This document shows, one piece after another, positions 1 to 64,000 of a stretch of 64,000 bases of DNA. Within the stretch, counting starts at the first letter, position 1; every line of letters starts with the position of its first letter. The position numbers and the translations under genes were made by a program. The notes beneath the pieces are model-generated. The model was not told where the DNA came from and made no database searches. It saw only the letters and a program-made list of their open reading frames with translations. Source of the stretch: a virus. The stretch lies in the IMG/VR virus record IMGVR_UViG_3300031963_000020, positions 62,001 through 126,000 of that record; one strand, 5' to 3'.

Positions 1-2
1 TT

Positions 3-959
3 ACTGGAGCATTTGCACCAGTCAATCAAATCCTTGGTATGATGAAGTTTCAACGAGGTAAAGCTAAAGTTGTTGATGAACCAGAAAAGAAACCAGCAGA
101 AGAACCACAAGTAACCACACAAACAACAACTACACCAACTGGTGAAAAACGAACCATTGCTATTTTTCCTGGTCGTTTTCAACCATTCCACGCAGGACAT
201 TACAGTATCTATCGTGCTTTGGTCGAAAAGTTTGGTAAAGAAAATGTTTATATCGCAACCAGTGATAAGACCGACCCAACCAAATCACCATTTGGGTTTG
301 TTGAAAAGAAAGACATTATCACAAGAATGTTTGATATTCCGGAAGATATGGTGGTACAAGTAAAAAATCCATACGCACCAGTTGAAATCACCGGTAATAT
401 GCCAGACAATACAGTTGTGGTAACTGCAGTCAGTGAAAAAGACTCAGAACGATTAACGGGTGGTAAATACTTTACACCGTATGATGGTGAAACAGCGACA
501 CAAGGATTTAAAGATAAAGGATATTTCATAGTTGCACCAGAAATGCAACTACAACTTCAAGGCAAAAACATTAGTGGAACTCAAGTTAGAGCATTGTTAG
601 GTAATCCAAATATTACTGACGAAGCAAAAGAAGAAATATTCACAATGATATATGGTAAGTTCGACCCAGACATATTTAAAAAGATTGTTAAAACTACTAC
701 GGACTCAGAAAAAGCATTGGCACTTACACAACAGCATGGTGGTAAAAAAGCTGCAAAACCACGAGTAAAAAAGAAAGCGGGAGAACCACAAAAAGGTGTG
801 AGAAAAAAAGCAGTAAAACCAGAACCAAAAGATCCATCATTTTACAAACCTGGTGAATCGTGGGAAACTGAAACTGGAAACTTTGGTGGCAAGAATAAAA
901 AGAATCAAGTAAGATATTTTGGTACAAAGGACCGAGCAGACAAATTCGCTAAATCATAA
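3..959 (+). CDS. NadM-like nucleotidyltransferase, 5' partial
   Basis: Nucleotidyltransferase of the HxGH superfamily, which joins a nucleotide to a phosphorylated substrate (NMN adenylyltransferase/cytidylyltransferase type). Counting from the ATG at 39, the nucleotide-binding motif GRFQPFHAGH is at residues 45-54 and the second motif ISGTQVR at 178-184. A basic Lys/Pro linker follows, then a C-terminal module with GGKNKKNQVRYF. The frame stays open from base 3 to the window edge and there is no Shine-Dalgarno before the ATG at 39, so the gene probably starts upstream. The Pro/Thr-rich stretch before the catalytic domain suggests a linker to a missing N-terminal part. Substrate is not identifiable; NAD salvage is the likeliest role. 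Ten bases separate it from the next gene. Confidence 0.8.
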   Translation, partial: TGAFAPVNQILGMMKFQRGKAKVVDEPEKKPAEEPQVTTQTTTTPTGEKRTIAIFPGRFQPFHAGHYSIYRALVEKFGKENVYIATSDKTDPTKSPFGFVEKKDIITRMFDIPEDMVVQVKNPYAPVEITGNMPDNTVVVTAVSEKDSERLTGGKYFTPYDGETATQGFKDKGYFIVAPEMQLQLQGKNISGTQVRALLGNPNITDEAKEEIFTMIYGKFDPDIFKKIVKTTTDSEKALALTQQHGGKKAAKPRVKKKAGEPQKGVRKKAVKPEPKDPSFYKPGESWETETGNFGGKNKKNQVRYFGTKDRADKFAKS

Positions 960-968
960 GAGGTTACT

Positions 969-1583
969 ATGGCACGCATGGATGAAAAAGCAGTAGCAGA
1001 TGTAAGAAAAAGAATTGGTGAAGTAATGAACAAACAAGAACAAAAACTTGTATTTGGATGGCGTCCGCAACAAGTAGAGCGACAAGAAGGTGAAGTGTGG
1101 GAAGATCATGATGGTAAAAAATGGACAAAGAAGAATGGTCTTGTTCAAACCGTTACAAAACTTGATGGATTTAAAACTCCGTGGTGGTGTCCAAAATGTA
1201 ATACTCCACTAAACGGTATTCATCTTAAAGCATACAAAAAAGCAGGGCATTGCCACGAATGTATGTTAAAAGAAGAAATGGAATTAAAAAAGTCTGGTAA
1301 ATGGCATGACGTAATAATTGAAAAAGGTCGTCAAAATCATATGGCGATAATACGAGACAAGATACAAGAATTACAAAGCTATCACGATAATCTCTCACAA
1401 CCAGAATTTATTCACGCAGACAATGAAAAAATATTGATGATTGAAAAGTGGGATATGGATATCAATACGGTCAAAAAAGATTTGATGGAAGAAATTACCA
1501 AGCTGCAAAAGCATTTAGAAATGGTTGAGTCTGGAATGAGTGAAGAAGAAATCAGACAATACTACGAAACACAGGAACAATAA
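969..1583 (+). CDS. Zinc-ribbon phage protein of unknown function
   Basis: A 204-residue basic/acidic protein with a four-cysteine zinc-binding site in the middle (CPKC and, 21 residues later, CHEC, roughly residues 75-100), followed by a long charged helical C-terminus likely to be coiled coil. The start at 969 follows GAGGTTACT, a reasonable ribosome-binding site; a second in-frame ATG three codons on is possible. It lies two genes before the terminase and resembles hypothetical proteins often found just upstream of gene 17 in T4-like phages of aquatic bacteria. Zinc binding is read from the cysteines; a DNA-packaging or nucleic-acid role is only suggested by position. Confidence 0.6.
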   Translation: MARMDEKAVADVRKRIGEVMNKQEQKLVFGWRPQQVERQEGEVWEDHDGKKWTKKNGLVQTVTKLDGFKTPWWCPKCNTPLNGIHLKAYKKAGHCHECMLKEEMELKKSGKWHDVIIEKGRQNHMAIIRDKIQELQSYHDNLSQPEFIHADNEKILMIEKWDMDINTVKKDLMEEITKLQKHLEMVESGMSEEEIRQYYETQEQ

Positions 1584-1584
1584 T

Positions 1585-2211
1585 ATGTCAAGAATAACAA
1601 ATAATATTACTACATTCGTTGTAAATCTTTGTATTTTTTTCGGTTTAGCACTAGCTATATTTTTCTTCGTCAGTAATTCAAAGCAAGACGAAGTGGACAA
1701 GTATATTGCGGAATACAAAGTATTTCAAGCTAAGGCAGATTCAGTCACCGAGTTAGCCGATAGTTTAAAAGCAGAAATTGTAGTTGCTGATAACGAGTCA
1801 CGAGCAGCAGAAAGTCGAGCAAAGGTATTGAGTCGTCAAGTTAATACTTTACGAGATGAAACGTTGAGTATGGAAGAACGTGCAGAAGTAATGAAAGAAA
1901 CACTTTTAGACACTCTTGTTTTAGCTCGTCAATTATTACCACTCAAAGATTCAATTATTGCAAAGCAAAAGGAAACAATTGATGTGCAGGGTGGTCAAGT
2001 AAAAGAATTAGAAAGTGCATTGTCAAGTAAAGACAACGCACTACGTATGGCATTGATACGTGGAGATAGTCTCCAAGCGGTCATCAATCTTATTCCACCA
2101 GCACCAAAGAACCCAAATCGTATGTTTGGTATCAAACTCCCAAGTCGTAAGGCATCATTCGCAGTTGGATTAGCAATGGGTCTTGGAGCAGGAGTTCTCG
2201 TAATCAAGTAG
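1585..2211 (+). CDS. Membrane-anchored coiled-coil protein
   Basis: A 208-residue protein with an N-terminal transmembrane segment (about residues 8-28, rich in Val/Leu/Ile/Phe), then about 120 residues of heptad-like charged sequence, and a second hydrophobic Ala/Gly-rich stretch at the extreme C-terminus. I prefer the ATG at 1585, which follows the upstream stop as TAATATG, over an in-frame ATG at 1540 that would put a charged extension before the membrane segment. The topology (signal anchor plus periplasmic coiled coil) is like an i-spanin, but the second hydrophobic end and the place before the terminase do not settle this. No family recognised. Confidence 0.55.
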   Translation: MSRITNNITTFVVNLCIFFGLALAIFFFVSNSKQDEVDKYIAEYKVFQAKADSVTELADSLKAEIVVADNESRAAESRAKVLSRQVNTLRDETLSMEERAEVMKETLLDTLVLARQLLPLKDSIIAKQKETIDVQGGQVKELESALSSKDNALRMALIRGDSLQAVINLIPPAPKNPNRMFGIKLPSRKASFAVGLAMGLGAGVLVIK

Positions 2212-2218
2212 AGGTATT

Positions 2219-3805
2219 ATGAACGCAACAGCACAGCAGTTACGTGAACGTATTAAAGAAGAATATAAGAAGTGTGCAATACAGCCAGATTACTTCTTAT
2301 CAAAATATTCATACATTCAACACCCGATTCGTGGTCGGGTGTTGTTTGATTTATACAAATATCAAAAAAACGCTTTATATGACTTCGAGAAAAGTGATTA
2401 TAATATCGTTCTCAAAGGCCGTCAGATTGGTATTTCTACATTGGTCGCAGGATACGCTCTGTGGTTAATGTTGTTCCATAAAGATAAGAATATCCTTGTT
2501 ATCGCAACTAAACAAGAAACCGCAAAGAACTTAGTTACCAAAGTTAAGTTCATGCATCAAAACCTCCCAACATGGTTACGTGGTGAAGTAGTCACGGATA
2601 ATAAGCTATCACTCCAATTTTCTAACGGCTCACAGATTAAAGCGGTGGCATCATCACCAGACGCAGGACGTTCTGAAGCATTGTCTCTTCTTATTCTCGA
2701 TGAAGCTGCATTCATCGATGACGCAGATATCATCTGGACGGCAGCATCATCCACATTATCAACGGGTGGTAAAGCAATATTACTTTCTACTCCAAACGGT
2801 GTGGGTAACTTCTTTCACAAGATGTGGCAACAAGCGGAGGTCAAGACCAACGGATTCAATCCTATTCTATTAGATTGGCGAGTTCATCCAGAACGTGACC
2901 AAGCATGGCGTGATAGACAAACGGAACTGATGGGTGAAATGCAAGCGTCACAAGAACACGATGCGTCATTTATCTTCTCTGGTAATACGGTGGTTCCGCC
3001 AGAAATTATTGAGTTTTACAAAGCATCGTTTGTTCAAGAACCAGTTACCAAAGGTGGGTTTGACGGAAACTTATGGGTATGGGAATATGCACAACCTGGT
3101 CGGTCATACATTGTCTGTGCTGACGTTGCTCGTGGAGATGGTGAGGACTATTCGGCATTTCACGTAATAGATGTAGAATCGTCTACCCAAGTAGCAGAAT
3201 ACAGAGGAAAGGTAGAAACTAAGCAGTTTGGTAATATGTTGGTATCTATCGCAACCGAATATAATGACGCACTACTCATCCCAGAAAATAGTAGTATAGG
3301 ATGGAACGCTGTGCAACAAATTATTGATCGTGGATATAAAAATCTCTTTTATATGTCCAAAGATTTACAATATGTTGACGTAGAACATCAAATGACAGGA
3401 CGATATAGAGCAGAGGAACGGCAAATGGTTCCTGGATTCACCACATCACAACGTACTCGTCCGTTAGTTATTGCACGATTAAAAGAATATATGTTAGAAA
3501 ATAGTTTTACTATTAGGTCAGCAAGAATGTGTGCTGAATTAGAAACATTTATTTGGAAGAATGGTAGACCAGAAGCATTATCTGGTTATAATGATGACTT
3601 GACAATGGCATTATGTATTGGTCTGTGGGTTCGTGATACTGCCCTCCGTTTGCGTCAGGAAGGTATAGAACTGACGAAGATGGCGTTAGACAAGGCCAAG
3701 TATAATGTGGTCGGTCACATCTACACAAACAGAGACAGAGCACAAAATCCATACGAGATGCAAGTTGGAACTGGAAAGGAAGATATTAGGTGGTTACTAG
3801 GATAA
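2219..3805 (+). CDS. 17: Terminase large subunit (gp17-like)
   Basis: The ATPase-nuclease motor that cuts concatemeric DNA and pumps it into the prohead through the portal. The N-terminal ATPase has a variant Walker A, KGRQIGIST (residues 66-74, as in T4-type terminases where the P-loop is SRQ..K/S-like), and Walker B LLILDEAAF (157-165) with the catalytic Glu after Asp161. The C-terminal RNase H-like nuclease begins near CADVARGDGED, with Asp302 as the first metal ligand. The length of 528 residues is slightly shorter than T4 gp17. GAGGTATT precedes the ATG. No small terminase subunit is evident in the window. A hairpin with a T-run follows the stop. Confidence 0.95.
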   Translation: MNATAQQLRERIKEEYKKCAIQPDYFLSKYSYIQHPIRGRVLFDLYKYQKNALYDFEKSDYNIVLKGRQIGISTLVAGYALWLMLFHKDKNILVIATKQETAKNLVTKVKFMHQNLPTWLRGEVVTDNKLSLQFSNGSQIKAVASSPDAGRSEALSLLILDEAAFIDDADIIWTAASSTLSTGGKAILLSTPNGVGNFFHKMWQQAEVKTNGFNPILLDWRVHPERDQAWRDRQTELMGEMQASQEHDASFIFSGNTVVPPEIIEFYKASFVQEPVTKGGFDGNLWVWEYAQPGRSYIVCADVARGDGEDYSAFHVIDVESSTQVAEYRGKVETKQFGNMLVSIATEYNDALLIPENSSIGWNAVQQIIDRGYKNLFYMSKDLQYVDVEHQMTGRYRAEERQMVPGFTTSQRTRPLVIARLKEYMLENSFTIRSARMCAELETFIWKNGRPEALSGYNDDLTMALCIGLWVRDTALRLRQEGIELTKMALDKAKYNVVGHIYTNRDRAQNPYEMQVGTGKEDIRWLLG

Positions 3806-3806
3806 T

Positions 3807-3831
3807 ACACTATTTATAATGTAGTGTTTTT
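3807..3831 (+). terminator. Hairpin terminator after terminase
   Basis: ACACTA (3807-3812) pairs with TAGTGT (3822-3827), loop of nine bases, followed by a run of five T. It lies directly after the terminase stop. The loop side overlaps the TATTTATA promoter-like octamer at 3811-3818. Confidence 0.5.
3811..3818 (+). promoter_or_regulatory. TATTTATA late-promoter-like octamer
   Basis: TATTTATA located 34 nt before the next start codon (3845). The same octamer recurs at similar distances before several structural genes in this window, so I read it as a candidate phage late promoter. Its reverse complement is exactly the T4 late consensus TATAAATA. Confidence 0.4.
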
Positions 3832-3844
3832 ATTGGATTTATCT

Positions 3845-4003
3845 ATGATTAAATTAGTTGATATTTTGTTGACAGAAAAATGGACAAACAGATACAAAAA
3901 GTCCATAAATTGTAGTAATCCAAAGGGTTTCAGCCAAAAAGCACATTGCGCTGGACGTAGAAAGCGTAAACGTGGTGGGAAAACAACATCAAAACCGGTA
4001 TAA
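3845..4003 (+). CDS. Small Cys-box protein (52 aa)
   Basis: A 52-residue basic protein, too short for many gene callers. It begins MIKLVDILLTEKW and continues with INCSNPKGFSQKAHCAGR and a Lys/Arg-rich tail. The CSNPKGFSQKAHC motif is, from memory, frequent as a short module in proteins of T4-like aquatic phages; its role is unknown, but two cysteines and one histidine could bind a metal. The N-terminus matches the MI(K/R)LTDIL.E pattern of four neighbours, which looks like a capsid-targeting sequence. The ATG follows a candidate late promoter by 34 nt. Confidence 0.6.
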   Translation: MIKLVDILLTEKWTNRYKKSINCSNPKGFSQKAHCAGRRKRKRGGKTTSKPV

Positions 4004-4006
4004 GAT

Positions 4007-4267
4007 ATGACCAAAGATGAACTTTTAGAAATTATTCGTGAAGAATTAGAAGCGGAATTGGCAGAACGCACCGTAGCTCGCCGTGAACCACCACGTAAAA
4101 TGGATAAGTCCCAAGTCAAAAAGCGTGATGGTATTGGCAAGAAGTTGTTAAAGAACAAGCGTTCTATCCGTTATTTTAAGGATAAGTTCGGTGATGATTG
4201 GAAATCATACCTTTGGGCAGCATCAACCAACAAGGCAATAGATAGTAAGAAAAGTAAAGGTAAGTAA
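4007..4267 (+). CDS. Small basic helical protein
   Basis: An 86-residue protein starting three bases after the previous stop. The N-terminal 20 residues form an acidic amphipathic helix (MTKDELLEIIREELEAELAE) and the rest is basic, with the motif RYFKDKFGDDWKSYLWAAST. Short proteins with this DWKS.LWA.A pattern occur in other T4-like phages, without known function. It belongs to the cluster of small genes between terminase and portal; a role as an internal head protein is inferred only from position. Confidence 0.6.
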   Translation: MTKDELLEIIREELEAELAERTVARREPPRKMDKSQVKKRDGIGKKLLKNKRSIRYFKDKFGDDWKSYLWAASTNKAIDSKKSKGK

Positions 4268-4268
4268 T

Positions 4269-4754
4269 ATGGAATATAAAGAATATTACACCTACATTTT
4301 TGAGGATTGCGGTTGTCTCCACGAAGCTGATTGTGGTTGTGGAGAACAAGAAGAGGGATATCCTGGATTTGGATATAAAGAAACAGAGAGTGATTTTAAA
4401 GATCCACGATTACAAAAAGCTGAAGAGATTGTAACGTTGTTAGAAAAGAACACACCAACCAGTCCTGAAAAGTGGGCACGAGCAAAAGCAGCCGCACGTG
4501 CCAAGTTCAAAGTATATCCATCAGCATACGCTAACCTTTGGGCAGCAAAGAAGTATAAGAGTATGGGTGGTGGTTGGAGAAAAACTAAGAAAGAATATCA
4601 TATACCACACAAGCGACGTGATCCAATGGGTCAAGAGGACGCAGATGTAAATAATGATGGAAAAGTAAATTTAATAGATAAAATGTTAAAAGCAAAACGT
4701 GATTTGTATAAGAGATATTTGGTGGCACAAAAGAAGGGACAAAAATCCCTCTAA
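4269..4754 (+). CDS. Protein with YPSAYAN module and dockerin-like Ca loop
   Basis: A 161-residue protein with three visible parts. The N-terminus is Cys-rich (CGCLHEADCGCGEQ, about residues 14-27). The middle has KFKVYPSAYANLWAAKKYK followed by GGGW, a module seen in many phage proteins. The C-terminus has a 12-residue loop DVNNDGKVNLID that fits the dockerin/EF-hand calcium loop (Asp at 1 and 12, Asn3, Asp5, Gly6), then a basic helix. It starts as TAATATG after the previous stop. Calcium binding is inferred from the loop; overall function unknown. Confidence 0.6.
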   Translation: MEYKEYYTYIFEDCGCLHEADCGCGEQEEGYPGFGYKETESDFKDPRLQKAEEIVTLLEKNTPTSPEKWARAKAAARAKFKVYPSAYANLWAAKKYKSMGGGWRKTKKEYHIPHKRRDPMGQEDADVNNDGKVNLIDKMLKAKRDLYKRYLVAQKKGQKSL

Positions 4755-4772
4755 ACACTTTGGAGAAGTAAT

Positions 4773-5243
4773 ATGATTAGACTTATGGGATTGGTAGCTG
4801 GTATCAAGGGAATTGGTGATAAGCCAGTTGGAGCTGTAAAAGAAGCTCTTGACGCCGTTGGTAAAGAAGATGGTGATATCGATAATGATGGTGATAAAGA
4901 TTCATCAGACAAGTATTTAAAAGCTCGCCGTGATGCTATCGGTAAGTCAATGGAAAAAAAGGAAGAAATCGGACCTAAAGATGCAGTTGATTCTGGTGAA
5001 TATGATTACGAAGGTGACATGGCAAAGAATCAATTACAAACCATTATTAGAAATGCACAAATGTTGCATGATATGTTGGCAGACGACACCAACTTACCAG
5101 AATGGGTACAAAATAAAATTTCTTTAGCTAAGGAATATACTGAATCTGCTGCACAATATATTAGTAGTGAAAAGGACCAAAATGGTACAGCTGAAGTTCC
5201 TGGAGCAGCAGGTGCAGTTCCAGCACCATCGGGAACAATGTAA
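4773..5243 (+). CDS. Head-region protein with Ca-loop and conserved helical domain
   Basis: A 156-residue acidic protein. A loop DIDNDGDKDSSD (about residues 35-46) fits an EF-hand/dockerin calcium site. The second half contains YDYEGDMAKNQL and, further on, DDTNLPEWVQNKISLAKEY, a helical module that I recognise from several virion-associated proteins of cyanophage-type myoviruses. The tail is Ala/Gly/Pro-rich. It starts MIRLMGLV, a divergent version of the shared N-terminus of its neighbours. GGAGAAG precedes the ATG and its stop overlaps the next start as TAATG. Role unknown, probably in the virion. Confidence 0.6.
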   Translation: MIRLMGLVAGIKGIGDKPVGAVKEALDAVGKEDGDIDNDGDKDSSDKYLKARRDAIGKSMEKKEEIGPKDAVDSGEYDYEGDMAKNQLQTIIRNAQMLHDMLADDTNLPEWVQNKISLAKEYTESAAQYISSEKDQNGTAEVPGAAGAVPAPSGTM

Positions 5244-5605
5244 TGGAAACTGTAGCCAAGTTTTTATCCACACTATTCAATAGTCGTGACCAAGCACATA
5301 TCTTTCATCTCCAAACATCATCGTATGCCGTTCACAAAGCATTAAACGATTATTATGATGCAGTTGTAGGGTTGGTTGATAGCTACGCAGAAACTTGCCA
5401 AGGTCGCTATGGAATTATCCGTGGTTATACTCCACAAAAACAATACTTTGAAAACGATGAAGTAATTAAGTATTTTACTGGATTATCAACCTATATTGAT
5501 AGTGTTCGTAAGGGACTACCACAAGATGGTGACCTTAATAATATTGTTGATGAAATCTCAGCGTTGGTGAATTCCACTATCTATAAGTTAAAATATTTAA
5601 AATGA
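5243..5605 (+). CDS. Small helical, Dps/DUF5856-like protein
   Basis: A 120-residue helical protein with FNSRDQAHIFHLQT near residues 13-26 and conserved His and Asp/Glu residues spaced along predicted helices. It resembles small phage proteins that I associate with the DUF5856 or Dps-like four-helix group, but the assignment is from memory and weak. The start overlaps the preceding stop (TAATG) and the stop overlaps the next start (ATGA), so translation is probably coupled on both sides. Confidence 0.55.
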   Translation: METVAKFLSTLFNSRDQAHIFHLQTSSYAVHKALNDYYDAVVGLVDSYAETCQGRYGIIRGYTPQKQYFENDEVIKYFTGLSTYIDSVRKGLPQDGDLNNIVDEISALVNSTIYKLKYLK

Positions 5606-5925
5606 TTCTTTTAACTGACCTTTTAGACGAAGTTGTAACTGAACTTGACGAAAAGTATAAAACCAAAGGTAATCTTGGTAAATGGCTTCGTCAAAAATGG
5701 GTAGATATTTCTCGCAAAGATAAAAAAGGAAAACATCCACCATGCGGTGCTTCGGCTGGTAAGAAAGAGCGAAAGGGTGGTAGTGCAAAATATCCAAAGT
5801 GTCGTCCCGCTCGTTCCGCAGCAGCGATGAGTAAAGGTGAAAAACGTTCGGCTGTAGTTAGAAAGAGAAAAGCAGGAAATCCAGGTGGAAAACCAACAAT
5901 GGTTTCTACCTTTAAAAAGAAATAA
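5602..5925 (+). CDS. Small basic Cys-box protein (DUF5872-like)
   Basis: A 107-residue very basic protein. It starts MILLTDLLDEV, a member of the shared N-terminal pattern, then KWVDISRKDKKGKHPPCG, a second cysteine in YPKCRPARSAAAMS and a Lys/Arg-rich tail. The WV.IS...G....CG....K..YPKC.P.. layout matches short proteins labelled DUF5872 in other phages, by memory. Two cysteines and high positive charge suggest nucleic-acid or metal binding; packaging inside the head is possible. Confidence 0.55.
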   Translation: MILLTDLLDEVVTELDEKYKTKGNLGKWLRQKWVDISRKDKKGKHPPCGASAGKKERKGGSAKYPKCRPARSAAAMSKGEKRSAVVRKRKAGNPGGKPTMVSTFKKK

Positions 5926-5947
5926 ACTCTTGACTTTGAGAGAGAAA

Positions 5948-6517
5948 ATGATTAGATTAACTGATATTCTTTGCGAAGGTTGTTGGGAAGGATATAAGCA
6001 AGTTGGTATGAAGGAAAAGAACGGTAAGATGGTTCCCAACTGCGTTCCAGTAGAAGAACTTTATCATCGTCCAGAAAGTGATGTTACATCGGATAGTGAT
6101 TTCAAGCCAGACCAAGATAATGAACGTGACCAATTCGGCTCGGAAACACACGTTTCAGGTCACGAAGATGAAATAAACGATGGTGAATACTGCACAGAAT
6201 GTCTTATTGAAGTTCTTGAAGGATTACACGAAAATCAACTCGGTGAAGCAGAATATCGTGGTCGTAAGGTTGCTCTCGGTAAGATTATGAGAGGTGATGT
6301 TAAGAAGTTTAAGGTGTTCGTCAAAGACCCAAAGAGTGGAAATATTAAGAAGGTTAATTTTGGTCATGGTGGAACTTCGGCAAAACGTCGAGGTGAAAAG
6401 ACAATGAAGATTAAAAAAAATATCCCTTCTCGTCGTAAGTCGTTCCGTGCAAGACACAATTGTGATAATCCAGGTCCAAGAACAAAAGCTCGTTACTGGG
6501 CATGTCGTACCTGGTAA
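5948..6517 (+). CDS. Modular Cys-box protein with capsid-targeting-like N-terminus
   Basis: A 189-residue protein made of known phage modules. The start MIRLTDILCEGCW carries an LxE|G site like those cut by T4-type gp21 protease. Next is GYKQVGMKEKNGKMVPNCVP (residues about 14-33), a very common short phage module. After an acidic stretch the C-terminus has SRRKSFRARHNC and NPGPRTKARYWAC, another widespread motif with two cysteines. I chose the ATG at 5948 with GAGAGA before it; an in-frame ATG at 5885 lies inside the previous gene. Function unknown, probably virion-associated. Confidence 0.6.
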   Translation: MIRLTDILCEGCWEGYKQVGMKEKNGKMVPNCVPVEELYHRPESDVTSDSDFKPDQDNERDQFGSETHVSGHEDEINDGEYCTECLIEVLEGLHENQLGEAEYRGRKVALGKIMRGDVKKFKVFVKDPKSGNIKKVNFGHGGTSAKRRGEKTMKIKKNIPSRRKSFRARHNCDNPGPRTKARYWACRTW

Positions 6518-6518
6518 T

Positions 6519-6839
6519 ATGAAAAAGAAAATCTCACGGGAACAATCCGACAAGATATTAGATAAAATGGGTTATAAGTTTAATCCAACAGAATTCTTTT
6601 TAGGGATGAATGTTGAGTTGGAACACCAAGATGTGACCAACGGAAACGTGGTCAAGACTGCAAAAATCGCAGCAGCACACTTGAAAGAAAACCCGAAGTA
6701 TTATTCATTATTAATGAAGTACGTAGAAAAGAAGCATGAACAACTAGTTGGACCTGGTGGGGCAATCAACGCAGCACCAAAACCACAAGATGTTAAAAAA
6801 ATGCGAACAGCATTGGATAGGGAGAAAAAGCATGATTAA
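6519..6839 (+). CDS. DUF5661-like small protein
   Basis: A 106-residue protein starting one base after the previous stop (TAATATG). The core FFLGMNVELEHQDV followed by TAKIAAAHLKENPKYYSLL closely fits the small DUF5661-type proteins found in phages and some bacteria, as remembered; it is probably all-helical. The C-terminal tail is basic. Its stop overlaps the next start by eight bases. No activity is known for the family. Confidence 0.6.
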   Translation: MKKKISREQSDKILDKMGYKFNPTEFFLGMNVELEHQDVTNGNVVKTAKIAAAHLKENPKYYSLLMKYVEKKHEQLVGPGGAINAAPKPQDVKKMRTALDREKKHD

Positions 6840-7182
6840 GCTCACAGATTTAATCACAGAAGCAGGTAAGGAAAACCGCATCAACTCAATGCGTTTGGTC
6901 GCATTACTTGAAAAGTTAACTCCAACCCTTAAAGAAGCTCAAGAAGAAAAGTTGGCAAAACTAACCGCAGAATTACTTGCAGGAATCACCAAGGTCAATG
7001 AAATACCATACAACTACAACACAATGTCAGAATGGCATATGACCGAATTGGCAACCGTAGTAATGCCAGCTCGTGATTTACGTGAAGCATTAAATAGTCT
7101 ATTGAAGAAACCAGCTAAGGGATTAGATACACACATCGTTGAAATGGTTATCAAGTCAATAGACGAATTGTATATCTACTAA
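6832..7182 (+). CDS. Small helical protein with capsid-targeting-like N-terminus
   Basis: A 116-residue, mostly helical protein. The first 12 residues MIKLTDLITEAG contain ITE|A, an exact fit to the T4 gp21 cleavage consensus (I/L)-x-E|(A/G), at about the distance from the N-terminus seen in T4 internal proteins. GGGAGAAAA precedes the ATG. The rest has no motif that I recognise. Last of the small genes before the portal. Confidence 0.6.
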   Translation: MIKLTDLITEAGKENRINSMRLVALLEKLTPTLKEAQEEKLAKLTAELLAGITKVNEIPYNYNTMSEWHMTELATVVMPARDLREALNSLLKKPAKGLDTHIVEMVIKSIDELYIY

Positions 7183-7196
7183 CAAGTTGAGGGGTT

Positions 7197-9089
7197 ATGG
7201 CTGATAACAGCATATTTGGCAGACTAAAGAAATTATTTTCTACTAATACGGTAGTTCGTAATGTTGGTGGAAAAAGACTTAAAGTAGCCGACACAGATAA
7301 CATTCAATCGTTTATCAATAGACGCGGTATTGATAGATACCACCGCGTCTATTCTTCTATGACGGGTGGATATGGTTCTGCCCATGGACGATATGAAGCA
7401 GCGGCTGCGTTCCAAGGTTCCCGCTTGCAATTGTTCCGTGATTATGATATGATGGATAATGACCCCATTATTTCATCGGTGATGGACATCTATGCTGACG
7501 AATCAACCACCAAAGATGAATTTGGTAATCTCCTTACCATTCATTCGAAGAATACACAAATACAAGAAATCTTACATAACTTATTCTATGATGTATTGAA
7601 TGTGGAATTCAATATGTGGCCTTGGATTCGTAATATGGTCAAGTATGGTGATTTCTTTTTATTCCTAGACATAGACCCAGAATTTGGAATTGTAAATGTA
7701 TTACCCCTTTCTGTCTATGAAACTATTCGTATCGAAGGTCAAGACCCAGGTAATCCATTCTCAGTCAAGTTCAAGATTGAAAACGATTTCTTATCGTTAG
7801 GTAAGACTGAATTCGATAATTACGAAATAGCTCACTTCCGTCTCCTTTCGGACACCAACTTCCTTCCATATGGTAAGGCAATGGTTGAAGGTGGTCGTCG
7901 TGTGTGGAAACAACTTCAATTGATGGAAGATGCGATGTTAATTCATCGTATTATGAGAGCGGCAGATAAGCGTAAGATTTTAATTGATATCGGTAATATC
8001 CCACCAGCAGAAATCGATACGTTTATGAATCGTATTATGGATAGAATGAAGAAAACACCATTGGTAGATCCTGCAACTGGTGATTATAATCTTCGTTATA
8101 ATATGCAAAATATCACAGAAGATTTTTATCTTCCTGTTCGCGGTAAAGATTCTGGAACAGACATCCAAAACCTTCCAGGTCTACAATTTAATGCTATCGA
8201 AGATATTGAATACCTCCGTAATAAGTTAATGGCAGCATTCAAGGTACCAAAAGCATTCTTAGGATACGAAGAAGATTTAAGTGGTAAGGCAACATTGGCG
8301 GCACAAGATGTACGTTTCGCACGTACTATAGAACGTATCCAACGTATTATGGTGTCAGAACTCACCAAGATTGCAATTATCCACTTATACGTTCAAGGAT
8401 TTACTGATGAAGATTTGATAGACTTTGAATTATCGTTGACCAACCCATCAATTGTCTATGAACAAGAAAAGTTAAACTTATGGAAGGAAAAGATTGGGGT
8501 TGCAGAATCTATTATGAACAGTAAGATGTTATCACAAGAATGGATATACCATAATATTCTTGAATTATCTGATGATGAAATCGTGGAAGAACGTACTAAG
8601 ATTGCAGAAGATGTAAAACGTATGGCACAGTTAGAACAATCAGCACAACCACAACAACCAGGTGCTACAGGTGAACAACCAGCAACAGATGAAGCACCAC
8701 CAACCGAAGAAGAGGAACAACAAGTTTCTGATGTTGATAGTATTTTGGCCTCATTAGAAGATGGTGGTGAGGAAAGTGAGTTGGAAGGATACGGTGATGA
8801 AGAAGCTGAATTAGAAGAAGCTAAGATGGGCCGTCCAAAAACAGGAATGAAATTTGGTCAAGACAGTCACCCACGTGGTCGTGACCCACTCGGACACAAA
8901 GAAAATATGGGTTCGTTGACGGTCAGTAAACAACGAAATGATAAAAGAAAGTCTCCGTTGGCACTTACTAAAGAAGTTCAGGCATTAGTTGCAAACTTAA
9001 AAAAGCCAAGTAAGAAAGTCTTAATGGAAAACCAAGAACCAACTGGTTCTTTATTAGACGAAAGTAATATTTTGGACCTAGAAAACTAA
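7197..9089 (+). CDS. 20: Portal vertex protein (gp20-like)
   Basis: Portal protein that forms the dodecameric DNA channel at one head vertex, nucleates prohead assembly and binds terminase. Strong T4-type signatures include RDYDMMDNDPIISSVMDIYA and the region around FKVPKAFLGYEEDLSGKATL. The canonical portal ends near residue 490; about 140 further residues form an acidic, Gln/Pro-rich linker, then LEEAKMGRPKTGMKFGQD and a basic tail. The LEE|A inside this extension fits the gp21 cleavage consensus, so the tail may be trimmed during maturation. GAGGGGTT precedes the start. Confidence 0.95.
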   Translation: MADNSIFGRLKKLFSTNTVVRNVGGKRLKVADTDNIQSFINRRGIDRYHRVYSSMTGGYGSAHGRYEAAAAFQGSRLQLFRDYDMMDNDPIISSVMDIYADESTTKDEFGNLLTIHSKNTQIQEILHNLFYDVLNVEFNMWPWIRNMVKYGDFFLFLDIDPEFGIVNVLPLSVYETIRIEGQDPGNPFSVKFKIENDFLSLGKTEFDNYEIAHFRLLSDTNFLPYGKAMVEGGRRVWKQLQLMEDAMLIHRIMRAADKRKILIDIGNIPPAEIDTFMNRIMDRMKKTPLVDPATGDYNLRYNMQNITEDFYLPVRGKDSGTDIQNLPGLQFNAIEDIEYLRNKLMAAFKVPKAFLGYEEDLSGKATLAAQDVRFARTIERIQRIMVSELTKIAIIHLYVQGFTDEDLIDFELSLTNPSIVYEQEKLNLWKEKIGVAESIMNSKMLSQEWIYHNILELSDDEIVEERTKIAEDVKRMAQLEQSAQPQQPGATGEQPATDEAPPTEEEEQQVSDVDSILASLEDGGEESELEGYGDEEAELEEAKMGRPKTGMKFGQDSHPRGRDPLGHKENMGSLTVSKQRNDKRKSPLALTKEVQALVANLKKPSKKVLMENQEPTGSLLDESNILDLEN

Positions 9090-9152
9090 AGTCTTATTAA
9101 TATTCGTTATATTTAATATATGACGGTATACTGTCACTAAAATGGGATGTTT

Positions 9153-10031
9153 ATGAAAGCAAACGTCAAGCATAACAAAATTCGGAATACGGGCATACTA
9201 TTTGAACTATTAGTCCGTAAAATAACCTCAGACGCATTGGAAAACCGTAGTAATGATACTGCGGTCAAACTAATGAAAGAGTATTTCAATTCTAAGACAG
9301 AACTTGGTAAAGAATTGATACTTTATCGTTCCTTCTTCAATGCACAACAACTCAGTGAAACTAAGGCATTTGAACTTATCAACGTATTGATATCACAACG
9401 TAAAAAGTTAAATGAAGTGGCATTAAACACACAAAAATACAAGTTAATTCGTGAAATTAAAAACAACTACGATTTAAAAGAATTTTTAAATGCCCGTATT
9501 CCGTCTTACAAAGTTTATGCTTCTGTATATAAGGTATTTGATGGTGCAGTAAACGAAATCCAAGACTTCAATGAAATTCAAGGTATGGTTGAAGCTAAGT
9601 TTACTATTGTTGAACATTTAAGTGGTAAGATTGTCAACAAGGAAATTAAGAAGGAAACTGCATTATTTGAAACCGTAAAGAACCAAGAAGAAGATTTACG
9701 TTTATTAACCTACAAGATTTTGATGGAAAAGTTCAATCAAAAGTATGTAGACCTTAGTGATAAGCAAAAAAACCTTCTCCGTGAATATATCTATAACGTA
9801 TCCAATTCAGCAGCTCTTCGAGCATATGCCGTAGATTTGGCAAAAGAATTGATTGCCGAAATAACAAAGAAGATAGCTAAAATTGATAATAAAGTGACTA
9901 CCATCAAGTTGTCAGAAGTTGTTTCACAATTGGAAAAGTTAAAGACAGTTCAAATGGTCAAGGAAAATCACATGACCGCGTTATTAATTGCCTTGGAAAT
10001 TACCAAGACACTAGACACTTTAAAGAGTTAA
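9153..10031 (+). CDS. Conserved helical protein between portal and protease
   Basis: A 292-residue, strongly helical and lysine-rich protein beginning MKANVKHNKIRNTGILFELL, a start I associate with uncharacterised proteins between portal and prohead protease genes in marine T4-like phages. No enzymatic motif is visible. I chose the ATG at 9153 because GGGA lies at a suitable distance; the in-frame ATG at 9147 touches that sequence. A variant TATTTAAT octamer occurs at 9110-9117. It may be a scaffold or assembly component, from position alone. Confidence 0.6.
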   Translation: MKANVKHNKIRNTGILFELLVRKITSDALENRSNDTAVKLMKEYFNSKTELGKELILYRSFFNAQQLSETKAFELINVLISQRKKLNEVALNTQKYKLIREIKNNYDLKEFLNARIPSYKVYASVYKVFDGAVNEIQDFNEIQGMVEAKFTIVEHLSGKIVNKEIKKETALFETVKNQEEDLRLLTYKILMEKFNQKYVDLSDKQKNLLREYIYNVSNSAALRAYAVDLAKELIAEITKKIAKIDNKVTTIKLSEVVSQLEKLKTVQMVKENHMTALLIALEITKTLDTLKS

Positions 10032-10034
10032 TCT

Positions 10035-10532
10035 ATGGACAAAACACAACAAATTCGTGAACGCGTCCGACAAATTATCAAGAAAAAACTTGATGAAATG
10101 ACAACGACAGCAAATGTTCCTGGATACCTAACTCCATATTCGTTTCGTGGTAATAAAGCAAAGAGTGTAGCACGTTCTAAGCATATTGCCACCGCAACCA
10201 CAGGATTTAAGTTAACTCCAAAGGGTGAAGAAGAAGCAAATCGTCCAGCCGATAAAATGGAAATTGTCACTAAGGAATTAAACGAAAACAAGTATTACGA
10301 ATATAAGAACGACACATCAAAGACACCACACAGAAAGATTGCAGAAGCTATTTCACAACTTAATAGAAATTTACAAGAAGTTGAACGTGTTATTAGAATG
10401 AATAGTCGTTTAAAGACTGAATCAGGTATCGCAAGTGAACAACTATGGAAGCGTACACAACAAGGATTATTGAAGTTGGAATCAAGACTTCTTGGACTTG
10501 CAACACGCATCCGTGAAATCCGTGGGCAATAA
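10035..10532 (+). CDS. Small head-region protein of unknown function
   Basis: A 165-residue protein. Its N-terminal helix RQIIKKKLDEMTTT is followed by ANVPGYLTPYSFRGN, a motif common to hypothetical proteins near gene 21 in cyanophage-type myoviruses, and then a long charged helical region. LDE|M at about residue 19 is a weak fit to the prohead protease site. It precedes the protease gene by a single base (TAATATG). Function unknown. Confidence 0.6.
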   Translation: MDKTQQIRERVRQIIKKKLDEMTTTANVPGYLTPYSFRGNKAKSVARSKHIATATTGFKLTPKGEEEANRPADKMEIVTKELNENKYYEYKNDTSKTPHRKIAEAISQLNRNLQEVERVIRMNSRLKTESGIASEQLWKRTQQGLLKLESRLLGLATRIREIRGQ

Positions 10533-10533
10533 T

Positions 10534-11121
10534 ATGCAAACATTACTCGTAGAATATAATGTCATTTCTTATGACACTACTTTATTAAAAGAAGCAGCAG
10601 ACATCAGTAAACCTTTGATGTTAAAAGATGTTTTACTTCAACGTGCAGAAATGAAGAACCAGAATGGTCGTGTATATCCAAAGGAAATCTTATCACGTGA
10701 AGCAATGGTATACAAGAATAACTTCGTATCACAACGCCGTGCACTTGGTGAACTCGACCATCCAGAAAGTCCTGTCGTCAACTTAAAAAACGTCTGTTGC
10801 AACGTCACCGAACTCTGGTTCGAAGGTGATGATGTCAAGGGCAATATCGAAATTTTATCTACCCCATCAGGCAATATCGTTCGTGAACTCATCAAGAACA
10901 ATATCCGATTGGGTGTTTCATCCCGTGGTATGGGTTCTGTCAAACCAATCGGTGAGAATACTGTAGAAGTTGGTGATGACTTCTCACTTATCTGCTTTGA
11001 TATTGTCAGTAATCCAAGTACTCACGGGGCATTTATCAACGAAAACAAGGGTGGTCAAATTATCACCCCCTATAGTCGTATTGATACATTGATATATGAC
11101 TTTTTAGGTGAACTAAAGTAA
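10534..11121 (+). CDS. 21: Prohead core protease (gp21-like)
   Basis: Serine protease of the T4 gp21 type, packaged in the prohead core, which cuts scaffold, capsid and internal proteins after (L/I)-x-Glu and then itself. The likely catalytic His76 sits in GELDHPESP and the Ser at 129/130 in LGVSSRGMGS, with the usual spacing. LKE|A near residue 20 is a plausible self-cleavage site. The chosen start follows the upstream stop as TAATATG; an earlier in-frame ATG at 10492 overlaps the previous gene. Its 195-residue length is close to T4 gp21. Confidence 0.9.
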   Translation: MQTLLVEYNVISYDTTLLKEAADISKPLMLKDVLLQRAEMKNQNGRVYPKEILSREAMVYKNNFVSQRRALGELDHPESPVVNLKNVCCNVTELWFEGDDVKGNIEILSTPSGNIVRELIKNNIRLGVSSRGMGSVKPIGENTVEVGDDFSLICFDIVSNPSTHGAFINENKGGQIITPYSRIDTLIYDFLGELK

Positions 11122-11130
11122 GGAGTTTTT

Positions 11131-11388
11131 ATGACAACATTTTTAGTAGTAGTATTCGTATTAGCAGTTGTAATTTATTTTGTTAATCGTAAGGTAATGG
11201 AAGCCCCAGCACCTTTGTTAAAGGCAACCAAGAAGGTTGAAGCAGTTGCAGTTAAGGTTGTTGATGTCAACGGTGATGGTAAGGTTGACCTCAAAGACGC
11301 AGTTGCAGCCGTTAAGGCAGTAGAAGCAACTAGTAAAAAGGTTGTTAAGAAGGCAAAAAAGATAACAACAAAGAAAAAGACCAAATAA
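11131..11388 (+). CDS. Single-pass membrane protein with dockerin-like Ca loop
   Basis: An 85-residue protein with an N-terminal transmembrane helix (residues 3-20), a 12-residue loop DVNGDGKVDLKD that is a textbook dockerin/EF-hand calcium loop, then an Ala/Val helix and a very basic tail of lysines. AAGGAG lies before the ATG. The membrane anchor would place the loop on one side of the inner membrane. Function unknown; calcium binding is inferred. It is the third protein in the head region with such a loop. Confidence 0.55.
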   Translation: MTTFLVVVFVLAVVIYFVNRKVMEAPAPLLKATKKVEAVAVKVVDVNGDGKVDLKDAVAAVKAVEATSKKVVKKAKKITTKKKTK

Positions 11389-11394
11389 TTTTCT

Positions 11395-11763
11395 ATGCGA
11401 CTTAAAGCTTTACTAAATGAAAATATCACAAATGAATTTGTAAAGTTTGTCGCAAAAGAGCTACAACTTCAATCACTACCTGCCAATATTAAATTTGTGG
11501 GTAGTGATTATTCTAAAGAAAATTTAACCTTTGGAACCTATAATCCACAAACTGACGAAATTATTATCGTAAAAGGTAATCGTCATATTGCGGATGTATT
11601 ACGAACCTTGGCTCACGAGATGGTGCATCACAAACAACGAACCAGTAATCAAGAGTTGAATGGTGAAGATGGGTCAAACACAGAAAACGAAGCAAATGCA
11701 AAAGCAGGTGAATTAATGCGTAAGTTTAGATACTTACGACCAGAAATGTACGTGGAGAGATAA
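11395..11763 (+). CDS. Zincin-like metallopeptidase (HExxH)
   Basis: A 122-residue protein with the zinc metallopeptidase motif HEMVH at residues 74-78 and a downstream NTENEANA that could supply the third ligand. It belongs by appearance to small HEMVHHKQ-type phage proteins of unknown target. The N-terminus MRLKALLNEN carries LNE, like the capsid-targeting pattern of the small genes upstream. It lies between the prohead protease and scaffold genes, so a role in head maturation or in degrading host protein is possible. The stop is followed at once by the next ATG. Confidence 0.65.
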   Translation: MRLKALLNENITNEFVKFVAKELQLQSLPANIKFVGSDYSKENLTFGTYNPQTDEIIIVKGNRHIADVLRTLAHEMVHHKQRTSNQELNGEDGSNTENEANAKAGELMRKFRYLRPEMYVER

Positions 11764-12246
11764 ATGCCATCAGTTAGTAAAGCACAACAAAAATTATTTG
11801 GTATTGTTAGAGCTATCCAAACTGGACGAGCAAAAGCAAGTGATTTTAGTCCAACCGCAAGAAAGTTAGCACAGACTGTGGCAAAAGGTAGTGTAGAAAA
11901 GTATGCATCTACTCCACACGATAAACTACCAAAGAAAAAGGACGAAGTTGCAGGAGCAGTCCCAATCTCCGATTTTCCAGTAGCATCTGACGATACCACA
12001 CCAACTGTATCGAATGACCCACACTTGGTCACCACTAGTGAAGATTATAGTTCTAAGCAAAGTCAAATATTGAGTATTGTAAAGGACAGAAAACCAGCAG
12101 AAGTTGGTGGTGTAATGTTAGACATTTACACCGCAGCATTATTGACTCGTGTATTACACAAGTTATCACCAGACAATAGAAAGAAGATGTTGTCCCTTCC
12201 AACCGAAAAGATGGTAGCAACTGCATATAAGTTAGTAACCCGTTAA
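11764..12246 (+). CDS. DUF3008-like protein with C-terminal extension
   Basis: The first 55 residues, MPSVSKAQQKLFGIVRAIQ through FASTPHDKLP-like sequence, match the small DUF3008 family found in bacteria and phages. The remaining 100 residues form a Pro/Asp/Ser linker and a helical C-terminal segment of unknown relation. The gene abuts the zincin gene without gap and is followed by TAATATG. DUF3008 has no firm function. Confidence 0.65.
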   Translation: MPSVSKAQQKLFGIVRAIQTGRAKASDFSPTARKLAQTVAKGSVEKYASTPHDKLPKKKDEVAGAVPISDFPVASDDTTPTVSNDPHLVTTSEDYSSKQSQILSIVKDRKPAEVGGVMLDIYTAALLTRVLHKLSPDNRKKMLSLPTEKMVATAYKLVTR

Positions 12247-12247
12247 T

Positions 12248-12931
12248 ATGGGTAAAACCGCATATATTACTGATTTTGACGATACCCTAGTGCATACAGA
12301 CGCTAGGGTTATTGTTATTGACAAGGATGGAAAGAAAAAAGATATAAGTCCCGCTGATTACGTATCATACGAAAAACAGCCTGGTGATACGTTCGACTAC
12401 TCAGAGTTTGAACAATTGAAAAATCCCCGTCCTATAAAAAAATATGTCAATCTATTAAAGAAAGTCATTGATCAAAAGAAAGCAGATAAAGTAGTAGTCT
12501 TAACTGCTCGTGGTCATACTAAACCTATTGCGCAATTTTTAAAGTCACAAGGTATCACATCGGGTATCACAATTGCTGCATTAGGTGATAGCGACCCGAT
12601 GGAAAAAGCGCGATACATAGAAAAACATATTAAAAATGGATATACCAGAATAGCATTTGTTGACGATGCACCAAAGAATGTAAAAGCAGTCAAAACATTA
12701 ATGGACAAGTATCCACAAACAAAGTTGGTCGTGCAACAAGCACAAGAAAAAGATACAAAACAAGCTGGTGGAACACCAACAAAACAAACACGACTAAAAG
12801 ATTTATTAAAACATCGTATTAAAAATCCACAAACTGGCCGTGATATTTTGGTTAAGAGTGCATTGGGTTATGGAACAGATTCGGTAGTCAGAAAGACGGC
12901 GATGAATTATATCGCTAAAAATATGAAATAA
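12248..12931 (+). CDS. HAD-superfamily phosphatase
   Basis: A 227-residue haloacid-dehalogenase-type phosphatase. Motif I DFDDTL (residues 9-14) holds the nucleophile Asp and the acid/base Asp, motif II is VVLTARG (Thr), and motif IV is FVDDAPKN (two Asp for magnesium). The C-terminal 50 residues, with RIKNPQTGRDILVKSALGY, are a short module also seen at the ends of other phage proteins. Possible substrates are nucleotides or DNA/RNA 3' phosphates, as in T4 Pnkp, but no kinase domain is present. Confidence 0.75.
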   Translation: MGKTAYITDFDDTLVHTDARVIVIDKDGKKKDISPADYVSYEKQPGDTFDYSEFEQLKNPRPIKKYVNLLKKVIDQKKADKVVVLTARGHTKPIAQFLKSQGITSGITIAALGDSDPMEKARYIEKHIKNGYTRIAFVDDAPKNVKAVKTLMDKYPQTKLVVQQAQEKDTKQAGGTPTKQTRLKDLLKHRIKNPQTGRDILVKSALGYGTDSVVRKTAMNYIAKNMK

Positions 12932-12933
12932 CC

Positions 12934-12941
12934 TATTTATT
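12934..12941 (+). promoter_or_regulatory. TATTTATT late-promoter-like octamer
   Basis: One-base variant of the recurrent TATTTATA element, 34 nt before the ATG at 12968, in the 36-base gap after the HAD phosphatase gene. Confidence 0.3.
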
Positions 12942-12967
12942 TACAAGTTTTATTAATGGAGATAGTT

Positions 12968-13291
12968 ATGGCAACAGAAGAAACCCCAGTATCACAAGAA
13001 AGTAAGTTCCAAGAAATGTTGTTCAAGATGATGGCTCGTCGTTGGAATATCACGGGCATCGTTCTTGTCACATTTATGTTAATCGTTGCAGGCATCACTG
13101 GTGCAGTGTATATGCAAACACCAATTGACGGTGAATGGAAAGAACTTTTACTTCTTATGCTTGGTGCATTTATTGGTTCATACGGTAAGATTATTGACTA
13201 CTGGTTCTCAGATACCGATAAGGATAAGATGTTAGTACAAAAGATGGACGAAGAAGATGGTCAATCATTCTCAAATACATTAGGTGGCTAA
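12968..13291 (+). CDS. Two-TM membrane protein, holin candidate
   Basis: A 107-residue protein with two transmembrane helices (about residues 33-53 and 64-82), a short loop between them, and charged ends; the second helix ends GSYGKIIDYWF, reminiscent of small phage holins. The ATG at 12968 is preferred because GGAGA lies six bases before it; the in-frame ATG at 12956 has no ribosome-binding site. TATTTATT occurs 34 nt upstream. No endolysin is adjacent, so the holin call is tentative. Confidence 0.5.
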   Translation: MATEETPVSQESKFQEMLFKMMARRWNITGIVLVTFMLIVAGITGAVYMQTPIDGEWKELLLLMLGAFIGSYGKIIDYWFSDTDKDKMLVQKMDEEDGQSFSNTLGG

Positions 13292-13303
13292 TAAGGAGGT
13301 TGT

Positions 13304-13522
13304 ATGTATGTAGAAGTAAGAGGGGACAGTCTTGGTGATTTAGATAGAGCACTTCGACAATTCTCTAAAATGGTTAAAAAGGCAGAAATAGTAAACGAAG
13401 TGAAGCGCCGTGAGTTTTATGTCAAGAGGTCAAAGAAAAAAATCTTAAAGCAACAAGAAGCACTTCGTCGCCGTATTCGTGAAGAAAAGAAGGTAGAGAA
13501 GAAAAAGAATTCAGAATGGTAA
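13304..13522 (+). CDS. rpsU: Phage ribosomal protein bS21 homologue
   Basis: A 72-residue homologue of small-subunit protein bS21, which sits near the anti-Shine-Dalgarno end of 16S rRNA and affects initiation. It begins MYVEVRGDSLGDLDRALRQF and has the hallmark EVKRREFYVKRSKKK followed by an Arg/Lys-rich helix. Phage-borne bS21 is known from aquatic phages and is thought to replace the host copy. The gene has one of the strongest ribosome-binding sites in the window (AAGGAGGT at 13293-13300, four bases before... the ATG), fitting strong or self-regulated expression. It precedes the scaffold-capsid pair. Confidence 0.88.
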   Translation: MYVEVRGDSLGDLDRALRQFSKMVKKAEIVNEVKRREFYVKRSKKKILKQQEALRRRIREEKKVEKKKNSEW

Positions 13523-13560
13523 AAAATAGTGTTTTTTGTCAAAGCACTAATATATATTAT

Positions 13561-13590
13561 ATAGATTACACCTCTTTTGGGGTGTCTATG
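13561..13590 (+). terminator. Possible weak hairpin terminator after rpsU
   Basis: ACACCTC (13568-13574) pairs with GGGGTGT (13579-13585) through one G-U pair, loop TTTT, and the stem can extend via ATAGA/TCTAT. The following T-run is short, so it may instead be a regulatory hairpin in the leader of the scaffold gene. Confidence 0.35.
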
Positions 13591-13611
13591 CTTTTGTATT
13601 AATAACCGTAT

Positions 13612-13630
13612 AATAGTTAAAATAACTATT
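13612..13630 (+). promoter_or_regulatory. Perfect 8-bp inverted repeat upstream of scaffold gene
   Basis: AATAGTTA, three A, TAACTATT. It ends 21 bases before the scaffold ATG, in the 129-base gap that also holds the hairpin at 13561-13590 and AT-rich TATATATTATATAG. It could be an operator or an mRNA leader hairpin. Confidence 0.35.
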
Positions 13631-13651
13631 GAAACAAACGAGAGGCATTAT

Positions 13652-14911
13652 ATGGCAGAAATTACAAACGAACTTCTAAAGCAAGCAATTGCAGATGCAG
13701 ATGCAGTCCGTGATATGGCTATCGCAAATGCAAAGATTGCATTAGAAGAAACCTTCACACCCCAAATCAAGTCCATGCTTGCAAAGCGCTTACGTGCCGA
13801 AGCAATGGAAACAGCAGAAGGTGCGGAAAAGGCAAAGGAAGAACCATTCCAAGACGCAACACACGTAACAGGTGGTGGTCCAGAAGATACTTCCGCAATC
13901 GGAACTGGTGACAACAAGGAACCATCCGATGCAGCAAACTACTCATCGGATATTGATCAAGGCGGTGAAGGTGAAACCGACTCATCAACCGATTGGTATG
14001 ATGATTGGTCAGAATCAGATTTTGACCTTGACGAAGTAATCAAGGAATTAGAAGGAGATGTAAACGCACTTTCAGAAGCTGAAGAAGAAGAACTCGACGA
14101 AGCTAAGCATGAAGGTGAAGAAGAGAAGGAAGAAATGAAGGAAGGTTATAATGAAGAAATGCATGATGATGAAGAAAAGGAAGAGGAAGAGGAAAAGGCA
14201 GACGAAGCAGCTAAGGTTGTAGACCCAACCGCAGATGCAGGCACCCCACCAGAAGCAGCTAAGAAACATTCAGATGCAATGCAAAAGAAGGGTGATGACA
14301 AGCCATCCGCTCCAGCAGTAAATCCTATGGGTAAGGCAGAAGGTGCAGAAGATGCATCAGACCCACATAAGTTCGCAATGAACCCAGCAGAACCAAAGAT
14401 GGAAATGGGTTATGGCGCAGGTGAAGGTGAAGGCGAAGAAGAACTCGATCTTGAAGCAATCCTTCGTGAATTAGAAGCCCAAGATGCTAAGGACACAGAA
14501 CAAAAGCATCAAATGGCATCTAAGATGGCAGATCTTCAAAAAGAGCTAGCAGAATATCGTAAGGTTGTAGAAGTCCTACGAGGCAAGCTTAACGAAGTAA
14601 ATCTTCTAAACGCAAAACTCCTTTATACCAACAAGATCTTCCGTAAGGAAGGTTTGACCAACGAACAAAAGGTTGCAATCCTCGAATCATTCGACAGAGC
14701 AATCAATGTACGTGAAGTCAAGATGGTATATGCAACATTAGCAGAAGCAATGACTGTAACTGCTAAGAATGCAAAGGGACGCACCGTATCAAGTAAGGTT
14801 GTTACCGAAGGTTTGGCATCAAAGCCAACCCCAAGTACAGCACCAAAGAAGGAAATTTTAGAAGAAAATACAGTCGCAAAGCGTCTACAACAACTCGCAG
14901 GCATTCTATAA
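13652..14911 (+). CDS. 22: Prohead scaffold core protein (gp22-like)
   Basis: A 419-residue, highly acidic and helical scaffold that forms the prohead core and is degraded by the gp21 protease before packaging. It has long Glu/Asp-rich tracts, several (L)-x-E|A cleavage candidates (for example ALSEAEEEELDEAKHEG), and a conserved C-terminal helical part with LNEVNLLNAKLLYTNKIF. GAGAGG precedes the ATG at 13652; an ORF extension to 13577 lacks a ribosome-binding site and is Cys-rich and unlikely. It lies directly before the capsid gene as in T4. Confidence 0.9.
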   Translation: MAEITNELLKQAIADADAVRDMAIANAKIALEETFTPQIKSMLAKRLRAEAMETAEGAEKAKEEPFQDATHVTGGGPEDTSAIGTGDNKEPSDAANYSSDIDQGGEGETDSSTDWYDDWSESDFDLDEVIKELEGDVNALSEAEEEELDEAKHEGEEEKEEMKEGYNEEMHDDEEKEEEEEKADEAAKVVDPTADAGTPPEAAKKHSDAMQKKGDDKPSAPAVNPMGKAEGAEDASDPHKFAMNPAEPKMEMGYGAGEGEGEEELDLEAILRELEAQDAKDTEQKHQMASKMADLQKELAEYRKVVEVLRGKLNEVNLLNAKLLYTNKIFRKEGLTNEQKVAILESFDRAINVREVKMVYATLAEAMTVTAKNAKGRTVSSKVVTEGLASKPTPSTAPKKEILEENTVAKRLQQLAGIL

Positions 14912-14931
14912 CAATTTAGGAGATAAATCAT

Positions 14932-16512
14932 ATGTCAGGTGTATCAGAATTTATCAACGAAGCCGGTTCAGCACACCGCGTAGTAGTTGAACAAACCCGC
15001 CAATTGGCAGGTAAGTGGGAAAAGTCAGGCCTTCTTGAAGGCTTAACTGGTCACGAAAAGCAAGGTATGGCAGTAATGCTTGAAAACCAAGCAACACAAC
15101 TTCTTTCAGAAGCAACAACCACCAACCCAGCAGGTGCAGGTTCAGCTGGTGAAAACTGGGCAGGTGTCGCACTTCCATTAGTACGTAAGGTATTCGGTTC
15201 AATCGCAAGTAAGAACTTCGTATCAGTACAACCAATGAACTTACCAGCAGGTTTGGTATTCTTCATGGATTTCAAGTATGCAAACACAGTAAACGGTAAG
15301 ACCGCAGGTGGTTCACTCTATGGTACAACCAGTGGTTCAGGTGTTCTTCCACGTGGTGGTTTCTACGGTGCTGGTGAATACGCATACTCAGTAAATGATG
15401 CAACATTAACACTTGCACCAGCAATTGGTTCAGGTTCAGCAGTTGGTTATGGTGATGTAAACTACAACGATACATACTCATCATCATTTGCATCATTCTT
15501 CAAGTTCGTTGTTCCAGCAGTAAGTTTCTCAAACGCTGACTTCAACGCAGTTCGTTCATTCCGCGTAACAACAAACGTTGCAGGTGGTGCACTTCTTCCA
15601 GAATTCACCAAGTATGACGGAACAAACGTTACACTTATCGTAAGTGGAACATCAGCTCTTGGTTCAATGGTATCAATGTCAGCAGTTGAATACAATAAGC
15701 AACCAACAGACACCACCCGTGGTGACTTCGAAGATCGTGATAACTCAGTAACAAACTTGAACATTCCACAAATTGATTTGGAACTTCGTTCAGAAACAAT
15801 CGTAGCAAAGACCCGTAAGTTGAAGGCAGTCTGGTCACCAGAACTTGCACAAGACTTGAACGCATACCACTCAGTTGATGCAGAAGCAGAATTAACAGCA
15901 ATGTTAAGTGACTACATCTCAACTGAAATCGACCTTGAAATTCTTGATATGTTGATTGCAAACGCAACCACAACAGAATTCTGGAATGCAGAAGTTGGTA
16001 AGGTATGGAACGGTTCAGCATTCGTAGCAAGTGCAACGCTCAGTGGTCAAGCTTGGACATCAATGACTTGGTTCCAAACACTTGGTCAAAAGATGCAAAA
16101 GGTATCAAACAAGATTCACCAACTCACAATGCGTGGTGGTGCAAACTTTGCAGTATGTTCACCAACCGTTGCAACAATCTTGGAAACAATCCCAGGATTT
16201 ATGGCAGCAACAGACGGTGATAAGATGGAATTTGCAGGTGGCGTAACAAAGGTTGGTTCATTCCAAAACCGTTACACAATCTACAAGAACCCATATATGA
16301 CCGAAAACACATTGTTAATGGGCTTCCGTGGAAGTAACTTCCTCGAAACTGGTGCAGTCTACGCACCATATATCCCACTTATCATGACTCCATTGGTATA
16401 CGATCCAAACAACTTCACACCACGTAGAGGCGTAATGACCCGCTACGCGAAGAAGATCGTACGTCCAGAATTCTTCGGTAAGATCTTCATCGATGGATTA
16501 GCAACTGTCTAA
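14932..16512 (+). CDS. 23: Major capsid protein (gp23-like)
   Basis: HK97-fold major head protein of T4 type, 526 residues. The N-terminal propeptide includes SEFINEAG and ends at QLLSE|ATTTNPAG, giving a predicted gp21 cut after Glu60, close to the T4 position after Glu65. The body contains the region around FQNRYTIYKNPYMTEN and the conserved C-terminus TPRRGVMTRYAKKIVRPEFF. AGGAGAT precedes the ATG. A strong terminator follows, so scaffold and capsid probably form one highly expressed unit. Confidence 0.96.
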   Translation: MSGVSEFINEAGSAHRVVVEQTRQLAGKWEKSGLLEGLTGHEKQGMAVMLENQATQLLSEATTTNPAGAGSAGENWAGVALPLVRKVFGSIASKNFVSVQPMNLPAGLVFFMDFKYANTVNGKTAGGSLYGTTSGSGVLPRGGFYGAGEYAYSVNDATLTLAPAIGSGSAVGYGDVNYNDTYSSSFASFFKFVVPAVSFSNADFNAVRSFRVTTNVAGGALLPEFTKYDGTNVTLIVSGTSALGSMVSMSAVEYNKQPTDTTRGDFEDRDNSVTNLNIPQIDLELRSETIVAKTRKLKAVWSPELAQDLNAYHSVDAEAELTAMLSDYISTEIDLEILDMLIANATTTEFWNAEVGKVWNGSAFVASATLSGQAWTSMTWFQTLGQKMQKVSNKIHQLTMRGGANFAVCSPTVATILETIPGFMAATDGDKMEFAGGVTKVGSFQNRYTIYKNPYMTENTLLMGFRGSNFLETGAVYAPYIPLIMTPLVYDPNNFTPRRGVMTRYAKKIVRPEFFGKIFIDGLATV

Positions 16513-16546
16513 TCTCTTGATGTAAAAGGGTAACACAATAGAAATT

Positions 16547-16578
16547 GGGGTGGCCGAAAGGTCACCCCTTTTTCTTTT
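16547..16578 (+). terminator. Rho-independent terminator after capsid gene
   Basis: GGGGTGGCC, tetraloop GAAA, GGTCACCCC (one G-U pair), then a T-rich tail. It lies 35 bases after the capsid stop. Confidence 0.85.
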
Positions 16579-16595
16579 TATATAAACTAAACTAC

Positions 16596-16603
16596 TATTT
16601 ATA
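16596..16603 (+). promoter_or_regulatory. TATTTATA late-promoter-like octamer
   Basis: Located just after the capsid terminator and 38 nt before the neck gene ATG, the position expected for a promoter that restarts transcription for the neck genes. Confidence 0.45.
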
Positions 16604-16633
16604 CTATAGAGTTTTTCCATTTATGAGATTACT

Positions 16634-17800
16634 ATGGCAATACTAAGTGATGATCCAATAGTTTACGATGGTAACCCACAAGACCCAGACGGCCTCACTC
16701 CATTTGCGTTATTTGATGATGAACCAGCATTTAGAACAGATGCCCCACGAGTAGCTGATTATGTAGCTAATCGTTTAGGATATCCTGTATTGGATGTTGA
16801 ATTAATTGACAAAATGATCTACACATGCTTCGAAGAAGCAGTCACCACATATGGTTCACAAGTTAATCAGTTTCAAGCACGTGAACATATGTTGTCATTA
16901 CAAGGATTGTCAACTGGTAGTGTTTTAACACAAAGAAATATTATTGGGTCATCTTTACCGCAAATCATTCGTTTGTCAACACAATATGGTGTAGAAGCAC
17001 AATCTGGTGGTAATGTGCAAGTAAAAAAAGGATATATTTCCGCATCTGCACTTACACAATCATATGACTTAAAAACATTGTGGGCCGATACATACGAAAG
17101 TGGGTCAGCAATAGAAATTCGTCGTATATATCACTATATGCCATCAGCAGTCGCACGTTATTATGACCCATTTGCAACCACGGGTCTTGGTCTTACAAAT
17201 TTAATGGGTGAATTTGGATTTGACGGATATTCACCACCAGTTACTTTCGTAATGATGCCAGCATACGAAGATTTACTTCGTATCCAAGCAATCGAAATAA
17301 ACGATTTAATTCGTAAAAGTCAATATTCATTTGAAGTATCAAACAACATCGTAAGATTCAGTCCGATATTTAAACAAAGTGCAACAGTTTGGTTCGATTA
17401 CGTAGTGGTTGGTGATAAAGAAGGTGCAGGTAAAACCTATAATACATCTACATCACTAGTATCGGATTATTCAAACGTTCCATATAATCATATTCCATAT
17501 TATAGTATAAACTCCATAGGTAAAAATTGGATATACCGATACACACTTGCATTAGCAAAAGAAACGCTTGGTAATGTTCGTGGTAAATATGACAATGTAC
17601 CTATTCCAGACCAAATAATTAAAATGGACGGTGACCTTCTTCGTCGTGAGGGTAAAGAAGAACGTGAACTTCTTATTAAAGAAATACGTGAAACATTGGA
17701 ACAAACCGGATTACAAGCACAAATGAAGAAGCAAGCAGAAAATGCTAAAATGATGCAAGAATTATTTGGTAAAGTCCCAACTTTAATTTATATCGGATAA
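16634..17800 (+). CDS. 13: Neck protein (gp13-like)
   Basis: A 388-residue structural protein first in the neck-tail block. The sequence around RVADYVANRLGYPVLDVEL and FATTGLGLTNLMGEFGFDGY matches my memory of the large neck protein of cyanophage-type myoviruses that corresponds to T4 gp13, which caps the portal after packaging. It is longer than T4 gp13 (about 309 residues). It is followed, one base after the stop, by a gp14-like gene, keeping the T4 13-14-15 order. The gp13 name rests on order and resemblance. Confidence 0.75.
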   Translation: MAILSDDPIVYDGNPQDPDGLTPFALFDDEPAFRTDAPRVADYVANRLGYPVLDVELIDKMIYTCFEEAVTTYGSQVNQFQAREHMLSLQGLSTGSVLTQRNIIGSSLPQIIRLSTQYGVEAQSGGNVQVKKGYISASALTQSYDLKTLWADTYESGSAIEIRRIYHYMPSAVARYYDPFATTGLGLTNLMGEFGFDGYSPPVTFVMMPAYEDLLRIQAIEINDLIRKSQYSFEVSNNIVRFSPIFKQSATVWFDYVVVGDKEGAGKTYNTSTSLVSDYSNVPYNHIPYYSINSIGKNWIYRYTLALAKETLGNVRGKYDNVPIPDQIIKMDGDLLRREGKEERELLIKEIRETLEQTGLQAQMKKQAENAKMMQELFGKVPTLIYIG

Positions 17801-17801
17801 T

Positions 17802-18260
17802 ATGCCACGTTTCGTATCTCAAAGAGATTTTAATTTTTTTCAACACATTAACCGTGAATTATTGGTCGATGTGGTGGACGTAGATGTAATCTTATACAAG
17901 ATTGCATTAGAAACCACTGCGATTAACATCTATGGAGAATCAACAGAAAAAGCACGTTATACTGGTGTAGAACTTAAAGCATTAGTTAAATATCCAAAAG
18001 TTCAAACTGATACAAGGGATGGGTTCGGTGTAGACGTAACACAGAATGTTGAATTTAGATTTGCGAGAAGATTGTTGGCAGAAGTAGAAACCTATCCAGA
18101 ACCAGGTGATATTGTAGAGTATAACGGACTATTCTATGAAATAGACATGACGCAAGATTCACAACTTATCGCAGGTCAACCAGAATATTCCACATCACTA
18201 CTTTGCTTAGCACATCTAACTCGTCGTAGTGGTATTCAAATTGAGGAGGCTAATACATAA
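17802..18260 (+). CDS. 14: Neck protein (gp14-like, short)
   Basis: A 152-residue beta-rich protein with TAINIYGESTEKARYTGVEL and YEIDMTQDSQLIAGQPEYS. Its place between gp13-like and gp15-like genes points to neck protein gp14, which with gp13 joins head and tail. It is much shorter than T4 gp14 (about 256 residues), so it may hold only the core domain. It starts with TAATATG after the previous gene and its stop overlaps the next start (TAATG). Confidence 0.65.
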   Translation: MPRFVSQRDFNFFQHINRELLVDVVDVDVILYKIALETTAINIYGESTEKARYTGVELKALVKYPKVQTDTRDGFGVDVTQNVEFRFARRLLAEVETYPEPGDIVEYNGLFYEIDMTQDSQLIAGQPEYSTSLLCLAHLTRRSGIQIEEANT

Positions 18261-19069
18261 TGGCCGACTATAGTAACAGAAAAGTAACAGATAAAGTAAA
18301 ACAAGTAGTTGATAATACAAAAACTACAGAATACCAAAATCGTGCGTATGACACAAAAACCGATGCATCGGATACACCAATCACGGTTACATTATTAACA
18401 ATTGATGAAACACTTATTAAGTATTTATCTGCAAGAATACAACCTATTTTATCACAAGATGGTAAATCGGTAAAGGTACCTATAATTTATGGTAATCCTG
18501 AACGCTGGAAAAGTGTTCAAAAAGATGGTGTTATACGTGATAAATTTAATAAGATACAACTACCAATCATTATGATACGTAGAACTGGTCTAAAGAAGAA
18601 CTTAAAACAAAACTCACCAGTTAACAAGTATTTAGAACGGGAATTTGAAACTGGATGGAACAAATATAACCCATATGATAGATTTGCCGCAGTAAATGGT
18701 ATTAAACCAGTTAAAAAGTATATTACAACAGTAACTCCTGACTATTTTGATCTTACATATGAATGTATAATCTGGACAGAATATATGGAACAGATGAACA
18801 AAGTCATTGAACAAGTGTCATTTGAGGACGATGAGTATTGGGGTGACAGAGGGCAGTACAAGTTTAGAACACGAATTGATGAGTACAAAACTGATACAAC
18901 TCTACCAAACGTACAAGATAGATTGGTCAGAACTACGTTTACATTAAATGTGTCTGCGTACCTCCTACCAGAGAGAATGGTCAATAAAACAGGTCAAATT
19001 ATGCAGACCTCTCAAGAACGATTTTCAGTTAAAAAAATCGTCACTTTTACTGAATTAGAAGAGGGTTAA
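18260..19069 (+). CDS. 15: Tail sheath stabiliser / tail terminator (gp15-like)
   Basis: A 269-residue protein, nearly T4 gp15 length (272), which caps the tail tube and sheath at the head-proximal end. Conserved features are IYGNPERWKSVQ, the middle YECIIWTEYMEQMNKVIEQV with DDEYWGDRGQYKFRTRID, and LVRTTFTLNVSAYLLPE near the C-terminus. Its start overlaps the gp14-like stop, so translation is coupled. Confidence 0.88.
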   Translation: MADYSNRKVTDKVKQVVDNTKTTEYQNRAYDTKTDASDTPITVTLLTIDETLIKYLSARIQPILSQDGKSVKVPIIYGNPERWKSVQKDGVIRDKFNKIQLPIIMIRRTGLKKNLKQNSPVNKYLEREFETGWNKYNPYDRFAAVNGIKPVKKYITTVTPDYFDLTYECIIWTEYMEQMNKVIEQVSFEDDEYWGDRGQYKFRTRIDEYKTDTTLPNVQDRLVRTTFTLNVSAYLLPERMVNKTGQIMQTSQERFSVKKIVTFTELEEG

Positions 19070-19095
19070 AAGTCGTGTTTCACAAAAATAATCTA

Positions 19096-19103
19096 TATTT
19101 ATA
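19096..19103 (+). promoter_or_regulatory. TATTTATA late-promoter-like octamer
   Basis: Located in the 65-base gap after the gp15-like gene, 39 nt before the next ATG (19135). A strong AAGGAGG lies between it and the start. Confidence 0.45.
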
Positions 19104-19134
19104 ATACGAGTACAGATATACATAAGGAGGTTAT

Positions 19135-19410
19135 ATGACAGAAGTTACGAAGTTAACGGATGAAGAGTTATCATCTGTTAAAAGTTTGCGTGAAGAAATT
19201 ATTGGTTCCATTTCCACAGTGGGTCAATTAAAATTGACGCACGATTTAATGAACGAAGATTTAACATCGGTAAAATCAAAGCTTGAAGAAGAAGTAGTAA
19301 AATACAAAGCATTACTAGTTAAAGAAAAAGGATTAGTTGATGAATTGTTAAAGAAATATGGAATGGGTTCTTTGGATGTCGAAACTGGTGTATTCACCCC
19401 TGAGCAATAA
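19135..19410 (+). CDS. Small coiled-coil protein before sheath gene
   Basis: A 91-residue acidic helical protein with a long predicted coiled coil (about residues 10-75) and a short non-helical tail. It has a strong ribosome-binding site, AAGGAGG four bases before the ATG. It starts the transcription unit of the sheath. Small coiled-coil proteins in this place are common in T4-like phages but have no fixed role; chaperoning of the sheath is a guess. Confidence 0.6.
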   Translation: MTEVTKLTDEELSSVKSLREEIIGSISTVGQLKLTHDLMNEDLTSVKSKLEEEVVKYKALLVKEKGLVDELLKKYGMGSLDVETGVFTPEQ

Positions 19411-19429
19411 GTAATATTGGAGATTCCGT

Positions 19430-21784
19430 ATGGCAGAACGCATTGTTAGTCCTGGCGTTTTCACACAAGAACGTGACCTTAGTTTTCTAGAACAAGGCGT
19501 TGGTGAAATTGCTGGTGCATTTATCGGTCCAACAGCAAAAGGACCAGCATTTATTCCAACTGTAGTTACAAGTCAACAAGACTTTGAAAACAAGTTTGGT
19601 GCACCTGATGGTAAGTCATTCTTAGGATTGACTGTAAAAAACTATCTTCGTGAATCAGGACGAGCAACTGTTGTTCGTGTTCTTGGTCTAGACGGATATA
19701 GTAATACAAGCCACACACCAGCAATTATTAAAGCAACTGGTACTAGTGGTTCGTTTGTATATGCTGTTATTCATCCTACCGTGTCCGGAAGCGACCTTAC
19801 AGCAGTAAGTGCTTCTGGAACATCAACAAACTTTGCAGTTACCGTTACAAGTTCAAATGGATCATTTACCGGCACAGGATTAACATCAACCACAGCAGCA
19901 GGTGGATATATCGGAAACTTCTTTGGATTTGGAACTACTGGTACAAAGGGTGGATACATCTATTCTATCTTCCCAGAAGCAATAGTAAGTGGTGGTGCAT
20001 CGGTAGTAATGTCAGCAGAACTTAGTGCAGACTTATTGTTCTTAACTGGCAGTACATATGGACCATACTCATTTGCAACAACTCCTTGGATTCAATCACA
20101 AACACTTGGTGGTGTTAACCAAAACTTATTTAAGGTTCATACATTAAGTGATGGCACATCAGCAAATAAGCAAGTAAAAATTAGTGTTCTTGGTCCAAAG
20201 AAAGCAATTGTATCTGGAACTTACGGAACATTCTCACTTCAAGTACGTGACTTTACAGACACAGATGCAAATCCAAGTGTACTAGAACAATATGATAATT
20301 TAACACTTGACCCATCTGACGCAAATTTCATCGCTCGTCGTATCGGTAACAGTGCACCTGTAACCGACCCAAATACTGGTGAACGTTATTTCCAAGGTGA
20401 TTTTCAAAATAACTCAGCATATGTTCGCGTTGAAATGGCAGATGGTTCGGAAAATATATCACCAGATGCATTACCATTTGGATTTGCAGCATTAAAGTCA
20501 CCAATTGGATATTCTGGTTCAGCAGTTCCAGTACCAACATACATTAGTTCAAATTGGGTATCTGGTAGTAGTCGTGGATATAGTACCACCGCAACATACA
20601 ACAGTAACGCATGTTATGGATTTGAATTCTCTGATATTCCAACTACTAATATGTCATACTTGGCACCACTTCCAAGTGGTTCAATAACTCGTGGTAGTGA
20701 CTTCAATCTTGAAAACTTAGCATCAAATGAATTATATGATGCAAACGGTACTGGATATACAGTTGCACAATATCTTGCAGGTGCAGCACCAACATTAGCA
20801 TCACTCTTGAAGTTTACAGTTCCATTCCAAGGTGGATTTGATGGTGACAATCCAGCACGTTTGATTAATATGTACGATGGTATTACATCAACAAACACAC
20901 AAGGATTTAACTTAAGTTCAGCAACAACAGCTGGTTCACGTGCATATAAGAAGGCATTAGATGCAATCAGTAATCCAGACGCATACGATATTAACTTGTT
21001 GGTACTACCTGGTGTTATCTACAACGACCACTCATACATCGCAAACTACGCATTAAGTGTTTGTGAAACACGTGGTGACTGTTTCTACATTATGGATACA
21101 GTGGGTGCAAGTGCAACAATTACAGAAGCTGTAAATACCGCAGCATTAATTGATAGTAACTACGCAGCAACATACTATCCTTGGGTAAGAGTGTTGGATA
21201 CAAACACAAATAAGTTTGCATTTGTTCCACCATCAGCGGTACTTCCAGAAGTATACGCATATAGTGATAATACAGCAGCAGAATGGTTTGCACCAGCAGG
21301 TTTAAATCGTGGTGGAATTCCAGGAGCAGCAGGTGTTAAGGTTCGTTTGGCACAAGCACAACGTGATTCACTATACGAAGGTAAGGTTAACCCAATCGCA
21401 CAATTCCCAGGACAAGGTATCTGTGTATGGGGTCAAAAGACATTACAACGTCGCTCATCAGCACTTGACCGCGTAAATGTTCGTCGTTTGTTAATCACTG
21501 TTAAGAAGTTCATCGCAAGTTCAGCACGTTTCCTCGTATTCGAACAAAATGTTGAAGCAACTCGTCGTCGTTTCCTCAACATCGTAAATCCATTCTTGGC
21601 AAACGTACAAGAACGTTCAGGTCTCTACGCATTCCGTGTTATTATGGACGAAACCAATAATACACCAGACGTAATCGACCGCAACTTATTGGTTGGTTCA
21701 TTGTATCTCCAACCAACAAAGACCGCAGAATTCATCAAGTTGGATTTCAACATCCTTCCAACTGGTGCAACATTCGCTGGTTAA
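19430..21784 (+). CDS. 18: Tail sheath protein (gp18-like)
   Basis: The contractile sheath subunit, 784 residues (T4 gp18 has 659). It starts AERIVSPGVFTQERDLSFL, the typical sheath N-terminus that links subunits, has an early GAFIGPTAKGPAF, variable outer domains in the middle, and the conserved C-terminal part with ITVKKFIASSARFLVFEQN and NNTPDVIDRNLLVGSLYLQP. The extra length lies in the surface domains. GGAGATT precedes the ATG. Confidence 0.95.
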   Translation: MAERIVSPGVFTQERDLSFLEQGVGEIAGAFIGPTAKGPAFIPTVVTSQQDFENKFGAPDGKSFLGLTVKNYLRESGRATVVRVLGLDGYSNTSHTPAIIKATGTSGSFVYAVIHPTVSGSDLTAVSASGTSTNFAVTVTSSNGSFTGTGLTSTTAAGGYIGNFFGFGTTGTKGGYIYSIFPEAIVSGGASVVMSAELSADLLFLTGSTYGPYSFATTPWIQSQTLGGVNQNLFKVHTLSDGTSANKQVKISVLGPKKAIVSGTYGTFSLQVRDFTDTDANPSVLEQYDNLTLDPSDANFIARRIGNSAPVTDPNTGERYFQGDFQNNSAYVRVEMADGSENISPDALPFGFAALKSPIGYSGSAVPVPTYISSNWVSGSSRGYSTTATYNSNACYGFEFSDIPTTNMSYLAPLPSGSITRGSDFNLENLASNELYDANGTGYTVAQYLAGAAPTLASLLKFTVPFQGGFDGDNPARLINMYDGITSTNTQGFNLSSATTAGSRAYKKALDAISNPDAYDINLLVLPGVIYNDHSYIANYALSVCETRGDCFYIMDTVGASATITEAVNTAALIDSNYAATYYPWVRVLDTNTNKFAFVPPSAVLPEVYAYSDNTAAEWFAPAGLNRGGIPGAAGVKVRLAQAQRDSLYEGKVNPIAQFPGQGICVWGQKTLQRRSSALDRVNVRRLLITVKKFIASSARFLVFEQNVEATRRRFLNIVNPFLANVQERSGLYAFRVIMDETNNTPDVIDRNLLVGSLYLQPTKTAEFIKLDFNILPTGATFAG

Positions 21785-21809
21785 TAGGTTATATTTTTAA
21801 CTTACCGAC

Positions 21810-21817
21810 TATTTATA
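21810..21817 (+). promoter_or_regulatory. TATTTATA late-promoter-like octamer
   Basis: Located in the 55-base gap between sheath and tube genes, 30 nt before the tube ATG. Confidence 0.45.
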
Positions 21818-21839
21818 GTAAATCTGTTAGGAGATACAC

Positions 21840-22334
21840 ATGGCAAACAATATCGTAGCCGAAAATGAAATTTTCTTTACGGCGTTCGAACCAAAAGTTA
21901 AAAATCGCTTTTTAATGTTAATTGAAGGCGTACCAGCTTACATCGTAAGAAAGGTCAGCCGTCCAGAAATTCGTCAAGATACCATTAAAGTTCCACACAT
22001 CAACACCGTTCGTTTTGTTAAGGGTGTGTCTGTATGGCAACCAATGACTTTGACCCTTTACGATCCTGTTGTACCATCAGGTGCACAAGCAGTAATGGAA
22101 TGGGTTCGTCTCCACCACGAATCAGTAACAGGTCGTGACGGATATGCAGAATTCTATAAGAAAGATTTGACCCTTCAAGTTCTTGGCCCAGTAGGTGATA
22201 AGGTTGAAGAATGGATTATCAAGGGTGCACAAATTACACGTGCAACATTTGGTGACCTTGAATGGGCAGATACCAGTGATAACGTAGCAATTGAATTAGA
22301 AATTCAACCAGACTACTGCGTATTGAACTACTAA
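21840..22334 (+). CDS. 19: Tail tube protein (gp19-like)
   Basis: The inner tube subunit, 164 residues, almost exactly T4 gp19 length (163). Recognisable parts are PKVKNRFLMLIEGVPAYIVR at the N-terminus, the middle VWQPMTLTLYDPVVPSGAQ, and LEWADTSDNVAIELEIQPD near the end. It has its own candidate late promoter and AGGAGAT ribosome-binding site, and a strong terminator follows. Confidence 0.95.
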   Translation: MANNIVAENEIFFTAFEPKVKNRFLMLIEGVPAYIVRKVSRPEIRQDTIKVPHINTVRFVKGVSVWQPMTLTLYDPVVPSGAQAVMEWVRLHHESVTGRDGYAEFYKKDLTLQVLGPVGDKVEEWIIKGAQITRATFGDLEWADTSDNVAIELEIQPDYCVLNY

Positions 22335-22357
22335 TCCAAAAAACTCAGGATGTATTT

Positions 22358-22403
22358 ATCCCCTTCGTGATGCAGGTGTTCTATACTCACGAAGGGGATT
22401 TTT
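22358..22403 (+). terminator. Strong rho-independent terminator after tube gene
   Basis: ATCCCCTTCGTGA (22358-22370) pairs perfectly with TCACGAAGGGGAT (22387-22399), 16-base loop, then a T-run. The structure is nearly symmetrical but T-rich only downstream, so it acts on the + strand. Confidence 0.9.
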
Positions 22404-22436
22404 ACTTATAAAATCTATTTGTATCAATTGAAATGA

Positions 22437-22454
22437 TACTTATATAGAGGTAGA
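22437..22454 (+). promoter_or_regulatory. Shared 18-base element, possible variant promoter
   Basis: TACTTATATAGAGGTAGA. The identical 18 bases recur at 42325-42342; both copies lie about 40 nt before a start codon of a fibre-type gene, like the TATTTATA octamers. Confidence 0.45.
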
Positions 22455-22479
22455 AATATTTTTAACTTGGGTGTGTAAT

Positions 22480-22827
22480 ATGCCACAATTAACAGAATTA
22501 CGAGTGGGTCAAGGGGAAACATTTGAAGTACTCGTAACGTTATTACAAACTGTCTCAGGCACACCATTAGATATTACACATTACAATATCACTGGTCAAG
22601 TACGTGAAAATTATACAACAGATGAAATTGCTACATCATTTAATGTAGCAAAAGTTTTACCATATACATCTGGTAGTTTACGTATTACATTAAATGAAGA
22701 TCAAACAATAAATCTTACACAACGTAGATATGTGTATGATATTTTAATTACAAGCGGTTCAGGCACCCCAGTAAATCGTCGTATTTTAGAAGGACCACTC
22801 ACCGTTCGTCCAGCTGCAACGAGATAA
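22480..22827 (+). CDS. Small beta-sandwich fibre/baseplate adaptor
   Basis: A 115-residue beta-rich protein with LTELRVGQGETFEVLVTL, PLDITHYNITGQVRENY and a C-terminal RRILEGPLTVRP. The pattern (strand, 'G..F...V', 'PLDLTGY...GQVR', 'YVYDILITSG', 'V..G.V.V.P') fits an Ig-like domain often encoded just before fibre genes, similar to the N-terminal domain of baseplate upper proteins such as BppU. It is four bases from the giant fibre gene and may connect it to the baseplate. The ATG at 22480 is preferred over 22471. Confidence 0.55.
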   Translation: MPQLTELRVGQGETFEVLVTLLQTVSGTPLDITHYNITGQVRENYTTDEIATSFNVAKVLPYTSGSLRITLNEDQTINLTQRRYVYDILITSGSGTPVNRRILEGPLTVRPAATR

Positions 22828-22830
22828 AAG

Positions 22831-25800
22831 ATGAGCTTACCAGATATTACTGTTGTTATACAAAAACCAGATGTAGTTGTCAGAAACTTAGGTGGTTCAG
22901 GATCATTTTTAAATGTCGCTGATTCCGCAGTAAGTTCTTCTTATGCATTGACTGCAAGTTATGCATTAAATGGTGGTGGTGGAGGTGGTGGTGGAGATGG
23001 TGCAACAGGTCCAACTGGTGCAACTGGTCCTCGTGGTGCAACGGGTGTTGCAGGCTCTCCAGGTGGTGCAACGGGACCAACAGGTCCATCAGGTAGTCAA
23101 GGTGCAACAGGTATTCAAGGTTTAACAGGTGCACAAGGTGCAACAGGTGTACAAGGTACCACAGGTCCTACTGGTGCGCAAGGACCAACTGGTAGCACTG
23201 GTCCACAAGGTATTCAAGGTGTCACAGGTCCAACTGGTGCAATTGGTCCACAAGGTGTAACAGGTAGTACAGGACCACAAGGTATTCAAGGTGTTACTGG
23301 ATCTACTGGTCCTATCGGTCCACAAGGTGTAACAGGTAGTACAGGACCACAAGGAATCACGGGGCCAATAGGTGCAACTGGTCCGGAAGGTCCAACAGGT
23401 GCATCTGGTCCAACTGGTAGTACAGGTCCTACGGGTATTCAAGGTATTCAAGGACCAACTGGTAGTACAGGTCCGCAAGGTGATACAGGTCCACAAGGTT
23501 CAATTGGTCCAATAGGCCCAACAGGTCCAACTGGTAGCACAGGTCCACAAGGACCACAAGGTGATATTGGTATTACTGGTGCAACAGGTATCCAAGGACC
23601 AACAGGGTCAACAGGACCGCAAGGTATCCAAGGTGTCACAGGTCCAACAGGTCCAATTGGTCCTGGATTAAATATTAGTGGTAGTTTACCAGATACGGGT
23701 AGCCTTCCTCCATCGGCGCCAACTGGTTCTGCATTTATTATTGGTCAAGATTTATGGGTATATAATGGAACTTCTTGGGTAGACGTTGGTGATATCTACG
23801 GACCATCGGGTTCTACAGGCCCAACAGGTCCACAAGGTACCACAGGTCCAACAGGCCCAATAGGTCCACAAGGTGTAACAGGCAGTACAGGCCCAACAGG
23901 ACCAGAAGGCCCAACAGGTGCATCTGGTCCATCTGGTAGTGTTGGTCCACAAGGTCCAGTCGGTCCAATAGGTCCAACAGGTCCAACTGGTAGTACAGGT
24001 CCACAAGGACCAGAAGGTAACCAAGGAGAAACAGGTCCAACAGGTGTACAAGGTGCAACAGGTATTCAAGGGCCAACTGGTAGTACAGGTCCACAAGGTA
24101 TAACAGGTCCAACAGGACCAATTGGTGTAACTGGACCAACAGGTGTTGCAGGACCAACGGGTTCAACAGGTCCAGCAGGTACTGCTGGACCAACAGGTAG
24201 CACAGGTCCAATTGGTCCAGAAGGACCAACGGGTAGTACAGGACCAACAGGTCCACAAGGTGTAACAGGTAGTACAGGTCCAGTAGGTTTACAAGGTGTT
24301 ACTGGTTCTACAGGCCCAACAGGTCCACAAGGTGTAACAGGCTCAGAAGGTGCAACTGGTCCAATTGGTGTTACTGGTGCAACTGGTGTTACAGGTTCCA
24401 CAGGTCCAACAGGTCCAGTAGGTCCAACAGGTAGCACAGGTCCAACAGGTCCACAAGGAACCACGGGTCCAACTGGTGCAACTGGTTTACCTGGTGACAT
24501 CTATTCTACAACCAGTAGCACATCACTTTCTATCGGAACTGGTTCAAAAACATTAACTATTGCAACGGGACTTGCATATAGTATTGGTCAATCTGTTATT
24601 ATCGCATTCGATAATAGTAACAAAATGGAAGGTAGTGTTACCTCATACGATAGTGGAACAGGTCAATTAGTAGCTAATATTACAACGGCTACTGGTTCGG
24701 GTACATACACAGCATGGCAAGTAAGTTTGGCAGGTGCACCAGGACCAGCAGGTGTTACAGGTCCAACTGGTCCTGCAGGTCCAATTATTGCAGGACTCGT
24801 CAGTAGTTCTGCACAATACCCAGGATGGGTCACTAGTTCCGCACAAATTGATTATAACGCAATCACTAATAAGTTGAGTGGTGTAATATCCTCCTCAACT
24901 CAGTTTAATGCATTAACTGGTACATCTGCCTCATATTCAGCTACCGCATCGTTGTCTACAGCAGTAAGTGGTGGAACAGAAGATTATATACCACTTTGGT
25001 CATCAGCAAATACACTTACACGTAGTAGATTATACCAAACTGGTTCTAGTATTATATTTGGTGGAACGACATTCTATGATGAAACCGCACCAGATATCTT
25101 TGGCTTGTACGGTGGTATAACAGACTCATTTAATTTAATCACTGCGCACGCAATAATTGACAACTACTTACAAATAAATGTTCGTAACTTAAGTACAGGT
25201 TCTTCTGCATCATCAGATATAGTTGCGGTTAAGAGACTAGGAACAGAAACATCTGGCTTCATTGATATGGGTATCAATGATGACAATTATGTTGGTACGG
25301 AAATTTATGATGTTGCGGGTGATGCATACCTTTATACAGTAGGTGGAAATTTAGTAGTAGGTTCTGCAAGTGATACAGGAAGTGTAGTATTATTTACTGG
25401 CGGTGATACTCCATCGGATAAAAAAGTAGAATTACGAGCAAATAATTTACACGACATCACTGGTAGTCTTACAGCAACACAAGGATTTACTGGTTCGTTA
25501 TCTGGTATAGCAACGACCGCATCATTTGCAACAGCAGTTAGCGGTGGAACTACAAACTATATTCCATTCTTTAATACAGCAAACACGTTATTTAGAAGTA
25601 GATTATATCAAACTGGTTCTAGTATTATATTTGGTGGAACTACATTCTTTGACGAAACCGCACCAGATATCTTTGGTTTATATGGTGGTCTAACAAATTC
25701 ATATAATTTAATCACTGCACACGCAACAATTAACAATTACTTACAAATCAATGTTCGTAACTTAAGTACAGGTTCTTCTGTATCGTCTGACATAGTTGCA

Positions 25801-28659
25801 GTAACACCATTAGGTACAGAAGATTTTGGTTACATTGATATGGGTATCAATAGTGATAACTACGTTGGTAATAGAATTTATGATTTACCAGGAGACGGTT
25901 ATCTGTATACCACAGGTAGTAATTTAGTAGTTGGTACATCAACCGCAAATAGTAACGTTACTATTTTCGCAGGTGGTGACACTTACGCCAATCGTAAGTT
26001 AACATTAAAAGCAAGTAATCAACACGAAATAACAGGTAGTGTAAATATCAGTGGTAGTATATTACCATCAAATGATTCTGTATTTGACCTAGGTTCACCA
26101 TCATTAAAGTTTAGAAGTTTATATCTTTCTGGTTCTACTTTATATCTTGGCACGCTCGCAATCTCTGATAATAATGGTACATTATCTATAACACCATCGG
26201 GGTCATCGACTCTTTCACCTGTATCTGGTGCATTTACTGGGTCGTTCCTTGGTAATTTGATCGGAAATGCTAATACAGCAACAACAGCATCGTTTGCAAC
26301 CACAGCATCATTTGCACTAAATGCACAAAACGTACCACTCGGTACAGTATCAAGTTCAGCACAATATCCTGGTTGGGTCACAAGTTCTGCGCAAATTGAT
26401 TATAATAGTATACAAAATAAGTTAAGTGGTGTAATATCTTCATCAACACAATTTAACTCATTAAGTGGTACATCAGCATCATTTGCAACAACCGCAAGTT
26501 ATGTAGCAGGTGCAGCAAGTGACTGGGCATCATTAGCAAATAAACCAGCAGATATCGTAAGTAGTTCTACCCAAGTCAAGGCGTTCTTACCTGGTGGCAC
26601 TGTAAGTGCATCGGCACAATATCCTGGTTGGGTAACCGCATCATCACAAATTGATTATAATAATATTACCAACAAATTATCTGGTGTAGTTTCCGCATCA
26701 GCACAAGTAGTACCATTACTTCCTGGTGGAACCGTTTCAAGTTCAGCACAATACCCAGGATGGGTCACTAGTTCCGCACAAATTGTGGTGCAAAATACCA
26801 CTGGTATTGGTGCGTTAGCAACAACTGGTTCAAATACATTTGTTGGTAATCAAGTAATTAGTGGTTCATTAACTACCACCGCAGATACAATGACCTTCAA
26901 TGGGTCGATGGCCGTATCGGGAACACTTTCATTAACTGGTAGTTTAAATGTATTAAACGGTGGATTTACTGGTTCATTAACGGGTAGTGCAACTACAGCA
27001 ACATCGGCGTCATTTGCAACTACCGCAAGCGCAGCAACCAGTATAACATTTATACCAGCAACGTCATCATTTGCATTAACAGCAAGTTATGTTCCTGGTG
27101 CAGCAAGTGATTGGAATTCTGTAGCAAATAAACCAGCAGATTTGGTCAGTAGTTCTACCCAAGTCAAGGCGTTCTTACCTGGTGGAACTGTTTCAAGTTC
27201 CGTACAATACCCAGGATGGGTAACCGCATCAAGTCAAATTGACTATAACTCAATTCAAAATAAGTTAAGTGATGTTGTATCAAGTAGTGCACAAGTTCAA
27301 CCACTACTTCCTAACGGAACAGTATCAAGTTCCGCACAATACCCAGGATGGGTAACCGCATCAAGTCAAATAGAATTAAATAGTATTACAGGAACCACAT
27401 TTGCAACAGCAAACTTTACTTTCCCACAAAACTTAACTGTCGCTGGAACACTTACCGCTCAAGAAATACAAACCGAATACGTAACATCATCTATTATTTA
27501 CGAATCTGGTTCAACTAAGTTCGGTGATACAGCAGACGATACACATCAATTTACAGGTTCATTAAGCGTTCTTGGAACAATTAGTGGTGGATTGGTATTA
27601 CCAGCAGGAACTGTAACAGCATCATCACAAATTGATTATAACTTAATTCAAAATAAATTAAGTGGTGTGGTAAGTAGTTCATCACAAATTCAACCACTAC
27701 TTCCAGCAGGAACAGTATCAAGTTCTGGTCAAGTAGATGTTCGTAACACAACTGGTATTTCAACACTTGCAACTACTGGTTCAAACACATTTACCGCAAC
27801 ACAAACAATAATTGGAAACGTATTCTTAAGTTCATCGTTCCCATTAGTTTATAATAACGATAACACTAACAATATGTTGTTTGGGTTCTTTGATGGTAGC
27901 TCCATTTACGGTGCATATTATCAAACATTTGGAAATAACTACACGGCACTAAATCAACGTGGTGGTGCAGAGTTTGTATATGATATTAGAAATAATAGTG
28001 GTGCAAACTTCCATATCGCATCATTTAATGGTGCAACTTGGACTGAAAAGTTTAGAGTAGATGATAACGGAGCACACGTAACTGGTTCATTGGTATCAAC
28101 TGGTGGTATTACTGGTTCATTACTTGGAACAGCAAGTTTCGCAACTACAGCTTCATTTGCATTAGCAACCGCAGGAACCGTAGAAAATGCAAATACAGCA
28201 TCATATGTAGCATATACAAATATTGATGGTAAACCAACACTAGTATCTGCATCATCACAAATAGATTACAATTCTATTACGAATAAGTTGAGTGGTGTAT
28301 ACAGTAGTTCGGCATTCGCATCACCAAACCAAGGTACTGTAAGATTAACATTAAATGGTGTTCAGTTAACTGACGTTGATTTGGGTGTACAAACATCTGA
28401 TACCCCAACATTTGCTGGAGTAAGTAGTTCAAATCATATCACTCCAACCGCAGATAATACTTATAACTTGGGTGCACCTGATAAGAGATGGGCAAACATA
28501 TACACGGGTGACTTAATATTATCTAATGAAGGTTCTTCAGGTAATACCGTAGATGGAACAACAGGTAACTGGACTATTCAAGAAGGTGAAGAACATCTAT
28601 ACATTATCAATAACAAGTCTGGTAAGAAGTTTAGATTTATGTTATCGGAGATTAACTAA
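22831..28659 (+). CDS. Giant tail fibre with collagen-like region
   Basis: A 1942-residue putative tail fibre. The first 50 residues form a likely attachment head, then a poly-Gly hinge, then a long collagen-like Gly-X-Y region (about residues 57-555, interrupted once by a short non-collagen insert) dominated by GPTGPQG and GSTGPTG. The remainder is beta-structured repeats of the type [18 protein letters not shown], a tandem 191-residue domain duplication, and a C-terminal end [18 protein letters not shown] followed by a short beta tip. Such repeat fibres trimerise in known phages. Its stop overlaps the next start (TAATG). Receptor unknown. Confidence 0.85.
22996..24500 (+). repeat. Collagen-like Gly-X-Y coding repeat
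   Basis: Hundreds of codons encode G-P-T, G-S-T, G-P-Q and G-V-T triplets, with an interruption at about 23660-23800. The nine-base unit ggtccaaca and variants dominate. The opposite strand shows long Pro/Val-rich open frames only because of this periodicity. Confidence 0.9.
24958..26103 (+). repeat. Tandem duplication of a 191-codon fibre domain
   Basis: The segment starting acagcagtaagtggtgg at 24958 is repeated from 25531 with a period of 573 bases. Both copies encode [16 protein letters not shown] and [13 protein letters not shown] and [13 protein letters not shown], with diverged intervening residues, so it is an old in-frame domain duplication. Confidence 0.85.
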
Positions 28660-31600
28660 TGCCAATTATAGCAGGTCAGATTACAGGTTCAGCACTTAGT
28701 GGTTCGTTAAATTATACGTTCCTATCTAATATTCCTTCTGGAATAGTATCTGGAGCTGCCCAAGTAGCCGCAAATCTACCAGCAGGGACAGTATCAAGTT
28801 CTGGTCAAGTAGATTATAACTCAATAACAAATAAACTGTCTGGTGTTGTTTCTTCGTCAACGCAAATTCAACCATTATTACCTGATGGAACAGTTAGTGC
28901 ATCAAATCAAGTAGATATTACAGCAACTACCAACTACTCGACATTTAGTTCATCGTTGGCAACAGTTGATGCAGGTCAAACCACTCGTATTGATAATCTA
29001 GCAAGTTTGACCAGTTCGTATGCAATTAACGCAACTATTCAAGGCCAACTTGCTGGAGTTGCATCAAGCAGTGCACAAGTAAAAGCATACTTACCAGCAG
29101 ACACAGTATCAAGTTCTGGTCAAGTAGATATTACCGCAACTAGTGGTTATTCAACCTTTAGTTCATCAATTGCAACCAAAAACGATACACAAGACGTATC
29201 TATCGGTGCATTAAATGCAGCAACCAGTTCATACGCAATTAACGCAACTATTCAAGGACAACTTGCTGGTGTTGTTTCTTCTTCTACACAAGTTAAACCA
29301 TTACTTCCTGGTGGAACTGTATCAAGTTCCGCACAATATCCTGGTTGGGTCACTGCGTCATCACAAATTGATGTACGTAATACTACAGGTATTGCAACAA
29401 TTGCAACTACAGGATCAAACACATTTAATGGTACTCAAACCGTTACAGGTAGTTTATTTACTAGTGGGTCAAATAGTTTAGTAGGAAGCACTACGTTATC
29501 TGGTAGTTTAGTTGTCTCTGGTGCAGCAATTACCTCGACTCCAAATATTCAAATTTACGGAGATACAGAATTTACTGGATATGCAAAGTTTAACCCAGTC
29601 ACCAGTAATATTGATACCTCAATTTCCGCATCCTACATTTATGTTAGTGGGTCAACCCAAGATTTATATTTCTCTCAAAATAGTGCTGGATATAATAACG
29701 TTACTCGTTTACGTTGGTTAGAAAGTAACCTCTACACGGGTCTATTAAAGGGTGGAATACTAACAACAACAACAGGATCTACCACGTTTAATATCAGTGC
29801 AGGTGAAGGTATTGTTGTAACTCTTAACGCATCAACAACCCAAGACCCATATCCAACAATTAAGTTGGTTCGATGGGACGCAAAAACCAACGTTCCTATT
29901 ACGTTTTCGGGTTCAGCAAAGATTACCTACGTTGGATTAGATGTTGCAGGTAATGTTATACAACAAGTTGTTCCTTGGGGTAGTACCGACATCAATCAAT
30001 TTGATACCCAAATCAATTTAGGTGTTATTTTACATTCAAGTGCATCAATATCAACAGGAGCATATAACGCTCCACAAATTTCATATGGAGCTCCGCAAAA
30101 GGCGGACGACTTCTTTAGATCATTTGGTCCACTAAAAGTTTCTGGTCACACCTTACAAGCAAGTGGTAGTAGCCCATCACTTAGTATTAAAAAGACCGCT
30201 GGTACATCATATCGTGAAGGGTCAAATTATGCAAATAATCCAAACCATCCCAACACGGTCACAGAAGAAAGTGATATTACAATATCTAAGATATATCGTT
30301 ATTATATCTCAGGATCAACTCCTGTTATTGATACGGGTGCTAGTGGATCAGGATATCCCACTCTCGATAACCAAAACCGCGTTGATACAGCAACGGGGTT
30401 ATTAACATCAATTGGTTTAAGTAATTGGTCTATTCAACGCGTATTCTGGGTTCCAGGGTCACCAACCAACGCGTTTATTGTCTATTATGGTAACACCGCA
30501 TACAGCACACTACTCAATGCAGTTAACGCAATTAATACGGAACCATTCACGGAAGCACCAGATACGGCAGCTAATGCTGTATTCATCGGATACATCGTAA
30601 TTCAAGGTGGTAGTAATCGTGACTTACTAAACGCGACGGATTGTACTATTATTCAAGCTGGATTGTTCCGTAACATTGCTGGTGTTGGATCGGGTGGAAC
30701 ACAACCAGTAGCAACCACGTTAGCAGGATTATCTGATGTCGGTATTAGTAGTCCAGCTATTGGTGACTTGTTGGTATATACTGGGGCAACGTGGAATAAT
30801 ACAAAGTCATTAAATGGTAGTTATTCACTTACTGGTAGTTTAGCAACAAATGATGGTATTACGGCAATAACAATTAATGCAACAGCAGTATCCGCATCAC
30901 TTTCTGGTAGCGGTGCTGGAGTATTTGGCGTCAACTATAATACCTTATCAAATATTCCAGCAGGTATCGTCAGTAGTTCAACACAAGTTCAACCACTACT
31001 TCCTGGAGGAACAGTAAGTAGCTCAGCACAATATCCAGGATGGGTCACGAGTTCAGCACAAATTGATATTACCGCAACAACTGGATATTCTACCTTTAGT
31101 TCATCACTAGCCACCGTAGATGCTGGCCAAACCACTCGCATCGATAACTTGGCAAGTCAAACAAGTTCCTACGCAATCAACTCAACAATACAATCGCAAC
31201 TTGCTGGTGTAGTATCAAGTTCCACACAAGTTAAACCACTTCTTCCTGATGGAACTGTTTCCTCATCAGCACAATACCCAGGATGGGTCACTGCATCATC
31301 ACAAATAGATTATAATAATATTACTAACAAGTTAAGTGGTGTTGTAAGTAGTTCTGCACAAGTAGTACCATTACTTCCTGGTGGGACAGTATCAAGTTCT
31401 GGTCAAGTTAGTTTAACTGCCACCTCAGAATACTCTACATTTAGTTCATCAATTGCAACTAAAAATGATTTGCAAGATGTTTCTATCAACGCACTGAACG
31501 CAGCAACTGGTTCATATGCAATTAACGCAACAATACAAGGACAACTTGCTGGTGTCGTATCATCGTCGGCTCAAGTTAAACCATTACTTCCTGGTGGAAC

Positions 31601-33167
31601 GGTATCATCATCTGGACAAGTAGACATCACAGCAACAACCAACTATTCAACATTTAGTTCCTCGTTGGCAACAGTTGATGCAGGACAAACTACTCGTATT
31701 GATAATCTAGCAAGTTTGACCAGTTCGTATGCAATTAACGCAACTATTCAAGGTCAACTTGCGGGAGTAGTTTCTTCTTCAACACAAGTTAAGCCACTTC
31801 TTCCTGGTGGAACAGTTAGTGCATCAAATCAAGTTGATATCACCGCAACTACGGGATACTCTACATTTAGTTCATCACTAGCAACAGTAGATGCAGGACA
31901 AACTACTCGTATTGACAACTTGGCGAGTTTGACCAGTTCGTATGCAATCAACGCAACAATACAAGGACAACTTGCTGGTGTTGTTTCTTCTTCAACACAA
32001 GTAAAACCATTACTTCCTGGTGGTACAGTAAGTGCTTCTGGTCAAGTAGACATTACAGCAACTACTGGATACTCTACATTTAGTTCATCACTAGCAACAG
32101 TAGATGCAGGACAAACTGCTCGTATTGATAATTTAGCAAGTCAAACAAGTTCCTACGCAATTAATGCAACTATTCAAGGGCAACTTGCTGGTGTTGTTTC
32201 TTCTTCAACACAAGTTAAGCCACTTCTTCCTGGTGGTACAGTAACCTCATCAGCACAATATCCTGGGTGGGTAACCGCATCAAGTCAAATTGACTATAAT
32301 AGTATTCAAAATAAGTTAAGTGGGGTAGTATCGTCATCAACACAAATTGTTCCGCTATTACCAGCAGGAACTATTAGTGCGTCATCACAAGTGGCATTAA
32401 ATGCTATTACTGGAGTTACTTTTAGTAATTCCTCATTCTATTTCCCAAATAATTTACGAGTTGAAGGAACATTAACCGCACAAGAAATTAATACAGAATA
32501 TGTTTCTTCATCGATTATTTATGAATCTGGTTCTACCAAATTTGGTGATACAGCTGACGATGTAATGAGTGTTACTGGTTCTATTCGTGTCTTGGGTGGA
32601 AATATTAGTGGGTCGTTTATTGGATTGGTTTCTTCATCGGCACAAATAGACTATAACTCTATACAAAATAAATTATCCGGTGTTGTTTCTTCATCAACAC
32701 AAGTTCAACCACTGCTTCCAGTTGGAACTGTTAGTAGTTCCGCACAATATCCAGGATGGGTAACTTCGTCAACACAAATTGTTTGGTCATCAGTAAACTA
32801 CAACGGAGGTATCGTCAGTAGTTCGGCACAAGTAAAACCATTACTTCCTGATGGAACCGTATCAAGTTCAGCACAATATCCTGGTTGGGTCACCGCATCA
32901 AGTCAGGTAACAATTACTGGTATATCAGGATTGGGTGCTAACGTAGCGACATTCTTGGGAACACCAAGTTCTGCAAATTTAGCAACAGCAGTCACAGATG
33001 AAACAGGTACGGGTGCGTTAGTATTTGCAGGAAGTCCAACATTAACTGGTACGGCTACTGCAAATAACATTGTAATGTCTGGGTCGCAATTCTCAGGAAT
33101 AGTATCAGGTAGTGGATTACAATATAGATTAGTGGTTCCAGTCGGAACTAACCAATACGCAACCTAA
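28659..33167 (+). CDS. Giant repetitive tail fibre 2
   Basis: A 1502-residue putative fibre built from beta-repeats. At least seven copies of SSYAINATIQGQLAGV, each joined to [10 protein letters not shown] and FSSSLATVDAGQTTRI-type segments, form a repeat of about 65-70 residues. A globular insert of some 370 residues (roughly 29640-30780) with no repeats may be a receptor or enzymatic domain. The C-terminus QFSGIVSGSG followed by VVPVGTNQYAT is almost identical to that of the next fibre. The start overlaps the previous stop. A terminator follows. Confidence 0.8.
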   Translation: MPIIAGQITGSALSGSLNYTFLSNIPSGIVSGAAQVAANLPAGTVSSSGQVDYNSITNKLSGVVSSSTQIQPLLPDGTVSASNQVDITATTNYSTFSSSLATVDAGQTTRIDNLASLTSSYAINATIQGQLAGVASSSAQVKAYLPADTVSSSGQVDITATSGYSTFSSSIATKNDTQDVSIGALNAATSSYAINATIQGQLAGVVSSSTQVKPLLPGGTVSSSAQYPGWVTASSQIDVRNTTGIATIATTGSNTFNGTQTVTGSLFTSGSNSLVGSTTLSGSLVVSGAAITSTPNIQIYGDTEFTGYAKFNPVTSNIDTSISASYIYVSGSTQDLYFSQNSAGYNNVTRLRWLESNLYTGLLKGGILTTTTGSTTFNISAGEGIVVTLNASTTQDPYPTIKLVRWDAKTNVPITFSGSAKITYVGLDVAGNVIQQVVPWGSTDINQFDTQINLGVILHSSASISTGAYNAPQISYGAPQKADDFFRSFGPLKVSGHTLQASGSSPSLSIKKTAGTSYREGSNYANNPNHPNTVTEESDITISKIYRYYISGSTPVIDTGASGSGYPTLDNQNRVDTATGLLTSIGLSNWSIQRVFWVPGSPTNAFIVYYGNTAYSTLLNAVNAINTEPFTEAPDTAANAVFIGYIVIQGGSNRDLLNATDCTIIQAGLFRNIAGVGSGGTQPVATTLAGLSDVGISSPAIGDLLVYTGATWNNTKSLNGSYSLTGSLATNDGITAITINATAVSASLSGSGAGVFGVNYNTLSNIPAGIVSSSTQVQPLLPGGTVSSSAQYPGWVTSSAQIDITATTGYSTFSSSLATVDAGQTTRIDNLASQTSSYAINSTIQSQLAGVVSSSTQVKPLLPDGTVSSSAQYPGWVTASSQIDYNNITNKLSGVVSSSAQVVPLLPGGTVSSSGQVSLTATSEYSTFSSSIATKNDLQDVSINALNAATGSYAINATIQGQLAGVVSSSAQVKPLLPGGTVSSSGQVDITATTNYSTFSSSLATVDAGQTTRIDNLASLTSSYAINATIQGQLAGVVSSSTQVKPLLPGGTVSASNQVDITATTGYSTFSSSLATVDAGQTTRIDNLASLTSSYAINATIQGQLAGVVSSSTQVKPLLPGGTVSASGQVDITATTGYSTFSSSLATVDAGQTARIDNLASQTSSYAINATIQGQLAGVVSSSTQVKPLLPGGTVTSSAQYPGWVTASSQIDYNSIQNKLSGVVSSSTQIVPLLPAGTISASSQVALNAITGVTFSNSSFYFPNNLRVEGTLTAQEINTEYVSSSIIYESGSTKFGDTADDVMSVTGSIRVLGGNISGSFIGLVSSSAQIDYNSIQNKLSGVVSSSTQVQPLLPVGTVSSSAQYPGWVTSSTQIVWSSVNYNGGIVSSSAQVKPLLPDGTVSSSAQYPGWVTASSQVTITGISGLGANVATFLGTPSSANLATAVTDETGTGALVFAGSPTLTGTATANNIVMSGSQFSGIVSGSGLQYRLVVPVGTNQYAT

Positions 33168-33188
33168 TAAAAGTTGATATTTTATGGT

Positions 33189-33218
33189 AAAAAAGGCATC
33201 CAGACGGGTGCCTTTTTT
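33189..33218 (+). terminator. Rho-independent terminator after fibre 2
   Basis: A-run, GGCATCC, loop AGAC, GGGTGCC (one G-U pair), then six T. It lies in the 113-base gap between two fibre genes. Confidence 0.85.
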
Positions 33219-33240
33219 CGTTTATTCCGGTATAAAATGA

Positions 33241-33248
33241 TATTTATA
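33241..33248 (+). promoter_or_regulatory. TATTTATA late-promoter-like octamer
   Basis: Located directly after the terminator and 40 nt before the ATG of fibre 3. This terminator-then-octamer order is also seen after the capsid gene. Confidence 0.45.
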
Positions 33249-33280
33249 CGGGGGTGTATACACTTTAGTTTGAGTCTAAT

Positions 33281-36200
33281 ATGAGTTTATTAAAAGTCAA
33301 TAATATCGAACTTGCTACATCTGGTAGTACTAACGTTACATTTAATGACGACGTTACATTCGGTGCCGCAGTTAATATTTCTTCGGGATCTATCACAGCA
33401 AGTTTCGCTATTGCAAACGCATCTATCGAAAAAGAAAAACTAACAAATGACGCCAGAGACTTCGTAAATATTCTTAATAAACCAGCAGGTCTTATCAGTA
33501 GTTCTGGTCAGTTCGTTAGTGCAATTTCTGGTTCCTCTTTAGAACTTGGTGGTATATTAGCAACGGGTAGTATTAGAACAACGAGTGTATTTAGTGGTAG
33601 TGGTGCACAACTATTTGGAATTCCAAACGCAGCATTAAATAATAGTTCTATTACAATCAACGGTGGTGCAGTTTCACTCGGTGGAACTAGAACGCTTACC
33701 ACAAGTGATATTACAGAAGGAACAAATCAATATTATACTGACGCACGTGTAAAATCAAAATTAGATAGTGAAACCGTAGTCAGTAGTTCTGGTCAAATTA
33801 ATTATCAAGCTGTAACGGGGCAACCTACAGTTAATACGTTTGGTGGAGATGGTAATCAATCGTTTACTATTGTAAATGGTATTTTTATTAGTGCATCTGG
33901 TGGTGCAGATGGTATTATTGTCACAAACGATTCAGGTAACCAACTATTACGTTTTAGAACTGTTGGTGGAACAGTTTCGTCCTCCGCACAAGTAACAGCA
34001 GCATTACCTGCTGGTGTAGTATCAAGTTCAACACAAGTTCAACCATTACTTCCTGGTGGAACAGTTAGTGCATCGGCACAATACCCAGGATGGGTGACCG
34101 CATCAAGTCAAATTGATTATAACTCAATTACAAACAAATTAAGTGGTGTTGTTTCTACATCAGCACAAGTTCAACCATTATTACCAGCAGATACAGTTTC
34201 CGCATCAGCACAAGTTAAAGCATTTTTACCAGATGGAACAGTAAGTGCATCGGCACAATATCCTGGATGGATTACTTCATCTACACAAGTAGTTCAATCA
34301 TTACCTGGTGGAACTGTATCGGCATCGGCACAATACCCAGGATGGGTTACCGCATCATCACAAATAATTGTACAAAACACTACTGGTATTGGAGCTATAG
34401 CAACCACTGGATCAAATACCTTTATTGGTAATCAAATTATCTCAGGTTCTACAACAATTACTGGTGACTTAACAGTACAAGGAACCTCGTCTGTTACGTA
34501 TGTTACCTCGTCGCAACTTAACGTAGGATCAAATACCATTACACTAAATACTACCGATGTACTTCGTTACGGTGGGTTAACAGTATTTGATTCTGCTTCT
34601 GCTGGACAATCTGGTTCACTTCTCTGGGACAGTGTAAATAATGTATGGTTATATGTCCACGCAGGAACCAGTAATACCAGTAGTATATTGATTACAGGTC
34701 CGGAAAATACTGGTGCGTTGGGTAGTGAACAGTTCTTAACACCTAATTTATTACCAAAGGCTGGACTAACTGGTGACCACATTGTAAATTCACAAATTAG
34801 TGATAACGGAACACAAGTGGGTATCGTTGGTGGGCTAAAAGTTACAGGATCCATCACATCGTCTCATATAGTTCCCGCAGTTACTGATACCTTTGATTTA
34901 GGTTCACCAACCTTAAAGTTTAGAGACTTGTATCTTTCTGGTTCAACGTTATATCTTGGCTCATTAGCAATTAGAGATAATGGTGGTGCGTTATCTATTG
35001 GACCATCTGGGTCAGCAATTGGAACCAATTCACCTGTATCGGGTGCATTTACAGGATCATTCCAAGGTAACGGTAGTCAATTAACTAATATCGCAAATGC
35101 AGCACTTCCTGGTGGTATAATTTCATCATCAACACAACTACCAGCAGGTACAGTATCCGCATCGTCACAATATCCTGGATGGGTCACCGCATCAAGTCAA
35201 ATTGACTACAACTCAATCACCAATAAACTTTCTGGTGTTTTTAGCAGTTCAACACAAATTGCAAATAATTTACCAGCAGGTACAGTATCAAGTTCTGGTC
35301 AAATTAATGCAGGTGCAACAGCAAACTTTGCAACTGCAGTAGCAGCACAACTTGGTACAGTACACTCTGGTAGTTTTATGAGTACCGCAACTACTAATAA
35401 CTTACCAGAAGGTGTCACTAATCTTTACTACACGGATGCACGAGTAAAAACCAAGATGAGTGGTGATGTTGTTCATTCTGGTAGTTTCCTTGGTACCGCA
35501 ACCACTGATAATTTAACACAAGGATCAACTAACAAGTATTACGCAAATTCCTTAGTATTAAGTTATATTGACTCACTTTCAGTTCTCAGTAGTTCACAAC
35601 AAGTTGTCAATAGATTACCAATTGGAACAGTATCAAGTTCAAATCAAATTTCAAACGTATTAGTTACTAGTGCAAGTTACGCAGCAACTGCAAGTTTAGC
35701 ACTTGGGGTATCTGGGTCACTTGCGGTCAGTACTGATGGATTAAATGAAGGTAGCATAAATCTTTATTACACAGATGCACGAGTTAAGACCAAGTTAAAT
35801 GCAGAAAATGTACATTCGGCAAGTTTCTTAGGAACGGCAACCACTACCAACTTAACAGAAGGTATTAACTTATATTTTACCAATCAACGTGCGAAGGATG
35901 CACTTCCTGGGGTAGTATCATCGTCAGCACAAGTACCAACACTTCTTCCTGGCGGAACGGTATCATCATCAGCACAATATCCTGGTTGGGTCACCGCATC
36001 AAGTCAAATTGACTATAACTCAATACAAAATAAATTATCTGGTGTTATATCTTCTTCTACGCAAGTCAAACCATTACTTCCTGATGGAACCGTCACATCA
36101 TCAGCACAATATCCAGGATGGGTCACTAGTTCAACACAAGTTGTCTGGTCATCGGTTAACTACAACGCGGGTATCGTCAGTAGTTCTGGTCAAGTTCAAC

Positions 36201-36637
36201 CACTATTACCTGGTGGAACAGTATCATCATCAGCACAATATCCTGGTTGGGTAACAAGTTCTGGTCAAATTGATTACAACTCAATTACTAATAAATTAAG
36301 TGGAGTTGTTTCATCATCCGCACAGACAGTTGCATTAATTGCATCACAAGATATCGCACCGGCAACAGTAAATGCAACAACGATAAACGCATCTATCGTA
36401 ACAGCATCAAACTTAACTGCAAATCAAGCAGTATTTACAAATGGTAGTGATGGATTGGTCAGTAATGCAATTACCGGAACTGGTAATGTGGTAATGAGTG
36501 CAAGTCCAACGTTAACAGGAACATTTACGGCAGATAAATCAATTATGTCTGGTTCACAATTCTCGGGAATAGTATCAGGTAGTGGATTAGAGTATAGATT
36601 GGTGGTTCCTGTTGGAACTAATCAATACGCAACTTAA
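33281..36637 (+). CDS. Giant repetitive tail fibre 3
   Basis: A 1118-residue putative fibre. It begins MSLLKVNNIELATSGSTNVT, a typical fibre attachment head, and has YYTDARVKTK-type repeats known from T4-like phage fibres (three or more copies, 'TNLYYTDARV', 'INLYYTDARV'), plus the [18 protein letters not shown] repeats shared with fibres 1 and 2. The C-terminal SGSQFSGIVSGSGLEYRL and VPVGTNQYAT differ from fibre 2 by about one residue. The two fibres probably share a chaperone-like or tip structure, and recombination between them is likely. Confidence 0.8.
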   Translation: MSLLKVNNIELATSGSTNVTFNDDVTFGAAVNISSGSITASFAIANASIEKEKLTNDARDFVNILNKPAGLISSSGQFVSAISGSSLELGGILATGSIRTTSVFSGSGAQLFGIPNAALNNSSITINGGAVSLGGTRTLTTSDITEGTNQYYTDARVKSKLDSETVVSSSGQINYQAVTGQPTVNTFGGDGNQSFTIVNGIFISASGGADGIIVTNDSGNQLLRFRTVGGTVSSSAQVTAALPAGVVSSSTQVQPLLPGGTVSASAQYPGWVTASSQIDYNSITNKLSGVVSTSAQVQPLLPADTVSASAQVKAFLPDGTVSASAQYPGWITSSTQVVQSLPGGTVSASAQYPGWVTASSQIIVQNTTGIGAIATTGSNTFIGNQIISGSTTITGDLTVQGTSSVTYVTSSQLNVGSNTITLNTTDVLRYGGLTVFDSASAGQSGSLLWDSVNNVWLYVHAGTSNTSSILITGPENTGALGSEQFLTPNLLPKAGLTGDHIVNSQISDNGTQVGIVGGLKVTGSITSSHIVPAVTDTFDLGSPTLKFRDLYLSGSTLYLGSLAIRDNGGALSIGPSGSAIGTNSPVSGAFTGSFQGNGSQLTNIANAALPGGIISSSTQLPAGTVSASSQYPGWVTASSQIDYNSITNKLSGVFSSSTQIANNLPAGTVSSSGQINAGATANFATAVAAQLGTVHSGSFMSTATTNNLPEGVTNLYYTDARVKTKMSGDVVHSGSFLGTATTDNLTQGSTNKYYANSLVLSYIDSLSVLSSSQQVVNRLPIGTVSSSNQISNVLVTSASYAATASLALGVSGSLAVSTDGLNEGSINLYYTDARVKTKLNAENVHSASFLGTATTTNLTEGINLYFTNQRAKDALPGVVSSSAQVPTLLPGGTVSSSAQYPGWVTASSQIDYNSIQNKLSGVISSSTQVKPLLPDGTVTSSAQYPGWVTSSTQVVWSSVNYNAGIVSSSGQVQPLLPGGTVSSSAQYPGWVTSSGQIDYNSITNKLSGVVSSSAQTVALIASQDIAPATVNATTINASIVTASNLTANQAVFTNGSDGLVSNAITGTGNVVMSASPTLTGTFTADKSIMSGSQFSGIVSGSGLEYRLVVPVGTNQYAT

Positions 36638-36655
36638 TAAGAGGTTTTATTAAAT

Positions 36656-37510
36656 ATGGGTCTTAATGAACAAATTCTCGCTGGGGCAGCAGCACTAAAG
36701 CGTGAAAATATAATAATTCCAATAGAAACAGCAAGTGTTCAGTATACAGGGTCAATTGAAATGGGCCGTGTATTTGCTATTACTGCTGTGCAAGGTTCCA
36801 AAATCTGCCGTATAAGATTATATATGGATTCTGGTAGTCGTAATGACGGCACGGAATTAGCAAGACCATTTATTTCGCAAAGTATCCCATCGGCAATTAG
36901 TTTAATAACAGATATTAGTTTAGATAACGAATCGTTATTTCGTTTGGCTCCTCCTGTCTTTGGGGTGAACCTTGACAATCCTATTAAGAGTAGTATATAT
37001 TACACTATTGATTCCAGTTCTGGAGCAAATCTAGATGCTGGAGATAAAATAACACTTACTAGATTTTTGATGGAAGATCCTGCGGTAAGTAATTTAGTAG
37101 GAGTAGATACACACAAGACATTAATTATTAGTGCATCGGGATTAGCATCTGGTAGTCACAGAACTGGTAGTATTAGTTCACCACGAACATATCTAGCATA
37201 CGCAGTGGAACCAACAGTTGCACCTATTAGATTACGACTATACACTAGTCAAAGTTATAGAGACGATGTTGGTGAAATTTCTAGGTCATTTACAACAGAA
37301 CCATCACAGAGTAACGGACTTATCGCTGACTTTTATATGGAAGATGTTGCAAAGACACCAATGACACCTATACTCATTGGTAGAAATGATGCAGATTTAT
37401 TAAATCCAGCATTATTGTCGGCAGACCAAATAACATATTACACAATTACAAATGGATCTGGCACAGGAACTATATCTGGGTCAGTTTATATATTTTCACT
37501 AGAAGATTGA
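36656..37510 (+). CDS. Fibre-associated beta protein with internal duplication
   Basis: A 284-residue protein with two similar halves. Residues about 25-135 (IRLYMDSGSRNDGTELARPF) and 160-284 (IRLRLYTSQSYRDDVGEISR) align by pattern, both followed by a hydrophobic LI.D.S/YM. segment and an ITYYTI or IYYTI strand. It is probably all-beta. It sits 18 bases after fibre 3 and could be a fibre tip, adhesin or fibre chaperone. No family recognised. Confidence 0.55.
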   Translation: MGLNEQILAGAAALKRENIIIPIETASVQYTGSIEMGRVFAITAVQGSKICRIRLYMDSGSRNDGTELARPFISQSIPSAISLITDISLDNESLFRLAPPVFGVNLDNPIKSSIYYTIDSSSGANLDAGDKITLTRFLMEDPAVSNLVGVDTHKTLIISASGLASGSHRTGSISSPRTYLAYAVEPTVAPIRLRLYTSQSYRDDVGEISRSFTTEPSQSNGLIADFYMEDVAKTPMTPILIGRNDADLLNPALLSADQITYYTITNGSGTGTISGSVYIFSLED

Positions 37511-37517
37511 GGTTATT

Positions 37518-38183
37518 ATGAGTGTACAAATGTTTCGTGAGTTACAAGAACTAATCGATACGGCACAACACATAGTTATTGCTGTTATTGTGGCCGAAGG
37601 GTGTGAAAATTACAAGGGTAAATTCTTGACTGATTTGGAAAATCAAATCAAGGGTCAACAGAACCCAGTACATTTACACACCATTTGTTATCGTGAAGAA
37701 CCAATTATGTTTCCACGCCCAATGACACAAGCGGTGTATTATTTCGCACCAAAAAATTATACACCACTTTTTTATCGTCAAGGTGCAAGAGCGATGGACG
37801 CACCAATAGATATTGTAACGGCCATCAAAATGAGGCAGGGGATGTCCTATGCAGAGGCTGCATACGGTGCGGATAAGATGGAAAGTTACGAACGAACAGA
37901 AAATTTGGTAAAGAACGAAGATACATCAAAGTTTCCTTCATTGTTTCAACAAGCACGTAATTTTGCAAAAGAAATGTGGCACGCAGGTAAAAATGCAGCA
38001 GTTGGATTACCTGTATTAGTAGATGCGGATATTGCATACAATAGATTTGAAACGTGTCGTGGTTGTGAATTTTTAACACAAGATAGTTTTCGTTGTGAAA
38101 AATGTGGGTGTTTTATGAAAACAAAAACACAAATTGCAACTTCTTCATGTCCAATTGGAAAATGGCACGCTATAACGCAGTAA
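37518..38183 (+). CDS. Two-domain protein with C-terminal zinc ribbon
   Basis: A 221-residue protein. The N-terminal 110 residues look like an alpha/beta domain (HIVIAVIVAEGCENYKGKFL) of unknown type. The last 45 residues hold CRGCEFL, CEKCGCFM and a final SSCPIGKW, a cysteine box common in phage proteins and likely to bind one or two zinc ions. It lies between the large fibres and the collagen/HTD cluster, and starts seven bases after the preceding stop (GAGGTTATT). Function unknown. Confidence 0.6.
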   Translation: MSVQMFRELQELIDTAQHIVIAVIVAEGCENYKGKFLTDLENQIKGQQNPVHLHTICYREEPIMFPRPMTQAVYYFAPKNYTPLFYRQGARAMDAPIDIVTAIKMRQGMSYAEAAYGADKMESYERTENLVKNEDTSKFPSLFQQARNFAKEMWHAGKNAAVGLPVLVDADIAYNRFETCRGCEFLTQDSFRCEKCGCFMKTKTQIATSSCPIGKWHAITQ

Positions 38184-38210
38184 AAACAAAGTAGACAACT
38201 TGTTGGTGAA

Positions 38211-38218
38211 TATTTATA
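38211..38218 (+). promoter_or_regulatory. TATTTATA late-promoter-like octamer
   Basis: Located only 18 nt before the ATG at 38229. If it is a -10-type element, the transcript would have a very short leader. No Shine-Dalgarno is visible here. Confidence 0.4.
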
Positions 38219-38228
38219 TTAGAATACT

Positions 38229-38960
38229 ATGTTAAGATTTTTTCCGTATAGAACATTTAGTTCGTCATTTGCATTCACGGGGTCCGCAGCACAAACTGCA
38301 TCATTCGTGCTGTCTGGAACCACCGCATCGTTTTCACTAACTGGTGGTGGTCCAACTGGTCCTGTTGGGCAAACGTCGGTAGTACAAGGTATTACAGGTG
38401 TATCAGGACCAACAGGTATAGGTCCAACAGGTCCACGTGGCACCACAGGTCCAACAGGCCCAAGATCAGCAACAGGTCCAACAGGACCAACTGGTATTAC
38501 AGGACCAACTGGCGCTACAGGAGCAACTGGAGCTGCATCAACTGGTCCAACAGGACCAATAGGAGTTTCAGGTAGTACAGGTCCAACAGGACCAACAGGT
38601 GCAACAGGTATTATCGGTATCACAGGTGCAACTGGTCCGACAGGAGCAACAGGTCCAAGTGGTCCAACAGGTATTCAAGGTATTGCAGGGCCGCAAGGTG
38701 TTACTGGTGCTACGGGTCCAACTGGTGCAATTGGTGTCGCAGTATCAGGTATCCAAGGTCCAACAGGTGTAACAGGGCCGTCAGGTCCATTTGGTTCTTC
38801 TGGTCCACAAGGTACAATTGGTGTTACAGGTCCAACAGGACCAACAGGTGCACAAGGAACCGCATTTACAGGGCCAACAGGTGCAACAGGTGCAACTGGT
38901 GCTACGGGTCCAACAGGAGCTGTGGGAGCTACTGGTCCAACTGGTGCGAACACACCATAA
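38229..38960 (+). CDS. Short collagen-like fibre protein
   Basis: A 243-residue protein with a 40-residue head ([16 protein letters not shown]...) and then about 200 residues of Gly-X-Y repeats such as [10 protein letters not shown], ending GPTGANTP. The head resembles those of the proteins at 38976 and 41429 (FFP.G.PTT.S), so the three probably attach at the same site on the virion. No globular tip is present. The long reverse-strand frames here are artefacts of the repeat. Confidence 0.75.
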
Positions 38961-38975
38961 TAGAGAGAAAGTGTT

Positions 38976-40619
38976 ATGACGTTTAAATTTTTTCCGTTCG
39001 GTGTACCAACTACTAGTTCGTTTGCAATAGGAGTCGGAGTAACAGCTACCGCATCTATTGCAATTAATAGTGGTTCTGCGTTCTCTACGGCGTCATACGC
39101 ACTGGGTGGGTCCACGGGTGCCACAGGTCCAAGTGGTCCGCAAGGAGCAACAGGTCCAACAGGTCCAACGGGTCCAACAGGCATTTCTGGATCAACTGGT
39201 GTTTTGGGTACTTCTGGTTCAACAGGACCACAAACGTCAGGGTCAACAGGTCCGACTGGACCAAGTGGTATTACTGGAGCAACAGGTCCAACAGGACCAA
39301 CTGGTATTACGGGTTCTACGGGTGTAATAGGTATTACAGGACCATCTGGTATTCGTGGTGCAACAGGTGCAACTGGAGCAACAGGTCCAACAGGCCCAAC
39401 AGGTAGTGTTGGTATAACTGCTGGTATCATAGGTGTATCAGGTGTTACAGGCCCAACTGGTTCATCTGGTCCAACTGGTGTACAAGGAAGCACGGGTCCA
39501 ACTGGTGTGGGGCCAACTGGAGCAACAGGTGCAACGGGTCCATCTGGTTCAGCAGGACCAACAGGACCAGTGGGACCAACAGGAGCAACTGGTGCAATCG
39601 GACCATCTGGATCTTCTGGTCCAAATACATTCGGAATAGTTGGTATAACTGGAGCAACTGGTCCTACTGGTGTTATCGGACCAACGGGACCACAAGGAAA
39701 CGCTGGTCGAGCTGTATTTTTCATAACAGGATCATGTAATCAAACACATTCCGATATCACCGTTCCTCACAGTGACGTTGCAGCAAGTCATACTGATATC
39801 GCAGCAGCACACACAGATACTACCATTAATGCATCACATAGTGACATTGTTACCACAACACCAGCATCACATACAGATAATACTACACCATTCGTAAATA
39901 CGACTATTAACGCATCACATAGTGACACAACAATTAATGCATCACATAGTGATATTGCGCATAGTAATATTACAATTAACGCCGCACATACTGATAATAC
40001 CACACCATTTAATAATATCGCATTTACTAATATTGCAAAATCACATACGGATATTTCACACAGCAATATATCACATACGAATATCGGAGCAGCACATACA
40101 GATAATACTACACCATTTAATAATATCGCGTTTAGTAATATTGCATTCACAAATACCACTATACCATTTAGTAACATAGGATTTAGTAATTCGTATACTC
40201 CACATTCAAACATTGCTAAAGGTGCAGTTCATAAAGACGATTACGGTCCACCAGCACATACAAATAGTACAACACCACATAGTAATATTGCATTCTCAAA
40301 CACAGGATTCTCTAACTCGTATACTCCACATACAAACGTGGGTCATACGGATATTGCGTTCTCTAATACAGGATTTAGTAATAGTTATACTCCACATACT
40401 AATATTGGTTCAGCTCACACCAACACTACAATCAACGCATCACACACAGATAATTACACGGCACATCAAAACGTAGCGCATGGAGATATACCGTTCGTGA
40501 ATAGTTATACACCGGCACAATGTTCGCAATGTCCTGGTGGAGATCCGTCTGAATGTGATTCGTTCTGTGAATGTTATCCAAACTGTGGTTGCTTCGGTAA
40601 TACGTGCATCGGTATATAA
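38976..40619 (+). CDS. Collagen-like plus His/Asn/Asp repeat fibre with Cys-rich tail
   Basis: A 547-residue protein in four parts: head with [15 protein letters not shown]; about 200 residues of collagen-like Gly-X-Y; about 260 residues of short repeats such as [16 protein letters not shown] and [10 protein letters not shown]; and a Cys-rich end with eight cysteines (CSQCPGG... NCGCFGNTC). The repeats have His or Phe, then Ser/Thr, then Asn/Asp at intervals of mostly five, seven or nine residues, which suggests a solenoid or beta-helix. GAGAGAAAG precedes the ATG. Putative fibre or surface protein; candidate substrate of the radical SAM enzyme downstream (inference). Confidence 0.7.
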
Positions 40620-40645
40620 TAAATGTTTATAATAGGGAATAAATA

Positions 40646-41422
40646 ATGCCAGGTCCAACACATACAAATATAGGCCACTCCGATATAGCGTTTGAGAATG
40701 TCTACGCTGCGCATACTGATTTTACACAAAATCCGGCACACACTGACAATACCACACCATTTAATAATATTGCAGCAGCTCATACCAATATCGCTCATAG
40801 TAATCAGGCATTTCTTAATACTTCATTTAGTAATATAGCAAAATCACACACCAATGTATCACATACAAATATTGGGCATACAGACGGTACGGCAGCACAT
40901 ACAGACAACTATTCACCAGCATCGCATTTAGATAATACTAGTGCACACTCAAATATCGCAGCAGCTCATACAAATATTGCACATAGTAATATAGCAACAT
41001 CACACACAGATATATCTCACTCAAATATATCTCATACTAACATCGGTGCATCACACACTGACAATACCACACCATTTAACAATATTGCGTTTAGTAATAT
41101 TGGGTTCGTAAACACCACTATTCCACATACTAATATTGGTCACACTAATATAGGTGCAGCGCATTCAGATAATACAACACCAGCAGATCACAGCGATATC
41201 GCATTTAGTAATATTACGATTAACGCAAGTCACACGGATATTACAATCAACGCAAGTCACACGGATATTGCAGCATCACATACCGATACTACCATTAACG
41301 CATCACACACGAATATAGTAAGTACCACTCCAGCTTCACATACCGACAGTACAACACCATTTACAAATAGTACTACACCACACTCAAATGTTGCGGCCGC
41401 TCACAGTAACGCATTCCTATAA
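40646..41422 (+). CDS. HTD/HSN repeat protein
   Basis: A 258-residue protein composed almost wholly of the H-[ST]-[ND] repeat, for example [19 protein letters not shown] and [15 protein letters not shown]. There is no separate head or tail, only MPGP before the first unit. It is extremely rich in His, Thr, Ser, Asn, Asp and Ile, and almost devoid of Lys, Arg and Leu. It may polymerise with, or extend, the neighbouring repeat proteins. Function unknown. Confidence 0.65.
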   Translation: MPGPTHTNIGHSDIAFENVYAAHTDFTQNPAHTDNTTPFNNIAAAHTNIAHSNQAFLNTSFSNIAKSHTNVSHTNIGHTDGTAAHTDNYSPASHLDNTSAHSNIAAAHTNIAHSNIATSHTDISHSNISHTNIGASHTDNTTPFNNIAFSNIGFVNTTIPHTNIGHTNIGAAHSDNTTPADHSDIAFSNITINASHTDITINASHTDIAASHTDTTINASHTNIVSTTPASHTDSTTPFTNSTTPHSNVAAAHSNAFL

Positions 41423-41428
41423 TACACT

Positions 41429-42292
41429 ATGTCGCAATTTTTTCCACTAGGTACACCAACAACTGCAAGTACAGCACTTATCAGTAGTTTAGCATTTACC
41501 GCAACGTATGCTGTGAATGTGAATGTGTTGACAGCATCATATGGTCCTGGACCAACTGGACCACAAGGTGATAAAGGACCAACAGGACCACAAGGTGCAA
41601 CTGGATTGGCAGGGTCAGGTTCTACAGGACCAACGGGCGCAACAGGTCCAACTGGGCTAACTAGTTCAGGTCCAACAGGTCCAACAGGACCGCAAGGTGT
41701 AATCGGTATTACTGGTATTACAGGCCCAACAGGTGTCACAGGTTCTACAGGCCCAACAGGTCCAATAGGAATTACTGGTGTAATTGGTGTTACAGGTATT
41801 TCTGGTGTAACTGGTATTGCTTCATTTACTTCGGGTTCCACAGGCGCTACTGGGCCAACTGGAGCAACAGGTGCTACTGGTGTGGTGGGTATTACTGGTG
41901 CAACTGGTATTATTGGAATCACAGGACCAACAGGATTGACTAATTTGGTGGGCATTACAGGTCCAACAGGTCCAATAGGATTACCAACCACGGGTTCTAC
42001 AGGTCCAAGTGGTCCACAAGGAGCAACTGGTGTTGTAGGTACTGGTGGTGTTTCTGCAGGAGCGGCGGCATCTGGAGTCATCGGTATTACGGGTATTACT
42101 GGTGTACAAGGTACCACAGGACCGCAAGGAAGTCGTGGTGTGGACGCCGAATGTCCAGCAGGATTTGTAACCTGTACGGAAGGGGCTCCGTCATCGGGGT
42201 CAAATACATATACAAACCCAAATAGTAGTATATATTCTGTGGTTTGTGCCGCAAGACCAGTAGGTTGTTTAGGAACATTTACGTGTGTATAA
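41429..42292 (+). CDS. Collagen-like fibre with Cys-containing tip
   Basis: A 287-residue protein. The head [17 protein letters not shown] is followed by collagen-like Gly-X-Y (GPTGPQG, GITGITG) to about residue 235, then a non-collagen tip of 45 residues with six cysteines or fewer ([10 protein letters not shown]... [16 protein letters not shown]). It is seven bases after the preceding repeat gene. It shares the FFP.G.PTT head with two other proteins of the cluster. Confidence 0.7.
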
Positions 42293-42324
42293 CGTTATTT
42301 TATAAGTAAAGGTATGGAAAATAC

Positions 42325-42342
42325 TACTTATATAGAGGTAGA
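42325..42342 (+). promoter_or_regulatory. Second copy of the 18-base element
   Basis: Identical to 22437-22454 and 40 nt before the ATG at 42365, in a 72-base gap. A candidate promoter of the same class as the TATTTATA octamers. Confidence 0.45.
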
Positions 42343-42364
42343 CGTTATGTGGAGAGTTTAATAT

Positions 42365-43558
42365 ATGGCTAAAGCACCTGGTAGTATTTGGGTAGATGGT
42401 GAAACCTTTAGATTTATTGACGCAACTGGAAACGAGTACTATTACACTGGTACTGCGGGGTCTAGTCCTGCGGGAGCTAAGGCTGGTTCAATTTGGGTAG
42501 ACGGAAATGATTTTCATTATATTTCTGCTACTGGTGTTGACCGTACAATTGCATACACCGATTTGGGTGTAGCAGCGGGATCAAAACCAGGTTCAGTATG
42601 GGTGCAAACCACATTCTGGCAATGGATATCATCGGCAGGAAACGCTCGTCGTGGTCACACCGACGTAACAGCAGCACACACCGACAATACCACCCCAGCA
42701 TCTCACACAGATATTGCATTCGTTAATACTACAATTAACGCGGCACACACAGATACTACAATCAACGCAAGCCATACAGATATAGCAAAAGCACACACGG
42801 ATAACACAACACCAAATAGTCACACGGACAACACTACTCCGTTCAATAATATTGCGTTCGTTAATACTACAATCAATGCCGCTCACACGGATAATACAAC
42901 GAACGCAAGCCATACAGATATAGCAAAAGCACACACGGATAACACAACACCAAATAGTCATACTAACAGCTATACTCCACATAGTAATGTCGCACACACC
43001 AATATTGGTGCAGCGCACACGGACAACACTACTCCGTTTAATAATATCGCATTCACTAACACCTATATTGGTAACAGTCACACCAACAGTTATACTCCAC
43101 ACAGTAATGTCGCACACACCAATATTGGTGCAGCGCACACGGACAACACTACTCCGTTTAATAATATAGCATTTACCAATTCATATACAGGTAATAATCA
43201 CACTAACAATTACACACCACACACCAATATCGGTCACAGTAATATCGGTCATACTAATATCGGATTTAGTAACATAGCATTTAGTAATATTGGATTTACC
43301 AATACAACTATCAATGCATCACACACAAATATCAGTCATAGTAATATTGGTGTATCGCATACAAATATCGGTCATAGTAATGTTGGATTTAGTAATTCGT
43401 ATACTGGACACACAAACATTGCACATAGTAATATAGGCGTATCGCATACAAATATTGGACATAGTAATGTTGGATTTAGTAATTCGTATACAGGATTTGT
43501 AAATTCTTACACACCACAAAATCACACAAATTCGTATCAGGGTGGTCCTTCAGCCTAA
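42365..43558 (+). CDS. GSIWVDG-headed HTD/HSN repeat protein
   Basis: A 397-residue protein. The first 95 residues hold three tandem copies of a 30-35 residue unit (GSIWVDGETFRFIDATG, GSIWVDGNDFHYISATG, GSVWVQTTFWQWISSAG), a beta module also seen in other phage fibres. The rest is the H-[ST]-[ND] repeat, with near-identical DNA blocks (about 42955-43060 and 43085-43170). The N-terminal module may be the attachment part. Putative surface fibre; the repeat is shared with three neighbours. Confidence 0.65.
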   Translation: MAKAPGSIWVDGETFRFIDATGNEYYYTGTAGSSPAGAKAGSIWVDGNDFHYISATGVDRTIAYTDLGVAAGSKPGSVWVQTTFWQWISSAGNARRGHTDVTAAHTDNTTPASHTDIAFVNTTINAAHTDTTINASHTDIAKAHTDNTTPNSHTDNTTPFNNIAFVNTTINAAHTDNTTNASHTDIAKAHTDNTTPNSHTNSYTPHSNVAHTNIGAAHTDNTTPFNNIAFTNTYIGNSHTNSYTPHSNVAHTNIGAAHTDNTTPFNNIAFTNSYTGNNHTNNYTPHTNIGHSNIGHTNIGFSNIAFSNIGFTNTTINASHTNISHSNIGVSHTNIGHSNVGFSNSYTGHTNIAHSNIGVSHTNIGHSNVGFSNSYTGFVNSYTPQNHTNSYQGGPSA

Positions 43559-43578
43559 TGCATGAAAAGGAATAATAT

Positions 43579-44484
43579 ATGAATCATAGTAATTCGACAA
43601 CACCAGCATCACATACGAACATCGGTGCATCACATACTAATATCGGGTTTAGTAATGTGGGGTTTAGTAATAGTTATACTCCATTTTCAAATGTTGGGTT
43701 CGGTAATGTCAATGCATCACATACTGATATTGGATTTAGTAATGTGGGATTTGCAAATTCTTACACACCATTTAGTAATGTAGGGTTTTCCAATAGTTAC
43801 ACACCAAATTCACACACTAATATTGCACACAGCAATATTGGTCATAGTAATATTGGATTTAATAATATTGCGTTTAGTAATATCGCATTTGGTAATATTG
43901 CAAGAACACATACCGATAACACTACAAATGCAAGTCATACCAACATTGGTCATACAAATATTGGTGCTGCACACACGAATAACACCACACCATTTAATAA
44001 TATAGCGTTTAGTAATATTGCGAAGGCACACACAGATAACACTACAAATGCAAGTCATACCAATATCGCGCATACAAATATTGGTGCTGCACATACGGAT
44101 AACACCACACCATTTAATAATATAGCGTTTAGTAATATTGCGAAGGCACATACGGACAATACTACAATTGCCTCACACACGGACAATTACACTCCGCATA
44201 CAAACACTACAATTAATGCGGCACATACCGACAATACAACACCAGCATCACATACGGATATCGCACATACTAATATTGCTGCAGCACATACGGACAATAC
44301 TACTAACGCAGCCCATACGGACAATTACACCCCGCATACAAACACTACAATTAATGCCGCACACACGGATACCACAATCAACGCAAGTCATACCGACATT
44401 GCGCACACTAATACAACAATTAATGCTGCACACACGGATAACACCACACCACATAGCGACCAACCAGTATTTGTTGGTCCATAA
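43579..44484 (+). CDS. HTD/HSN repeat protein
   Basis: A 301-residue protein made wholly of the repeat. The first part favours F-S-N-V-G ([17 protein letters not shown]), the second H-T-D-N-T-T ([19 protein letters not shown]). It ends HSDQPVFVGP. GGAATAATAT precedes the ATG. It is the last gene before the radical SAM gene, separated by a sigma70-like promoter. Function unknown; a solenoid fibre shaft or an extracellular metal-binding surface are possible. Confidence 0.65.
   Translation: MNHSNSTTPASHTNIGASHTNIGFSNVGFSNSYTPFSNVGFGNVNASHTDIGFSNVGFANSYTPFSNVGFSNSYTPNSHTNIAHSNIGHSNIGFNNIAFSNIAFGNIARTHTDNTTNASHTNIGHTNIGAAHTNNTTPFNNIAFSNIAKAHTDNTTNASHTNIAHTNIGAAHTDNTTPFNNIAFSNIAKAHTDNTTIASHTDNYTPHTNTTINAAHTDNTTPASHTDIAHTNIAAAHTDNTTNAAHTDNYTPHTNTTINAAHTDTTINASHTDIAHTNTTINAAHTDNTTPHSDQPVFVGP
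44458..44479 (+). other. Perfect 7-bp hairpin at end of repeat gene
   Basis: GACCAAC, loop CAGTATTT, GTTGGTC, ending five bases before the end of the stop codon. There is no T-run, so it is a possible mRNA 3' stabiliser or attenuator rather than a proven terminator. Confidence 0.3.
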
Positions 44485-44491
44485 TTAGGGC

Positions 44492-44520
44492 TTGACAAGT
44501 GGTGTGCGGTGTTGTATATT
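44492..44520 (+). promoter_or_regulatory. Sigma70-like promoter of the radical SAM gene
   Basis: TTGACA (44492-44497), 17-base spacer, TATATT (44515-44520). The -35 is a perfect match to the bacterial housekeeping consensus and the -10 differs in one or two bases. The predicted start lies about 23 nt before the ATG at 44550. The -35 context GGCTTGACAA is the same as before gp32. Confidence 0.75.
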
Positions 44521-44549
44521 ATAAAATGATTTATTAATCACGAGGTTAT

Positions 44550-45869
44550 ATGACTATTGAATTAGAACCAGTTGGTGTAGTATGTAATTTAAGTTGCCCG
44601 TATTGTTACGAACATCCCATGCGAGATGCGGGTAATTTCCGACATAAAACATATTCCGTTGAAAAAATGTTAGAAGGTCTTGCCAAAGAAGGTGGTAATT
44701 TTACCCTCTTTGGTGGTGAACCATTATTAACTGATATTGACGATTTAGAAACTATTTTTAAGTGGGGGTTTGACCGATATGGATTTAATGGTATTCAAAC
44801 AAATGGTGTTTTAATTACTGACCGCCACATAGAAATGTTTAAGAAGTACAGAGTTCACGTCGGAATATCACTTGATGGTCCTGACGAAATGAACGACACG
44901 CGTTGGGCAGGGTCATTAGAAAAGACCAGAGAGGCTACCCGCAAGTCATTTGAAGCTATTAAAAAGTGTCTTGACAACAAGCTCTCACTTGGTTTAATTA
45001 TTACTATCCATAAGAAGAACGGATTACCAAAATATCGTGAACGTTTCAAGGCATGGATTAAAGAACTTCAGTCGTGGGGTGTTGATGGAGCAAGACTTCA
45101 TCCACTAGAGATTGACCATAGTTCTGTTGGTGAAACATTAGCTCTTACACCAGAACAAAATATTGAGTTCCTATTAGATATGTGGGACTTTGAAATCAGT
45201 GAACTAAATGTTCCTGGTAAGAAATCATTTCAGTTTGATATCTTCCGTGACGTAGAATATATGTTGCGTGCAGACGATGCAAACGCAACCTGTACATTTA
45301 TGACTTGTGACCCATATACCACGCATGCGGTGCAAGGTATTGACTCGCAAGGTAATAAAGCAAACTGCGGTCGTGGTAACAAAGAAGGTATTAACTGGAT
45401 TAAAGCCGATGTTGACGGATTTGAACGTCAGATGGCACTATATAATACACCACAAGAACATGGTGGATGTCAGGGGTGCCGATTCTTTATTATGTGTAAG
45501 TCACACTGCCCAGGTACAGGTGCAGATATGGACTGGAGAAATAGAACGGATACCTGTATGAATTGGAAGGTAGCGTTTAGTATCTATGAACGAATGATGG
45601 TTGAACGTGGTGAGATGCCATTATCTCTAGACCCAAAATTAAAGAGATATGAAGATATTTTGATGTATGGTTATAGTAGAGGTGCAGAACTTAGATTAGA
45701 ACACATTAAAAAGTATCTTGACCCAAATATTGGATTTGATATTGAAAGATACATCCAATCATATTTGATGAACCAAGCTATGGGTGGACACAAGCCACAC
45801 GCAGACCATACAGATGAAACAGGAAGATACGCATTAGAGTTTAAAGAGAAGTACGGATATTTACCTTAA
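44550..45869 (+). CDS. Radical SAM/SPASM peptide maturase
   Basis: A 439-residue radical SAM enzyme. CNLSCPYC at residues 12-19 gives the CX3CX2C [4Fe-4S] site, and FTLFGGEPLL is the GGE SAM-binding motif. The C-terminal SPASM domain is complete: C253-x14-G-x4-C273, then C307-x2-C310-x5-C316-x3-C320 and C336, enough for two auxiliary clusters. Such enzymes modify peptides (sulfatase maturases, thioether or C-C cross-linking, epimerisation). The tail carries HADHTDETGRYA, repeated in the next gene's product. Its own sigma70-like promoter and GAGGTTAT precede it. The substrate is not known; adjacent repeat proteins or the tagged small protein are candidates. Confidence 0.88.
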   Translation: MTIELEPVGVVCNLSCPYCYEHPMRDAGNFRHKTYSVEKMLEGLAKEGGNFTLFGGEPLLTDIDDLETIFKWGFDRYGFNGIQTNGVLITDRHIEMFKKYRVHVGISLDGPDEMNDTRWAGSLEKTREATRKSFEAIKKCLDNKLSLGLIITIHKKNGLPKYRERFKAWIKELQSWGVDGARLHPLEIDHSSVGETLALTPEQNIEFLLDMWDFEISELNVPGKKSFQFDIFRDVEYMLRADDANATCTFMTCDPYTTHAVQGIDSQGNKANCGRGNKEGINWIKADVDGFERQMALYNTPQEHGGCQGCRFFIMCKSHCPGTGADMDWRNRTDTCMNWKVAFSIYERMMVERGEMPLSLDPKLKRYEDILMYGYSRGAELRLEHIKKYLDPNIGFDIERYIQSYLMNQAMGGHKPHADHTDETGRYALEFKEKYGYLP

Positions 45870-45887
45870 TATAAAGAGGATACGTAG

Positions 45888-46286
45888 ATGATACCAGGAT
45901 TACACGCAGACCACGTTGACACATCGGGTGCATATGGTCAAAAATTTGAAGTCGTAAAAGACTTGTTAGAAAAAGGAATGTTGAAAGAAATTCCAGAAGA
46001 ATTCCGTGATAAAGGAAATACTTCCGAAGAAGTTCCGGTTATTACTAATTCACAAACAGTTGTTGGTAATCAGCAATCGGGATGGGATATGTCTCGTGAC
46101 CATGCCGACCACGTTGACGAAACTGGTCGTTATGCACAATCGTATATGGAACGATTTGGTTCGGATTCCTTAAATAATAACGAAATTTCACAAGGAACTA
46201 CAGAACAACAGCAAGATACTGGTAATTCTTGGAAGTCTTTCTTGAAGAAGATTATTGCAGAAGAAAAGAGTAAGTTGAAGGTTTAA
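45888..46286 (+). CDS. Small protein with two HADHVD tags, candidate maturase partner
   Basis: A 132-residue protein with two copies of a tag also found at the end of the radical SAM enzyme: GLHADHVDTSGAYGQKF (residues 4-20) and DHADHVDETGRYAQSYMERF (about 68-88). The linker is Asn/Gln/Thr-rich and the C-terminus is a basic amphipathic helix (SWKSFLKKIIAEEKSKLKV). It follows the enzyme by 18 bases. It may be a precursor/substrate or a recognition subunit of the enzyme. I do not recognise a family. Confidence 0.6.
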   Translation: MIPGLHADHVDTSGAYGQKFEVVKDLLEKGMLKEIPEEFRDKGNTSEEVPVITNSQTVVGNQQSGWDMSRDHADHVDETGRYAQSYMERFGSDSLNNNEISQGTTEQQQDTGNSWKSFLKKIIAEEKSKLKV

Positions 46287-46305
46287 TTTAAACAACGAAG
46301 GGGTT

Positions 46306-47787
46306 ATGCAAAGAATAAAGCATGTCTTGCCTGATTGGACTCGGGTGCAGTGGACTTCTATAGAAAATAGAAACAAATACGAACCTATCATTGCGTCTAT
46401 CAATAACGCATGGAAACAGATTGAACGTATGTCGGTTGTTCACGATATTCGTCCATCTTCACTAGATATATTATCACCAGAAGAACTCATAAATTTAACT
46501 GCGGAATACGAAAAACATGGAGTACTCGTAGTTCCTATTGGTAAAGAAGGAAAAGCAGGAACTTACTCGTCTACAAGTACACCATATAATGGTGGTGATT
46601 ACAATATTCGTGTTGTATTCACAAAGTCTGAAGCTATAGCAGATGAATGGTTTAATATCTGGCAAGCAGAACCCCGCATTCGTGACCGTGAGGCTGGTCG
46701 TTTACTTGGGTATCCTACCTGCTGCACCAATCATTTTATGAAGTATTGGGTAGACCAGGAATTTGTTGATACTACGTGGACGATGGCAGCGGAAAATATG
46801 CAGTTAAATGATGACGATGAAACGCATCGTACTATTCATATTAAGGCAGATACTCCACCTGAAGCAAACATAATGTGGCGTTGGCAAGGTGTACGATTGG
46901 TATCACATCTTCCGTGTTCGTTTGATTGCAAGGCAACAGAAGAACTTGGTATGAAGATGGCAGAACTTGGTCGTACACTTGGGTTTGAAAAAGAAGTAAA
47001 TTGGATATATGAATTACTTTCGTGGCCTGTTGAATGGTCAGCACTGCATGGTATCGCAGAAATCCGTACACCAATCAACAAGATTTCATCCAGAACTGAT
47101 ATGACCCCGTGGAAGTATGTGGTACAGAAGCATGCACACGAATATCCTATTGATGGTATGTCTGGTATAACGTATCCGTATAATCAAAAGAAAATTAAAG
47201 TCAAACCCGTCACAAAAACTATCTCGTTCGCTAAATCTCTTGAAGATACTTCCGTATGGGAAGAAAACGGATTTAGTAATAAGGAAGCTATGGATCACTT
47301 CCACCAAGTTATCATTGACGCAATCGGGGATATGAAATATATTCCTGGTGGTAATGTCCTCGACCTCGGTTGTGGAAATGGTGTCTTGTTAGGTCGTGTA
47401 GTTGGAGACAGATTTGATCTCATCCCACACGGTGTTGAAGCAGACCGTCAACGTTGTATGTCCGCAGCAACTACCATCCATTGGGGTGTCTTTACAATGG
47501 GTAGCATCTTTGACCTTAATACGTGGAAGGAAGATACATATAGTTTGGTACTTTTGATGCCAGGCAGACTTCTTGAAACCACACGTGTAGTATCAGAACA
47601 AGTGCGTAAGCAACTCTATGACAAGACAGACCTTGTTCTTATCAACCTAACTTGTGATTGGACACAACAATATGGCTCGATTGAGAATATTATGAAGGTC
47701 ACAGGTCTTGACCAAGAATGGGAACCAGCAGGTAAGTTAATCCATCGTCAAGATGATATGGCACAACTTTTCAAGCGTAAGGTGTAA
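46306..47787 (+). CDS. DUF483-like CC-motif domain fused to methyltransferase
   Basis: A 493-residue fusion. The N-terminal half has GRLLGYPTCCTNHFMKYW (Cys139-Cys140) and HLPCSFDC (Cys204, Cys208), the layout of DUF483-type proteins as I remember them, function unknown. The C-terminal half is a class I SAM-dependent methyltransferase: motif I VLDLGCGNG at residues 351-359 and EADRQRCMSAATT as the acidic-loop region. It lies in one run with the radical SAM gene and its partner, so the three may work together on one substrate. AAGGGGTT precedes the start. Substrate unknown (protein, small molecule or nucleic acid). Confidence 0.7.
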   Translation: MQRIKHVLPDWTRVQWTSIENRNKYEPIIASINNAWKQIERMSVVHDIRPSSLDILSPEELINLTAEYEKHGVLVVPIGKEGKAGTYSSTSTPYNGGDYNIRVVFTKSEAIADEWFNIWQAEPRIRDREAGRLLGYPTCCTNHFMKYWVDQEFVDTTWTMAAENMQLNDDDETHRTIHIKADTPPEANIMWRWQGVRLVSHLPCSFDCKATEELGMKMAELGRTLGFEKEVNWIYELLSWPVEWSALHGIAEIRTPINKISSRTDMTPWKYVVQKHAHEYPIDGMSGITYPYNQKKIKVKPVTKTISFAKSLEDTSVWEENGFSNKEAMDHFHQVIIDAIGDMKYIPGGNVLDLGCGNGVLLGRVVGDRFDLIPHGVEADRQRCMSAATTIHWGVFTMGSIFDLNTWKEDTYSLVLLMPGRLLETTRVVSEQVRKQLYDKTDLVLINLTCDWTQQYGSIENIMKVTGLDQEWEPAGKLIHRQDDMAQLFKRKV

Positions 47788-47788
47788 T

Positions 47789-48019
47789 ATGACAGAAGAA
47801 ATCAAAGAAGCACCAGTTCCAATAGCAATTCGTCAATTAGTTGATTTACATAACACCCGTATCCGTGAATACCAACAACGTTCATTACAAGAACTTCAAG
47901 ATGCAAACATTGAACTAATGTTAATGATGGGTTTAAGCCCACAAGACGGATGGCGATTAGATATGGAAACAATGAAATACATTAAAGTTCCAACAGATGG
48001 AAATACACAAGTCGGCTGA
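47789..48019 (+). CDS. Small acidic protein of unknown function
   Basis: A 76-residue, mainly helical protein, MTEEIKEAPVPIAIRQL..., one base after the preceding stop (TAATATG) and overlapping the SNF2 gene by 23 bases. The C-terminal half has GLSPQDGWRLDMETMKYIK. No family recognised. The in-frame ATG at 47753 lies inside the methyltransferase gene and is not favoured. Confidence 0.5.
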   Translation: MTEEIKEAPVPIAIRQLVDLHNTRIREYQQRSLQELQDANIELMLMMGLSPQDGWRLDMETMKYIKVPTDGNTQVG

Positions 48020-49889
48020 ACACGTAATATTTACGTGGGGTAGGTTCAAAGGGCACTCCTTAGCACACGTTGCAAGGAGTGTTCCTTCGTATTTGGAATG
48101 GATGTCTGGTCAAGATGGTTTACCTGAGCAATGGAGAATTGCAGCAGCAAAAACCTTGATGAACGAAGATATTAGTGAACTTGACCTTCCCAGAACGAAC
48201 AATCCAACTATCTCATATAAAGATTTACCCAAGCAATCAAGTGATAAGGTAGAGGTGTTATTAGTTGATAATAAAACCGCTGCAATCATTATGCCATACG
48301 ACAAAGTGATGTTGGCAAAGTTTAAGTATGAAATTGATGGTCGCAAATGGAACAACGATGAGAAGCATTGGGAGTTTCCAGTTGTGCATCTTCCAAAACT
48401 ATTTACGATATTCACCAATATTAAGTGTGATAAGAAAGTATTAGATAAAGTTGAGGAACTTAAATCTCGTAGACAAGACCTCGACGAAATCCGTAGTCAA
48501 GAAGATACAGACTTCCAAATCAAGGGGATGCAACTCAATCTGTATCCATATCAGAAAGTTGGTGTACAGTTCGTGGATAGAGCAGGTGGTCGTTGTTTGA
48601 TTGCAGACGCACCTGGCTTGGGTAAGACGGCACAAGCGATTGGATATGCACAACATCACAATCTCAAAACACTTATTGTCTGTCCATTATCTGTTGTAGT
48701 CAACTGGCAACGTGAAATCAAAAAGTTTACTGGTAAGAAATCTACCATTTGGGATAGTAAACATTATTACGGAGAGTTGGATAATCAGTTCCACATCGTG
48801 CATTATGATGCGGTGGCTAAGATTAGTAAATCACTTCGTGAACAAAAGTTTGACCTCTTGGTGTGTGATGAAGCAACTTACTTAAAGAATAGACAAACCA
48901 TCAGAGCAAAAAGTATCTTGGGGTCGTGGAAAGAAAGACGAAAGTATCCTGGGATTAAAACCAAGTATTCTATCTTCTTAACGGGAACACCAGTAATGTC
49001 TCGTCCAATCGAAGCATTTAGTTTATTAAACTTTTTAGATAAAGAACGATTTAATAACTTTTACCATTTCGTCGAACGCTATGGTGGATGGAAAGGTGAT
49101 GCTCCACGAAATCTCCAAGACTTGCATGACCGTACAAAAGATTTGGTCATCCGTAGAAAGAAAAGTGAGGTGCTTACAGAACTCCCACCAAAGCAACGAA
49201 ATGACCTGTATGTAGAACTTACCAAAGAAGAAAAAAAGGAATATCAAGAACTACTCAAAGAAGTCTTTGGTAAATGGAAAATGGACGGTAAACCCTCGGT
49301 CACCCATATGCCAAAACTCCAAGCATTCCTTATCCAAAAGAAAATGCCACGATTAATGGAAATGATTGACGAGTTCTTGGATAACGACAGGTCAATCTTG
49401 ATATTCAGTAACTATCTTGGCCCCCTTCGTTTCCTGACGGAACATTATGGGGACAAAGCCGCCCTCTTGACGGGTGATATGAACAGAGATAAACGGCAGG
49501 AAAGTATTGATAGATTAACCAGCGGAAAAGCTAAAATCGGATGTTTTAGTCTCTTGGCGGCGGGTATGGGTATCGACGGATTACAGAAAGTCATAGATAC
49601 CGTAGTATTTCTCAACTGTGATTGGGTTCCTGCAAACCACGAACAAGCAGAGGACAGAACCCATCGTATCGGTCAAACCTCCCAAGTCCAAGCCTATTAT
49701 ATGTTATGCGAGGACACCATAGACGAATATATGCGGGACATTCTCAAAGAGAAACAACAGGTCGCAGACCTTATTGTGGACGGAGCATTGGTCACTCCTG
49801 ATAGTAATAAATCATTTTTTAAGGAATTTGTCCGCAGAATTAGTTCGGTATATAATACCCATTTTACCGATGAAAATATAGAAGATTGA
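47997..49889 (+). CDS. SNF2-family helicase/translocase
   Basis: A 630-residue SNF2-type ATPase, closest in layout to SMARCAL1-like annealing helicases. The N-terminus FTWGRFKGHSLAHVARSVPS resembles the small DUF3820 module. The helicase has Walker A DAPGLGKTAQA (Lys210), Walker B LLVCDEATYL (DEAT rather than DEAH/DEGH), motif III FLTGTPV, and motif VI EDRTHRIGQTSQVQAYY. It probably moves along DNA to remodel forks or remove proteins, a job done in T4 by UvsW. The start overlaps the previous gene; a later in-frame start is possible. Confidence 0.88.
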   Translation: MEIHKSAEHVIFTWGRFKGHSLAHVARSVPSYLEWMSGQDGLPEQWRIAAAKTLMNEDISELDLPRTNNPTISYKDLPKQSSDKVEVLLVDNKTAAIIMPYDKVMLAKFKYEIDGRKWNNDEKHWEFPVVHLPKLFTIFTNIKCDKKVLDKVEELKSRRQDLDEIRSQEDTDFQIKGMQLNLYPYQKVGVQFVDRAGGRCLIADAPGLGKTAQAIGYAQHHNLKTLIVCPLSVVVNWQREIKKFTGKKSTIWDSKHYYGELDNQFHIVHYDAVAKISKSLREQKFDLLVCDEATYLKNRQTIRAKSILGSWKERRKYPGIKTKYSIFLTGTPVMSRPIEAFSLLNFLDKERFNNFYHFVERYGGWKGDAPRNLQDLHDRTKDLVIRRKKSEVLTELPPKQRNDLYVELTKEEKKEYQELLKEVFGKWKMDGKPSVTHMPKLQAFLIQKKMPRLMEMIDEFLDNDRSILIFSNYLGPLRFLTEHYGDKAALLTGDMNRDKRQESIDRLTSGKAKIGCFSLLAAGMGIDGLQKVIDTVVFLNCDWVPANHEQAEDRTHRIGQTSQVQAYYMLCEDTIDEYMRDILKEKQQVADLIVDGALVTPDSNKSFFKEFVRRISSVYNTHFTDENIED

Positions 49890-49897
49890 TATTTATA
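49890..49897 (+). promoter_or_regulatory. TATTTATA late-promoter-like octamer
   Basis: Begins right after the SNF2 stop codon and lies 39 nt before the hub-gene ATG, marking the return from a replication-type gene to virion genes. Confidence 0.45.
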
Positions 49898-49928
49898 TAC
49901 AAGTATTTACAACCCAAGGAGTTATTTT

Positions 49929-50672
49929 ATGTCAAATGTTTCATTCCCTACCGAAGTAATCGATTTACCAAGTAAGGGTAAGTTTTATCCAGAAGGTAGT
50001 CCACTCAGTAGTGGTCAAATAGAATTAAAATATATGACTGCAAAAGAAGAGGATATTTTAACTTCACAAAACCTCATTCAAAAGGGTGTTGTATTAGATA
50101 AGTTAATCGATAGTCTTATTGTTACAAAAGGTGTACACGGTGAAGATTTACTTTTGGGTGATATTAACGCGGTAATGGTAGCAAGTCGTATTATGGGATA
50201 TGGAAAAGATTATCCAGTTACAGCAACATGTCCATCATGTTCAAATAGAGAAGAGTTGGATATAGACTTATCACAATTAGAAACAAAAGAAGTATCGGAA
50301 CGTAATTTGTCAGTAACATTACCAGCTAGTAAGAAAACTATTAAAGTAAGATTACTTACCCGTAAGATTGAAAAAGAAATTCAAAAAGAATTGGACGCTA
50401 TGAAAAAAATAAAGTCCAATATAGATCCAGAAGTATCAACCAGACTACGTTATATTATTGCCGAAGTGGATGGGGCATCTGACCAAAAAACTATTCGTGA
50501 AACGGTAGAAAACATGTTGGTTGCAGATACACGAGCACTTCGTGAATTCTACAAGTCGGTGACACCAGACGTAAAGTTTGAAGTATCACATACTTGCGAA
50601 AGTTGTAATCACGAAAGTACACTACCAATCACAATCGGCACGGACTTTTTTTGGCCTGACGCAAGAATATAG
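49929..50672 (+). CDS. 26: Baseplate hub/tail chaperone protein (gp26-like)
   Basis: A 247-residue protein with FPTEVIDLPSKGKFYPEGSP, YMTAKEEDILTSQNLIQKG and RIMGYGKDYPV, the signature of T4 gp26-type proteins. Two cysteine pairs, CPSC (about residue 98) and CESC near the end, suggest a zinc ribbon. It lies before a small ORF and the tape-measure gene, the usual place of tail-assembly chaperones. At its 3' end a T7 run (50646-50652) precedes the stop by 18 bases and could allow frameshifting into the next ORF. AAGGAG precedes the ATG. Confidence 0.8.
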   Translation: MSNVSFPTEVIDLPSKGKFYPEGSPLSSGQIELKYMTAKEEDILTSQNLIQKGVVLDKLIDSLIVTKGVHGEDLLLGDINAVMVASRIMGYGKDYPVTATCPSCSNREELDIDLSQLETKEVSERNLSVTLPASKKTIKVRLLTRKIEKEIQKELDAMKKIKSNIDPEVSTRLRYIIAEVDGASDQKTIRETVENMLVADTRALREFYKSVTPDVKFEVSHTCESCNHESTLPITIGTDFFWPDARI

Positions 50673-50679
50673 GTTGAAC

Positions 50680-50853
50680 ATGCACAAGGTCATCTTTTCT
50701 ATGGTGTATCATGGAAAAGGTGGATTTACCTTTCAAGATTTATATAATATGCCAGTGTTCTTGCGCGGCTTCTATTTGAAGGAAATGAATGACGCAGTAG
50801 AAAAAGCAAATGAAGAAATAGAAAAGGCTACGAAACGATCACCTCGTAAATGA
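50680..50853 (+). CDS. Small ORF after gp26-like gene, possible frameshift product
   Basis: The ORF from the ATG at 50680 gives 57 residues (MHKVIFSMVYHGKGGFTFQD...). The frame is open upstream through the end of the gp26-like gene, and the extra residues FFGLTQEYRLN read like conserved protein. There is no good ribosome-binding site before 50680. A shift by +1 (or -2) at the T7 run would fuse it to the upstream protein, as happens in lambda G-GT and Mu tail chaperones. Its place before the tape measure fits. It may correspond to T4 gp51 (inference). Confidence 0.55.
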   Translation: MHKVIFSMVYHGKGGFTFQDLYNMPVFLRGFYLKEMNDAVEKANEEIEKATKRSPRK

Positions 50854-50861
50854 GATAATAG

Positions 50862-53399
50862 ATGGCTGTAGATCCTAATATGGAAAAAGCAAGTCTAGCA
50901 GCGGATGGACTTACTTCTGAATTAAATAATGTGGCTAGCGAAGCAAAAAAGTTTGCTACCACTATGAATGCCATAAACGAAAAAATAAAAAAGACTGCAA
51001 ATTTAACACAGGAAGAACTTGAAGCTGCTGGTAATGATATAGGTAGAATGCGAAGAGATGCAGCAACACTTGGTCAAGCTTTTAAACGAGGAACGGTTCT
51101 TCTCAATGGTTTATTTGATGGTATAAAAGTTACTGACCAAACTGCAATAGCATTATTTAATAAAAATGCAATAAGAGTTGGTTCTAATTTTAATACATTC
51201 GCTGCAAGATTACAAAGTATGCAAAATACTTTGGCAAATACTACTAATGAATTTAATAACGTTAGAAAGGGAATGGGTACTGTAGGGACGGCATTCCTTT
51301 ATACTAGAACTGCGTTGTTTAGTGTAGGACAAGCATTTACACAATTACGGACAGCAGTTTTTGGATTACAAAAACAAGTAGGTACAACATTTGGGTCCGC
51401 TTTAAATGTTGGTGTAGGTGCATTTACTAACCAAATTACTTCATTTTTTTCTGGTGGTCCACCACTAACCTTTCAAGAAAGTGTTGATGCGATAAATGCA
51501 TTTCAAAGAGAATTTGGTGGTATATTAACAAGAGGTGAAGCTCAAAAGATAGCACAAGCTTCCAAAGCATTAGGTATAAGTTCCGCTACTTTCTTACAAG
51601 CACAACGTTCATTTTTAGTAGTTGGTGGGGAAGCAACCAAAAATACATTTATTGGGCAATTTAGAGCAGCAGGTTTAACGGCAGCAAACGCACTAGAATT
51701 CGCAGCAAAAAATGCAAATTTAGTTGCAATAGCTGGTACCAAGTATGCAGCAGCTCTAGCACAGGCAGCAGCAAACGCACAACGTATTGGTGTTGGATTG
51801 GATAGAACCGAAGCATTAGCTGACGGTATAGTTGGTAATTTTGAAGGAGCACTAGAACGGTTCTCTGAACTTCGAGCAATGGGTGTTGAAGTTGATTTTA
51901 ATAGACTAGCTGCTGTTGCTGGAACAGGTACACCACAAGAAGTATTATCTGAATTACAAAGTCAACTTGGTGGAAACCAACAGTTATTAGCAGAATTACA
52001 ACGTAATCGTTTCTTAAAAGTTGCACTGGAACAAGATTTAGGTCTTAATGTTGCAGAAATCACAAGATTGGCTGCTGGTGGTGGTGCTGTGGCAACAGAG
52101 CAAACGCAAGAAGAAAAAGATAGAACTACACGAGATAAAATATTAGAACGTGTAGGAACCGTTGCAAACTTTTTAGCAGCACTGATTGCAGTAATACCAG
52201 CTCAAACAGTAGCTACTGCACTTAATACGAAAGCTTTATTGGCTAAAAAAGTCTTGGGGGTAGCTGAAAAACCACAAATAGCAGCAACTACAGCACCAAC
52301 ATCATTACCTAGACAACAAGAACGATTAGCATTACCAGCACCTAAATCAGACAGAACTTTTTATCAAGGTGGACAAACACCACCAATACCAGGAAGACCT
52401 GGTATACCTGCCGGTAGAGTACCACCTGCGACGACATCTGGTGTACGTGGATTATTACCAGCATCAACAACAGCAGTGGCTGGACAGACACAACAACAAT
52501 TACAAAATCAACTTAGTGTTAGACTGGCGGAAACAACTAGAATTGCCGCCAATTTACAATCACAAGGATTGAGTACAGCCGCCGCAGCGCAAAAAGCATT
52601 AGCAATACAAGCAAGTCAACCAGGTACAGTTGCATTAGCAGCTAGCATGAGACAATCGAACCCAGATATGCCAGCATCACAAGCGTTGGCACTTGCTCGG
52701 GGACAATCTGCAATACCAACGCAACAAATAGCGACTACATCAACACAAATGACACGAGCAGTTGCAGCACCAACAGTAGCGGCTGGAGGTGGAATGTTTG
52801 GTAATGCTATGGCAGGTGCCGGCGGTGGAGCAGCGGTTACAGGAGCTGGTGTACTTGGAGGTGCTGTTGCAGGTATAAGTGAATTCCAACAAACAAAAAG
52901 TATTAAACGAGCAATCGCAGCAACACTGATTGGAATAGTCACATCGGTATTGGCAACACTATTAATTGGAATGATACCAGGTGCACAATTGGTAGCTCCA
53001 ATAGTTGGTGGTATGATAGGTAGTGCAGTTACTCCGATGTTAACAAGTTTCTTTATGGGTTCTGCAAAGGCGGCCGGTGGATTAATTACAGGTCCAGGTA
53101 CCGCAACAAGTGATAATATATTGACACCAACATCACCAGGTGAATACGTGGTGAATGCAAAGGCAACTAAGGCATACGGTGCCGATATGTTGGATAATAT
53201 TAACAAAGGAACATTCACACCAACACAAACACCATCGGTTAACAATGTGGTTAATGTCAATATGGATAAGATGGAAGCTAAATTAGACAAGTTAGCAGCG
53301 GCATTCTCAAATATGAAGATTGATATGGACGGAAATACAGTTGGACGGGTTTCATTAAACGCACGGTCACCACTTGACCGTCTAGCTGTGGTGGGTTAA
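50862..53399 (+). CDS. Tail tape-measure protein
   Basis: An 845-residue protein, long-helical with hydrophobic segments (about residues 670-720 form Ala/Gly/Ile-rich membrane-like stretches), an Ala/Pro/Gln-rich low-complexity region (about 460-640), and the C-terminal signature GLITGPGTATSDNILT with TSPGEYVVNAKATKAYG that I know from tape-measure and related tail proteins. It would set tail length and enter the host envelope. It takes the position of T4 gp29 after the gp26-like gene. Confidence 0.8.
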   Translation: MAVDPNMEKASLAADGLTSELNNVASEAKKFATTMNAINEKIKKTANLTQEELEAAGNDIGRMRRDAATLGQAFKRGTVLLNGLFDGIKVTDQTAIALFNKNAIRVGSNFNTFAARLQSMQNTLANTTNEFNNVRKGMGTVGTAFLYTRTALFSVGQAFTQLRTAVFGLQKQVGTTFGSALNVGVGAFTNQITSFFSGGPPLTFQESVDAINAFQREFGGILTRGEAQKIAQASKALGISSATFLQAQRSFLVVGGEATKNTFIGQFRAAGLTAANALEFAAKNANLVAIAGTKYAAALAQAAANAQRIGVGLDRTEALADGIVGNFEGALERFSELRAMGVEVDFNRLAAVAGTGTPQEVLSELQSQLGGNQQLLAELQRNRFLKVALEQDLGLNVAEITRLAAGGGAVATEQTQEEKDRTTRDKILERVGTVANFLAALIAVIPAQTVATALNTKALLAKKVLGVAEKPQIAATTAPTSLPRQQERLALPAPKSDRTFYQGGQTPPIPGRPGIPAGRVPPATTSGVRGLLPASTTAVAGQTQQQLQNQLSVRLAETTRIAANLQSQGLSTAAAAQKALAIQASQPGTVALAASMRQSNPDMPASQALALARGQSAIPTQQIATTSTQMTRAVAAPTVAAGGGMFGNAMAGAGGGAAVTGAGVLGGAVAGISEFQQTKSIKRAIAATLIGIVTSVLATLLIGMIPGAQLVAPIVGGMIGSAVTPMLTSFFMGSAKAAGGLITGPGTATSDNILTPTSPGEYVVNAKATKAYGADMLDNINKGTFTPTQTPSVNNVVNVNMDKMEAKLDKLAAAFSNMKIDMDGNTVGRVSLNARSPLDRLAVVG

Positions 53400-53402
53400 T
53401 AT

Positions 53403-55511
53403 ATGGCAAAGATATTTAGTACTATCGCTAAAACCACAAAAACTTTATCCGAAAGATACGCGGACTCCGTTGTGAATAATGAATTTACAACATTTAAGTC
53501 ATTACGTGGTACAGTAAGTGGAGATTTAGTACCTTCACGATTATTGATTACGAATCGTCCGAAAAAGGTATACGACGATTATACAGATCCTAGATTAACA
53601 TCTATTCCGTTAGTCAAAGAGTATCAAGAAAGTCAATTGATAACAAAAGCATTGATAACTAGATCTAGACGTACTGCATTCTACGAAGCGTTCAGAAGTA
53701 CAAGTTCAAATCAAACAGCTACGAACCCAGCAAGAAATGATACTCTTGTAGAAATTAAACCGTACTCCCAGAACGGTGAAAATGAAACATACGTAATAGA
53801 CACCAGTAGAATGTTGCAAAATTCACAATCATTACCACTGGTATCCGGTCCACGTGATATTCAGAGAATGAACAGATACTTCAGAACATCAGATGGTCAA
53901 AATTTTAAGGTATTTCAACAATTACTGCAAGCAGGTAATACCTTCGGTCAGTCTCGGTCATACAACCCAGCATCAGTAGAAAATATGGTGCTGAATTACA
54001 ATAATGCAAATCTACTAAACCCACTAAATCGTGTATCACGATTGATAGAGGGAACAGCAATACGAGATAGTAGATTACAAGGTAGATTACAAAAGGAAAC
54101 TGTAATTAATGTACAAACAAAATTACCATTAAAGTTCGTTGGTGGATCACAACCATCGCAACAAAGTGGATTTACTGGAGCATTAAATAGTGCGTTTGGT
54201 GCATATGTTCAAAATAGAATTAATCAAGTTAATTTCAATATTGGTGGTCGTACATTTAATGTTGGTCAAGTAGGAAACGCATTAAACGCACTCACTACAG
54301 CACAACAAGCACTTGGTGCAGCATTCAGTATAAATGATGCAACTCTAGTAAAAGACCAAACAGCATATGATGCACTGTATTTAAATAATTTATGGCCATT
54401 AATGAAGGAAAACGATGGTACAGTTAAAAATTTTCAAGGACCACAAGGTTCACGACAAGCATATCTTGATAGAGCAAGAGCAGCAGTACAAAAAACAAAC
54501 TTTACAAGTATCAATAGCGGTCTAGGAAATGCATTAAAAGATTATCCAACTGATGACTATAGAAGTTCTGCGGACTACACAGAAACATTACGTTCTGTTA
54601 GTAGAGGGACGCCACGTGGAAGTAATCTTACAAGTGCAAGATATACAAAAGACGTATTCAATTTAATTGATGACAAACGTATAACAAAACTTTCTGATTT
54701 ACAAACTGCTGGTGATCCATCAACAGAAAAAGATTATGTTATGTTTAAAATTGCAGTACCAGGTGTACCAGAATTAGCAAATGGAATAAAGTTCAGAGCA
54801 TTTATTAGTGATTTGAATCACAACGCACGTGGTCAATACGAAGAAGTTAAGTATGTCGGCAGACCAGAAAGATTTATAACGTATAAGGGTATGAACAGAA
54901 ATGCGACATTCTCTATGTATCTTGTCGCATTTAGTGAAGCAGAATTAAATGGTATATGGGCTAGAGCAGATATGTTAAATAAGTTAGTGTTTCCTATAAA
55001 AGATGCTGGTGGATTTATGGTAGCACCACTAGTAAAACTAACAATTGGAAACGTATTTGTAGACCAACCAGGATATGTAGAAAACGTTGATATGAAGTTG
55101 ACCGACATTCCATGGGATATTGACCAAGAACTTCCTATGGCAATCCAGTTGACTATGGCATTCAACGTAATAGAAAATTCATTTATTACACAACAAGCTA
55201 ACAGTGCAGAACTATTCAACTACGCTGCATTGAACGCATTACAACGTGCAAATCCACAAAACGGAACGGGTGTACAATCGGCACAACAAGCTGGTGGTGC
55301 GGTAGCACAAGCAACGCAGCCAGCAGGAGTGGGTACAGGAATATCACAAGTAGACACTACTAGTAGAATACGAGCAGATGAAATAAGATACAACCCCAAC
55401 TATTCTGAGCAAGTGACATCTACAAATCCATTATTGGAATACCAACAAAGAATTCAAAGACAATTACGAGTACCACGCATTGGTTCGACAACCTCAACAG
55501 CTGGACGATAA
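53403..55511 (+). CDS. Baseplate/tube-initiator protein (gp48/gp54-like)
   Basis: A 702-residue structural protein. The N-terminal 430 residues are Gln/Asn-rich and without motif. The C-terminal domain (about 440-600) contains FRAFISDLNHNARGQYEEV, KYVGRPERFITYKGMNRNAT and ADMLNKLVFP, a tube-like fold typical of tail-tube initiators in baseplates. It is followed by a LysM protein, and this pair is common in contractile tails. Whether it equals T4 gp48 or gp54 cannot be told by eye. It starts four bases after the tape-measure stop. Confidence 0.65.
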   Translation: MAKIFSTIAKTTKTLSERYADSVVNNEFTTFKSLRGTVSGDLVPSRLLITNRPKKVYDDYTDPRLTSIPLVKEYQESQLITKALITRSRRTAFYEAFRSTSSNQTATNPARNDTLVEIKPYSQNGENETYVIDTSRMLQNSQSLPLVSGPRDIQRMNRYFRTSDGQNFKVFQQLLQAGNTFGQSRSYNPASVENMVLNYNNANLLNPLNRVSRLIEGTAIRDSRLQGRLQKETVINVQTKLPLKFVGGSQPSQQSGFTGALNSAFGAYVQNRINQVNFNIGGRTFNVGQVGNALNALTTAQQALGAAFSINDATLVKDQTAYDALYLNNLWPLMKENDGTVKNFQGPQGSRQAYLDRARAAVQKTNFTSINSGLGNALKDYPTDDYRSSADYTETLRSVSRGTPRGSNLTSARYTKDVFNLIDDKRITKLSDLQTAGDPSTEKDYVMFKIAVPGVPELANGIKFRAFISDLNHNARGQYEEVKYVGRPERFITYKGMNRNATFSMYLVAFSEAELNGIWARADMLNKLVFPIKDAGGFMVAPLVKLTIGNVFVDQPGYVENVDMKLTDIPWDIDQELPMAIQLTMAFNVIENSFITQQANSAELFNYAALNALQRANPQNGTGVQSAQQAGGAVAQATQPAGVGTGISQVDTTSRIRADEIRYNPNYSEQVTSTNPLLEYQQRIQRQLRVPRIGSTTSTAGR

Positions 55512-55514
55512 CAT

Positions 55515-55787
55515 ATGATATTCAGATATCTAGAAGATTTTGAAGTATTAACAACCCGAGATGGTAGAAGATATTACCAAACTGGGATTACAAATATTAT
55601 ACCACCTGATATTTTTGAATATACGATAATCGCACAAGATGGAGATCGTCTTGACACACTAGCAGCACGTTATTACGGGGACGCTTCAAAATGGTGGATT
55701 ATCGCAAAAGCGAACAACTTAGTTAACGGTACGTTTTTCTTAAAGGGTGGAACACAATTAGTTATACCATCAGCAGGTCTACAATAA
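55515..55787 (+). CDS. LysM baseplate protein (gp53-like)
   Basis: A 90-residue protein whose second half is a LysM fold (RLDTLAARYYGDASKWWIIA followed by NNLVNG and TQLVIPS). Small LysM proteins connect tube initiator and hub in contractile tails; T4 gp53 has such a domain. It lies between the tube-initiator-like gene and the hub-like gene, with gaps of three bases on both sides. Confidence 0.75.
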   Translation: MIFRYLEDFEVLTTRDGRRYYQTGITNIIPPDIFEYTIIAQDGDRLDTLAARYYGDASKWWIIAKANNLVNGTFFLKGGTQLVIPSAGLQ

Positions 55788-55790
55788 TCT

Positions 55791-58346
55791 ATGGCACTAA
55801 ACCCAGTAGAAACATTAAATGTATTTGACAAAGACTTACGAACAGAATTAAGAAATCGTTCGTTTAGTAAAAATTTGGTGCGTATTAGAACACCATTTTT
55901 ACGGTTCACCACTGCTACCGATATGTCAAACATTGATAATGCTGGGTCATTGGGACCAACATTTGGTGCATATAAGGATTGTAGATTTTTTACTTTAGGA
56001 TTGCATGGATGGGATAATAAAAATTATTCTGCAGCAGATTTATATGGCACACAATCTGACAAAGGATTGATTATCGGTACAACATATAAACAGTCTGATA
56101 CTGGTGGTGAACAACGATTGATGTATACCCAAACCACCAAAGACACAGCAGCACAAAATTTTCCACCACCAGGTATAACAAGTGCGACTGTAGAACGTTT
56201 GCGCAATGGAAACGTATTAAAATTTACTCTTGAAATTCAATGTTATACCCAAGAGCAGTTGGAAATTTTAGACGCTGTGTGTTTTATTCCCGGAATGACT
56301 TCTATATTGGAATGGGGAACTATACATTCTACTACAGATACAGTAGAAGAACTAACTACTCTGGATTTCAAAAGAACCGGAGTAGAAACCGATATAAGGT
56401 TAGCGATTGCCGATTCAAGACAAAGCTTTATAGACAAGTGGTGTAAACCAAATAAGTTTAATTATGATTTTGCCGTAGCAAATATTGCAAATGTAAAAAC
56501 AAGTTTACAAAATGATGTCTACAAAATCACCGTGGTAGCATACGGTAGAGCAGATAATTTATTGTACATCTCTGCGTATTCAACATCAAATCCACTTGAC
56601 CCAAATCAAGTTAACGCCGATCAAGCGGTAGTCAAGTCTGTATCAGAATATTTTAGAATAAATGGTCCGTTCTCTACATACTTGAAAGACAACGTTAATA
56701 ATACGGCTGGAAACATAATACGATTTTATGACCCCATAGACAGAGCAGCACAACCAGGAACAGATGTTCCATCGTCTGCTGATTCTGGGACTACTAACGA
56801 TTTGGGATTGGAAGATTCGTATTTTATAAGTTTTGGACACTTTGTAGACGAAATTTTGAATAGACAGGTTGTGTCTATTATTAACTCTGCTACAAATGGT
56901 GAAGCACAACTATCTAATTTGGTATCTCCACTAATTGATGGAACTGATGTTATCGTTGTTGGATTTAATGAATATCTACGGTCAACAAATCCAGAAACAA
57001 TGATTATCTTCAACGAAGCTGCTATAGCTAAAGCAAATAGAAGAACTACAAATGAAGCACAGCAATCTGGACTTATCAATCAATTACAAAGAAGTGATGG
57101 TAATGGTTCGTGGAGTTATAATAACAGAACTCTTGTTGGAGATACAAGTTTACTTGGAGCAGGTGGTGCAGCTGGTAATGCAGAACGTGAGGGAACTTAT
57201 AGCGCGTTACAAAGTAGAAAATTTGGATCAAACGTAATTACGGAAAGTGGTATAACTTCACTAGCGACGGGTGTATGGTTGAATAGTAAAGGAATACAAT
57301 CAGTGTTTTTGAACGCAAGAACTATTATGGAAGGACTAGAAGCACTCCTTCGTAATATCAACGCAGCAACAGAAAATTACTGGGATTTGAAGTTATTTTA
57401 TGATGACGACAGACAACAATTTCGTATCTTGGATGATAACGCAAGAACAATAGCTATTAATTCAGAAGATAAAATCTATGAGTTCAATAAAAAATTATTA
57501 AGCACAGATGTAGTAAATGACAAAGGACAACCAGACATTTTGGGTCCTGATGTGTTGGATATACAGGTAAGTACCGATTATCCAAAAATGTTGTTCTCGC
57601 AATTAGCGGTGTCGGGAATCAACGGTGGTAATTTAATAACTGCTCCTGAACGTAGAGATGCAGACTTTGTAAACAATAAAGGACTCACCGATATATTTGC
57701 TAGAACGAATAAACCACAATCTGGTGTCGAAACTAGCACACCACCAGCATATCCTCCTGGGGGATTGAGTACAACAGATATAGCGAAAACTTTATCTGGT
57801 CAATTATTAGGAGATGCGAGTGGAACAGAAAATATATCTGGCTTACTTGCACCATTTAGTGTTGCTGGAGCACAGGGTGTACCACCACAAGTTGCACAAT
57901 TTATTACAACAATATTCAATAATAGACAATTTTTAACAGTACAGCAAGCTAGAGCTTATCGTTCTACATTTGAACGATTTAGAAGAGATTCTTTAATAAC
58001 CGAGGCACAAGCAGCAGCTATAACCGCACTATTCGCTTACAGAACAAAAGCATTGATTGAACGTGAAAAAAATAGAGAAAAAGCTGAGTGGGGTTCAAGT
58101 TTTTATGCATGGAATCGTGATTATGCAGATGCAAGAATAGCTGCTCGTGCACGTATTATAGTAGAAAATAAAATTGAAGAATCAAAACAATATTTTAGAA
58201 ATAAAATTGATGCTATAACCAAAACACAAAGAGAAGCGGTTGCGGCAGCTCAACAACAAATAGATGCGCAAAAACCACAACCAGAAATAGTAGGAGTACC
58301 AGGAAGAACAGGTCCAGGTGCCATAGCTGCACGAGGGGGACTGTAA
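55791..58346 (+). CDS. Large baseplate hub-like protein
   Basis: An 851-residue protein. The N-terminal half holds PPPGITSATVERLRNGNVL and FTLEIQCYTQEQLEILD, then FIPGMTSILEWGT, a block I recognise from large baseplate hub proteins of T4-like aquatic phages. The C-terminal 150 residues are a charged coiled coil (ALIEREKNREKAEWGSSF...). By order (LysM gene before, lysozyme-type gene after) it could fill the role of T4 gp27. Length is more than twice that of gp27, so it may combine several subunits. Confidence 0.6.
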   Translation: MALNPVETLNVFDKDLRTELRNRSFSKNLVRIRTPFLRFTTATDMSNIDNAGSLGPTFGAYKDCRFFTLGLHGWDNKNYSAADLYGTQSDKGLIIGTTYKQSDTGGEQRLMYTQTTKDTAAQNFPPPGITSATVERLRNGNVLKFTLEIQCYTQEQLEILDAVCFIPGMTSILEWGTIHSTTDTVEELTTLDFKRTGVETDIRLAIADSRQSFIDKWCKPNKFNYDFAVANIANVKTSLQNDVYKITVVAYGRADNLLYISAYSTSNPLDPNQVNADQAVVKSVSEYFRINGPFSTYLKDNVNNTAGNIIRFYDPIDRAAQPGTDVPSSADSGTTNDLGLEDSYFISFGHFVDEILNRQVVSIINSATNGEAQLSNLVSPLIDGTDVIVVGFNEYLRSTNPETMIIFNEAAIAKANRRTTNEAQQSGLINQLQRSDGNGSWSYNNRTLVGDTSLLGAGGAAGNAEREGTYSALQSRKFGSNVITESGITSLATGVWLNSKGIQSVFLNARTIMEGLEALLRNINAATENYWDLKLFYDDDRQQFRILDDNARTIAINSEDKIYEFNKKLLSTDVVNDKGQPDILGPDVLDIQVSTDYPKMLFSQLAVSGINGGNLITAPERRDADFVNNKGLTDIFARTNKPQSGVETSTPPAYPPGGLSTTDIAKTLSGQLLGDASGTENISGLLAPFSVAGAQGVPPQVAQFITTIFNNRQFLTVQQARAYRSTFERFRRDSLITEAQAAAITALFAYRTKALIEREKNREKAEWGSSFYAWNRDYADARIAARARIIVENKIEESKQYFRNKIDAITKTQREAVAAAQQQIDAQKPQPEIVGVPGRTGPGAIAARGGL

Positions 58347-58347
58347 T

Positions 58348-59565
58348 ATGGCAGATGCAGACAAGAAAATAGTAAAAGTACTTAAGGTAGGCGTTGGATA
58401 TAACATCGTGCAGTACGATGATAACACAACTGCACGGCGTACAGGTACGTTTGCCGCAAGAAATAATAATCCTGGTAATTTAGAAAATGGGTCTTTTGCT
58501 AGAAGTATGGGGGCATTAGATTTAAGTCAAGCCGAAATAGATAGAACTGGACAACAACCCCCACCAGGTGGAAATCCACCTGAACGATTTGCTATTTTTC
58601 CTACTTATGCGATGGGTCGTGAAGCAAAAAGAAAATTGCTATTTGAAGGGTCAAGATATAAAGATAAGACCATTAGTGTTGCATTGAGCACATACGCACC
58701 ACCCAGTGAAAATAATACACAAAATTACATTAATACAGTAGTAAGAGCTTTAAACCCAGCAACACCAGCAATTACCCAAGATACACTAATGAATACGTTG
58801 ACCGAACAACAACGTATAAGATTTATTGATGCCGTGGAAGCGGTTGAAGGTGGTAGACGAGGACCAACGGGGTCAACACCAACAGCATATACACCTGGAG
58901 CTAGTACACCGTTTAATCCAGATGCAGCTATAGATTCATATATGCTAAAAACATATACACAACCATTGAAACAAGAATTTTCAAGAGACACCGATGTTGT
59001 AAAATTAGCAGACGATGTACGGGGTGGTAATACATTTGTTAGTTTTGATAAAAAACCATATAGAGATTGGTTAAAAAATACAAACAAACTATATAGCGAT
59101 TCACAGTTAGATGGAGAATTGGCTCTTCTTAATCTTGCGGCGGAAGCAAATCTGTCTCTTCAAGCGGAAGCAAAGTCTAATTTAGCAAAGGTAGATAATT
59201 TAATACCAGCAGAAGCAGCATTTTTAATACAACGAAACTTGTTTGAATTACAACCAGACCTTATGAGACAACAAATGTCTGCAAACGCTGGGTCTGGAAA
59301 TAGAGAGGTAGATTATTCACACGCGTGGAGAGCACCAGGTAAATTGGCAATCACAGCCGATATTACGATACCTGGTGCATCTGGGTTCCGTATTGGACAA
59401 ATATTCTGGGTTGGTAGAACATATGAGCATTACAAAAAGTTTGGTGCATTCCAACTATTCGGACTAACAGAAAATATTACTATTGGAAGAGGATGGAACA
59501 CAACAATTCATTCTAGGTTCAATGCGATGCCAACAGGTAAAGTTAAAAATTTAAAATCGGAATAA
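58348..59565 (+). CDS. Baseplate peptidoglycan hydrolase fused to hub domain
   Basis: A 405-residue protein. Residues 35-170 look like a transglycosylase/lysozyme module: ARNNNPGNLENG (37-48), then FAIFPTYAMGREAKRKLLF, TISVALSTYAPPSENNTQNY. Conserved NNPGN, the FP..A.G.. turn and YAPPSENNT are typical of phage wall-degrading domains. The C-terminal part, with HAWRAPGKLAITADITIPGA and an HYKKFGAFQLFGLTENITIG end, is beta-rich like hub or tube-piercing domains. It would replace T4 gp5 in cutting the wall during injection. It starts as TAATATG. Confidence 0.7.
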   Translation: MADADKKIVKVLKVGVGYNIVQYDDNTTARRTGTFAARNNNPGNLENGSFARSMGALDLSQAEIDRTGQQPPPGGNPPERFAIFPTYAMGREAKRKLLFEGSRYKDKTISVALSTYAPPSENNTQNYINTVVRALNPATPAITQDTLMNTLTEQQRIRFIDAVEAVEGGRRGPTGSTPTAYTPGASTPFNPDAAIDSYMLKTYTQPLKQEFSRDTDVVKLADDVRGGNTFVSFDKKPYRDWLKNTNKLYSDSQLDGELALLNLAAEANLSLQAEAKSNLAKVDNLIPAEAAFLIQRNLFELQPDLMRQQMSANAGSGNREVDYSHAWRAPGKLAITADITIPGASGFRIGQIFWVGRTYEHYKKFGAFQLFGLTENITIGRGWNTTIHSRFNAMPTGKVKNLKSE

Positions 59566-59568
59566 TAC

Positions 59569-59985
59569 ATGTTAACAAATATACCTCGTCCACTATTTGA
59601 GATTTTGGGAGATACAAATACCAAAAATAAATTGTCTTTGACAATTACAAATGTCTCACCAAGTATTACTGATGAAGATATACGAAGAAAAGTGAAGTCT
59701 CGTTATTTTGCGAAATATACATCGCAAAGATATGGTACCGTGTTTGAAATAACTGGTGGTATGTATTCCAATATACTTAATAACCCATTATTTAGAAAAA
59801 CTAAAATAGATTGGATAATATGCGGTAAACTTGAAGATACCATCTTGACATTACCAAGTGGTGATAATATATTAATCAAGGGAGTGATTAGCCAAAACAA
59901 GGCACTACTTGGACTAGCAGAAGAAGAACTTCCAGGTATTACTAATCATTTACGAAACTATATGGAATTCTATTCGGGGGAATAA
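59569..59985 (+). CDS. Small baseplate-region protein, unknown
   Basis: A 138-residue protein starting four bases after the hydrolase stop and overlapping the polymerase start (TAATG). It reads as alpha/beta (RPLFEILGDTNTKNKLSLTI; WIICGKLEDTILTLPSGDNI) without recognisable motif. The position suggests a baseplate component, but it could as well belong to the replication genes that follow. Confidence 0.5.
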   Translation: MLTNIPRPLFEILGDTNTKNKLSLTITNVSPSITDEDIRRKVKSRYFAKYTSQRYGTVFEITGGMYSNILNNPLFRKTKIDWIICGKLEDTILTLPSGDNILIKGVISQNKALLGLAEEELPGITNHLRNYMEFYSGE

Positions 59986-61307
59986 TGGTTGTACAATCGG
60001 TTCTGGACTTACAAAAACTACAGAAGCGAATAGATACCGAGGTGTCGTATATGGCACCTATCCTCGTTGACCAGCACTCGCATCCTGCGGTCAATCAAGT
60101 GTCCTCTTTACATATTGCGTTTAACGACGGGGAATACTTCTGCGTTCCCTTTAATCATCCCGATGGTATCCCTCTATCGGTCGAACTTAAAGACGCATTT
60201 AAGATTGTTACCCTATACAAACGAGAAATCCTTCATGCGTTCCCAAGTGTTCCACACGAACGGGTGCATGATGTTGCGACTATTCTCCACTTATCCAGTA
60301 ATAGTATTCCAGAAATTCGTGAATACTATACTCCGAATATCCAACGAACATTACAGCAGTTTCAGTTTAAGAACCTGCATCTCAGTATCCCGTTGACGAT
60401 GTGGATGGAATATGGACACAACCTACTTCGTTTCATCCACGAATCATACAAGAAGCATACAACACCAGATGGGTATGAGTTTGTCAATAATACAATCATT
60501 CCAACGTTGACCACGATTGAGAAGTCGGGGCTATGTATTGACCAGAATATCTTGACAGAACACTTTGGGTCAGACATAAAAAAATATATAACTAATAATA
60601 CAATATATTCAGAATATAATCCATATACTGCTACAGGTCGTCCAAGCAACAAGTATGGTGGTATCAATTTTGCTGCACTAAATAAATCGGATGGAACTCG
60701 TGGAGCATTTACCAGTAGATATGGGGACGATGGACTTCTCATCCAGTTTGACTACGAAGCGTTCCACTTACGTCTGGTTGGGGCACAAATGGGATATGAC
60801 CTTCCAAATAGTTCTGTCCATACCTTTCTCGCTCAGCAGTATTATGGTAAAGAGGAGGTCAATCCTGAGGAATATGAGGCGTCAAAAGCAAGAACATTTG
60901 CATTGATGTATGGAATGACCGAAGAGTTCGGTAATGTTGATTTCTTCCATAAGGTTAGAAAGTATAGTGAACTGATATGGGAAATCTATAGAAGCTCTGG
61001 ATATGTAAAGACCAAAACGGGTAAGAAACTGGTGGTCGAAGAACCATCGCAGAATAAAGTGTTTAACTATTCTGTACAATGGTTGGAAACAGAATCAGCA
61101 CTCACTAATGTCGCAAAGGTGTGTGAGTTATTAAAGGGACGATTGACGAAACCTATTCTCTACACTTATGACGCATTACTCTTAGATTTACACAGGTCGG
61201 AAGCAGCAATGCTCCCAGCAATCAAGAGTTTGTTAGAGGGAGAAATGTATCCAACTAGAATGTATAAGGGTAAAAATTACAATGAACTTTTGAAGGTAGA
61301 AATATAA
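59985..61307 (+). CDS. Reduced family-A DNA polymerase
   Basis: A 440-residue PolA-type polymerase. Motif A is LLIQFDYEAFHLRLVGA with catalytic Asp256; motif B is SKARTFALMYGM with Lys301 and Tyr309-Gly310; motif C is TYDALLLDL with catalytic Asp396. The upstream TATGRPSNKYGGINFAAL fits the usual TGRLSS..PNLQN. The N-terminal 120 residues look like a worn 3'-5' exonuclease: ILVDQHSHP where DxE is expected. The steric-gate Glu of motif A is replaced by His261 and the motif C pair HDE by YDA. It precedes gp32 and UvsX. It may be a repair or accessory polymerase, or the main replicase. Confidence 0.75.
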   Translation: MVVQSVLDLQKLQKRIDTEVSYMAPILVDQHSHPAVNQVSSLHIAFNDGEYFCVPFNHPDGIPLSVELKDAFKIVTLYKREILHAFPSVPHERVHDVATILHLSSNSIPEIREYYTPNIQRTLQQFQFKNLHLSIPLTMWMEYGHNLLRFIHESYKKHTTPDGYEFVNNTIIPTLTTIEKSGLCIDQNILTEHFGSDIKKYITNNTIYSEYNPYTATGRPSNKYGGINFAALNKSDGTRGAFTSRYGDDGLLIQFDYEAFHLRLVGAQMGYDLPNSSVHTFLAQQYYGKEEVNPEEYEASKARTFALMYGMTEEFGNVDFFHKVRKYSELIWEIYRSSGYVKTKTGKKLVVEEPSQNKVFNYSVQWLETESALTNVAKVCELLKGRLTKPILYTYDALLLDLHRSEAAMLPAIKSLLEGEMYPTRMYKGKNYNELLKVEI

Positions 61308-61327
61308 GGTTTGACCTTACATAATAA

Positions 61328-61335
61328 TATTTATT
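61328..61335 (+). promoter_or_regulatory. TATTTATT octamer
   Basis: Variant of the recurrent late-type octamer, 52 nt before the ATG at 61380. Downstream, GTAAAA and TTTTAC can pair around GCAGGAAG, possibly hiding a ribosome-binding site. Confidence 0.25.
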
Positions 61336-61379
61336 AGGAGTAAAAAAGCAGGAAGTTTTACCCTAATGAGTTTATTATT

Positions 61380-61787
61380 ATGAAACCAGAAACACAGTTA
61401 CTTTGTACTTTCTGTGCAAAAAAGGATATTGAATCCACCATAGAACAAATCAAGAAAATCTACACACTCGCATTTAATTCGGTTTATGTGTTGGATAATG
61501 TGAATGATGAGAATCAAGCAATCTTGACGTATAATATCGATTTATCGAAACCAGTTCTTGGTGAAGCACCAGAATCTACAATTTCAGTACATAGAAAGAA
61601 GCAAACAAACACTATCTACACAATCAATGCTATTAATAAGTTGATTGAAGAAAAGAATGGTGGTGTATTAGATAAGACCTATAAGATTGATTGGACTGAA
61701 TTACAAAATACTGTTTTAGTCACCGCATACGGTCGCCTTAAAAAAGTAAATACTAAAATATCAAATATTATTAATATTCAAAACTAA
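61380..61787 (+). CDS. Small protein between polymerase and gp32, unknown
   Basis: A 135-residue alpha/beta protein with MKPETQLLCTFCAKKDIEST at the N-terminus, a CTFC pair and a repeated I.KI/I.N pattern at the end. I do not recognise it by function. Proteins of this appearance are common near replication genes of T4-like phages. A five-codon mini-ORF (61366-61383) ends on the start codon (ATGA overlap), which may couple translation. Confidence 0.55.
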   Translation: MKPETQLLCTFCAKKDIESTIEQIKKIYTLAFNSVYVLDNVNDENQAILTYNIDLSKPVLGEAPESTISVHRKKQTNTIYTINAINKLIEEKNGGVLDKTYKIDWTELQNTVLVTAYGRLKKVNTKISNIINIQN

Positions 61788-61790
61788 GGC

Positions 61791-61819
61791 TTGACAAACA
61801 CAACTGACCTCATTATCAT
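61791..61819 (+). promoter_or_regulatory. Sigma70-like promoter of gp32
   Basis: TTGACA (61791-61796), 17-base spacer, TATCAT (61814-61819). An inverted repeat ACCTCA (61807-61812) / TGAGGT (61826-61831) brackets the -10 and could be an operator or form a hairpin at the transcript 5' end. The -35 context is identical to that of the radical SAM promoter. Confidence 0.7.
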
Positions 61820-61871
61820 ACGTGGTGAGGTGTATTAAACACTCAACTCTAAACACTAAGGAGAAAATTGT

Positions 61872-62690
61872 ATGGCACTAGATTTTAATGCCCTAAAGGC
61901 AAAGCTCAACACATTCACAAAGCAAAGTGACCGAAGTGAGTCGCTTTGGAAGCCCACCGAAGGTAAGACAACCATCCGTATTGTCCCGTGGGCAAAGAAC
62001 CGCGAGAACCCTTTCATTGAACTCTATTTCCACTATATCGGAAATAAGACTTACATCTCGCCTCTTTCATTTGGTCGCCGCGACCCTATCGCGGAATTCG
62101 CAGACAAGTTAGTTGAAGATGCACGCCGTGAAGGTCGTGAAGCGGAGAAGGCTGCCTGGAAGCAGGCTAACGCTTTCCGTCCGAAGCTTCGTACCTATGT
62201 TCCTATCATCGTTCGTGGTGAAGAGGACAAGGGTGTTCGTTTCTTCTCATTCGGTAAGACGGTCTATCAGGACCTCCTTTCCTACATCGCTGATCCTGAC
62301 TACGGTGATATTACTGATCCGAAGGTTGGTCGTGATGTTGTGGTCGAATATATCCCACAAGAGAAGTCCGACACGAACTTTGCCAAGACCTCAGTAAAGG
62401 TTAAGCCGAATCAGACCCCTGTGGTCGGTGATGTTGATGTTGCTAAGAAGCTTCTCTCGGAACAGCCCGATATCTTTGCACTCTACAAGGAACCTTCCTA
62501 TGAAGAGTTGATGGTTGTTCTCCAGAAGTATCTTGACCCAGATGGTTCGACTCCCACCCCCGCTCCTGCAAAGGGTAATTCTGAGGTCAAGAGTGTGACC
62601 GCCGAAGTCCTTGACGTTAAGACGGAGATTTCTGAGTCGGCACAAGTCAAGAACGCTCTTGATGAGTTCGATAAGCTATTCGACAATTAA
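61872..62690 (+). CDS. 32: Single-stranded DNA-binding protein (gp32-like)
   Basis: A 272-residue T4-type SSB that coats single strands in replication and recombination and recruits partners by its acidic tail. It begins ALDFNALKAKLNTFTKQSDR, has IRIVPWAKNRENPFIELYFH and SPLSFGRRDPIAEFADKL, and ends ALDEFDKLFDN. The T4 zinc site is not evident, as in many aquatic relatives. The gene is visibly richer in G and C at third positions than most neighbours. It has its own sigma70-like promoter and AAGGAGAAA ribosome-binding site, and is 14 bases from uvsX. Confidence 0.92.
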   Translation: MALDFNALKAKLNTFTKQSDRSESLWKPTEGKTTIRIVPWAKNRENPFIELYFHYIGNKTYISPLSFGRRDPIAEFADKLVEDARREGREAEKAAWKQANAFRPKLRTYVPIIVRGEEDKGVRFFSFGKTVYQDLLSYIADPDYGDITDPKVGRDVVVEYIPQEKSDTNFAKTSVKVKPNQTPVVGDVDVAKKLLSEQPDIFALYKEPSYEELMVVLQKYLDPDGSTPTPAPAKGNSEVKSVTAEVLDVKTEISESAQVKNALDEFDKLFDN

Positions 62691-62703
62691 TCGGTAATCA
62701 ACT

Positions 62704-63870
62704 ATGGCTACCGAAAAGAAAACTAAGAAACCAATTCCTGCGGCAGACCGTGACGAGTTGGCACAAGTCATCGCAGACTCACTTAACAAATTAAACAAAG
62801 ACTCTGACCAGATTGCATATTTCCTTGATGGTAAGGAAGATACTCCAACGGATTTCACCGATTTTATTTCGACTGGTGCAACAATGTTGGATATCGCAAT
62901 CAGTAATCGTCCCCACGGTGGTATCGCTGTGGGCCGTATCACTGAACTTACTGGATTGGAAGGTTCTGGTAAATCGTTGGTCGGTGCACAACTTATCGCT
63001 AATACACAGAAACGTGGTGGTGTGGCAGTATTGATTGATACTGAAACCGCAGTTAATCCAGAGTTCTTTAAGGCTGTAGGTATTGATATGAACAAGTTAG
63101 TATATGTTCATCTTTCTACGGTTGAAGATATCTTCGATGCAATCACCAATATCATTGAAAAGGTCAGAGCTGGCAAGGACAAAGATAAGTTGGTCACGAT
63201 TATCGTTGACTCCGTTGCCGCAGCTTCTACTAAGAAGGAAATGGAAGCCGACTTCGGTAAGGACGGATACGCTACTGACAAGGCAATCATTATCAGTAAG
63301 GCAATGCGAAAGATTACCGGCCTCCTCGGTCGTGAACGTATCGCATTAGTATTCACCAACCAACTCCGTCAGAAGATGAACGCTCCTGCGTTCTCTGACC
63401 CGTGGACTACCTCCGGTGGTAAGGCTATCGCATTCCACGCATCAACTCGTATTCGTTTGTCCTTAATTGGTAAAATCCAAGACGGAAACAAGAATGTTGT
63501 TGGTGTGAATGTCAAGGCGGTTGTGGTTAAGAATCGTCTTGGTCCTCCACATCGTGTGGCAGAATTCGACATCTACTTTGACCGTGGTATTGATGATTAT
63601 GGTAGTTGGTTGGATGTCTTGAAGGAAAACAACTTGGTCAAGCAATCTGGTGCATGGTATACTATGATTGATGAAACTACTGGTGAAGAAGTTAAGTTCC
63701 AATCAAAGGACTTCCCGAAGTTCTTAGACTCGAACATCACCCGTAAGGAAGAAATCTATAGTAAGATTTGTGATACACTCATTATGAAGTATCGTAGTGA
63801 GTATAATCCAGACGCTATGACACTTGATACTGGTGAAGAAGATAGTAAACAACTTTTACTGGACGAATAA
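62704..63870 (+). CDS. uvsX: UvsX/RecA-like recombinase
   Basis: A 388-residue recombinase that forms filaments on single strands and drives strand invasion for recombination-dependent replication. Walker A GLEGSGKS is at residues 84-91, Walker B is LVTIIVDSVAAAS, and the later FTNQLRQKMNAPAFSDPW and TTSGGKAIAFHASTRI are the DNA-loop regions of RecA-type proteins. The length matches T4 UvsX (391). It follows gp32 within one unit; the preferred start at 62704 has no strong ribosome-binding site, so coupling to gp32 is likely. Confidence 0.93.
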   Translation: MATEKKTKKPIPAADRDELAQVIADSLNKLNKDSDQIAYFLDGKEDTPTDFTDFISTGATMLDIAISNRPHGGIAVGRITELTGLEGSGKSLVGAQLIANTQKRGGVAVLIDTETAVNPEFFKAVGIDMNKLVYVHLSTVEDIFDAITNIIEKVRAGKDKDKLVTIIVDSVAAASTKKEMEADFGKDGYATDKAIIISKAMRKITGLLGRERIALVFTNQLRQKMNAPAFSDPWTTSGGKAIAFHASTRIRLSLIGKIQDGNKNVVGVNVKAVVVKNRLGPPHRVAEFDIYFDRGIDDYGSWLDVLKENNLVKQSGAWYTMIDETTGEEVKFQSKDFPKFLDSNITRKEEIYSKICDTLIMKYRSEYNPDAMTLDTGEEDSKQLLLDE

Positions 63871-63871
63871 T

Positions 63872-64000
63872 ATGTTAGAAGAATTCATTGAGGTTGCATT
63901 AGAAGCATTTACTAATGCAAACGGAAATGTTGATAAGTTTGAACTACAACTTCGTAGAAAATTGATGGTATATAACACTACTGTCGCAACACAGCAATCT
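63872..64000 (+). CDS. Partial ORF after uvsX, unknown
   Basis: An open frame of 43 codons running off the window end, starting as TAATATG after the uvsX stop (MLEEFIEVALEAFTNANGNV...). It is acidic and helical. Too short to identify. Confidence 0.5.
   Translation, partial: MLEEFIEVALEAFTNANGNVDKFELQLRRKLMVYNTTVATQQS

Follow-up and report, generated by a model that had tools for sequence, protein, structure and literature searches.

The capsid-targeting sequence (CTS) of phage T4 has been known since 1996. It is a short N-terminal peptide found on several unrelated proteins (IPI-III and Alt), with key positions at residues 4, 7, 8 and Glu10 and an (L/I)-x-E end cut by the gp21 protease. In jumbo phages of the phiKZ and SPN3US types, a gp21-related protease likewise cleaves head proteins behind a Glu, and a targeting role has been proposed for the propeptides (PMC7411985). 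Those propeptides are longer than the tags described below and have another motif. In T4 IPIII, residues 4 and 7 serve targeting, while residues 8 and 10 serve processing (PMC9026906), and the reviews consulted credit the T4 CTS only with an affinity for the core. T4 gp24 has a 10-residue propeptide (PMC9958956), MAKINELLRE, whose register and length are identical to those of the tags here, but gp24 is a vertex protein of the shell and not internal cargo. An N-terminal peptide of P1 DarB also suffices to send a reporter into the phage head, but there 30 residues are sufficient, P1 apparently has no separate scaffold, and the accessible part of the report gives no phi-xx-phi-phi-x-E register (PMC9024508).

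Our window is a stretch of 64,000 nucleotides (positions 62,001 to 126,000 of IMG/VR record IMGVR_UViG_3300031963_000020) from a 148-kb T4-like phage record; positions are those of the window, all features lie on the plus strand, genes are named by their first nucleotide and a slash marks a putative cut. A sequence-only reading had proposed that small head-region proteins share capsid-targeting N-termini. The starts it listed were confirmed: MIKLVDILLTE at 3845, MILLTDLLDE at 5602, MIRLTDILCE/G at 5948, MIKLTDLITE/A at 6832 and MRLKALLNE at 11395, together with the capsid protein start MSGVSEFINE/A, which lies at 14932, outside the range quoted. Its CTS idea gains support from the peptides themselves, which share with the T4 CTS their spacing, their hydrophobic residues and an (L/I)-x-E ending, and from the gp21-type protease alongside, the unrelated carriers and the detection of tagged proteins in cyanophage virions. 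We put at roughly 85% the probability that these tags of ~10 residues act as capsid-targeting propeptides of head-packed cargo, cleaved by the gp21-type protease. The clade differs from T4 in its consensus, M-I-[KR]-L-x-D-[LI]-[LI]-x-E, and in having many more cargo families, and packaging and cleavage of its tagged proteins are predictions from sequence.

For statistics, the tag was defined as M-x(1-4)-phi-xx-phi-phi-x-E, with Glu at residue 12 or earlier, and applied to the genes of the whole record. It matched 8 of the 20 genes of the head region (3.8-15 kb), but only 4 of the other 156 genes (Fisher p = 2.5e-6); 1000 shuffles of the residues after Met gave a head-region mean of 0.45 matches and a maximum of 3. 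A stricter motif found five true starts genome-wide, every one within the head cluster, and its sole other match was an internal Met. The plain (L/I/F)-x-E rule was weak near the N-termini of this genome's genes, with 19 observed against 10.9 expected and shuffles reaching 20. Tagged-gene starts are kept in relatives despite uneven Shine-Dalgarno support, which is weak for 3845 and 11395. Both GAA and GAG encode the tag Glu, but as GAG is rare the Glu-codon test carries little weight.

Gene 3845 (3845-4003) encodes a 52-aa basic protein with the tag MIKLVDILLTE/ (3845..3877; MIKLMDLIPE/ in relatives) and a mature part of 41 aa with charge +14 and two Cys. Gene 4007 (4007-4267, 86 aa) begins with a possible tag, MTKDELLEIIRE/ (4007..4042), which still fits phi-xx-phi-phi-x-E; this N-terminus looks different and may be of another type, and leaving it out makes the head-region count 7/20. 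The 161-aa product of gene 4269 (4269-4754) has a divergent tag, MEYKEYYTYIFE/ (4269..4304), with MKYRDFFPE/ and MINYKEFFTE/ in relatives. The 156-aa product of gene 4773 (4773-5243) contains an acidic module resembling an EF-hand; it starts with the docking half MIRLMGLV (4773..4796) and lacks the Glu; MI[RK]LxGLV recurs in its family, again with Glu absent. In T4 an altered residue 10 still targets (PMC9026906), and by that precedent we predict that the 4773 protein is targeted but uncleaved.

Gene 5602 (5602-5925) encodes a 107-aa basic protein, DUF5872-like (phrog_23735), with the tag MILLTDLLDE/ (5602..5631) and a charge of +23 in the 97 aa of its mature part. The 189-aa product of gene 5948 (5948-6517) has two modules behind the tag MIRLTDILCE/ (5948..5977), with an internal L-x-E/A between them at residues 98-100 (6239..6247). 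L98, E100 and A101 are invariant in the family, and the internal sequence is a predicted second gp21 site. A structure model of this protein was poor (pLDDT 47). The DUF5661 protein (6519..6839) has no tag here, whereas its relatives at loci L083-L088 carry one (MIRLRDLLTE/), so that the tag has been gained or lost within the family. Gene 6832 (6832-7182) encodes a 116-aa protein with the tag MIKLTDLITE/ (6832..6861), modelled by AlphaFold2 as a confident helical bundle with the tag outside it; a structure search of the PDB gave no match at E < 0.001. The 122-aa product of gene 11395 (11395-11763) is zincin-like, with HExxH at residue 74 behind the tag MRLKALLNE/ (11395..11421). Searches of Pfam and PHROGs with the cluster proteins matched no T4 IPI-III or Alt family.

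The tagged genes adjoin the gene of the gp21-type prohead protease (10534..11121; phrog_207, E 5.6e-48), which has the His and Ser motifs GELxHP and GVSSRGxGS in common with T4 gp21. The N-terminus of the protease, MQTLLVE/Y, is itself similar to T4 MNEPQLLIE/T. The gp22-type scaffold (13652..14911), assigned by its place directly 5' of gp23, ends in RLQQLAGIL (14882-14908), and this C-terminal LAG[IL][IL] is kept in 31/31 relatives. The gp23 protein (phrog_138, E 3.9e-70) has the CTS-like N-terminus MSGVSEFINE/A (14932..14961), a pattern retained in 20/24 relatives, while some variants read FLDD and have no Glu. SEFINE/A does not hold as the T4-homologous maturation site of gp23, since T4 FLTE/AEIGG aligns with LLSE/A at residues 57-60 (15100..15111); it may be an extra docking or cleavage peptide.

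Published mass spectrometry of cyanophage virions bears on whether such tags accompany packaged proteins. With the register fixed from knowledge of T4, five of the six exact-register proteins of S-CREM2 were among those detected in virions (p = 0.003), an enrichment that gives p = 0.00017 when recognised structural proteins are left out. The five are a SAM hydrolase, a kinase, an NMNAT-like enzyme and two unknowns. As a caveat, allowing the Glu at any of residues 8-12 yielded 10 matches, 5 of them detected (p = 0.06), so the exact register matters. The NMNAT-like proteins detected in virions of S-SM1 and S-SZBM1 are tagged too (MKKFSAFLNE, MRFRQFIIE), but the S-SZBM1 genes 191 and 192, with canonical tags, are absent from the virion proteins named in the available part of that report. 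Several virion-associated enzymes of these cyanophages carry, in our analysis, the same N-terminal tag as this phage, which the source papers do not mention in the parts accessible (PMC10665884, PMC9146016, PMC3037559). In the text available, the S-CREM2 authors note that co-purified proteins cannot be excluded by such detection and are undecided whether the enzymes are truly packaged (PMC10665884); the tag bears on this doubt. As it marks virion proteins in a cyanophage with published proteomics, it offers a way of predicting which proteins such phages bring into cells. A CTS found on some 12 cargo families of an uncultured aquatic clade, and on cyanophage virion enzymes, becomes a predictor of virion cargo. 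In a literature search that covered few subscription journals or preprints, no paper connected the CTS with virion enzymes of cyanophages or with the C-terminus of a scaffold.

What the cargo does is a separate matter. The sequence-only reading had suggested anti-host or anti-defence effectors, which is a guess; among the cargo are small basic modules with Cys residues, a helical bundle and a zincin-like protein, and DNA-binding or assembly roles are equally likely. A serious though less favoured possibility is that the tag is a CTS whose cargo serves inside the head, in its structure or in condensing the DNA, with delivery to the host incidental. The very basic mature 3845 and 5602 proteins are consistent with this, as is the retention of the head cluster across relatives, but neither the metalloprotease-like 11395 protein nor the 6832 bundle is basic, and the tagged S-CREM2 cargo includes enzymes without an obvious structural role. 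Structural cargo would be compatible with packaging and differs from capsid targeting of delivered cargo in purpose only.

The capsid-targeting reading gains a possible docking mechanism from relatives of Flavobacterium phage immuto, where the tag RMQKLAGII-x-E is the extreme C-terminus of the scaffold gp22 plus a cleavage site. RMQKLAGII stands at the scaffold C-terminus in 96 places, with gp23 next in 76/76 that could be tested, and at N-termini in 22 places belonging to 19 unrelated families. It is followed by x-E in 22/22 N-terminal copies against 1/96 C-terminal copies. As the tag is a copy of the scaffold peptide with a cleavage site added, the cargo probably uses the docking surface of the scaffold C-terminus. 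Such mimicry is plain in immuto-type phages only: in the present clade the scaffold ends in LAGIL and the tags read L-T-D-L-L, so that spacing but not sequence is common, and the scaffold C-termini of T4 and S-CREM2 showed no resemblance to their own tags.

We lean slightly towards a general form of this mechanism, in which cargo tags mimic the docking peptide of the scaffold C-terminus with a protease site added, load where that C-terminus binds, and are released by the protease that clears the scaffold. On the better supported capsid-targeting reading as such, the tag would form a short amphipathic helix that docks, during prohead assembly, on the scaffold core through hydrophobic residues -6, -3 and -2 from the Glu, drawing the attached protein into the head. 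Cleavage after (L/I)-x-E by the gp21-type protease would free the mature protein within the head, to remain with the packaged DNA and presumably exit with it. The tag is, on this reading, a portable module exchanged among cargo proteins; in the general form it would also be a readable address predicting virion cargo of T4-like phages, such as NMNAT-like enzymes, SAM hydrolases, kinases and Cas9-like nucleases.

It is unlikely that the tag is a docking helix to the prohead core that is never or not always cut, with the Glu merely capping the helix. The 4773 family and the FLDD variants of gp23 fit this picture, and in T4 an Asp at position 10 stops processing but not targeting (PMC9026906). However, the Glu is invariant where the remaining tag and the protein diverge: in the 6832 family, diverged to ~25% identity, E10 is among only four invariant columns. 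Position -2 is L or I in 92% (family-weighted), in agreement with the T4 (L/I)-x-E rule as a match of sequence. Short variants of the 5948 family, MENITE/ACW and MEQMTE/ACW, lack the docking half, yet their [LIM]-x-E adjoins the CW.GYK module, and the x-E added to N-terminal copies of RMQKLAGII likewise argues for cleavage.

Across 80 related loci, ~12 unrelated small families carry the tag and show no detectable similarity outside it. In the 5602 family it is present in 46/51 5'-complete relatives and in none of the pelagiphage members. Pelagiphages and a roseophage have untagged orthologues of the 5602 and 5948 proteins, whose first residues lie at the mature domain or close to it; those of 5948 in Kolga, HTVC026P and CRP-902 start at the junction between the two modules. 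Together with the S-CREM2 detections and the scaffold copies of the immuto relatives, these orthologues make up three independent lines of support for packaging. Several tagged genes lie side by side, and a few tags are near-identical (MIKLTDLITE, MIRLTDILCE), but it is most improbable that the common N-termini are remnants of gene duplication, copied with the gene start and retained by chance, given that the parts downstream are unrelated, the peptides diverge (16 distinct in family 5602, 23 in family 6832) while the hydrophobic and Glu pattern persists, T4 gp24 and the cyanophages have this pattern in quite different sequences, and loss at the pace of neutral N-terminal sequence was not seen in relatives.

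The CW.GYKQVGMK module is not always preceded by a gp21 site: [LIMFV]-x-E precedes 49 of 115 distinct copies, and many others have GP or DP. FKQYLxEA was also scanned for and occurred at nine loci, in seven cases close to an N-terminus.

The 148,340 bp record is that of a T4-like phage, of which the window covers bases 62001-126000. Judged by its capsid protein, the named phages closest to it, at about 52% identity, are Microcystis phage Mel-JY01 and Flavobacterium phage immuto. The terminase large subunit gene (2219) is followed by a cluster of small genes (3845-7182), the portal (7197) with two small core-like genes, the gp21-type protease (10534) with several more small genes, the gp22-type scaffold (13652) and gp23 (14932). 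One untagged gene inside the tagged cluster, 5243-5605, matches phrog_858 ('starvation-inducible transcriptional regulator', E 3.7e-24).

All the N-termini that the sequence-only reading had quoted from this region as capsid-targeting-like were found in the sequence. They share the frame Met-x(1-4)-phi-x-x-phi-phi-x-Glu, where phi is hydrophobic, a register identical to that of the T4 internal-protein tag. Mutants of the T4 tag link residues 4 and 7 to targeting and residues 8 and 10 to processing (PMC9026906). Using script-called gene starts, we found the motif in 8 of 20 head-region genes versus 4 of 156 others (p = 2.5e-6). Shuffling the head-region genes gave an expectation of 0.45 matches, with a maximum of 3 in 1000 shuffles. 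Genome-wide, a stricter motif matched five true starts, each of them within the cluster, and one internal Met. A second N-terminal type (MTKDELLEIIRE, MKKSQLRQIIKE) also recurs in head regions, at 4007 and 10035 in the window and at 4272 in the retrieved locus L089.

We collected at least 80 related loci by a portal search and grouped their proteins by the part beyond residue 14. Among the loci listed, this produced separate families, many with the tag at their start. Naming families by the window start of their gene, the tag was present in 67/72 and 46/51 of the 5'-complete members of the 6832 and 5602 families, in 24/30 such members for 3845, 19/26 for 11395, 31/45 for 4269, 20/24 for gp23 and 27/55 for 5948, and in further smaller families. 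Some tagged proteins have short modules in common and are fused by looser grouping; the 3845, 5602, 6832, 11395 and gp23 families remain separate at a 60%-coverage rule. Counting families that have three or more members in these loci, 10 of 38 are tagged in most members by a loose motif, a few probably carrying another N-terminal type. Within one family the letters vary while the pattern is constant (MILLTDLLDE, MKLQDILVE, MIRFADLLVE, MTQFADILVE). An alignment of the 6832 family that reaches down to about 25% identity has just four invariant columns, and the tag Glu occupies one of them. Two positions before the Glu, Leu or Ile is found in 92% of cases, family-weighted, as the T4 (L/I)-x-E rule needs.

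The tag behaves as a separable module. The DUF5661 family lacks it in the window phage and carries it in loci L083-L088. The 5602 orthologues of pelagiphages HTVC023P, HTVC027P, HTVC106P and HTVC203P are untagged and start near the mature domain, and that of the T4-like phage C48C1 has a different, in-register tag, MKKFKQYIDE/G (slash, predicted cut point). AlphaFold2 models the 6832 protein as a confident bundle, with the tag lying outside it as a low-confidence helix. Some 5948 relatives have six-residue starts (MENITE/ACW, MEQMTE/ACW) that have lost the docking half and retain [LIM]-x-E at an unchanged distance from the mature module. In the 4773-5243 family the docking half persists as MI[RK]LxGLV with no Glu; its protein is possibly packaged uncleaved.

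The Cys-containing 5948 protein consists of two modules, and the family-invariant L-x-E/A between them (6239-6247) would fit a small polyprotein that gp21 cuts. Untagged orthologues of its second half, in Kolga, HTVC026P and CRP-902, begin at this L-x-E/A, so a second protease site probably lies inside the protein. The window gp21 homologue retains GELxHP and GVSSRGxGS, and its start, MQTLLVE/Y, resembles MNEPQLLIE/T of T4 gp21. In gp23 it is LLSE/A at residues 57-60, not SEFINE/A, that corresponds to T4 FLTE/AEIGG, going by its placement behind the conserved ENQ segment; SEFINE/A is an additional CTS-like start.

In mature form, the 3845 and 5602 products are both strongly basic (+14 in 41 aa and +23 in 97 aa). 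The 11395 protein has HExxH and weak zincin matches, and the helical bundle of the 6832 model has no convincing PDB match. Nothing among the properties of these proteins or the 5948 protein demonstrates the anti-defence role that had been suggested as a possibility.

Immuto has an N-terminus of different look, MKKQILSEQFRRMQKLAGIITE. Searching IMG/VR with a DNA pattern for MQKLAGI(I) returned at least 120 stretches with at least 123 places (L106-L225). Among the matches listed, 96 places form the extreme C-terminus of a single protein type; another 22 lie near N-termini, and 5 are internal. In these matches gp23 starts within 600 bases beyond the C-terminal copy in 76/76 cases with enough sequence, which identifies the protein as the scaffold, gp22. 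The listed N-terminal copies of RMQKLAGII head 19 small-protein families with no detectable similarity outside the tag. LAGII continues with x-E, creating an (L/I)-x-E site, in 22/22 listed N-terminal copies versus 1/96 scaffold C-termini. The cargo tag of immuto-type phages is thus, on sequence grounds, the scaffold C-terminal peptide plus a predicted cleavage site. The window phage scaffold ends in RLQQLAGIL, and LAG[IL][IL] is kept in 31/31 clade members among the loci listed. In this clade tag and scaffold end are alike in L-xx-(L/I)-(L/I) spacing only, and the T4 and S-CREM2 scaffolds show no such likeness, so for all three we only infer that the tag mimics the scaffold.

Virion proteomes were available from other phages. 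Table 3 of PMC10665884 lists 52 of 219 proteins in the virion of cyanophage S-CREM2 (Kyanoviridae). The exact register, with Glu at 10, was picked from T4 knowledge and occurs in six annotated proteins, of which five were detected: gp6 SAM hydrolase (MKDFDSFLEE), gp13 (MKDLHSFLTE), gp14 APH-like kinase (MKRFDAFLTE), gp136 (MQTFSMFFSE) and gp154 cytidylyltransferase/NMNAT (MKNFSSFLTE). Only gp175 (55 aa, MNWLKNYLIE) was undetected. The Fisher p for this association is 0.003, or 0.00017 excluding recognised structural proteins; a looser motif gave p = 0.06. The S-CREM2 authors state that mere co-purification of the virion enzymes could not be excluded (PMC10665884). Their packaging tag speaks for a role as cargo. 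In S-SM1 and S-SZBM1, the NMNAT-like proteins reported from virions also start with the tag (MKKFSAFLNE, MRFRQFIIE).

Cas9-like gp12 of S-CREM2 (L102 7704-10313), also virion-detected, has an in-register LRFASFMAE/A about 26 residues in. The 937-aa protein at window 1-959, whose gene starts upstream (record 60146-62959), has a KLDGQN ligase-like motif and, at its C-terminus, a cytidylyltransferase domain; NMNAT-like proteins recur in cyanophage virions. KWDG-motif ligase-like proteins have in-register tags in C48C1 (L099 5719-6942, MMLDFKNFITE/QKNTH) and HTVC008M (L101 7724-8956, MYNDLLVE/DKNTH), and IMG/VR relatives have MIKFKQYLEE/A. The CW.GYKQVGMK...VPNCVP module (L241-L360) is common in aquatic phages. 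Of its 115 distinct copies among the matches listed, 49 follow an [LIMFV]-x-E, often inside large proteins; many others have GP or DP in front.
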